Positions 1 to 34,214 of a stretch of 34,214 bases of DNA are shown here, one piece after another; within the stretch, counting starts at the first letter, position 1, and each line of letters starts with the position of its first letter. The stretch is taken from the NCBI GenBank assembly GCA_025355875.1, contig JANXYV010000209.1, positions 1-34,214 of the forward strand, written 5' to 3'. This DNA is from Prolixibacteraceae bacterium. Lineage in GTDB: Bacteria > Bacteroidota > Bacteroidia > Bacteroidales > Prolixibacteraceae. The notes under the pieces are model-generated. The model did not search any database, was not told the origin of the DNA, and worked only from the letters and a program-made list of their open reading frames with translations. The position numbers and the translations under genes were made by a program.

Positions 1-1393
1 TTGGTCAATGATGATTATCTTGTAAGGGTATATAGGGGGTAACCCAAGTATTAACTCACAACCGGATTATCGGGAAAAATTAACAGAAAATATCGACTAT
101 GAAATTGGAAATCAACAATTTATCAACCGTTCAAAAGACGGCAGTGATGGGGTGTTCACCCGTAGACGAAAATTACCGATCAAAACGATAATCTTTCTTG
201 TGCTCAAGTTTAAAAGTTCCATACAGCGCGAGTTGGATCGCTTTTACAAAGAAGTGATGCAAAACGACTTCAACATCAGGGAGGTAACCAAAGGAGCCTT
301 CACTCAGGCAAGAGCAAAATTAAATCCATGGGCATTTAAGCGGTTAAATGAAGTTGCTGTCAATTCGTTTTACCAGGGAGCAGAATACTATGTGTGGCAC
401 AAGATGCGTTTGCTTGCCGTTGATGGCACCCGGCTTGTTTTACCCAACCATCCTACTGTAGCCGAAGAGTTTGGCGTTCACCAGTTTGGGCCAAAGGCCG
501 ACAGCCCACGCTCCTTGGCTATGGGTTCGTTGCTTTACGATGTTTTGAACCTGGTAACGCTCGATTCTCAAATCGCGCCTTACGCATCGAGCGAGCGGGA
601 TTTGCTGATGCAACATCTGGATCAGGTCAAACAAGGCGATTTGTTGCTGCTCGACCGTGGCTATCCCTGTTTATGGTTGCTTTTTTTGATGAAAGCCAAG
701 GGCATCGAGTTTTGTGTCCGCCTGAAAGAGGATTGGTGGCTCAAGGTCAAAGACTTTTCTGAAAGTTCTGAAAAAGAACGTATTGTTACTTTTTCGTTAC
801 CAAAGAAAGACAGGTCAAAGCTCAAGGATTTTCCACAAATGCTTGATACTGAAATAGCCTGCAGGCTGATCAAAATCGAACTTGAAAACGGTGAAAAGGA
901 AGTGCTTTGTACCTCACTGACAGATGACAAAACATACCTGTACGACGAGTTTGAACAACTTTACCATTACCGCTGGAACGAAGAAGAAGCTTACAAATTA
1001 TTGAAAAGCCGAATAGAGCTGGAAGATTTTTCAGGCAAAACAGCCAAGGCAGTTAAACAAGATTTCCATGCAAAAGTATTCCTGATGACCCTCTGTGCAG
1101 CTTATGCACATCCCATAGAAGAAAAGGTTATTAAGGAATACAAGGCAGACCAGAACCGGAAGCACGACCAGAAGATCAACCGTACCAATGCTCTGGCAAC
1201 AACAATGGATATACTGGTGCCAGCCTTTTTTCGAAAAGAATATAAAGCGGCACTGGAAGCCTTTGATCAACTGGTGGAAAAAACAAGGGAAATAGTCAGG
1301 CCGGGACGGAGTAATCCGAGGATTAAAAAACCAAAGAAGCCTTACTCCATGAATTACAAACGATTATGAATAATCACTAACTAAACGACATTG
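1..1393 (+). mobile_element. IS4-family insertion sequence, copy A
   Basis: This element carries one DDE transposase gene. Its right end is fixed at about 1393: the sequence from 1296 to 1393 is identical, inverted, to the last 98 bases of the window and diverges immediately after. The left end is uncertain. A weak match to the inverted right terminus (CAATG followed by scattered matches) occurs at about position 6, which would give an element of about 1.39 kb, a normal IS4-family size. No target duplication could be identified because only five bases lie outside that candidate end. Confidence 0.8.
152..1369 (+). CDS. IS4-family DDE transposase
   Basis: The product catalyses cut-and-paste transposition of the surrounding IS. 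DDE-type residues are visible: first Asp in LLAVDGTR (residue 91), second Asp in LLLLDRGYP (168), and the IS4-family Y-x2-R-x3-E-x6-K signature as Y271, R274, E278 and K285. The basic C-terminus ends 24 bp before the right end of the element. The GTG at 152 is the only ordinary start codon, but the frame is open upstream to position 26 and reads as plausible transposase N-terminus (NSQPDYREKLTENI, then FTRRRKLP after the GTG). Family members usually have 30-40 residues before the FTRRRKLP-like stretch, so translation may begin at an ATT at 50 or the ancestral start may be lost. No internal stop is seen, so the enzyme could be active. Confidence 0.88.
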   Translation: MFTRRRKLPIKTIIFLVLKFKSSIQRELDRFYKEVMQNDFNIREVTKGAFTQARAKLNPWAFKRLNEVAVNSFYQGAEYYVWHKMRLLAVDGTRLVLPNHPTVAEEFGVHQFGPKADSPRSLAMGSLLYDVLNLVTLDSQIAPYASSERDLLMQHLDQVKQGDLLLLDRGYPCLWLLFLMKAKGIEFCVRLKEDWWLKVKDFSESSEKERIVTFSLPKKDRSKLKDFPQMLDTEIACRLIKIELENGEKEVLCTSLTDDKTYLYDEFEQLYHYRWNEEEAYKLLKSRIELEDFSGKTAKAVKQDFHAKVFLMTLCAAYAHPIEEKVIKEYKADQNRKHDQKINRTNALATTMDILVPAFFRKEYKAALEAFDQLVEKTREIVRPGRSNPRIKKPKKPYSMNYKRL

Positions 1394-1620
1394 GATCAGG
1401 TTTTCGCATTTGAAAGCAAATTTCTGAACGTACAGAAAATGTGACGGAATTTCGACTCAAAAATTTTCATTTTTCAAACTGCTGAAGTTTCTGAAAAATA
1501 AATTGACAGATCATCTGTTTCCTCTTTCTTTTTTCAATACTGTATAGCAGATAAAAATCATTGGTATTTGGAAAAAATGTTTCTAAATATGTACCTCCAT
1601 TAAAATTAAAAATTGAACTT

Positions 1621-2844
1621 ATGAATTTATTAACTGCTCAGGATTTTATGAATCGTGAATCCCGGTATGGAGCTCAGAATTATCACCCGCTACCGGTTGT
1701 TTTGGAACGAGGCGAAGGCATTTTTGTTTGGGATGTTGAAGGACGTAAATATTTCGATTTCCTATCGGCATATTCAGCAGTAAATCAAGGTCATTGCCAT
1801 CCGAAAATTGTAAAGGCCATGACTGATCAGGCACAGAAACTTGCTTTGACTTCCCGGGCCTTTTATAATAATGTGCTGGGCGAATGGGAAGAATATATGA
1901 CCAAGCTGTTTGGTTACGACAAAATGTTGCCGATGAATTCGGGCGCCGAAGCTGACGAGACAGCTTTAAAACTGGTTCGGAAATGGGGTTACAAAGTGAA
2001 AGGCATACCAAAAACAGAAGCAAAAATCATAGTTTGCAACGGAAATTTTCATGGGCGCACGATCACCATCATATCGATGTCGTCCGATCCGGATTCATAC
2101 AACGACTACGGACCGTACACTCCCGGATTTATTAATATTCCGTACAATGATATCAAAGCTTTAGAAAAGGCACTTGAAGATCCTAATGTAGCTGGCTTCC
2201 TGGTTGAACCAATTCAGGCCGAAGCAGGAGTTTATGTTCCTAAAGATGGTTTTTTGAGGAAAGCATTCGATTTGTGTAAAAAACATAATGTTCTGTTTGT
2301 TGCCGATGAAGTTCAGACGGGACTGGCCCGGACCGGAAAGATGCTGGCCTGCGATCATGAAGATGTCCGACCCGACATCCTGGTGTTAGGCAAAGCCATT
2401 TCAGGAGGTATGTTACCTGTTTCATGCGTTCTGGCCGACGATGAAATTATGCTGACCATCAAACCCGGTGAACACGGATCTACCTATGGAGGAAACCCCA
2501 TCGCAGCAAAAGTGGCCATCGCTGCAATGAATGTCATTCTTGATGAAAATCTGGTCGATAACTCAGAAAGGATGGGAAAAATATTCAGGAAACGGTTGAA
2601 TTCAATTGATTCGAAACTGATTGAACTGGTTCGTGGAAAAGGATTGCTCAATGCCGTGGTAATTAAGTCAATCAATAACATTTCTGCCTGGGATGTATGC
2701 ATTACACTGAAAAACAATGGTTTATTAGCAAAACCTACTCATGAACACATTATCCGTTTCACACCTCCGCTGGTTATCAAAGAAGAGCAACTCAATGAAG
2801 CCCTTGACATTATTGAAAAAACCTTTGCCGAATTAGGAGTGTAA
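1621..2844 (+). CDS. rocD: Ornithine--oxo-acid aminotransferase
   Basis: A PLP-dependent class III aminotransferase that converts ornithine and 2-oxoglutarate to glutamate-5-semialdehyde and glutamate, linking arginine and proline metabolism in the cytoplasm. The 407-aa length is normal for the family. Visible motifs include the cofactor region [19 protein letters not shown], the strand [15 protein letters not shown], and the PLP lysine in [13 protein letters not shown] (K258). The ATG at 1621 is chosen over an in-frame TTG at 1561 because homology begins at about LLTAQDF and the 20 extra residues look like spacer. The gene follows the IS by about 230 bp of non-coding DNA, so its upstream region may have been changed by the insertion. 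No neighbour belongs to the same pathway. Confidence 0.93.
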
Positions 2845-3000
2845 GTTTCTTCGAAAATGAGCTTGAGCATAAGGCCATAAAAAGTATCTGCAGAATTGCA
2901 AATGCCTTTTTTGGCCTTTCTGCTTTTCATAAAACCTAAAACCAGTTGGTCGAATGATTTTTTTTCCAACAAGCAACTTTTTTCATAATATTAGAGTCTG

Positions 3001-3008
3001 TATCTTTG
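3001..3008 (+). promoter_or_regulatory. Bacteroidota-type -7 promoter box
   Basis: TATCTTTG matches the Bacteroidota -7 consensus TAnnTTTG exactly and lies 59 bp before the ATG of the AsmA-like gene. The expected -33 position, about 20 bp upstream, holds only a T-run (TTTT near 2978), so the -33 match is weak. Confidence 0.5.
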
Positions 3009-3067
3009 AAACTAAATGCGCATTTCAGCGTTAATTTTCAAGTGGATACGCAAGAAGACTCAATCTG

Positions 3068-6000
3068 ATGACTCCTTTTCGAAAAAAAACATACAAACAT
3101 CTGGCAATTATTGTCTTAGCAATAATATTGGCTACTTTAACAGTAGTTTGTGTGCTGTATTTTGAGGCTCAAATTTACCTGAATAAGAACCTTTCGGAGT
3201 TGGTTTCAAAAAAGTCGAAAGGAAAATATGAATTATCATTCGAAAACCTGAAAATCAATTTCAACGATTGGGGATTCGAAATCGATCAGGTTTCCTTTCA
3301 TCCTTCCGATTCCATTTTAAAAATCCTGCCCCGTTTGAACCCCGATAAGCGATTTTATTCATTTTCATCGCCGAATATCAGGTTCAGTGGAATCAGGTTC
3401 TTTAAGCTCTTGTTTTACAAAAATCTTGAAATCGGCGAAATATTAATCAGCCAGCCTGAATTGAACATTCATGGACAAAATTCGGATCAGGACAAAAAGG
3501 AAAATGACAACATAAGCAAACTTATTCTACAGCTTAAACCACTGGTAACCAAAACATTCAAATCAATTAAAATTGACAAGATTGAATTGGCAAATGCCAG
3601 TTTTGATTTTTACAGCTTGTTGGGCGAGACCCGGAAACTTGCCAATGCCGAGAATATTACGATTGGCATTCTGGATTTTTATACAGATTCGCTCCTTCTG
3701 CCCGACCCAAACCGGATGTTCGATGCCAAAGACATTTATTTCCGAATGCAAAACTATCAGAATAAGCTGGGGGACAGCATTCATAGCCTTTATGCCGAAT
3801 ACGTGACTTTCTCACTGAAAAACTCACAAATTGAATCCAAAAACCTTGAATTGAGACCTAATAATGATTCCATTTCAATGAAAGACCGGTATCAAATCAT
3901 TGTTCCCGAACTGAAAATTTCCTGCCGAAACATCCGGGATCTGTATCTCAATAATACAATACCCATAGATTCGCTGATCCTGAGAAGGGCTGTTATCAGA
4001 TATTGGCCGGCATCAAAAAGCCCGAAATCGTCTACAGATTCAAAACCGGGATTTAATTTGTACGAGTTAATGAAAAACGAAATTTCGAGTCTTCATATTC
4101 AGGACTTCAGGCTTCGGGATGCAAAGCTGATGCTCTATAAAAACCAAAAAGACACGAGTTGCCAGCAGGTACTGAAAAATATAAACCTGAACCTGAAGGA
4201 TTTTCAACTGGATTCAATATCAAACCAGGATACCAGTCGTATTTTTTATTCAAAAAACATCGATTTGTCGGCAAAGTCCTATGAATTGATTCTGGGTGAT
4301 AATATTCACCGGATTATGGTCAAATCGCTTGACCTTTTCACTCAACGAAAGTCAATCCTTTTCCGGAATATTCAAATAAGTCCGAGCTCAACCTCGAATA
4401 AAGAGTTCAGGCAAAGGAATACCATTGAGGCCATTTGTGACAGCGTCCGGCTCGACCAGTTTGATTTTAAACGTGCCTATCATCAAAAACGGTTTGCTTT
4501 TCAAAAGGTGAACCTTTTCAATCCGGAAGTCAGACTCACCCAGAATGAAATAGCTGAAGAAAAAGTAACGCCTGAAAATCTAAGCTTTGCGTACCGTTTG
4601 ATTTCAAGATATGCACTTGGTATTTATTCTGATCAGGTGACGGTTCAAAAAGGTAAAATACAATTGATAAATAAAACCGGATTGATGCAAACCGGGCATA
4701 TTGAGTCGATGGTAAAACTTCAACTAACCGGATTTGCATTGGACGAAATAAGTGCCCGCCGAAGCGATCGCCTGTTTTTTGCCAATCAGATTGAGTTGAA
4801 TTTCAGCAAGTATCAGATGCAGCTGGTCGATCAATTGCACAAACTTTCCATCGAGTCGTTTAACTTGTCGACCCGGAAAAAACTGGTAACTCTGCAAAAC
4901 CTTCACTTATTCCCGGTTTCAACCGAAAATATAGAGGCAATCCTGAAGAAATATAATCGTTCACAACTATACGAATTTACAATTCCTGAATTGAGTTTGA
5001 CAAACGCTGATTTTCATGAGGCGTTCTTCAACAAAAAGTTATCGGTCGACACTTTAAATATTAAAGCACCTCAAATTTACTACGAAAATTTTGCTTTGTT
5101 AAAAGCGGAAAAACCCAAGGCTGATTTTGAAGATTTATTCCTGTTGTTGTCTAATTATCTGTCAGACATACGTATAGAGAAAGTTGAAATTCCGGATGGA
5201 ACCATTCGCCTGGTTAACCACAGCCGAAAAGATAAAACCATTTCGCTCGACAACCATTTCTCATTAGGTTTGGAAAACATGCTGATCAATCAGGAACAAT
5301 TTGGTAAAAAGAAGCTGCTCTTTTCCGAATTTGTCAACTTGTCGGTTCGAGACCATGTGATCCAGCTCTCGGATAATGTTCATGTTTTAAAAGCCAGCGA
5401 AATCGGATTTTCGACCAAAACCAGGGAAGTATTTGCCACCAATGCAAGGCTTTATCCTGAGACCAATAGCCCAAACCTCTCGTCAATCAAGTGGAATATT
5501 CAGGTTTCAATTCCTGAAATAAGGATTAAAGGAATAAACATTGAAGAATTGTATTTCGATCATAAAGTTGACGTTGACAACATGCTCATAAATGCGCCTC
5601 AAATTAAACTCTACCAGAAACATAAAAATGTCAATACCACCGATTTGAAAGATATGAATTTCCCATTACCGAAAGAAATTGAATCCATTGCCGTTCGACA
5701 GTTCAAATTGAACGACGGCTCCTTGAAAGTTTTTTCGGAATTGGGGATTCAACCCTATTTGTTGATGCAATCAGACCTGAATTTGTCGGGCAAAAACATA
5801 TTTATACAGAATATTCTTGAGGGTCAAAAGCCTGATTTTACGGATGGGGATTATCATTTTCAAATGATTCAGTTTAAGTTTATGCCCAAAGATAAGAATC
5901 AGCAGTTTGGCATTGATGAGCTTAATTTTTCAACCGCCGACAAACAGATTCAGGCCAAACAACTTACTGTACGACCTAAGTCGAAAAGCAATACACAGGA

Positions 6001-7357
6001 TCAGTTTGAGTTGAAAATTCCGAGTCTGGTTATGAATGGCCTGGATATGAATAAAGCTTATCGGGATGATCAATTACTGTTTGAATCAATTCAAATTAAC
6101 CAGCCTGTCTTTCAGTTTCAAAATAACTCAAAAGATTCAGTGAGATTTGATCCTTTCAAATTGAATCTCTACTCTCATTTCGAAACCTTTACCAATGTTT
6201 TTGCCTCTAAACAATTGACAGTTAAGGATGCTGATATTTCAATTTTCAAAAACGGGAAGAAGACTTTCAGTGAAAAGATAACTTTCGATCTCAACAATTT
6301 GAGGATTGACAGCAAACCCTCAAAAGGGTTCATGTATTCGGAGGATTTCTCGTTTCAGATACCTGAATTGAAAAGAAGGAATAAACTCTATGAATATAGA
6401 ATTGGGGAGATTTTCTATTCTTTAGAAAGTAATCGGTTTATTGCCAGGGATATTCGGATAAATCCCAATTTCACCAAGGAAATGCATCAAAAACAGGTTG
6501 GTTTTCAATCCGATTATTTTGAAGGAAAAATTGATTCGGTGTATATTGAACAACCAAATATCAGCAGATGGTTCGATAAAGAAGAATTGGTTGGAAAAAT
6601 GGGATCAATAAATGGATTAAATTTGAAAATATACCGTGACAAACGCATTCCTTTCAACGAAAAAAAGCGACCTGAAATGTTTCAGGATTTAATTAAAACG
6701 GCCGGCCATCCTTTTAAACTTGATTCATTTAAACTGGTCAATTCTCATGTCACTTATGCTGAACAGCCCGTCATTGGAGACTCTGAAGGAAAAATCAGGT
6801 TCTCTGGAATCCAGGCCAGGATCATTCCATTTACCAATATGAAATCAACTTCAGGCAAAATCCCCGATTTTCACATTGATGCAACGGCCACCATCATGGA
6901 TTCGTGCCAGGTGACGACACATATGGATTTTGCGATGAATGATCCGATGAATTCATTCACAGTCAGCGGAAGCCTCAGTCCATTCAATATGCACATTTTA
7001 AATCCGACCTTAGAGCCATTGGCCTCAATTTCAATTCGTTCAGGAAGAGTTAACCAGTTTGATTTTAATTTATCGGCCGACCAGTCAAATTCTTCGGGCA
7101 ATTTACTTTTTGGATACCATGACCTTAAGATTTCCGTACTTGAAAAGAAAAACGGAAACACCAAAGAAGCTAAATTTGCTAGTTTTCTCGCCAACAGTCT
7201 GCTCCTGCGATCGAAGAACCCAAGGGGAAAGGAATTGCTCCCGGATGAAATTAACTACACGCGCGATCAAAAACGATCGGTTTTAAACTATATTTGGAAA
7301 TCGGTATTCAGCGGCATTCGAAACACACTTGGATTGAAGGAAAAACAACCTGAATAG
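3068..7357 (+). CDS. Large AsmA-like (DUF748-type) envelope protein with internal repeats
   Basis: A 1429-residue protein with one N-terminal membrane segment (about residues 10-32) and then an almost wholly beta-strand-rich body. A motif of the form I-P-E-L-x-I, followed by a conserved acidic/aromatic stretch and then a strand ending in P-Q-I-x-x-Y, recurs near residues 274, 450, 635, 808, 979 and 1092. This gives an internal period of about 175 residues. The C-terminal 200 residues (GSLSPFNMHILNPTLEPLAS onward) resemble the AsmA/DUF748 C-terminal region. Proteins of this superfamily are thought to form long hydrophobic grooves bridging the inner and outer membranes and moving lipids; transfer of that role to this protein is inference. 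It is monocistronic, with its own -7 box, and converges with the next gene. A plain hypothetical repeat protein is the alternative. Confidence 0.6.
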   Translation: MTPFRKKTYKHLAIIVLAIILATLTVVCVLYFEAQIYLNKNLSELVSKKSKGKYELSFENLKINFNDWGFEIDQVSFHPSDSILKILPRLNPDKRFYSFSSPNIRFSGIRFFKLLFYKNLEIGEILISQPELNIHGQNSDQDKKENDNISKLILQLKPLVTKTFKSIKIDKIELANASFDFYSLLGETRKLANAENITIGILDFYTDSLLLPDPNRMFDAKDIYFRMQNYQNKLGDSIHSLYAEYVTFSLKNSQIESKNLELRPNNDSISMKDRYQIIVPELKISCRNIRDLYLNNTIPIDSLILRRAVIRYWPASKSPKSSTDSKPGFNLYELMKNEISSLHIQDFRLRDAKLMLYKNQKDTSCQQVLKNINLNLKDFQLDSISNQDTSRIFYSKNIDLSAKSYELILGDNIHRIMVKSLDLFTQRKSILFRNIQISPSSTSNKEFRQRNTIEAICDSVRLDQFDFKRAYHQKRFAFQKVNLFNPEVRLTQNEIAEEKVTPENLSFAYRLISRYALGIYSDQVTVQKGKIQLINKTGLMQTGHIESMVKLQLTGFALDEISARRSDRLFFANQIELNFSKYQMQLVDQLHKLSIESFNLSTRKKLVTLQNLHLFPVSTENIEAILKKYNRSQLYEFTIPELSLTNADFHEAFFNKKLSVDTLNIKAPQIYYENFALLKAEKPKADFEDLFLLLSNYLSDIRIEKVEIPDGTIRLVNHSRKDKTISLDNHFSLGLENMLINQEQFGKKKLLFSEFVNLSVRDHVIQLSDNVHVLKASEIGFSTKTREVFATNARLYPETNSPNLSSIKWNIQVSIPEIRIKGINIEELYFDHKVDVDNMLINAPQIKLYQKHKNVNTTDLKDMNFPLPKEIESIAVRQFKLNDGSLKVFSELGIQPYLLMQSDLNLSGKNIFIQNILEGQKPDFTDGDYHFQMIQFKFMPKDKNQQFGIDELNFSTADKQIQAKQLTVRPKSKSNTQDQFELKIPSLVMNGLDMNKAYRDDQLLFESIQINQPVFQFQNNSKDSVRFDPFKLNLYSHFETFTNVFASKQLTVKDADISIFKNGKKTFSEKITFDLNNLRIDSKPSKGFMYSEDFSFQIPELKRRNKLYEYRIGEIFYSLESNRFIARDIRINPNFTKEMHQKQVGFQSDYFEGKIDSVYIEQPNISRWFDKEELVGKMGSINGLNLKIYRDKRIPFNEKKRPEMFQDLIKTAGHPFKLDSFKLVNSHVTYAEQPVIGDSEGKIRFSGIQARIIPFTNMKSTSGKIPDFHIDATATIMDSCQVTTHMDFAMNDPMNSFTVSGSLSPFNMHILNPTLEPLASISIRSGRVNQFDFNLSADQSNSSGNLLFGYHDLKISVLEKKNGNTKEAKFASFLANSLLLRSKNPRGKELLPDEINYTRDQKRSVLNYIWKSVFSGIRNTLGLKEKQPE

Positions 7358-7383
7358 AAAATTTTTTCGGAAATTTGTTTGCC

Positions 7384-8271
7384 TTAATTCTTTAGGTAGA
7401 TGAGGTACGAAAGCTTGATGGTTTGGTATTTCCAGTCGCGAATTCCATACAAATATTGCAACCTGATGGAATTTTTTTTCAGCGAATGATTCAGGTCGAA
7501 CGTATAAACCATCGGCTTGTCGCGTTCATTTTTATAGCCTGAATAACCTGACAACGAGTTTGATACGATCCATCTAGCCCATTTTAAATCGGTTCCCAAA
7601 GCGTACATATAAGCATCATTCTGAAGGTTTTGTTCGTCGTTGGTTTGCCATGAATGGAATCCCCCAGAAACAAAAGGCCTGATCGACATGTTTTCATTTC
7701 CTCCGGAATATTCTTTTGATAAGCTGAGGTCGAAAAAATAGCCCGGACTGTCGGAATAGCGTGCAGCTTCCAGTTTGTTCCCGGAAGCAGTCCTGCAGGC
7801 CATGCGAAGCATGGTGTCCGGAAATTTCCGGTCTTTCAGCAGCTGTATCAGGGTGGAAAAATAGAAATCGCCAATGGCAAATCCTTTTCCGTCGTAATCG
7901 CGGGCAACACGTTCGTCGCGGATGGTTGTCGACATGGCGTAATGTTCAACAAGAACTCCATACATTTCAACCGCAATTTTATTCTCAAAAAACGAACGGT
8001 AAAACTTTCCAAAAATATCCTGAGTAGGATCTCCGGTCATAAAATGTAAACTCATACCGAGTTCTAAATTGGAACCTGCCGGAACATATCCTTTTTTTAC
8101 TTCCGGAACAGGCATCGCGTTTGGACCAAGGTATCCGGGAGTAATGTGCATCCAATCTCTCCAGCCGGGCATTCCAGGCTCCCAGCCATGAATTGTGTTC
8201 CACCAGGTGTAATCATCAGAAAAGCCGAGCACAGGAAGAATGCAGAATAGAAAGATTATCCATTTTTTCAT
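7384..8271 (-). CDS. Predicted exported outer-membrane protein, unknown function
   Basis: I do not recognise the family. The 295-residue product starts with a clear signal peptide (MKKWIIFLFCILPVLGFS) and then has Trp/Tyr-rich, alternating polar/hydrophobic strands such as LNHSLKKNSIRLQYLYGI and IRPFVSGGFHSWQ, as in a small outer-membrane beta-barrel or a periplasmic beta protein. The ATG at 8271 is preferred to the longer in-frame start at 8316, which would put 15 residues before the signal peptide and overlap the terminator of the neighbouring gene. It ends 26 bp from the convergent AsmA-like gene. A TAnnTTTG-like box sits only 5 bp before the start, which would imply a nearly leaderless mRNA or be chance. 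Confidence 0.6.
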   Translation of the reverse strand: MKKWIIFLFCILPVLGFSDDYTWWNTIHGWEPGMPGWRDWMHITPGYLGPNAMPVPEVKKGYVPAGSNLELGMSLHFMTGDPTQDIFGKFYRSFFENKIAVEMYGVLVEHYAMSTTIRDERVARDYDGKGFAIGDFYFSTLIQLLKDRKFPDTMLRMACRTASGNKLEAARYSDSPGYFFDLSLSKEYSGGNENMSIRPFVSGGFHSWQTNDEQNLQNDAYMYALGTDLKWARWIVSNSLSGYSGYKNERDKPMVYTFDLNHSLKKNSIRLQYLYGIRDWKYQTIKLSYLIYLKN

Positions 8272-8314
8272 TCGCCAAATATACAAAAGCAAAGCAATTA
8301 CCGGAGGGCCTTCC

Positions 8315-8344
8315 AATAAAAAACCCCGCCGACTGACGAGGTTT
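8315..8344 (-). terminator. Rho-independent terminator of the C1 peptidase gene
   Basis: On the minus strand, arms 8335-8343 and 8322-8330 form a 9-bp stem (AACCTCGTC with GGCGGGGTT, allowing two G-U pairs) around a 4-base loop. A TTTTTTATT tract follows. It begins 8 bp after the stop codon of the peptidase gene and separates that unit from the next minus-strand gene. Confidence 0.85.
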
Positions 8345-8351
8345 GGTGAAT

Positions 8352-9554
8352 CTAAAGGTTTAGTTTTTTTCGGATATTTTTCGGGATGGCATCCTTATGA
8401 ACCATGATTGAAGTGGTTTTAAACATCACATAAGGTTTGGATGCATAGAAAAAGCCTTTGTAATCGTTATAGTCTCCCCAGGAGTTTTTTACTTTATAAT
8501 AGATGATTCCGTTCTGATCTTTTGCCGATCCAACGATCAACATTCCGTGATCGTCAGTCGTCTGATAATCATCGAAATCAATTTGCCTCATTTCCTGGGT
8601 AATCACTTTCTCTTTCCCCGGTTTTTCAAGTTTATACAGTTCTTCATTTTTCTCTTTTTCTTTCAGCTTTTCCCATTTAGTGATTTCAGCATCAGTCATG
8701 TTTGCTTTATCCACTTCAGGAACAACAGCAACGCCCGACTTGGAAGTTGCGAAACCTTTCTCACTCACATCGGCAGCCCAGGCGACTGTACAACCGGTAT
8801 TGATCGAATTATCGATAATTTCTTCAAGTTCGTTCAATGGTACGTTGTAAATCTGCTCCCAGGCCCAATTGTCAGGGACTTCGATGATGAATTTCGAATA
8901 AAAAGGATGATGGGTATACGATGAAATTTCAACATAATCGTCCATTTTCAAACCAACATAATCCTTTGCAAAGCTTTGGGGTGTATATTCTTTTCCCTCA
9001 TAACTAAATTTTTCAGGAAGTTTTCCAAGGTAATTTTCAATAGTTCCATCCAGCACTTCATGCCAGACACTGGTCAGTTTCTTGTTTGGATTGTCAACCA
9101 CAGCTTTCACTTCATCGAGCAAAATGCGGTCAAATTCACCATGAACATGCTTTTCTTCCCCGTAGTTAAGCCCTTTGTAAACTTCTTCCGGAACAATTCC
9201 ATATTCCCTGACTACGTTGGTCACATCGTGAAAAGCGCCACCAGCCCCAAAGTTCAGACTTCCATGTAACCTGACATATTTGATGGCTTTATCTGAATAG
9301 CAATGGTTGACCACAAACATCTCGGACAAATCAACGGCCGGTTTTCCTAACCGAAGCATTTCGGCTTCCAGAAATCCCAATCCTGAAAACGACCAGCAAG
9401 TACCCGAACGGTTTTGATCTTTCACCGAAGTACATGGAATTTCAATAACTGGAGTAAACTGGTAACCTTTCTCTTCTTTCTTTTCTTCCTGAGCCGGAAG
9501 TAAGTATGTAGTAAACAGCAAAGCTGCAAGAAGCAGATTTCTTAATTTTAACAT
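8352..9554 (-). CDS. Exported C1-family (bleomycin hydrolase/aminopeptidase C-like) cysteine peptidase
   Basis: A papain-superfamily peptidase of 400 residues. The catalytic set is complete: Gln47 in VKDQNRSG, Cys53 in SGTCWSFSG, His336 in DDHGMLIVG, and Asn357 in KNSWGD. Large insertions between Cys and His and the overall length fit the C1B bleomycin hydrolase/PepC group. Unlike the cytoplasmic enzymes it carries an N-terminal signal peptide (MLKLRNLLLAALLFTTYLLPAQ), so it probably acts in the periplasm or at the surface in peptide breakdown. An Asp/Glu/Lys-rich linker follows the signal peptide. It is transcribed alone, from a -7 box at 9592-9599 to the terminator at 8315-8344. Substrate range cannot be read from the sequence. 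Confidence 0.88.
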   Translation of the reverse strand: MLKLRNLLLAALLFTTYLLPAQEEKKEEKGYQFTPVIEIPCTSVKDQNRSGTCWSFSGLGFLEAEMLRLGKPAVDLSEMFVVNHCYSDKAIKYVRLHGSLNFGAGGAFHDVTNVVREYGIVPEEVYKGLNYGEEKHVHGEFDRILLDEVKAVVDNPNKKLTSVWHEVLDGTIENYLGKLPEKFSYEGKEYTPQSFAKDYVGLKMDDYVEISSYTHHPFYSKFIIEVPDNWAWEQIYNVPLNELEEIIDNSINTGCTVAWAADVSEKGFATSKSGVAVVPEVDKANMTDAEITKWEKLKEKEKNEELYKLEKPGKEKVITQEMRQIDFDDYQTTDDHGMLIVGSAKDQNGIIYYKVKNSWGDYNDYKGFFYASKPYVMFKTTSIMVHKDAIPKNIRKKLNL

Positions 9555-9893
9555 GTTGGTTTCTTAATATTTGAGCCTTGAGAACTGAGTTCAAAGATAT
9601 TACTTTTAGTTTGTCAGCTTCACCTGACCTTCCGGATTTCAGGCAGATACGCCTTCTGCCCTTCGTGTATTTCAGGTTCGAAATAACTTCTTGTACTCTG
9701 AATGATAACAACTTCCAACGAAATATGAATCGTTCTGAAAAAAATGTAGGATCAAAAATATGTTGTAAAACAAGTCGCTCAGTGAGTTACCCTTATTGAA
9801 AATTTGATTCTTTCACCTTTTTGAGAGCGGGTTCCAAAAGGAATGACTTTACTTTTATACCTTTATCCGCTGTCAAACCATCATTCAAAGAAA
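9555..9893. other. Divergent intergenic region
   Basis: These 339 bp lie between the divergent C1 peptidase and DUF1460 genes. Apart from the -7 box for the peptidase, I see only a weak TACCTTTA box at 9858-9865 on the plus strand, 29 bp before the DUF1460 start. There is no convincing gene; short open frames here have no recognisable homology or start signal. Confidence 0.5.
9592..9599 (-). promoter_or_regulatory. -7 promoter box for the C1 peptidase gene
   Basis: The minus strand reads TATCTTTG, an exact TAnnTTTG match, 37 bp before the peptidase start codon. I could not find a convincing -33 element 19-21 bp further upstream. Confidence 0.45.
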
Positions 9894-10760
9894 ATGAAAA
9901 GGCACAATCTTTTACTGGTACTCATCTTTTCGACGAGCCTGACCACCTCCATCGCTCAGACAAAAGTTTTAATGAAGGATTGCATATTCCAGCCCGAAGA
10001 CCGGCGGATTGCTGAAGAAAAACTACAATCATTTGCTGCAAAATCGACCTTGTCCATCTCTGAACTCATTCCTGAAATCGGGTATTCATTTCTTGGCACG
10101 CCATACGCTGGGGCTACATTGGAAAATGGTTTGGATGAAAAACTGGTCATCAACCTTCGGGAACTGGATTGTACAACCTTTGTTGAAAACTGCCTTGCGC
10201 TGGCCCGAACCATAAAATCAGGCAAAACTGATTTTGAATCCTATATTTCTGAATTACAACTTATCCGTTACCGGAATGGAATCCGGAATCAATATCCTTC
10301 AAGGTTGCATTACTTCAGCGACTGGATACATAACAACGCCCAAAAGAAAATTATATCCGAAGAACCTAATCAGAAAGGCGAACGTTTTGAAAAAACAGTC
10401 TGTTTTATGAGCACTCATCCGGATAGTTATCAGGTACTTAAAACTCATCCGGAAGTGATATCCATTTTGGCCAACCAGGAAAAAGCACTTTCGTCTGTCG
10501 GTTTTTATTTTTTCCCGAAGAGTAATCCGGAGAATTTGCTCAAAAGCCTGCGCCATGGCGACATTGTTGGATTGACTTCCAGTGTTGAAGGACTGGATAT
10601 CAACCATGTCGGAATTATTGTTTGGAAAGATAACCAGTTTCATTTGCTTCATGCCGGACAAACCGCCAAAAAGGTCGTGATTTCTGAGAGTCCGATTACC
10701 GATTTCATCCTGCCCGCATCCAAAAATTCAGGAATTATGATTGCCCGTCCGGTCTTTTAA
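9894..10760 (+). CDS. DUF1460 (N-acetylmuramoyl-L-alanine amidase-like) exported protein
   Basis: A 288-residue exported protein with signal peptide MKRHNLLLVLIFSTSLTTSIAQ. The body matches DUF1460 (PF07313): LRELDCTTFVENCLALA with the candidate nucleophile Cys93, YPSRLHYFSDWI, and GLDINHVGIIVW with candidate His238. This gives the Cys-His order of the NlpC/P60-like papain-fold amidases. Family members are predicted to cleave peptidoglycan peptides in the periplasm; the exact bond is unknown here. The ATG at 9894 begins the signal peptide. An in-frame ATG at 9843 would add 17 residues that spoil it. The following acyltransferase genes have their own -7 box, so the gene is probably transcribed separately. 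Confidence 0.85.
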   Translation: MKRHNLLLVLIFSTSLTTSIAQTKVLMKDCIFQPEDRRIAEEKLQSFAAKSTLSISELIPEIGYSFLGTPYAGATLENGLDEKLVINLRELDCTTFVENCLALARTIKSGKTDFESYISELQLIRYRNGIRNQYPSRLHYFSDWIHNNAQKKIISEEPNQKGERFEKTVCFMSTHPDSYQVLKTHPEVISILANQEKALSSVGFYFFPKSNPENLLKSLRHGDIVGLTSSVEGLDINHVGIIVWKDNQFHLLHAGQTAKKVVISESPITDFILPASKNSGIMIARPVF

Positions 10761-10803
10761 GTCTATTCCATCCGGATTTGTGAAGCAGGCATTTCGATTT
10801 TGT

Positions 10804-10811
10804 TAATTTTG
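10804..10811 (+). promoter_or_regulatory. -7 promoter box for the first acyltransferase gene
   Basis: TAATTTTG is an exact TAnnTTTG match 21 bp before the ATG at 10833. A TTTG lies at 10777-10780, giving a 23-bp gap, slightly wider than the usual 19-21 bp. A near copy (TAATTTTA, 11809-11816) sits at the same distance before the second paralogue, so the duplication seems to include the promoter. Confidence 0.5.
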
Positions 10812-10832
10812 TGGCGTTCAATTGATAGATAT

Positions 10833-11762
10833 ATGGAAAAATTTGTGGATAACCTGCTCGTTATCTTCTGTAAAATAACTTCGCGCCTTCCTTTTTGGAT
10901 GGTTTATTGCTTAGCCGATTTCTTTTATTTTCTTCTATTTTACGTGTTTAAATATCGACGGAAGATCGTTCATGAAAATCTTATTCGTTCCTTTCCGGAG
11001 AAAAGCCTGAAAGAGATCAGGCAGATTGAAAAGAAGTACTACCACCATTTGAGCGATGTTGGTCTCGAAACCATCAAGTTTTATGGTATGACCGAAAAGC
11101 AGATTGACGAACGCTTTAAAATTTATGGCCTCGATATTTACGAAGAATACTATCGTCAAGGTAAAAGTATTGTTGTACTTGGAATGCACTATAATAATTG
11201 GGAGTGGAGTGGATACATGCAACGATTCATCAAAGCTCAGTTTCTGGTAGTTTATAATCCGGTCAGCAAAAACAAAAAGCTGGAACGGTTTATACTCGAT
11301 ACCCGCGAAAGATTTGGGACGATTTCGGTGCCAGTCAATGAAGCAGTGAGGACTGTGCTCGATTACAACCATAAAAAGTTGAAATGGTGTCTAATGCTTG
11401 CTTCCGACCAGACTGCTCCGGCTGCTTCTCAATTCTGGACCACTTTTCTGAATCAGGAAACCGCATTTTTTATTGTCCCGGCAAAAATCGCGATAAAGAC
11501 CATTCAACCTGTCATCATGCACCACACCCGAAAAATAAGCCGGGGCAGATATGAGGTAATGCACTATAAATTAGTTGATAACCCATCGGATTTTTCGCCG
11601 GAAGAAATCATGATGATTTATGTCAGGAAATTAGAAGAGATTATTCAGGCTGAGCCCGAATATTGGTTGTGGTCGCACCGTCGTTGGAAACATAAGCTAC
11701 CAGTCAATGTTGAACTGCATCAGAATGATGTTGAAGCACAAATCGATCCTGATTTTATTTAG
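10833..11762 (+). CDS. LpxL/HtrB-type lipid A acyltransferase, paralogue 1
   Basis: A 309-residue membrane-associated acyltransferase of the LPLAT superfamily, the class that adds secondary acyl chains to lipid A at the inner face of the inner membrane. There is an N-terminal hydrophobic helix (LADFFYFLLFYVFKY) and the catalytic H-x4-E motif as HYNNWE with His119 and Glu124. The ASDQTAPAASQFWTTF block follows. In the next block, where the neighbouring paralogue reads FFPGPMKIAIKT, this protein reads FFIVPAKIAIKT, so the Pro-Gly pair is replaced by Ile-Val. The ATG at 10833 is preferred to a TTG at 10800 because it matches the paralogue. Whether the altered loop changes acyl-donor choice or activity is open. 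Confidence 0.82.
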   Translation: MEKFVDNLLVIFCKITSRLPFWMVYCLADFFYFLLFYVFKYRRKIVHENLIRSFPEKSLKEIRQIEKKYYHHLSDVGLETIKFYGMTEKQIDERFKIYGLDIYEEYYRQGKSIVVLGMHYNNWEWSGYMQRFIKAQFLVVYNPVSKNKKLERFILDTRERFGTISVPVNEAVRTVLDYNHKKLKWCLMLASDQTAPAASQFWTTFLNQETAFFIVPAKIAIKTIQPVIMHHTRKISRGRYEVMHYKLVDNPSDFSPEEIMMIYVRKLEEIIQAEPEYWLWSHRRWKHKLPVNVELHQNDVEAQIDPDFI

Positions 11763-11834
11763 TAATGGTCATCGATGAATGTTTATTGAGTTATAATTTG
11801 ATTTTTGTTAATTTTATGGTCAAATTTGAATGCA

Positions 11835-12737
11835 ATGGAATCAATTGAAGATAATCTTCTTGTTTTGCTATCCAAAATTACTTCAAAACTTCCTTTTTGG
11901 TTAGTTTACCGAATATCTGATATTTTCTATTTTATTCTATACTATGTATTTAAGTACCGCCGGAAGGTTGTATATGAAAATATTGTTCGTTCCTTTCCGG
12001 AGAAAAGCCCGAAAGAAATCAGGCAGATTGAAAAGAAGTTTTATCATCATTTGAGCGATTTGGGCCTGGAAACCATCAAGTTTTATGGCATGACTGAAAA
12101 ACAAATCGACGAACGCCTGAGGGTTCACAATCTTGACATTTTCGACGAATATTACCAGCAGGGGAAAAGTATCATTGTCTTGGGAATACATTACAACAAC
12201 TGGGAATGGAGCGCTTCGATGCAACGAAATCTGAAGGCAGAATTCCTGATGGTATACAGTCCGACGTTGACTCACAAAAAGACAGAGAAGTTTTTAATTG
12301 AAACCAGGGAACGGTTTGGCGCCAGGTGCGTGCCGATGCAGAATTCGGTCAGGGTTGCCTTCGAGTTTAATCAGGTAGAACGACCTGGTGGACTGATGCT
12401 TGTGGCTGACCAGACTCCACCCGAGAATTCACAGTTCTGGACCACTTTCCTTAACCAGGAAACCGCCTTTTTCCCCGGACCAATGAAGATTGCCATCAAA
12501 ACCAATCAACCGGTCATCATGCACCATACCCGCAAGGTTGGACGTGGACGCTACGAGGTTTTTCATTATAAACTGGTTGAGAAACCTTCGGAAGTTCAAC
12601 CCGAAGAAATCCTCATGAAATACCTGACCAAACTGGAGGAAATCATACGCGAAGAACCCGAATACTGGCTGTGGTCGCATCGCCGATGGAAGCATAAACG
12701 ACCGGCCAACATCAGATTGCACGAGCGGACAAATTAA
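11835..12737 (+). CDS. LpxL/HtrB-type lipid A acyltransferase, paralogue 2
   Basis: A 300-residue tandem paralogue of the preceding gene, alike along nearly the whole length (for example SFPEKSPKEIRQIEKKFYHH and ETIKFYGMTEKQIDER) and starting 72 bp after its stop. It has the H-x4-E motif as HYNNWE (His119, Glu124), the VADQTPPENSQFWTTF block and an intact FFPGPMKIA motif. It is probably an inner-membrane lipid A secondary acyltransferase. Two such enzymes side by side would allow two different acyl additions, or one may be in decline. The ATG at 11835 aligns with the start of the first paralogue; a TTG at 11805 would only add leader sequence overlapping the -7-like box. Confidence 0.85.
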   Translation: MESIEDNLLVLLSKITSKLPFWLVYRISDIFYFILYYVFKYRRKVVYENIVRSFPEKSPKEIRQIEKKFYHHLSDLGLETIKFYGMTEKQIDERLRVHNLDIFDEYYQQGKSIIVLGIHYNNWEWSASMQRNLKAEFLMVYSPTLTHKKTEKFLIETRERFGARCVPMQNSVRVAFEFNQVERPGGLMLVADQTPPENSQFWTTFLNQETAFFPGPMKIAIKTNQPVIMHHTRKVGRGRYEVFHYKLVEKPSEVQPEEILMKYLTKLEEIIREEPEYWLWSHRRWKHKRPANIRLHERTN

Positions 12738-12785
12738 TTTGCAGCGAATTGGCTTTTTCATTATATTTATCAAAAACTAACCTAT

Positions 12786-13436
12786 ATGAAAAAGCTACTC
12801 TTCGCCCTGTCAATCCTGGTCGTCACTTCATGTATGAATCAAAATTCCAAAAATTCATCGAGCCAGAATGCACGTTCGCATTATCTGGATACCCTGATTT
12901 CAGGCAAACGATTGATTATCAAAGACACGACGCAATACTCGTCGTTTTTTGTTCATGAACTCAAAGAAATGTCGTGTTACGAATCATTGAAGCTGATCGA
13001 CGACAGTTTAATTGTTTGTTCCATAGCAAATACCAGGCCTGATTCCATAGTTTTGAAACCGTTTACCAGCCGGAATGTCTTTCCTACAAATCTTGAACTC
13101 AGCAAGGAGATCAGGTTCTCGACCAAACTTCAGGAGAAAAACTTCAACCTGATTCTGAAAAGGACCAATTTTACCAATATCGGATACCAGCTGAAACAGA
13201 ACGGGAAAACGATTAAATCGGGAACAGCTATCCTTCAGGCTTCCTTTTTCTTTGGCGCCGAAAACATGCCGGATGAAAATGGAGAACAGATATTCCTGAA
13301 CCAATACATTGATAAAAAGGGATTTCATTCCTATATTCTGGTAGACATTACGAAAGCTGAAAGAGCTGCTGTTACTTATTGTCCGGATGGGAAAACTGAA
13401 AAATATGAAACCTTACCGATCTTTATCAGAGAATGA
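12786..13436 (+). CDS. Predicted lipoprotein, unknown function
   Basis: A 216-residue protein with a lipoprotein signal (MKKLLFALSILVVTSC, Cys16) followed by an Asn/Ser-rich linker typical of exported lipoproteins. I do not recognise the rest. It appears to be a beta-rich domain with a stretch (LILKRTNFTNIGYQLKQNGK) reminiscent of a small immunoglobulin-like or lipocalin-like fold, but that is a guess. Its stop codon overlaps the start of the CPBP protease gene (ATGA at 13433), so the two are probably translationally coupled and may act together at the envelope. Confidence 0.7.
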   Translation: MKKLLFALSILVVTSCMNQNSKNSSSQNARSHYLDTLISGKRLIIKDTTQYSSFFVHELKEMSCYESLKLIDDSLIVCSIANTRPDSIVLKPFTSRNVFPTNLELSKEIRFSTKLQEKNFNLILKRTNFTNIGYQLKQNGKTIKSGTAILQASFFFGAENMPDENGEQIFLNQYIDKKGFHSYILVDITKAERAAVTYCPDGKTEKYETLPIFIRE

Positions 13437-14266
13437 TAGACCACTACCCCACCCCGAAAAATGTTGCTGGTTTGTTTGGGTACTTGTTAATGGTTTCAGT
13501 AGTTAGTTTTGTGGTTCTGAAACTGATCTCCAGGTTCACCTTTCAATTCAATGATTCATTCATTCAAATACTTGCAGAACTGATTGCCTATTTGCTTGTT
13601 TCGAAGCGCTACCTGAAAAAGAAAAGAGAAATCAATCAGGAGAACTATTTTCTGCGCACCGAAAAGATACGCTTTACATCGTGGGCTCTAATCCTTGGTC
13701 TACTAGTCCTGATGAGCATCATTGTTACTCCAATTCTGAATCTGATCCCAGTTCCTGACTGGTTTATTAAGATCATGAAAGAGGTAATCTCTGATGACAG
13801 GTACTCGTTTTTATCAGTCGTGGTGGTTGCACCGGTATTTGAAGAAATTATCATGCGTGGAATCATCCTGGATGGGTTTTTAAAGAGGTACGATCCCAAA
13901 AAAGCCATCCTCTATTCCAGCCTGATATTCGGAATCATCCATTTGAATCCCTGGCAGTTTATTGATGCTTTTATTGGAGGAGTGTACATTGGCTGGATTT
14001 ATCACCGGACCCGTTCAATCATTCCCTGCATCGCGATTCATGCGCTCAACAACCTGATTGCATTTTCAATGTCCCTGCTTCCTGAAGGCAATATCCTGAC
14101 AAAGAATCCGATTGTTGGCAATTGGCCATTGTACATGCTGTTTATTCTTTTAGCCGGAATCTTGTTCTATTACGGAATTCAGAAATTGGACAAAAAATTG
14201 GAAGAAAAACCAGTGGAGAGCGGAGCAGAATTGGGTTCTGACCCCATTCACTTCTCTGAGGAATAA
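13433..14266 (+). CDS. CPBP-family intramembrane glutamic endopeptidase
   Basis: A polytopic membrane protein of 277 residues from the CPBP/Abi (Rce1-like) family. The three family motifs are present: APVFEEIIMRG with Glu137, Glu138 and Arg142; FGIIHLNPWQF with His170; and IAIHALNN with His203 and Asn206. Hydrophobic segments flank them, and two more lie at the N-terminus (LMVSVVSFVVLKLI) and C-terminus (LYMLFILLAGILFYYGI). Members cleave substrates inside the membrane or act in bacteriocin self-immunity or membrane-protein maintenance; the substrate is unknown here. It overlaps the upstream lipoprotein gene by 4 bp, suggesting coupled expression. The tail is charged and cytoplasmic-looking. 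Confidence 0.88.
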   Translation: MIDHYPTPKNVAGLFGYLLMVSVVSFVVLKLISRFTFQFNDSFIQILAELIAYLLVSKRYLKKKREINQENYFLRTEKIRFTSWALILGLLVLMSIIVTPILNLIPVPDWFIKIMKEVISDDRYSFLSVVVVAPVFEEIIMRGIILDGFLKRYDPKKAILYSSLIFGIIHLNPWQFIDAFIGGVYIGWIYHRTRSIIPCIAIHALNNLIAFSMSLLPEGNILTKNPIVGNWPLYMLFILLAGILFYYGIQKLDKKLEEKPVESGAELGSDPIHFSEE

Positions 14267-14301
14267 AGGAATTTAGGCCATGTCAAAATATATCAAATAG
14301 T

Positions 14302-14367
14302 TTACTCCGGATTCGCTTTGTAATACCTCCGAAACAACACTTTCTTCAAATCGCGAAAGATAGTAAC
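14302..14367 (-). pseudogene. Remnant of the small conserved gene D (third copy)
   Basis: On the minus strand, 14361 down to 14317 translates to IFRDLKKVLFRRYYK, the conserved C-terminus of the D protein (intact at 27955-28323), followed by a few diverged residues and a stop at 14302-14304. The N-terminal two thirds are not recognisable. The rest of the 337-bp gap between the CPBP gene and the leucine-rich lipoprotein gene (14368-14603) is AT-rich and holds only a -7 box at 14562. The remnant indicates that the accessory block starting here once had a D gene at this edge as well. Confidence 0.75.
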
Positions 14368-14561
14368 ACGCAACTTTTTTCTCATCTGACTGTTAACCTT
14401 TAAAAACCTTATATCAGCTTTATTCCTTAAGCTCAATTCAATCGTTTTGCCCAAACAAGATCGATGTCTTTTGATCAATGCAGTATCATAAGCTCAAATG
14501 CGTTCTCTTAACTTTCTTCATCTACTACAAATTGAGTATATATTAAGATTTTTTTGTCCTG

Positions 14562-14569
14562 TATTTTTG
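14562..14569 (+). promoter_or_regulatory. -7 promoter box for the leucine-rich lipoprotein gene
   Basis: TATTTTTG is an exact TAnnTTTG match 34 bp before the ATG at 14604. No good -33 element is visible at the expected spacing. Confidence 0.4.
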
Positions 14570-14603
14570 ATGTATTCTATTTCGCAACTCTAAAGTTTAT
14601 CAG

Positions 14604-17600
14604 ATGAAAAAGCTATTCCTTTTCTGCATTGTTTTTATTGGTCTCATCTTTGCCAGTTGCAATAAAAATGACACTGGCAATGTTCCAGATCCTGATCCAA
14701 TTCCGGCACTCCCGGTAGAAGGAGTTAAAATCAGCACCTCCGTGTTTGGCCGGATCGTTGACGAAAAGGATGAGCCAATCAGTGGAGTTCAGGTATCCGG
14801 TGGAGGTGTTATCGTTTCAACTGATCTGAACGGCATTTTTATATTGAATGATGTCATGCTTGATCAAGCAAGAGCATACATTACAGCTACCAAAACAGGC
14901 TATTTCAAAGGTTCGCGAATTTTCAGGCCGGTAAAAGATGGCATGTCAAAACCACCGTTAATCAAATTATTGGCCCAAAAAAGTATCGGTACTATTAATG
15001 CGACTGCCGGTGGTAGTGTCCAGACTTCCGGAGGCATAAAAGTTGAATTACCGGCGAATGCATTAGATGGATATAACGGACAGGTGAATGTTGTGGCTGC
15101 ATATATCAACCCGACGAGTCCCGATTTTTTTGCCCGAATGCCGGGAGATCTGGCTGCCGATAATTCGGGAAACGCAAGGGGATCGCTTATTTCATATGGA
15201 ATGTGCAACATTGATCTTCTGGATGACAACGGAAATAAGGTAAAGTTAAAATCCGGCTTTCAGGCAACTATTACTTCACCAGTGCCGCAAAGTTTACAGC
15301 AGTTTGCTACAACTACTATTGACATGTGGCATTTTGATGAAACCGCAGGTATCTGGAAACAGGAAGGCGTAGGCACCTATCAAAACGGCGTATATACCGG
15401 CAAGGTAAGCCATTTTTCAACATGGAACTGGGACCACTGGTCAACATACATGGTTATACCCATCATTTTCAGATGGATTGTTCCTATTATTTCAAGTATG
15501 CCACCTGAAGATGTTGATCATGTCTTAAGTAATCCTCCTGATTTTATAGTGCAGGTTAGAGATAAAAAAACAAAAAACACACTCTATACGACCACTCTTC
15601 CGCCACTTACCAGAAATATTACTGGCCCTGCCGGTGCCAGTGAGACTGTTACTTTACCAATTCCACAAATGACAGAAGATATGGAAGTGACCATTCAGCC
15701 GGTACAACCAGGTGGTCCGGATTATCCAACCCATGATAATTATACACCAACTGCCGATGAAGTGCAGCCACTTCCTACAACTTTTGCTACTGATCAGGAA
15801 AGTGTTACCACAGATTATACACCGAAAACTCCACCTGTTCCTCTTGTAATTACTATTCCCCCTGGAGGCGAAGTTGGTTCAGGCCAAACTATTGTAAATG
15901 TAAACGGCAAGGCGATTAATTGCAGTAACAACCCGGTAAAGAGCGGATATGCATTTTTAAGCATGCGTGCCGGCAATACCATTGTAAAAAGCACAACATC
16001 ACCCATATTCGGGACTGAAGGGCGGTTTACAGCGCAATATTTCTTTGATTCAGCCATGCCTCATAATGTTGACAATGTTGTATTAACTGTTTATGATACA
16101 CAAACCGGCAAAAGAAGTAAAGATAAGAAATATAATGTAAATCCATCCAATCCATATATGATCCCCAATCCTGTAATCGTATGCGACGATTCGGGAAGTA
16201 CAAGCCAGGGGAAAACATACAAGGGGGATTATACCATATCCAGCGCGGCCACATTGAAAGCTTTTATTGATTCTGCCTATACAGAGGTAACCGGAATGCT
16301 CACGGTGCAGGGTAGCGAAATAACGGATCTGGGCGGCATTATTGCATTAAAGAAGGTTGGCGGTCTGTCTGTGAGCCAGACCGCAATTACCAGCCTTGGT
16401 GGTGTAGCTGAACTGGAAGAGATGAGTTATCTGGGTTTGTACTACAATAACCAACTTACCTTAGCTAATTTTCCAAAGCTAACGAATAAAAATATGGATT
16501 CAGGACTACGTGTAAATGGCAATCTTTCATTGGTAGGGCTTACATTGCCTTCAATAGAAAGCATGGCCACAGTTGGTGGTAACTATATTTCAATTATCAA
16601 TCATCCACTGCTGAAAACCCTTTCCATCCCGAATTTGAAATCGGTTGATAAATGTGACCATATAGAGATTGTTGGCACCGCATTGGAAAACCTTAATACA
16701 TTTTCAAATACCAGTGGCACACTTGGTCCGTGGGGATTGAGGATTGAAGATAATGCAAACCTCAGCTCGGTAAGCGGTTTAAGCAAAATTGTAGCTTCAG
16801 GCAGATTGGCGGTAACTAATTGTGCAAAGCTGACAAGCCTTGCCGGGATTAACATTCCTGCCGACTTAGGTGATTGGGTTAAAATAACTTCAAATCCATT
16901 GCTTACTGATATAAGCGTAGTTGCCAATAAATTGAAAACGGTTGGAGACCTAACAATCAGCAAAAACGATGTACTTGAGCAAATCAATTTGCCTTTGCTT
17001 GAAAGTGCAACAAGTGTAGTTACAGAAAATAATATCGCAATCAATCAGATCAGTGTGCCAAAGCTGAAGGTGTCCCCTTCCGTAGTATTGACAAACTTTC
17101 CCAAACTTTCGACTTTCAATATGGATGCACTGGAAACAGTAAGCTGGTTATCTATCGATGGCGGGTACAGTGCAACGCAGGCATTGACGGCCATTGACCT
17201 CCCTCAATTGAAAACCTGCACCTACTTCAAACTTTCGAATTTAGCGGCTGTAACAAATTTGGATGGATTTAATAACCTGACGACAGTTTCGCCCGGATAT
17301 TTTGTAATCAGCAATGCCAATATTGCCGGAGCAGATGTAAAACTTAAAACAATCAATGGCTTCAATAAATTAACTACTGTTACAGCAGCATTTGATGTTA
17401 GCGCTGCTTCAGGATCTGGTTTGACCGGGCCACTAACTACGATTCAAGGGTTTCAGCAACTGACTTCTGTTCACGACTTCGGAATAGGAGGAAAAAAACT
17501 GGAAGATATTTCAGGCTTTAAAAACCTTAAAACCATAACGGCCAATGCATCCATAACGAATACAGCATTAAAAAATCTCGATGAATTGCCGGCTCTGGAA

Positions 17601-17981
17601 TCCATTGGAGCGCAATTCCAGATCAATGGAAATCCCGTTTTAACTGATATAAAAGGGTTAATATCCTTAACTGCTATGGGTGGAATTTACTTTTATACCA
17701 ATCCGGAATTACTGAGTTTGGAAGGACTGGAGAAAATTACATCTGTACCAAACGATATGCAGATAGGCAATAATTTCAAACTGACGAATCTGGACGGGTT
17801 AATCAATTTAGTGGGCTCAATAAATGGCATTTGGATATCCGGCAATACGGGCCTGACAGATTTCTGCGGCCTCACAAAGTTAATCAATGGTGGTGGCACT
17901 ATCAGCAATTATCAGGTAAGCAGCAACGGATATAATCCAACGATTCAGGATATTCAGAATGGCAATTGTATGAAAAGGTAA
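14604..17981 (+). CDS. Surface lipoprotein with carboxypeptidase-regulatory-like and leucine-rich (receptor-L-like) repeats
   Basis: A 1125-residue lipoprotein: signal MKKLFLFCIVFIGLIFASC with lipidated Cys19, then an Asp/Pro linker. Residues about 45-120 resemble a carboxypeptidase regulatory-like beta domain (VFGRIVDEKDEPISGVQVSG). Residues about 125-275 are a second beta region of the kind found next to it in other large exported proteins (VELPANALDGYNGQVNVVAA, then VSHFSTWNWD). From about 540 to the end there are many leucine-rich units of the L-x-x-I-x-x-x-P/N-x-L-x-x-L type, as in receptor-L or BspA-like domains. It is probably anchored in the outer membrane and binds protein or glycan ligands; that role is inference. 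There is no T9SS sorting domain. It is the first gene of the accessory block. Confidence 0.75.
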   Translation: MKKLFLFCIVFIGLIFASCNKNDTGNVPDPDPIPALPVEGVKISTSVFGRIVDEKDEPISGVQVSGGGVIVSTDLNGIFILNDVMLDQARAYITATKTGYFKGSRIFRPVKDGMSKPPLIKLLAQKSIGTINATAGGSVQTSGGIKVELPANALDGYNGQVNVVAAYINPTSPDFFARMPGDLAADNSGNARGSLISYGMCNIDLLDDNGNKVKLKSGFQATITSPVPQSLQQFATTTIDMWHFDETAGIWKQEGVGTYQNGVYTGKVSHFSTWNWDHWSTYMVIPIIFRWIVPIISSMPPEDVDHVLSNPPDFIVQVRDKKTKNTLYTTTLPPLTRNITGPAGASETVTLPIPQMTEDMEVTIQPVQPGGPDYPTHDNYTPTADEVQPLPTTFATDQESVTTDYTPKTPPVPLVITIPPGGEVGSGQTIVNVNGKAINCSNNPVKSGYAFLSMRAGNTIVKSTTSPIFGTEGRFTAQYFFDSAMPHNVDNVVLTVYDTQTGKRSKDKKYNVNPSNPYMIPNPVIVCDDSGSTSQGKTYKGDYTISSAATLKAFIDSAYTEVTGMLTVQGSEITDLGGIIALKKVGGLSVSQTAITSLGGVAELEEMSYLGLYYNNQLTLANFPKLTNKNMDSGLRVNGNLSLVGLTLPSIESMATVGGNYISIINHPLLKTLSIPNLKSVDKCDHIEIVGTALENLNTFSNTSGTLGPWGLRIEDNANLSSVSGLSKIVASGRLAVTNCAKLTSLAGINIPADLGDWVKITSNPLLTDISVVANKLKTVGDLTISKNDVLEQINLPLLESATSVVTENNIAINQISVPKLKVSPSVVLTNFPKLSTFNMDALETVSWLSIDGGYSATQALTAIDLPQLKTCTYFKLSNLAAVTNLDGFNNLTTVSPGYFVISNANIAGADVKLKTINGFNKLTTVTAAFDVSAASGSGLTGPLTTIQGFQQLTSVHDFGIGGKKLEDISGFKNLKTITANASITNTALKNLDELPALESIGAQFQINGNPVLTDIKGLISLTAMGGIYFYTNPELLSLEGLEKITSVPNDMQIGNNFKLTNLDGLINLVGSINGIWISGNTGLTDFCGLTKLINGGGTISNYQVSSNGYNPTIQDIQNGNCMKR

Positions 17982-18006
17982 TGAGACAGACTACAACTGC
18001 GACCAT

Positions 18007-18041
18007 GCAGGCATCTCTATATGGATAATAGAGCTGCCTGC
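18007..18041 (+). terminator. Hairpin after the leucine-rich lipoprotein gene
   Basis: Arms 18007-18020 and 18028-18041 (GCAGGCATCTCTAT and ATAGAGCTGCCTGC) pair over 14 bp with one mismatch around a 7-base loop, 26 bp after the stop codon. No T-tract follows, so it may be a weak terminator or an mRNA-stabilising hairpin. Confidence 0.5.
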
Positions 18042-18083
18042 TTCCGCTCTGCATTGAAATAACCAATTCAAAACCCGAACACG

Positions 18084-19202
18084 ATGAAGAAACTTCTACT
18101 TTTTGCTTCAGCCTTTTTATTGGGAACTCTTGTTTCACAGGCCCAAACCTGGAAAAAAATAAACACAGGTACGACCGTGGATCTCAGGTGTTCATGTTTT
18201 ATCGATTCAATACATGGCTGGGTTGCCGGAGGAACTGGCGGCAAGACAAATAACAACATTTTGAAAACGACCGATGGCGGATTGTCGTTTATGACTTACA
18301 CAACGGGATATTACAGTGACATTTCTGGCTTCTCGGCTGTCGATATGAATAATGCATGGGTAGCCGACGGCAGCATCATGATCAGACATACAACCAACGG
18401 AGGAACAACATGGACAAATCAGACACCCGGGCCGTCTCCAACTTATCCCTATAATTTATTGCATGACGTTTTTTTTAAGGATGCCAATCATGGATGGACC
18501 GTCGGTGATAATGGCACAATTTACAGCACGTCAGATGGCGGCGCCTCATGGATCAAGGCACCAAGTGTGACGGCAATAAATTTAAAAACGGTCTTTTTTG
18601 CAACCACCATGGATGGGTGGGCCGGTGGCGATTTTGCATCGGTGCTGAAAACGACCGATGGCGGTGCAAGCTGGACTGTAGTCGCCACTCCCATTGTAAA
18701 AGGCGATACCAACTATGGAATCAATGATCTTTACTTTCTGGATGCAGGAAATGGCTGGGCAGGGGTAGCCGGTGCAGTGCTAAGGACTGGCGATGGAGGA
18801 AACACGTGGATCACTGAATATACCAGCTACGGAAGCGATGGTATTTTCTTTACCAATGATGCAGGCTGGGCAGTCGGCATTTTTGGAACAATATATCGCT
18901 CCGGTGATGGTGGCGTGACCTGGGCAACACAGTCTCAGGTAGACAATATATTTTTATATAGCGTTTCGTTTCCGGATGCCGATCACGGATGGATATCCGG
19001 GGCTGGAGGCGCTTTGTATAAATATTCAAAGCCAAAGGTTACGTCCATTACAAATTCAGTTACCGGACCGATTTTTTCCCTGGATCAGAATTATCCCAAT
19101 CCGTTCAATCAATTAACAACCATTCGTTACGAACTCCCCCACTCTTCGTTTGTTCACTTACGATTTACAACTCATTGGGGCAACAAGTATCGCAACTTGT
19201 GA
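18084..19202 (+). CDS. Exported Asp-box/Ycf48-like beta-propeller protein, T9SS tail frameshifted
   Basis: The 372-residue frame starts with a signal peptide (MKKLLLFASAFLLGTLVSQAQ) and contains six repeats with the motif (S/T)-x-(D/N)-G-G-x-x-(W/F), such as TTDGGLSF, TTNGGTTW, TSDGGASW, TTDGGASW, TGDGGNTW and SGDGGVTW. These are typical of sialidase-like/Ycf48 propellers. It then enters a T9SS sorting domain at DQNYPNPFNQLTTIRYELP but leaves frame after SSFVHL and stops at 19202. The remaining sorting domain is intact in another frame (next entry). Without it the protein would be exported but not sorted to the surface by T9SS. A one-base deletion in the genome and a sequencing error are both possible. 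Confidence 0.8.
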   Translation: MKKLLLFASAFLLGTLVSQAQTWKKINTGTTVDLRCSCFIDSIHGWVAGGTGGKTNNNILKTTDGGLSFMTYTTGYYSDISGFSAVDMNNAWVADGSIMIRHTTNGGTTWTNQTPGPSPTYPYNLLHDVFFKDANHGWTVGDNGTIYSTSDGGASWIKAPSVTAINLKTVFFATTMDGWAGGDFASVLKTTDGGASWTVVATPIVKGDTNYGINDLYFLDAGNGWAGVAGAVLRTGDGGNTWITEYTSYGSDGIFFTNDAGWAVGIFGTIYRSGDGGVTWATQSQVDNIFLYSVSFPDADHGWISGAGGALYKYSKPKVTSITNSVTGPIFSLDQNYPNPFNQLTTIRYELPHSSFVHLRFTTHWGNKYRNL

Positions 19203-19330
19203 ACGAACACCAACAGCAAGGCAGTCACGAGGTGGTTTTTCAAAGCGACCGACTGGAATTAGGAACGTATTTTTACCGCTTGCAGGCAGGTGATTATATA
19301 TCTACGAAGAAAATGACACTTCTTCCATGA
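19163..19330 (+). pseudogene. Out-of-frame T9SS type A sorting domain of the Asp-box protein
   Basis: Read one base out of phase with the main frame, this stretch encodes IYNSLGQQVSQLVNEHQQ and continues to FYRLQAGDY and TKKMTLLP, a near-complete end of a T9SS type A domain. It closely resembles the in-frame tail of the protein at 24831-25460 (FYRLQAGDYIETKKMILLK). Restoring one base (for example an A making TTA-ACG at 19158-19163) would give an uninterrupted 18084-19330 gene. Confidence 0.85.
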
Positions 19331-19404
19331 AATACCGGAGTCCGGAAGTCCGGTTAAAATTTAACTGTGATTTCTTTTAAAGTTTCATTTCAACAACTTT
19401 ACCA

Positions 19405-21414
19405 ATGAAAAACTCAAAACTCCTTACATTAATTGCTTTTGCCCTTCTGGTATCCACTTGCCAGAAGGACAAGAGTCCAACCCCAACCAATACAAATTCT
19501 GTATCAACGCTGGGAATGACCAAAGCACTCACTGCTGCCGAAGCTAAGTTCATCGAATTTGGCAAGCAATCCGGAACCACTCCCCAGGGAGCTCTCGGAC
19601 TTACAGCTGAGTGGCTGAAAACACAACCGAATTTCAGTAGTGTCAATGTGGAAGGCAACACCATTATTAATTTTAAGATGAAATCGGGAATACCTGGAAT
19701 ATTTTTTCTGGATATCATGGATCAGAATGGTATCAGCATTTCCCGAGGGGGCGATTCAGGCAGGCCACAGCTTAAGTTAATGTCAACAAAACAATCCAAA
19801 AACAAGATCGAAAACAAGAAAGTTTTGTTGTGTTATCCAAACGCGGACGAATTTTATACTGACGCGGAATTGAATACAATCCTGGATCGTTTCAAGAGTT
19901 CTGATCTGAATTTGGATGTAAGTGAAAAACTTCTTGATAAGGTCAGTCCCGATTTGGTTAGCACTTTTGGAGACTACGGATTGGTTATCCTCAATACTCA
20001 TGGCACTCAAGACAGCTTTCTATCGGGAAGCAAGATAAATTTTTCTTCCTCCGACTCAACTGATGAATTACTCAAGAATACGATAATTAAAGAATTTTCT
20101 CAGAAAACCTACGACGATCTCACGAAAGGCTTGTTGCGGATTGGGTTTCATTTCAAGACAACTTCAGGCCCAGATTGGGCAAAAAAATATGCGATGTCGA
20201 ACAATACTTTTACCATCTGGATCGGCAGCGAATACATCAACAGTTTGCCCGACATGCCCAATACCATCATTATGGGAAACTTTTGTTACAGCGGTCAAAC
20301 GATTTCCTCCAAGGAATATCCAAATCCAATTGGTACTGCTTTCAAAAATTTAAACCTGATTAGCTATTATTGCTTTGGTGACGATAATGGCGGCTCCGGT
20401 GATGTGGACAATAACTTTGCAAAAGCCATGGCGGAATCGCTGACCAATTCATTTGTGTTTGACAACGACAGTACCGGAAATGCATACCTTAGTAACACGG
20501 GTGCTGAGTTTAAAGATCCTTATCATTCCGGATACCTGAAACAGTATGGCGCCAAAGACTATAGTTACAATTACAAAACTGCCGATCCAACCATGGTGGC
20601 TGTCAAAGGTGGTACATTCCAGATGGGGAATGCATTCGATGTACTCGATGAGGAAGCAAGGCCTGTTCATCCGGTGACTGTTAGTTCATTCCTTATCGAC
20701 AAGTTTGAGATTACCTATAAGAAATGGACGGAAGTTAGAAATTGGGCATTGGAGCATGGGTATGCAAGTTCAGATATTGCGGAAGGCCAGGATGGAGTCA
20801 GTGCTTCCGGCCCAACCACTAGTGGGGCAAACAATCCGGTTACCAGGGTGAACTGGTACGATATCTTGAAATGGTGCAATGCGCGATCAGAGATGGATGG
20901 ACTGAAGCCCGTTTACTATACGAGCAGCAAGCAAGACATCGTATACCGCGCTGGTCAAATCCAAAACTACCCTCAAAATGCGGTAAATTGGGCCGCGAAT
21001 GGCTATCGGTTGCCTACGGAAGCAGAATGGGAATTTGCGTCGCGGGGCGGGACTAAGTCAGGCAATTATAAATACAGCGGAAGTAATACAATAGGTGATG
21101 TGACCTGGTTTGCCGGAAATTCAGGCAGTTCTCCACTCATTGACTTAACAACGCATCCTGTGGGCCAGAAAGCTCCAAATGAACTAGGCATATACGACAT
21201 GAGCGGGAATGCTTTAGAGTGGTGCTGGGATTTACGGGCAGCTTATCCCAGCACGGCACAAACCGATCCGAAGGGTAATGTGGGTGGAGGCACCATTGTA
21301 TTGCGGGGTGGCGGATATAACATGGACCCAGGTCTGTGCGAGTCAGCAAATCGCCATATGCAGTACCCACCTACTACGAAAACTTTCGCCGGGTTCCGAT
21401 GTGCTGCCAACTGA
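19405..21414 (+). CDS. Caspase-like (clan CD) lipoprotein with C-terminal FGE-sulfatase-type domain (P1)
   Basis: A 669-residue lipoprotein: signal with Cys19 (LLVSTCQ), a Thr/Pro linker, a unique N-terminal domain (about 40-130), a caspase/gingipain-like core (about 135-390) and an FGE-sulfatase (SUMF1-type) domain (about 396-669). The core shows clan CD hallmarks: a hydrophobic strand ending in His-Gly (YGLVILNTHG, His199) and a second strand ending in Cys (NTIIMGNFCYSG, Cys294). The FGE part has MVAVKGGTFQMGN, YRLPTEAEWEFASRGG, DMSGNALEWCWD and GFRCA. It reads GLCESANRHM where true formylglycine-generating enzymes have two cysteines five residues apart, so it is more likely a binding module. 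It is probably a cell-surface protease or receptor. It lies upstream of a kinase/regulator pair on the same strand; P2 at 25529 is its paralogue. Confidence 0.7.
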   Translation: MKNSKLLTLIAFALLVSTCQKDKSPTPTNTNSVSTLGMTKALTAAEAKFIEFGKQSGTTPQGALGLTAEWLKTQPNFSSVNVEGNTIINFKMKSGIPGIFFLDIMDQNGISISRGGDSGRPQLKLMSTKQSKNKIENKKVLLCYPNADEFYTDAELNTILDRFKSSDLNLDVSEKLLDKVSPDLVSTFGDYGLVILNTHGTQDSFLSGSKINFSSSDSTDELLKNTIIKEFSQKTYDDLTKGLLRIGFHFKTTSGPDWAKKYAMSNNTFTIWIGSEYINSLPDMPNTIIMGNFCYSGQTISSKEYPNPIGTAFKNLNLISYYCFGDDNGGSGDVDNNFAKAMAESLTNSFVFDNDSTGNAYLSNTGAEFKDPYHSGYLKQYGAKDYSYNYKTADPTMVAVKGGTFQMGNAFDVLDEEARPVHPVTVSSFLIDKFEITYKKWTEVRNWALEHGYASSDIAEGQDGVSASGPTTSGANNPVTRVNWYDILKWCNARSEMDGLKPVYYTSSKQDIVYRAGQIQNYPQNAVNWAANGYRLPTEAEWEFASRGGTKSGNYKYSGSNTIGDVTWFAGNSGSSPLIDLTTHPVGQKAPNELGIYDMSGNALEWCWDLRAAYPSTAQTDPKGNVGGGTIVLRGGGYNMDPGLCESANRHMQYPPTTKTFAGFRCAAN

Positions 21415-21484
21415 AAATTTTGTACGTTTTCACTTCTTTGGAGTAAAATTAATTTCTATATCTTGAACTACAAACTTCTGAACT

Positions 21485-23452
21485 ATGGTTCGTTTTGCTG
21501 TTGCACTATTTTTCATCATTGGTTTTTTACAGGTGGCAATCTGCCAAACCGGGCAAATTGACAGCCTGAAGCAGCTGGTCCATCATGCAAAAAATGATCA
21601 GGTAAAACTGAATGCGATACTGGCTTTGTGCGACGAATTCCAGAGCCTGAATCGCGATACATTTGATTTATACACCATTCAGGCAAAAAAACTGGCTTAT
21701 AAATCAGGCAATGAACGGAACATTAACCTTGCAGCCATTGTGGTAGCCAACAACTATTACCGCTGGGGATGGATGGACAGCGCCATGGCTATAATTACGC
21801 CAGTATTGTTGAATTCACCTGTTGAAAATATTGCTACCCATGATATTTATTTTAAAGCAGGACGGCAGAAAGCAATCTATTTCGGCAGCAAATCCAAGTA
21901 TCCTGAAGCGCTGGAAATCCTTTACCAACTGGTGAGTTATGGAGAAAAATATCATGATACTCTGGCAATCAGTTCAAATATGAACACGATCAGCTCCATT
22001 GAACTTCAACGAAATCAGCCCAAGGAAGGCCTGAAATGGTGCAGAAAAGCGTTAACTTTTACGGATAAAAACAAGCATTTTGATGCAGTTAGGGCAGCAA
22101 TTTACGTGAACATATCAGAGGCTTTTAAATTACTCAACAAACAGGATTCTGCTATCAGTTACAGCGAAAAAGGAGTCGTACTCTTTAGAAAAGGGAATAA
22201 CCTGATGGGCTTGGCACAGGCTCTGCAACGGCAATCAGATATTTTCCTCATGGCTAAAAATGTGGATAAAGCTGCCAATGCTATGATCGAAATGATTGAT
22301 GTCCGCAAATTGTTGAATGACGGTGAAATGTGGACTGACGATAACTTATCCCTAATAAACCTTTACATTGAAGCGAATGAGGTTGAAAAAGCGATAGACT
22401 TTTGTAAGAAACAATTGGTTAGTGGAAATCTCTATCAAAGAACCGATACAGCGAGGGTTTTTGTGAATGATATAGCGCAGAAACTACTTTATTATGAAGC
22501 TTTGGCACGCTGTTACAAAATAAAGGGTGATCAGATTGCCTATCAGAATATGCTTGAACAAATTATTCAGGCAAAAGATTCGTTTTACACGGTCCGGTCG
22601 GAAAAAGCTATTGCCGAAGTGCAGACAAAATACGATGTGGAGCAAAAAGAAAATACGATCATGCACCAAAAGGTAACCATTATTCAAAAGAATAATCAAC
22701 TGTTGCTTGCCCTGTTGATTGCTTTGGTGGCCGCTGCTTTTGGTTGGTTCTTATTCAGGAATTACCGCAGAAAACAAAAGCTAAAAGTGGCCGATGCAAT
22801 AGGGAAAGAAAAAAGTTTATCAGCACAGGCTGTTGCCGATGCCGAAGAAAATGAACGCCAGCGGATTGCAGCCGATCTGCACGATAACCTCGGTGCTTAT
22901 GCAGCATCCATTGCTTCGAATCTTGATATATTTAACGCCGGAGATTTTGATGACCAGCACAAAACAGCTTTGCAGGAATTAAACAAGAATTCGCAGTCAA
23001 TCGTTTCTCAACTCGGTGATACGATTTGGGCATTAAACAGGAATAACCTGACTTTAACTGCCATTAGCGACCGGATAAAACTGTTTCTCAACCAACTTGG
23101 GAAAAGTCACAATACAATTGAAATGATCGTGATCGAAAATATTAATCAGGATCTTGAGTTGAAATCGACCCATGCTTTTCATCTTTACCGTATTATTCAG
23201 GAAGCTGTTACTAATGCAGTAAAACATAGCAGAACCGACCGGTTGGAAGTAATATTTGACGAGAATCGGGGCTGGAAAGTTGAAGTTAAAGATTTTGGCA
23301 AAGGAACTTCAGGAAATAGCGAGGGCATAAAGTCTGAAGGCAACGGACTTCGCAACATGCGGGCACGGGCCGGTATGGCAGGATGGAATATCAACTGGAG
23401 TGGAAATAACCCAAGCGGAACTGTTGTAACCATTTGTCCGGAAATAAATTAA
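21485..23452 (+). CDS. TPR sensor histidine kinase (NarL/HisKA_3 type)
   Basis: A 655-residue membrane kinase. A signal peptide or first helix (VALFFIIGFLQVAICQ) precedes a periplasmic helical TPR-like sensor (about 30-370), a coiled coil, one membrane helix (about 406-425), then a HisKA_3 dimerisation domain with the phospho-acceptor His466 in RIAADLHDNLG. A HATPase domain follows (NAVKHS, DFGKG, GNGLRNMRARAGM). It should autophosphorylate in response to an unknown signal and pass phosphate to the regulator 11 bp downstream. Such periplasmic TPR kinases are common in Bacteroidota. It starts 70 bp after the caspase-FGE gene, so the three genes may form one transcript. No second copy of the kinase remains in the duplicated block. 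Confidence 0.9.
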   Translation: MVRFAVALFFIIGFLQVAICQTGQIDSLKQLVHHAKNDQVKLNAILALCDEFQSLNRDTFDLYTIQAKKLAYKSGNERNINLAAIVVANNYYRWGWMDSAMAIITPVLLNSPVENIATHDIYFKAGRQKAIYFGSKSKYPEALEILYQLVSYGEKYHDTLAISSNMNTISSIELQRNQPKEGLKWCRKALTFTDKNKHFDAVRAAIYVNISEAFKLLNKQDSAISYSEKGVVLFRKGNNLMGLAQALQRQSDIFLMAKNVDKAANAMIEMIDVRKLLNDGEMWTDDNLSLINLYIEANEVEKAIDFCKKQLVSGNLYQRTDTARVFVNDIAQKLLYYEALARCYKIKGDQIAYQNMLEQIIQAKDSFYTVRSEKAIAEVQTKYDVEQKENTIMHQKVTIIQKNNQLLLALLIALVAAAFGWFLFRNYRRKQKLKVADAIGKEKSLSAQAVADAEENERQRIAADLHDNLGAYAASIASNLDIFNAGDFDDQHKTALQELNKNSQSIVSQLGDTIWALNRNNLTLTAISDRIKLFLNQLGKSHNTIEMIVIENINQDLELKSTHAFHLYRIIQEAVTNAVKHSRTDRLEVIFDENRGWKVEVKDFGKGTSGNSEGIKSEGNGLRNMRARAGMAGWNINWSGNNPSGTVVTICPEIN

Positions 23453-23463
23453 TCTAAAATTGA

Positions 23464-24141
23464 ATGCTTATGGAATTCAGGATAGCACTTGCAGAAGACA
23501 ATGCAGTAAACCGGAACACGTTTATGCAAAAGTTGAGTTTATCGGGCAAAATGCGGCTAATTTTCAGTGCCAATAACGGAAACGAATGCCTCGAAAAACT
23601 GAAGGGTTTGTTTCACACCGAAATGCCGCAGGTAATTTTTATGGATTTGAAAATGCCTGAAATGGACGGCATTGAAACCATCCGGATCGCCAAATCGCTC
23701 TATCCGCAAATACATTTCATTGTATTGACCATTTTTGACGATGACGCAAAAATCTTTGATGCCATTAAAGCAGGTGCTTCCGGCTATTTATTGAAACACG
23801 AACCTGCATCTGTTCTGGAAGAATCGGTCATAGATATTTTGGAAACCGGCGGAGCACCCATGAGCCCGGCCATTGCCCGAAAAGCTTTGCAATTATTAAG
23901 CCGGTCGACAAATGCTGAAAATGGCACCGCAGCAACAAACGAGATTCCGGAAAGCATCACCCAGCGCGAAAAGGAAATTTTGCAACAAATGGTAAACGGC
24001 TGGGATGCCAAGCGAATCGCGGCAGAGCTAAATATCAGCACATTAACCGTCCGAAAACACATTGCCAACATTTACGAAAAACTGCATGTAAGCTCGCGGG
24101 CACAGATTATCATGCTGGCAACCAAACATAAATGGGTGTAA
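23464..24141 (+). CDS. NarL/FixJ-family response regulator
   Basis: A 225-residue DNA-binding regulator, partner of the kinase 11 bp upstream. The receiver domain has the acidic pair in ALAEDNAVN, the phospho-acceptor Asp61 in VIFMDLKMPEMDG, the Thr of FIVLTIFDDD and the Lys of GYLLKHEP. The C-terminal LuxR-type HTH (about 160-222) reads ITQREKEILQQMVNG and ISTLTVRKHIANIYEKL. Translation may start at 23464 or at the next ATG (23470). The last 88 bp of the gene and the following intergenic bases are duplicated at 27854-27941. The target genes are not shown by the sequence; the adjacent surface-protein genes are natural candidates. Confidence 0.93.
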   Translation: MLMEFRIALAEDNAVNRNTFMQKLSLSGKMRLIFSANNGNECLEKLKGLFHTEMPQVIFMDLKMPEMDGIETIRIAKSLYPQIHFIVLTIFDDDAKIFDAIKAGASGYLLKHEPASVLEESVIDILETGGAPMSPAIARKALQLLSRSTNAENGTAATNEIPESITQREKEILQQMVNGWDAKRIAAELNISTLTVRKHIANIYEKLHVSSRAQIIMLATKHKWV

Positions 24142-24523
24142 ATCCTGAAATATTCTATTACGATTTGTAATACCTACGGAACAACACCTTTTTCAAATCC
24201 CGAAAAATTACCTGATGGGCTAAAACTTCAAGATCGTTGTAATGTGGCAATTCGCGATGGGCATTCGCAATTTCGTGTTCAGTAATGTCAACCTGGAATA
24301 AAACTGACATTAAACGGCTGTAATCACGATCGAAGTATACCGAGATCTGGTTAATCAGTTGCTCATGAAGTTCCTGATAGGCATTTTCTACATTTCCGGA
24401 GAAAGTAATTTCGATACCAAACATGCCAAAATCTTTCATGATTTGTTCTGCTGTTTCGCGCACAATATCAGCCTTACTCAGATAGAATTTGATGATGTTA
24501 TTGTGACGGTTGACTATACTCTA
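24054..24523. repeat. Segmental duplication, upstream copy (response-regulator 3' end + gene D)
   Basis: This block aligns with 27854-28323 at a constant offset of 3800 bp, apparently without insertions or deletions at the points checked: regulator stop codon, spacer, and first codon of D. The conserved 16-bp spacer between regulator stop and D stop shows that it is a DNA-level duplication and not two independent homologues. Similarity ends abruptly at the first codon of D. Confidence 0.88.
24158..24523 (-). pseudogene. Decayed copy of small conserved gene D (start codon lost)
   Basis: The minus-strand frame matches the intact D protein (27955-28323) along its full length. The codon aligned with the ATG of D is TAG (24521-24523), so the native start is gone. 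An in-frame GTG at 24463 could start a 101-residue shortened product lacking the first 20 residues. The remaining frame has no stops and most changes are conservative (for example Glu/Asp and Phe/Leu), so decay is recent or the short form is still made. The function of the family is not known to me. It is convergent with the response regulator gene. Confidence 0.8.
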
Positions 24524-24830
24524 ATCCCGACAAATTTGCGAATCATGAAGAAAATAGTTTAAAAGATTTACAACATACTTTGCTTGGCATTACTGAATTT
24601 TGACTAACTTTAACTTGACTGAAGAAAGAAAACCTGATGCAAAAAAACGCAATAAAAAATGCTAGCGTTGGAAGTAAGTTTGGGATTATTCGCCCGCCAA
24701 TAGTTTCCTGTATGTTGACAGGAAACAGCCACTAAAGCCGCTACTCTTTATAACCATGGCCAATTAGCTTAAGCCATGAGGAATTTTAACTGTGAACTGG
24801 CAAACATCATTACAAATCAAATCCGTCATT
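24524..24830. other. Intergenic region with a perfect inverted repeat
   Basis: This 307-bp gap holds no convincing gene. It contains a perfect inverted repeat at 24703-24726: GTTTCCTGT, a 6-base loop, ACAGGAAAC. No T-tract follows on either strand, so it is more like an operator or structured leader element than a terminator. The downstream gene is the small T9SS repeat protein. Confidence 0.55.
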
Positions 24831-25460
24831 ATGATTCGCAAATTATTCTATCTTTTAATCGTTATTGCTGCTAACGCGACTGCACAAACACCTGACTCGA
24901 TGAATGTAAAATTAAAGTCTGGTGCGAATATTCCGTATGCCCTTACCTCAGTGAATGGCCTCAGCTTTTCAGGTATTCAAGGGAAGGACACAATGAATGT
25001 AAATTTGAAATCAGGATCGTCAATCCTGTATTCCATATCCTTGCTTGATGGGATAAATTTTTCAAATGACCAGTCGGCCGATTCAATTTTCATCGAAATG
25101 AAAGGAGGAACCGTCCAAAAGTATGCCATTTCTTCCATCTCCGGATTGTCATTCATCGGTTGGGATAAAAGTACCTCAATTGAAACAGCAATGGTGAAAC
25201 GGTATTTCCTCGGGCAAAACTATCCAAACCCGTTTAATTTATCCACTACCATTCAGTATTATTTGCCGAAGCAGCAAAATGTAACGCTCACGGTCTCTGC
25301 AACGACAGGCAGGAAGATCGTATCCCTGGTTCAGGAAGAACAAAGTTCAGGAATGCACCAGTTTACCTGGGATGCATCAACGGTTCCCGGCGGTATCTTC
25401 TTTTACAGGCTACAGGCAGGTGATTATATTGAAACAAAAAAGATGATTTTGTTGAAATAG
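24831..25460 (+). CDS. Small T9SS-secreted protein with three 31-residue repeats
   Basis: A 209-residue exported protein: signal peptide (MIRKLFYLLIVIAANATAQ), three tandem repeats beginning at residues 22, 53 and 84, and a T9SS type A sorting domain from about 130 (GQNYPNPFNLSTTIQYYLP, ending TKKMILLK). Each repeat follows D-(S/T)-(M/I)-x-(V/I)-x-(L/M)-K-x-G, then Y-x-(I/L)-x4-G-(L/I)-x-F. Single copies of a similar motif (a charged strand followed by I-x-x-I-x-F-S) occur at the mature N-terminus of many Bacteroidota secreted proteins, including P2 just downstream (RKDGKKDSIAVNTISQIRFS). Here the motif makes up the whole mature body. The ATG at 24831 begins the signal peptide; an earlier in-frame start at 24792 adds 13 residues. 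Probably surface-exposed, role unknown. Confidence 0.78.
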   Translation: MIRKLFYLLIVIAANATAQTPDSMNVKLKSGANIPYALTSVNGLSFSGIQGKDTMNVNLKSGSSILYSISLLDGINFSNDQSADSIFIEMKGGTVQKYAISSISGLSFIGWDKSTSIETAMVKRYFLGQNYPNPFNLSTTIQYYLPKQQNVTLTVSATTGRKIVSLVQEEQSSGMHQFTWDASTVPGGIFFYRLQAGDYIETKKMILLK

Positions 25461-25528
25461 AATCTTATGAATCGCTAACAAAAAAGGCTTTTATTCCAAT
25501 ACTTACCATACATTAAACATAAACTATC

Positions 25529-27448
25529 ATGAAACATCTTATTCTTTGTACGTTCCTGCTCACTTCATATTTTGTATCGTTTGCTCAGACCAAACTGCTT
25601 ATCGATCGCAAGGACGGAAAAAAAGATTCGATCGCGGTGAATACCATTTCGCAGATCAGGTTTTCTTCTCCGGGCATTAATGAGCCTTCGCTACTCGAAG
25701 TAGTTACAGTTCTGGATTCAGCAAAGGCTAAATTTATTGAATATGCAAATTTAACAAAGGGAGATTTAATGTATTCATTAGACTTAACTGAAAACTGGTT
25801 AATGAAACAACCTAATGTGAAGTCAACTTTTTCAATGGGTGATGGATACATATATATTACATTAAAATCGGGGCTTAAAACCACCTTTTATTTTAATGAG
25901 GTTGATGATAACGGAATAAGCGTTTACAGAGGTGGAAAAGCTGGCAGTCCGATTCATGCAGGCAGTGAATTTATTAATAATGCAGAGGAGATTCTTTCCA
26001 AAAATGTTATTGAAAATAAGAAAGTATTACTTTTCGAAACTACCACCGATTTGGATTTAGAACCCCAAATCCCGGTTATTACTGATATTCTCAATAAAGC
26101 CGGCTTGGATCTGAAAGTTACCGTTTTAAAATATAAACAATGTACGGCAGAAGCTGTAGAAACTTTCAAGGACTATGGTTTGGTTATTATCGACGGGCAT
26201 GGTCAGATAAGTACATTCGAACTTGGAACCTATGTGGATTTTACAAATAAGCCCAAAACTGAAGAATCAGTTAAAAATGAAATCAAAACTCAGTTAGGTT
26301 CAGGTAGCGCAGATAAAGTAAGTTCAGGCGCTATTGAATTGGCAGCAAGCATTAAAGCGAATCCTCAGCAATCGGATTGGGTTAAACGCATTATAAAAGA
26401 AGACAGATATACCACATGGTTATCAGGGAAATACATAGCCACATTACCTCCAATGCCAAAGACCATCATTTTTGGGAATATGTGCAATAGTGGATGGATA
26501 ATCAAGTACTTAACTACTCCAGAGAGAAAAATTACCCTTACGGATAAAAGCGTGGTTACCTATCCGGCAAAAACTGATACTTTTGAATACGCAGTAGGCA
26601 GAACTTTTATTGAGCGTGGTTTAATCAGTTATTATGGATTCACCCGGAATGAATACTTAAACAGGCGCAATGTAGTAATACCGGCAGGTACCTCCAGGGG
26701 GGTTCCGGATGATTTTTCCAAGAAAGTGGAAAAGATATTTGTACAAAGATTAGCAAAAGACAATGACAGCACAGGTATTGCGAATTTAAAACCGGATAAT
26801 AAAACGGAGTATTTCGATCCGGATCGCAGAAATATTGACTTGAGGCTTTATGGTGACTTATATTTCAGACACTACGGTGAAAAAGATTACAGTTACCAAA
26901 AGTGCGGAGATACGCTCACTGATGCCCGCGACGGGCAGAAGTATGCAACCGTCTGCATTGGCAAACAAAACTGGATGGCACAGAACCTGAATTATGATGC
27001 TACCGGGAGTGCCTGCTATAATAACATCCCAGGTAACTGCACCATCTATGGAAGATTATATGATTGGAATACTGTTATGCAAGGGGCAAGTGCAAGTGAT
27101 TCCGATCCAAGCGGTGTGCAGGGAGTTTGTCCGAAAGGCTGGCACGTTCCAAGCAAAGCAGAATGGGATAAATTAATCATTTCTCTGGGAGGAAAGGATG
27201 CTGCAGGCTTTTCACTAATGTCAACAACATGGGGAAGTGGCACAAATAGTAGTGGTTTTAATGTCCTTCCTGCGGGTTGCTTCATTTTACCACCGAACAA
27301 CTTTGGACTACTAGGTTCCACCACCTTATTTGCAACCTCATCCAAGGATGAAAATGGGAATATGCTTGAAGTTGGACTTAATGGCACTGCAAAGGTAACA
27401 ATTGGCATTGGACAAGGTTCTTCGTGTCGCTGTGTAAAAAATCCATAA
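25529..27448 (+). CDS. Caspase-like (clan CD) secreted protein with C-terminal Fib_succ_major domain (P2)
   Basis: A 639-residue paralogue of P1 (19405-21414). It has an ordinary signal peptide (MKHLILCTFLLTSYFVSFAQ) in place of a lipobox, one I-x-x-I-x-F-S motif, then the same N-terminal and protease-like modules. Shared landmarks are AKFIE, NGIS-x2-RGG, IENKKVLL, DYGLVI-x3-HG (His224), LP-x-MP-x-TII-x-GN-x-C-x-SG (Cys319), DNDSTG and YG-x-KDYSY. After about residue 459 it switches to a Fibrobacter succinogenes major paralogous domain (ARDGQKYATVCIGKQNWMAQ, RLYDWNTVM, VCPKGWHVPSKAEWDKL, CRCVKNP). It lacks a T9SS tail. It is probably exported, with the C-terminal domain acting in binding. Protease activity is suggested only by the His and Cys motifs. 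Confidence 0.7.
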   Translation: MKHLILCTFLLTSYFVSFAQTKLLIDRKDGKKDSIAVNTISQIRFSSPGINEPSLLEVVTVLDSAKAKFIEYANLTKGDLMYSLDLTENWLMKQPNVKSTFSMGDGYIYITLKSGLKTTFYFNEVDDNGISVYRGGKAGSPIHAGSEFINNAEEILSKNVIENKKVLLFETTTDLDLEPQIPVITDILNKAGLDLKVTVLKYKQCTAEAVETFKDYGLVIIDGHGQISTFELGTYVDFTNKPKTEESVKNEIKTQLGSGSADKVSSGAIELAASIKANPQQSDWVKRIIKEDRYTTWLSGKYIATLPPMPKTIIFGNMCNSGWIIKYLTTPERKITLTDKSVVTYPAKTDTFEYAVGRTFIERGLISYYGFTRNEYLNRRNVVIPAGTSRGVPDDFSKKVEKIFVQRLAKDNDSTGIANLKPDNKTEYFDPDRRNIDLRLYGDLYFRHYGEKDYSYQKCGDTLTDARDGQKYATVCIGKQNWMAQNLNYDATGSACYNNIPGNCTIYGRLYDWNTVMQGASASDSDPSGVQGVCPKGWHVPSKAEWDKLIISLGGKDAAGFSLMSTTWGSGTNSSGFNVLPAGCFILPPNNFGLLGSTTLFATSSKDENGNMLEVGLNGTAKVTIGIGQGSSCRCVKNP

Positions 27449-27484
27449 ATTCTTTAATCACGCCAATTGGTAATACTAATTTCA

Positions 27485-27688
27485 ATGCGCAACTTTGGCA
27501 AGAAACCTGGAACCATTCCGCAGGGAGCTCCCGGACTTACTGCTGAGTGGCTGAAAACACAACCGAATGCCGGTACTGTCAATGTAGAAGGCAATACTGT
27601 TATCAATATTAAATTGAAATCAGTTACACCTGGTATATTTTTTCTGGATATCAAGGACAATGATGGACTATGTATTTCCTGTACGTGA
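27485..27688 (+). pseudogene. Fragment of a third caspase-like gene (P3), N-terminal domain only
   Basis: The frame NFGKKPGTIPQGAPGLTAEW continues to VNVEGNTVINIKLKS and GIFFLDIKDNDG, closely matching residues about 51-113 of P1; the first 60 aligned bases differ at only 7 positions. No lipoprotein signal precedes it and the protease core and C-terminal domain are absent. Similarity ends at about 27684. A separate short frame from 27670 to 27792 (40 codons, including ILKEGSEIIVLDSEKLDSL) follows and may be part of another broken gene. This is a remnant of a P1-type gene, not of P2. Confidence 0.85.
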
Positions 27689-27854
27689 GATTCAGACGTA
27701 ACTTTTGGATTCTGAAAGAAGGCAGTGAAATCATTGTTTTGGATTCTGAAAAACTCGACAGCCTAATAAACGCAATACCATACAATGCATGATAAGTAGC
27801 TGAAATGCCCAACTTATTGGAATTAAACTAAACATAAGCTTGCTCATTGTGCAA

Positions 27855-27941
27855 AAACACATTGCCAACATTTACGAAAAGCTACATGTAAACTCTCGTG
27901 CACAAATTATCATGCTGGCAACCAAACATAAATGGCTGTAA
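27855..27941 (+). pseudogene. 3' stub of a second response regulator
   Basis: The frame KHIANIYEKLHVNSRAQIIM continues to TKHKWL and a stop. It matches the last 28 residues of the regulator at 23464-24141. Only seven base differences lie in this stretch and five are synonymous, so the second regulator was probably under selection for some time before it lost its 5' part. The receiver domain, most of the HTH and any matching kinase are gone. Confidence 0.88.
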
Positions 27942-27954
27942 ATCCTGAAATATT

Positions 27955-28323
27955 CTATTGCGATTTATAATACCTCCGGAACAACACCTTTTTCAAATCC
28001 CTAAAAATGACCTGATGTGCCAGTACTTCCAGATCATTGTAATGAGGCAATTCCTGATGTGCTTTGGCTATTTCGCGTTCGGTAATGTCAACCTGGTACA
28101 AAACAGCCATCAGGCGGCTATAATCTCTGTCAAGATATATCGCAATCTGGATGATCAACTGATCGTGCAACTCATGATAAGCATTTTCAACATCTCCCGA
28201 AAAGGTAATTTCGATACCAAACATACCAAAATCCTTCATAATCTGGTCAGCGGTTTCGCGGACAATGTCTTCCTTATTCAGAAAGAATTCAATGTTGTTG
28301 TTTTGCAGGTTAACCAGATCCAT
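27955..28323 (-). CDS. Small conserved protein D, unknown function (intact copy)
   Basis: A 122-residue, probably cytoplasmic, helical protein without signal peptide or membrane segment; I do not recognise a named domain. Strongly conserved stretches shared with the other copies are VRETA-x-QIMKDFGMFGIEI, ITFSG-x-VENAY, DRDYSRLM, ELPHYNDLEVLAHQ and IFRDLKKVLFRRYYKS. The ATG at 28323 lies 53 bp downstream of the fumarase stop on the same strand, beyond a strong hairpin, so it may be partly cotranscribed with fumarase. Its conservation in a full, a start-less and a remnant copy makes it a marker of the duplicated block. Confidence 0.75.
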   Translation of the reverse strand: MDLVNLQNNNIEFFLNKEDIVRETADQIMKDFGMFGIEITFSGDVENAYHELHDQLIIQIAIYLDRDYSRLMAVLYQVDITEREIAKAHQELPHYNDLEVLAHQVIFRDLKKVLFRRYYKSQ

Positions 28324-28339
28324 GTAATTTTCTTTTAAT

Positions 28340-28372
28340 AGTGAGCGGGTGACTTGGAGTCACCCGCTCACT
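28340..28372 (-). terminator. Perfect 15-bp hairpin between fumarase and gene D
   Basis: AGTGAGCGGGTGACT and AGTCACCCGCTCACT (28340-28354 and 28358-28372) are perfect inverted arms around a 3-base loop, 4 bp after the fumarase stop codon on the minus strand. There is no T-tract after it in that direction (ATTAAAAG follows), so it may work as an mRNA 3'-end stabiliser or weak attenuator instead of a classical terminator. Confidence 0.65.
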
Positions 28373-28376
28373 AAAA

Positions 28377-29981
28377 TTATAATTGCTTGAAAAAGTCGTT
28401 TCCTTTATCGTCGACGATAATAAATGCTGGGAAGTTTTCAACACGAATCTTGCGAATAGCTTCCATTCCAAGTTCTTCAAAATCGATTACTTCGCTCGAT
28501 TTGATACTTACTTTGGCCAAAATTGCGGCAGGTCCGCCAATCGAACCAAGGTAGAATCCGCCATGCTTTTTACAGGCATCGGTCACCTGCTGACTGCGGT
28601 TTCCTTTGGCAACCATGATCATCGATCCGCCCATACTCATAAAGAAATCGACATAAGGATCCATTCGTCCGGCTGTGGTCGGGCCAAAACTTCCGGAAGC
28701 CATTCCTTTCGGTGTTTTTGCTGGCCCTGCATAATAAACCGGATATCTTTTCAAGTATTCAGGCATTGGCTGACCAGCATCCAGCATTTCTTTCAGACGA
28801 AGATGTGCCATATCTCGGGCCACAATCAAGGTTCCTGAAAGATTCAGTCTGGTTTTTATCGGATATTGGGATAGTTTTTTCAATACCTCTTCCATCGGCT
28901 GATCCAAATCAATGTCAACCGCTGGCTGCATGTGCGGAGCCATTGCAGGTAAGAAACGAGCCGGATTACGTTCAAGTTCTTCAAGGAAAATTCCATCTTC
29001 AGTAATTTTTGCTTTGATGTTGCGATCAGCAGAGCAACTAACTCCCAAACCAACCGGACAAGATGCGGCATGGCGCGGAAGTCGAATCACGCGTACATCG
29101 TGAACAAAGTATTTTCCGCCAAACTGAGCGCCCAGTCCGCATTCCTGTGCAATTTTTTCGATTTTCTTTTCCCATTCCAGATCTCGGAAAGCCTGACCGC
29201 CCTCATTTCCCTCGGTGGGTAAATGATCCAGATAGCCTGCAGATGCTTTCTTTACAGTAGCAAGAGTTGCTTCAGCAGAAGTTCCGCCGATAACCACTGC
29301 CAGATGGTATGGCGGACAGGCCGAAGTTCCCAGATCCATGATTTTTTCCTTAATAAATTTGGTCAGGTTCTCGTCAGTCAGAAGAGATTTGGTCTGTTGG
29401 TACAGGTAAGTTTTATTTCCGGAGCCACCTCCTTTTGTTATGAAAAGGAACTCATATGAATTTCCTTTTTCAGAATAAATATCAATCTGGGCAGGAAGGT
29501 TAGTTCCTGTATTTTTCTCATCCATCATGGTTAACGGAACCACCTGCGAATAGCGAAGATTACGATCCTGATAGGTGTTATAAATGCCTTTTGAAAGGAA
29601 TTCAGCATCATTTACCCCGGTATAAACATCTTCACCTTTTTTACCCATCACAATGGCTGTACCAGTATCCTGGCAGGTTGGCAATTCGCCTTCAGCTGAA
29701 ACAACCTGGTTAAGCAACATGGTGTAAGCCACAAACCGATCGTTATCAGTAGCTTCCGGATCTTTCAGTATCAAGGCAAGCTTTTCGAGGTGCGATGAAC
29801 GGAGAAAGAAAGAAACATCGGCAAAAGCTTCTCTGGCAAGTAATTCAAGACCTTCAGGAGCAACTTTCAGGATTTTTCGTCCATCGAATTCGGTAGTTGA
29901 GACAAAATCTTTGGTCAATAAACGATACGATGTGGTATCATTTTTAATTGGAAATGGTTTTTGGTAAGCGAATTTTGACAT
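28377..29981 (-). CDS. fumA: Class I (iron-sulfur) fumarate hydratase
   Basis: A 534-residue enzyme interconverting fumarate and L-malate in the cytoplasm (TCA cycle or reductive branch). It is the oxygen-sensitive class I type with a [4Fe-4S] cluster. The three cluster cysteines can be placed as Cys103 (LPTCQDTGT), Cys222 (TSACPPYH) and Cys316 ([10 protein letters not shown]), with spacing equal to that of E. coli FumA. Other blocks include [22 protein letters not shown] and [14 protein letters not shown]. Both alpha and beta regions are in one chain, as in the long single-chain form. It starts 26 bp after the TerC gene on the same strand, so DUF502-TerC-fumarase may form one transcript. Confidence 0.95.
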
Positions 29982-30007
29982 GATATTAAAATCTAAATAA
30001 TTGAATA

Positions 30008-31081
30008 TTAATGGTATCTCTTTAAATTTGAATGAAGTGCTTCTTTTCCAGTTTCAGGAATTAATGCTGAAAACGCAACACTTAGAATTAATGTTAATGC
30101 AATGAAAATAAGTGAATAAGAAGATTTAAATCCGATATCGATCAGCCAATCTTTGGCTAGCAATTTAACTCCGACAAAAATCAGCAAGATACTTACACCA
30201 ACATTCAGGAACCTGAATTTATCGATCATGTTCGCCAGCAAGAAGAATAGAGTCCGCAATCCGATAATTGCAAAAATATTTGAAAAAAATACAACAAAAG
30301 GATCGAGCGAAACAGAAAACACCGCCGGAATTGAATCGAGCGCAAAAATGACATCGGTGAATTCGACCAACACCAGTACCAGCATTAATGGTGTAAAAAA
30401 AACTTTCCCATGAAAATTCAGGGCGAACCGATCTTCATGATATTCCTTAAGAATATTGAGATATTTTGAAAGAAATTTGACAATAACAGAATCGTGAGGA
30501 TCATGATGTTCAGCTTCCTTTTTAAACAGTATTTTAAATCCCTGAAAGATCAGAAAGGCACCAAAAATATAAAGTATCCATTCGAAACGGTGAATCAACG
30601 CAGCGCCGACGAAAATGAAGATAAACCGTAGAATGATTGCCCCCAAAACACCCCAGAAAAGAACTGTTTTGTAATTTTTCAAGGGTACCGAAAATCCCTG
30701 AAGGACAAGCAGAATAACAAAAACATTATCGATGGATAGCGTTTGTTCAATAAAATATCCCGCCAAATAGCTCATCGACATATTATCTCTGTATTCCGAT
30801 AGCATTCCTTCGAAATCTGCCGATTTAAATTTGAGTTCAGGAGCATACCTTTTCACAACCTCCTGAAGTTCCGGGAGGGATCTAATTCCATGCAGATGAT
30901 GTCCGAAAAAGAGAAGGAAAAGATAAAACCCTAAAGCAAGCGCTACCCAAATGCATGTCCAAGCCATAGCTTCCTTGGTTGACACAATGTGAGAATTTCG
31001 TCCAACTACCAATAAATCAATCATCAGAACGAAAATGATCAACGAAAGAAAACATGCCATTAAAATAATTTCTGTTGGCAT
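30008..31081 (-). CDS. TerC/Alx-family integral membrane protein
   Basis: A polytopic inner-membrane protein of 357 residues from the TerC (PF03741) family. Characteristic acidic residues lie inside membrane helices: [16 protein letters not shown] and [20 protein letters not shown] loop near the middle is His-rich ([13 protein letters not shown]). Family members such as Alx and YkoY/MeeF export Mn(II) or help metalate exported proteins, although the family was named from tellurite resistance. A role in metal-ion export is the most likely reading here. It is 5 bp after the DUF502 gene and 26 bp before fumarase, so the three are probably cotranscribed. No ter operon partner genes are present, which argues against a tellurite-resistance island. 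Confidence 0.9.
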
Positions 31082-31086
31082 ACTCG

Positions 31087-31656
31087 CTAATTAACTTTTG
31101 TTACGCCTCCGGAAACAATGAACTTCATCACCTCCGATGGACTTAAATCAACCAATTTAACTGATTTCTCAGGAACAAAATATAGGATTCCTGAAAAAGC
31201 ATAGGAATGTGGAAAATATACTGCGACCATTTCCTGAACACCAAAATCCTCCAGGTTCTTCTCTGTGATAAAACCTAATCTAAAGAGCTGATTTTCTTCG
31301 TTCATGCAAACGAGCACCGGAACATTAAATTTTTTTTCTTTGCCAACAAAGGCAGTAAATAAATCCTGAAGTGACGTATAGATAAAATTCAGTATCGGAG
31401 CTCGGGCAAGAATTCGTTCGGTAAAGAAAATAAATGGCTTGGCGAGGATTGTTCCGCCAATGAGTCCAAGCAAAGAAACCGTAAAAAACAGAATTACAAT
31501 TCCGATCCCGGGAATGCTGACATGAAAATATTCCTTTAACGGATCGCCAATGATTCGATCCACGTAATTAAACATGAAAAAGACCGTATAGAGTGTTACA
31601 GCAAGCGGACCCAACAACAATAGTCCCTGAAGAAAATAGTTTAGAAGCCGTTTCAT
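31087..31656 (-). CDS. DUF502 family membrane protein
   Basis: A 189-residue inner-membrane protein of the DUF502 family (PF04367). Two N-terminal helices are visible (YFLQGLLLLGPLAVTLYTVFF, shown here by its ends YFLQ and VFF, and IGIVILFFTVSLLGLIGGTI), followed by the family signature IPGIG and a conserved soluble part (LVCMNEENQLFRLGFITE, VYFPHSYAFSGILYFVPE). Function is unknown. The ATG at 31656 is preferred because the upstream in-frame start at 31677 adds only a short polar leader. A near-consensus -7 box (TATCTTTC) lies on the minus strand at 31667-31674 and would fit the downstream ATG as start of the DUF502-TerC-fumarase unit. Confidence 0.86.
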   Translation of the reverse strand: MKRLLNYFLQGLLLLGPLAVTLYTVFFMFNYVDRIIGDPLKEYFHVSIPGIGIVILFFTVSLLGLIGGTILAKPFIFFTERILARAPILNFIYTSLQDLFTAFVGKEKKFNVPVLVCMNEENQLFRLGFITEKNLEDFGVQEMVAVYFPHSYAFSGILYFVPEKSVKLVDLSPSEVMKFIVSGGVTKVN

Positions 31657-31784
31657 ATTTTTTTGCGAAAGATACAACTTTTCCCCTTCTCATCGAAAAA
31701 CAAGAGAACCTTGAACCCTAATAAATTGTTATAAATACAACTTAAAATTTAGAATCTTTAAATTGAAATAAAGGCATTAAAACT

Positions 31785-32240
31785 ATGAAGAGAGTTACAT
31801 TTATAATATTTCTGGCAATTTCTATAATGTGCATTGCCCAGGATAAAAACAAACCAAGCATGAATACAGCATTGAAATTCAACAAATTGAATGATTATGA
31901 AAAATCAGTCATTGATAATAAAGGTACAGAACGACCCTATTCTGGTGTCTATTATAAGTTCGACAAAGCCGGAACTTATCTATGTAAAAAATGCAATGCA
32001 CCTTTGTATCGCTCAACAGATAAATTTGATGCACAATGTGGTTGGCCAAGTTTTGATGATGAAATTAAGGGAGCGGTTAAAAGAACTACCGATTCTGACG
32101 GAAGTCGCACAGAAATTACCTGTGCCAAATGTGGCGCACATTTAGGCCATGTCTTTGTTGGAGAAGGATTCACCCCTAAAAATACCAGGCATTGTGTTAA
32201 TTCAATTTCCCTGATCTTTCAACCGGAAATCAAGGAATAG
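31785..32240 (+). CDS. msrB: Exported peptide-methionine (R)-S-oxide reductase
   Basis: A 151-residue MsrB that reduces methionine-R-sulfoxide in proteins. Zinc ligands are two CxxC pairs, Cys67/Cys70 (CKKC) and Cys113/Cys116 (CAKC). The CGWPSF motif is present and the catalytic Cys137 lies in RHCVNSISL (RYC-x-NS in most homologues). An N-terminal signal peptide ([19 protein letters not shown]) points to a periplasmic repair enzyme. MsrA is not fused or adjacent. It is divergent from the DUF502 gene across 128 bp containing no gene. Electron supply to a periplasmic MsrB would need a thioredoxin-like partner, not seen in this window. Confidence 0.95.
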
Positions 32241-32253
32241 ACAAATCAGCCAT

Positions 32254-32376
32254 TTACATCCTGACAATCCGGTAAACTTCTTCAAAGTTTTTGACTTCCG
32301 TCAATTTTGTTCGCAATCTGGCGATTTCGAGAAAATCGTTGGTATAAATTTCAAAGAAATGGTTCATGATATTCAT
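32254..32376 (-). CDS. Possible 40-aa small protein or gene fragment
   Basis: A short minus-strand frame starts at an ATG with NHFFEIYTNDFLEIARLRTK and ends at VYRIVRM. Its composition is protein-like (amphipathic helical), unlike the AT-rich spacer beyond it, and it converges with msrB 14 bp away. It has no recognisable family and could be the tail of a lost gene or a chance frame. Confidence 0.3.
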   Translation of the reverse strand: MNIMNHFFEIYTNDFLEIARLRTKLTEVKNFEEVYRIVRM

Positions 32377-32816
32377 GTTCTTCTTTCATGTGGTACCCAA
32401 AATAAAATCATGCCAAAATATTTGGATTCTATTACTTTATTTTCTATTATTGTATCAATAAATTAGAAATAATTCTAATTAAAAGAATCTCATGATAATA
32501 TTGAATCTTTTAGTTTCTTTTGAATTATCTAATCCGACTGCTAAATTTTGATGTTACTATACCATTTGTGTGGGTAACAAGAGGATTTACTCTGTAAAAA
32601 ATAAGCGAAATCAGCCTTAATAAATCCAAAAATCATTCTTACATCTTTTTCAAAGAAATTATTTAGTATAAACTAAATAATAACAACATCAATCCATTGG
32701 AAATGCATTGCGTTGCAGATATTTCAAATAATCAAGCACTATAATTAACAGATAGTTAATAAGTTGCTGACAAAAAATAGGTTGTAATTTTACAATCCTT
32801 AAATTATCTAAATATT
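32377..32816. other. AT-rich spacer with palindromes
   Basis: These 440 bp have no convincing gene. There are two perfect palindromes with identical ATAA loops: 32461-32480 (AATTAGAA/TTCTAATT) and 32659-32680 (TTATTTAGT/ACTAAATAA). A third, tighter one lies at 32782-32795 (TTGTAA-TT-TTACAA) just before the orphan HTH gene. They may be regulator binding sites or chance in a very AT-rich stretch. Confidence 0.5.
32764..32795 (+). promoter_or_regulatory. Possible promoter and operator of the orphan HTH gene
   Basis: A TTG at 32764-32766 and TAATTTTA at 32785-32792 (one mismatch to TAnnTTTG) are 18 bp apart. The -7-like box lies inside the palindrome TTGTAA-TT-TTACAA (32782-32795), 21 bp before the start codon. 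That arrangement would suit autorepression. Confidence 0.3.
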
Positions 32817-33083
32817 ATGACAAAAAAAAGATACACAGAATTGCAAATCTATCGTATCCTTCAAGAGAATGAGTCTGGTGTAACTATTTCCAATCTTATT
32901 AAAAAGTATGGCATCAGTCAAGCCACTATTTATAACTGGAGAAGTAAGTATGGAGGCATGAATATTTCGGAAATCCGAAGGATAAATGAACTGGAGGATG
33001 AAAATGACAGATTAAAACGAATGTTTGCAGATTTAAGTCTGGAAAACATTTTATTAAAAGGGAAACTTGAAAAGGAAAGATAA
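32817..33083 (+). CDS. Orphan IS3/IS911 OrfA-like helix-turn-helix protein
   Basis: An 88-residue protein with an N-terminal HTH of the transposase-8 type (PF01527): YTELQIYRILQENESGVT, then ISNLIKKYGISQATIYNWRS. A leucine-rich coiled coil follows (ELEDENDRLKRMFADLSLEN, ILLKGKLEKE). This is the DNA-binding first half of an IS3-family transposase. No orfB, programmed frameshift site or terminal inverted repeats were found in the 418 bp that follow, so it is a solitary OrfA. It may be an IS relic or an OrfA-derived regulator; its position just before a capsule-type antiterminator gene is notable. Codon use is AT-rich, like the neighbouring spacer. Confidence 0.78.
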   Translation: MTKKRYTELQIYRILQENESGVTISNLIKKYGISQATIYNWRSKYGGMNISEIRRINELEDENDRLKRMFADLSLENILLKGKLEKER

Positions 33084-33501
33084 GCAGCAAGCTTGATTAA
33101 CTTATATAACTTAATTAAGAGGAAAGTTGCTCAATATTATATTTCAATTTTAGAATTTTAGAATTTTTTCTGTTATGATGAAAAAAATATCGTAATTAAG
33201 TTACTCGATCTCAATATCTGACTTTAAAATCTCAATTAAAATAAAACAAAAATAAGTATTAGAACTAATATCATTTATATATTACTGATTTAATGGCATT
33301 TGTGCAATAATTCGATCAAATCGTGTGGATAAATATTTTTGTAGGGGGAGTCGGAAATTACGTATTGATTTTCTTGTTCAAACCATCTATTTTTACAAAG
33401 AGAAAAAGATTTAATTATTAGGACATGATTTTTTAAAAACCTAATTAGAATTTTTTTTAGAAAAAAAATAGAATTTCGATAACCAAATTAATTCTTACGA
33501 T
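33084..33501. other. AT-rich leader region upstream of the UpxY-like gene
   Basis: A 418-bp region without a gene. Its first half is very AT-rich and repetitive (for example two TTTTAGAATTTT-like units near 33153-33170). The second half holds the promoter at 33311-33341 and an untranslated leader of about 150 nt. Long leaders are typical for operons controlled by UpxY-type antitermination, but no specific leader element could be identified. Confidence 0.5.
33311..33341 (+). promoter_or_regulatory. Promoter of the UpxY-like gene
   Basis: TTCG at 33311-33314 (one mismatch to the -33 TTTG) is separated by 19 bp from TATTTTTG at 33334-33341, an exact TAnnTTTG box. The spacing fits the Bacteroidota consensus and predicts a leader of about 150 nt before the ATG at 33502. 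No invertible repeat flanks it, so phase variation is not indicated. Confidence 0.5.
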
Positions 33502-34065
33502 ATGTCATTAGAGAAGCCAAATTATCAATGGTATGCAGTTTATACCAGGGCAAATGCAGAAAGAAAATTGTACAATAATCTGAAGGAAAATAATATTGAA
33601 TGTTATTTGCCGACAAGAAAAGTGCATAAAATTTGGAGTGATCGCAAAAAATGGGTTGAAGAGCCTTTATTTAGATGTTATTTATTTGTCAAAGTCAGTT
33701 ACAAAGAGTTTTTTACCGCATTGAATACAACAGGGGTTGTTTGCTATGTAAGCTTTGGGGGGAAGGCTCAAGCTATTCCAGAATCTCAAATTAATAATAT
33801 CAAAGCTTTTTTAGCTCAAAGCGAGCACGAAGTTACGGTTTCCTACGAACGAATTCAAAAAGGCGTATCAGTTGAAGTTTTGCATGGATCACTACAGGGC
33901 ATAAAAGGGGAAGTAATAAATTTACATGGACAAAGTAGATTGTTAATACGTGTTGATTCTTTGAATTGTAGCATTTATGCAAATATATCAAGAGAGGAAG
34001 TAAATGTATTGGAAGAAAAAAATATGCAAAATGAGTTTTCAATGATAAGATCAGCTGTTTCTTAA
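33502..34065 (+). CDS. UpxY-family (NusG-like) transcription antiterminator
   Basis: A 187-residue NusG paralogue. The N-terminal NGN domain (about 8-105) reads YQWYAVYTRANAERKLYNNL, ECYLPTRKVHKIWSDRKKWV and PLFRCYLFVKV. The C-terminal KOW-like part (about 118-170) includes GVSVEVLHGSLQGIKGEVIN. UpxY proteins bind RNA polymerase on the untranslated leader of their own capsule or exopolysaccharide operon and prevent early termination; they are normally the first gene of that operon. Here the next feature is the IS end 51 bp downstream, so the expected polysaccharide genes are either beyond the IS or cut off from this promoter. The start at 33502 is the only reasonable ATG. Confidence 0.9.
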   Translation: MSLEKPNYQWYAVYTRANAERKLYNNLKENNIECYLPTRKVHKIWSDRKKWVEEPLFRCYLFVKVSYKEFFTALNTTGVVCYVSFGGKAQAIPESQINNIKAFLAQSEHEVTVSYERIQKGVSVEVLHGSLQGIKGEVINLHGQSRLLIRVDSLNCSIYANISREEVNVLEEKNMQNEFSMIRSAVS

Positions 34066-34116
34066 TCTTTCCAATTTGGATAAAATCAAAGCGTTTGTTT
34101 TTTAGTATATATACAT

Positions 34117-34214
34117 CAATGTCGTTTAGTTAGTGATTATTCATAATCGTTTGTAATTCATGGAGTAAGGCTTCTTTGGTTTTTTAATCCTCGGATTACT
34201 CCGTCCCGGCCTGA
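34117..34214 (-). mobile_element. IS4-family insertion sequence, copy B (partial, inverted)
   Basis: These 98 bp are the exact reverse complement of 1296-1393: the last 25 codons of the transposase, its stop, and the right terminus CAATGTCGTTTAGTTAG read inward. The element runs out of the window, so its other end and any target duplication cannot be seen. It lies in opposite orientation to copy A. Confidence 0.95.

Follow-up and report, generated by a model that had tools for sequence, protein, structure and literature searches.

The window analysed here, a 34,214-nucleotide stretch of contig JANXYV010000209.1 from a Prolixibacteraceae bacterium, encodes two exported proteins, P1 and P2, on either side of a two-component gene pair and smaller genes (Table 1). 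Both open reading frames lie where the earlier note placed them. Their heads have about 390 residues in common (31% identity over 426 alignment columns, E 1e-51), which confirms the earlier note's observation of a shared N-terminal module and core. The head consists of two modules, the N-module and a clan-CD-like core, neither of which is labelled by Pfam or NCBIfam; the P1/P2 family likewise has no label in these libraries, and both therefore name such proteins by their C-terminal domain at most. The P1 leader, as read by eye, has one cysteine at the end of its hydrophobic stretch, and its lipobox is loose because a threonine precedes this cysteine; the P2 leader is plain, with an A-Q junction. 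A PADLOC search at E values up to 1 matched neither P1 nor P2, and 162 pattern stretches checked for viral relatives of the family yielded no confirmed case.

Table 1. Features of the window in order of position (aa, residues of the encoded protein)
Feature	Position	Strand	Basis
Third copy of the small ORF, a fragment of its end (88% over 17 aa)	14314..14364	-	similarity
P1, exported protein: N-module, clan-CD-like core, FGE-sulfatase domain	19405..21414	+	669 aa ORF, head alignment, Pfam
P1 N-module (aa 35-117; two helices, three strands)	19507..19755	+	model and profile
P1 clan-CD-like core (aa 134-388)	19804..20568	+	alignment, model, profile comparison
P1 His199 codon, candidate catalytic His	19999..20001	+	family alignment
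P1 Cys294 codon, candidate catalytic Cys	20284..20286	+	family alignment
P1 FGE-sulfatase domain (aa 395-667); TvpA is its closest solved relative; lacks the first FGE cysteine	20587..21405	+	Pfam, comparison with solved structures
TPR sensor histidine kinase; a non-conserved neighbour of the family	21485..23452	+	Pfam, tblastn
NarL-type response regulator; also a non-conserved neighbour of the family	23464..24141	+	Pfam, NCBIfam
Small ORF copy, family without a name; 82% to intact copy over aa 2-121; called ORF 24158-24463	24158..24520	-	ORF list, similarity
Small exported protein encoded ahead of P2, with T9SS type A sorting domain	24792..25460	+	Pfam, NCBIfam
P2, exported protein: N-module, clan-CD-like core, FISUMP domain	25529..27448	+	639 aa ORF, head alignment, Pfam
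P2 N-module (aa 52-135)	25682..25933	+	model and profile
P2 clan-CD-like core (aa 160-456)	26006..26896	+	alignment, model, profile comparison
P2 His224 codon, candidate catalytic His	26198..26200	+	family alignment
P2 Cys319 codon, candidate catalytic Cys	26483..26485	+	family alignment
P2 FISUMP (Fib_succ_major) domain (aa 462-638)	26912..27442	+	NCBIfam
Decayed second P1 copy fragment (P1 aa 52-118, N-module part only; 70% aa identity)	27494..27694	+	similarity
Decayed second response regulator copy, C-terminal fragment (63%)	27768..27938	+	similarity
Intact small ORF copy, bounds duplicated unit; without Pfam match	27955..28323	-	ORF list, Pfam

The C-terminal domains were assigned as in the earlier note, and both lie above curated cut-offs: P1 ends in an FGE-sulfatase domain (PF03781, 3.4e-49; 168.2 bits against a cut-off of 23.3) and P2 in a Fib_succ_major, or FISUMP, domain (PF09603, 7.2e-23, 82.2 bits against 33.9; TIGR02145, 6.4e-41, 141 bits against 41.65). 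Formylglycine-generating enzymes (FGEs) have two active-site cysteines; alignments to solved FGEs revealed that the first is replaced in P1 and the second kept, and FGE catalysis was rejected for P1. The best-scoring solved relative of this domain is Treponema denticola TvpA (2y3c, E 9.3e-27), from which P1 differs in that its domain is fused to a peptidase-like head and no retroelement adjoins the gene. FISUMP is present on 22 of 22 heads from 14 named loci, choice-of-anchor L scored above its cut-off in all three relatives of that type scanned, and the C-termini of the remaining relatives are choice-of-anchor L or unlabelled. Thus, the common head was sought and found on different C-terminal domains in other genomes, which upholds the earlier suggestion of an exported family with a constant clan-CD-like head and an exchanged C-terminal domain.

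With 15 of 395 genomes of the phylum carrying it, the family is uncommon, and some of its genes form tandem arrays of two to five. The P2 head groups with a sequence from an Ignavibacteria MAG (58% identity, support 100/99) rather than with P1; the earlier word 'pair' is thus misleading, and P1 and P2 are, judged by this tree, not a simple local duplication. Tree tests rejected a grouping of L020d with L020e on the head data (p 4e-8) and, on the FISUMP data, groupings of L020b with L020d (p 4e-4) and of L025a with L025b (p 0.009), and did not reject P2 together with L023 on the FISUMP data (p 0.217); the truncated L020d head was left out of one data set (A6). The head and FISUMP domain trees conflict, and this phylogenetic signal shows that heads and FISUMP domains recombine.

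The earlier note overlooked a second, decayed P1 unit on the 3′ side of P2, which comprises a P1 fragment, the C-terminus of the regulator and the small ORF. The P1 remnant at 27494 was considered as a working standalone N-module and dropped, because its leader and first helix are missing; the match begins at P1 residue 52.

The earlier note had also suggested that the kinase and regulator encoded between P1 and P2 may control the two proteins; on this reading they would sense or control P1 and P2 as a dedicated system. Both genes lie on the P1 strand, with 70 nt separating P1 from the kinase and 11 nt the kinase from the regulator, and the regulator C-terminus was duplicated along with the P1 fragment. 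However, a tblastn search with the kinase found no match in any of 14 related loci, and head-adjoining two-component genes, three in number, occur in only two of these loci (L024 and L029) and are of other types than those in the window; in L022 and L027 a two-component gene lies further from the head. The two-component system is thus not a conserved partner, and dedicated control is very unlikely. The C-terminal domains could alternatively be targets of a diversity-generating retroelement, as in some other FGE or Fib_succ_major proteins: both are known variable-protein domains (PMC4159848), and two reverse-transcriptase matches occur elsewhere in the genome. Both matches, however, lie on other contigs (one on C137), and no stretch longer than 16 nt from the final 450 nt of either P1 or P2 is repeated in the window. 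Among the 14 loci, longer matches occur in L020, L021, L025 and L027, within or just beside neighbouring FISUMP genes, and L019 has one weak 45-nt match. A genome-wide search with the P1 3′ end returned only itself and a 35-nt match, neither of them a template. As no template repeat with an adjacent reverse transcriptase was found, genome-wide for the P1 3′ end and in the window for that of P2, we regard retroelement targeting as extremely improbable.

AlphaFold models of the heads are mostly confident and place strand-His and strand-Cys in the order that defines clan CD, in which His and then Cys each follow directly after a central strand (PMC4357240). The residues singled out in the earlier note (His199 and Cys294 in P1, His224 and Cys319 in P2) are the aligned invariant residues. 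Both are present in 49 of 51 aligned sequences; the two exceptions are L172, which begins downstream of the His at a contig end, and L155, in which the Cys stretch is unaligned but visible in the sequence. In profile–profile comparisons, the core scored 36.1 against CHAT (P 2.6e-4; reversed control, 12.6), and a widened core scored 43.2 (maximum in 20 column shuffles, 19.7) and only 13.2 against receiver domains. As a benchmark, the profiles of C14 and CHAT, which are clan-mates, score 31.8 against each other. The CHAT likeness is seen near the His strand and, through the L151/L155 group, also near the Cys strand. Furthermore, a 28-row profile that includes the CHAT-nearer row L040 finds a TPR-CHAT protein (E 5.6e-6) that has a Pfam CHAT match of 1.3e-65. 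The core of the Chlorobi-like group f43 alone did not match CHAT (score 13.4), and a Pfam search found no CHAT, C14 or C25 match in any of 23 heads at E <= 10.

Against Peptidase C14 (PF00656), the core scored 20.8 and the widened core 25.0 (shuffled maximum, 13.8), and a score of 36.8 was reached by the L151/L155 group only. No profile match was obtained to C25 (gingipain, PF01364), although the same method also misses C25 against CHAT, so that this missing link is weak evidence and leaves room for a relation to C25. The profiles comprised 26 C25, 27 C14 and 27 CHAT sequences from 30 loci listed per family, the rest having failed a length or frame check. By profile score, CHAT and not gingipain is the nearest of the three clan CD families compared. 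Foldseek returned no match with E <= 0.001 for the P1 and P2 models; among the best 50 matches listed, caspases account for 14 for P1, with the same proteins repeated, and 2 for P2. Clostripain-type Arg/Lys enzymes have an acidic residue two positions before the Cys (PMC4850288); that position holds Asn in all 26 rows of the FISUMP type and P1, and Glu in all 9 f43 rows. A Gly marks the end of the N-module in all 48 members with a residue at that position, preceded by a basic residue in 36 (33 Arg, 3 Lys), and three more rows are gapped. Because the basic residue is found in only 36 of 48, and because the S1-type acidic residue is absent in the P1/P2 subfamily, we do not claim an Arg-Gly autocleavage site. 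The P1/P2 core is clan-CD-like and probably cuts proteins.

In four groups (FISUMP, choice-of-anchor-L, f43 and L151), the N-module lies ahead of the core, with profile matches starting from about position 2-8. In addition, every f43 genome with the enzyme gene (9 of 9, all from one bacterial family) carries, immediately downstream and in the same orientation, a lipoprotein gene that encodes an N-module and nothing else. The enzyme N-modules and the standalone lipoproteins resemble each other in profile comparison (P 8e-10; reversed control, 0.4), for which 7 standalone and 6 enzyme N-modules, each out of 9, were used, the others having failed a motif search. The cassette is not universal in f43, because at least 8 f43 genomes are not among the matches of the 28-row profile search. 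Streptopain and Spi, with a propeptide-like inhibitor encoded beside the enzyme, offer a similar layout, although streptopain belongs to a clan other than CD and the N-module matches no Pfam inhibitor family.

Our best explanation, which we consider fairly probable as a whole, is that the family comprises exported, mostly lipid-anchored (as predicted) clan-CD-type, CHAT/caspase-like cysteine peptidases of Bacteroidota-related bacteria, with exchangeable binding domains and an N-module that acts as prodomain or inhibitor. The modules, the invariant His and Cys, the profile link to CHAT, the C-terminal exchange and the arrays are observed, and peptidase activity, ligand binding and inhibition are the parts that we infer. 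The layout would be a leader, the N-module, a core with a His-Cys dyad and an exchangeable C-terminal domain. The core would cleave proteins, and the C-terminal domain, be it choice-of-anchor L or a lectin-like domain of FISUMP or FGE type, would tether the enzyme to an extracellular ligand. The N-module would silence the core until release, and the separate N-module lipoprotein, found in one bacterial family beside the enzyme gene, may inhibit or tune the enzyme in trans. A cell that shuffles C-terminal domains within its tandem arrays would have several target specificities with one catalytic unit.

Two alternatives concern the head itself. It could be a binding or signalling scaffold of clan-CD fold, with His and Cys kept for structure or metal binding, and this would fit the lack of a significant Foldseek match and of a Pfam peptidase match. 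However, only 7 columns are invariant in the 28-row alignment, whose row identity to P2 goes down to 15%, and His, the next Gly and Cys supply three of them. This invariance and the near-universal dyad argue against a scaffold, as does the fact that pseudo-orthocaspases replace the dyad by Tyr and Ser (PMC6426788), and we regard a non-peptidase head as unlikely. The N-module, in turn, could be a spacer or assembly domain that moves the core off the membrane or binds a partner: the gene layout shows a separable module only, the inhibitor role being a further step, and the standalone copies are themselves lipoproteins and could be membrane scaffolds. Against this, the module keeps its place ahead of the core across the four groups, and its separate coding beside the enzyme in every enzyme-bearing f43 genome is the layout of a propeptide and an inhibitor copy; moreover, an inhibitory prodomain is found at the N-terminus of gingipain R (PMC4357240). 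A mere spacer is therefore a possible reading, albeit a somewhat doubtful one.

The peptidase explanation places the family close to, and apart from, several known systems. Like CHAT (PF12770), it shows core profile similarity and a His-Cys dyad; unlike CHAT, its members are exported with a leader, an N-module and a C-terminal domain, its P1 and P2 cores are not recognized by the Pfam CHAT model, and the CHAT protein found by profile has TPR repeats. Gingipains are T9SS cargo. The gingipains (Peptidase C25) and C11 enzymes of Bacteroidota are clan CD peptidases too, but the P1/P2 family has no C25 profile match, has other accessory domains and consists mostly of lipoproteins. Caspase/orthocaspase-FGE fusions and cyanobacterial variable proteins of diversity-generating retroelements, as described in PMC3501461 and PMC7517822, also join a caspase-type domain to an FGE or C-type-lectin-like C-terminus; in both, the caspase-type domain is recognizable, and the cyanobacterial proteins also have a retroelement. 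By contrast, in the P1/P2 family C14 is unrecognized, the head includes an N-module, the partner is usually FISUMP and the search for a template repeat found none.

A bolder, tentative reading, in our view somewhat unlikely, is that these are surface-tethered clan-CD peptidases with a silencing module in cis and as a trans-acting lipoprotein, and with binding domains shuffled in tandem arrays, and thus switchable targeted proteases with self-protection, whose logic would resemble that of polymorphic toxins and their immunity proteins. If the peptidase explanation is correct, the CHAT/caspase clan would gain an exported branch, and recognition-domain exchange on a fixed catalytic head, with no retroelement in sight, would be traceable in gene arrays. 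The putative prodomain would be directly testable, because one bacterial family encodes the N-module as a separate protein beside the enzyme.

P1 (669 amino acids) and P2 (639 amino acids) are encoded by two open reading frames as the earlier note described, and the His and Cys singled out there (His199 and Cys294 in P1, His224 and Cys319 in P2) are mutually aligned residues. The two heads align over 426 columns with 31% identity (pairwise alignment, E = 1e-51), and in both proteins an N-module of two helices and three strands precedes the core. Pfam and NCBIfam confirm the noted C-terminal domains, FGE-sulfatase in P1 and Fib_succ_major (FISUMP) in P2, and leave both heads unlabelled, with chance-level matches only. 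None of 23 heads, each scanned singly against Pfam at E up to 10, matched a peptidase.

AlphaFold models of both heads are mostly confident. Ten-residue block means are mostly 69–96 in P1, with a weak linker at residues 111–130, and mostly 75–96 in P2, with a weak linker at 131–160 and dips at 171–180 and 431–440; the P1 model covers the head, as the FGE part had no aligned relatives. The modelled core runs strand, helix, strand, helix, strand-His, small strands and helices, strand-Cys, helix, strand, helix, the element order described for clan CD in PMC4357240. Foldseek returned no match with E ≤ 0.001 for either protein. Caspases filled 14 of the 50 listed rows for P1 (several being the same protein) and 2 of 50 for P2; because flavodoxins and other alpha/beta folds were also listed, these rows are suggestive only.

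Profile comparisons, in which E-values refer to single comparisons, connect the core with CHAT (score 36.1, P = 2.6e-4; reversed core, 12.6). A widened core scored 43.2, and 20 column-shuffled controls reached at most 19.7. The reference pair C14 and CHAT, which we take to belong to one clan, scored 31.8, and a receiver-domain control of three sequences 13.2. C14 scored 20.8 against the core and 25.0 against the widened core. The core of f43, a Chlorobi-like bacterial family, gave no match to CHAT on its own (13.4). C25 matched neither the core nor CHAT, so that the C25 test is blind. Both His and Cys occur in 49 of 51 aligned members, which are not all independent (L152 and L153, for example, are nearly alike); of the two exceptions, L172 starts beyond the His because its contig ends there, and in L155 the Cys falls in a stretch left out of the alignment.

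With a two-row profile, the head was recovered from 1 of 61 close-relative genomes, the window's own; across the phylum, 3 of 395 genomes carried it, again counting the window's own. Among contigs of named genomes, 16 of 49 pattern-matching stretches encoded a relative, yielding 14 loci from 13 genomes (L019 and L030 come from one metagenome-assembled genome (MAG)); no viral relative was confirmed among 162 candidate stretches. A 23-row profile matched 10 of the 395 genomes and a 28-row profile 16, or 15 once G109, whose protein is a TPR-CHAT protein, was removed; 8 of the 16 match by construction, having supplied rows (the own genome, G224 and G441 initially; G123, G162, G167, G276 and G375 for the five added rows). 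Of 274 genomes in G224's class, 21 match.

A head HMM located 22 heads (two partial) across the 14 loci, and FISUMP follows every one (22/22); among these loci and the two window genes, P1 alone ends in FGE. More distant relatives include lipoproteins of about 700 residues, with an extra N-terminal domain, N-module, core and choice-of-anchor-L C-terminus (NF038133 above cut-off in all three scanned), a group of about 500 residues with an unlabelled C-terminus, and two long proteins from the window's class, L151 and L155. The latter are exported lipoproteins that keep the N-module and carry long unlabelled C-termini after the core; their core scored 55.0 against CHAT, above the window cores. 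The head is thus joined to several C-terminal domains in other genomes, a finding whose absence would, by the earlier note, have refuted the idea. Separately, locus L028 carries, roughly 3 kb away from its head gene, an ORF with FISUMP alone (Pfam 5.7e-29), possibly a loose domain cassette. A leader with a single terminal Cys was seen by eye in the main proteins of all 14 loci (several with an internal Met as start). The P2 leader is plain, with an A-Q junction that fits the Bacteroidetes rule given in PMC5837995; from its sequence, the P2 lipobox looks as though swapped for a 'V.LK.G...I..I.FS'-type unit.

Heads stand in tandem at L020 (five, two in one fused ORF), L021 (three), L025 (two) and L027 (two). 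Truncated-head L020d and L020e share 80% identity in FISUMP and 35% in the head, whereas L027a and L027b share 51% and 73%, respectively. The correlation between head and FISUMP identities over 253 pairs is weak (rho 0.24). For 18 of 23 genes the two domains have different nearest partners; FISUMP is short, however, and many of these cases are near ties. Four clades were tested, each proposed from the other domain: head data rejected L020d+L020e (p = 4e-8), and FISUMP data rejected L020b+L020d (p = 4e-4) and L025a+L025b (p = 0.009) and did not reject P2+L023 (p = 0.217). These results support recombination between head and C-terminus in the arrays, and the FGE domain of P1 fits the same habit of exchange.

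Among solved structures, TvpA and 5aoh are the best relatives of the P1 C-terminus (E about 1e-26). Compared with solved FGEs, P1 has another residue in place of the first active-site Cys but retains the second, a pattern shared with TvpA; its FGE-type domain therefore probably serves for binding. Variable-protein domains are reported to include both FGE and Fib_succ_major (PMC4159848). Within the window, no repeat of the final 450 nt of P1 or P2 exceeds 16 nt, and no template for the P1 3′ end was found genome-wide. Across the 14 loci, longer repeat matches occur in L020, L021, L025 and L027, where they lie within neighbouring FISUMP genes or immediately next to them; L019 contributes a single weak 45-nt match. 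Reverse-transcriptase matches number two, both on other contigs of the genome; L033, on one such contig, holds a reverse transcriptase gene (PF00078, 1.1e-18; PHROG 1423).

The suggestion that the kinase and NarL-type regulator between P1 and P2 control them found no backing. By tblastn the kinase has no match in the 14 loci, and the regulator's matches, in L027 and L029, are to receiver domains in general; several loci have short flanks, beyond which a more distant regulator may lie. Two-component genes beside heads, a divergent hybrid sensor in L024 and a convergent Crp-type regulator with PAS kinase in L029, are of other types; L022 and L027 encode receiver-like proteins further off.

The window has its own local history (see table). 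Past P2 stand remnants of P1 and of the regulator, together with another copy of a small minus-strand ORF. Duplication of the P1–kinase–regulator unit, with later loss of most of the second copy, is therefore probable; the small-ORF copies may mark the duplication breakpoints. P2, which sits between the copies and whose head groups with an Ignavibacteria MAG (support 100/99), is probably a separate arrival. The T9SS sorting tail of the Ycf48-like gene seems frame-shifted.

Coordinates of features in the window and at two related loci
Feature	Position	Strand	Remark
Ycf48-like exported gene	18084-19316		ORF ends 19202
Tail-like DNA	19271-19316		resembles 25401-25446
P1	19405-21414	+
Kinase	21485-23452
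NarL-type regulator	23464-24141
Small exported protein	24792-25460		short 'V.LK.G...I..I.FS' x3 ahead of T9SS tail (by eye)
P2	25529-27448	+	aa 21-50, start of mature P2: one unit resembling this motif (by eye)
Small ORF, unlabelled family	27955-28323, 24158-24520, 14314-14364	-	one intact and two further copies, bracketing region
L020 fused ORF	6717-9851		1045 aa: truncated head and FISUMP fused to complete head and FISUMP
L028 FISUMP-only ORF	4412-5041	-

In f43, a lipoprotein of about 106 residues consisting of the N-module alone is encoded 3′ of the enzyme gene on the same strand in 9 of 9 genomes with that gene (truncated at a contig end in one case). Calculated gaps between the two genes measure 85 and 91 nt. 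The 28-row profile has no match in a further eight genomes of f43, and the pair is therefore not in every member. Neighbouring genes resemble lgt and an ATP-citrate-lyase gene, which would fit Chlorobiaceae. The window-family N-module matches the standalone proteins (P = 8e-10; reversed, 0.4), as does the N-terminus of the enzymes (P = 2.4e-8). This layout, a propeptide-like copy adjoining an enzyme gene, suggests a putative inhibitor, for which streptopain and Spi are a precedent. Gingipain R, whose N-terminal prodomain is inhibitory (PMC4357240), is a second.

Caspase–FGE fusions are reported for 33 of 671 metacaspases (PMC3501461) and orthocaspase–lectin variable proteins in PMC7517822; the open-access literature searched held no recognisable description of this exported head family. 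The most general elements, a caspase-type enzyme fused to a lectin-like domain and a prodomain that inhibits, are already known; what looks new is an exported CHAT-like branch with this N-module, a standalone N-module copy and exchange of FISUMP domains.
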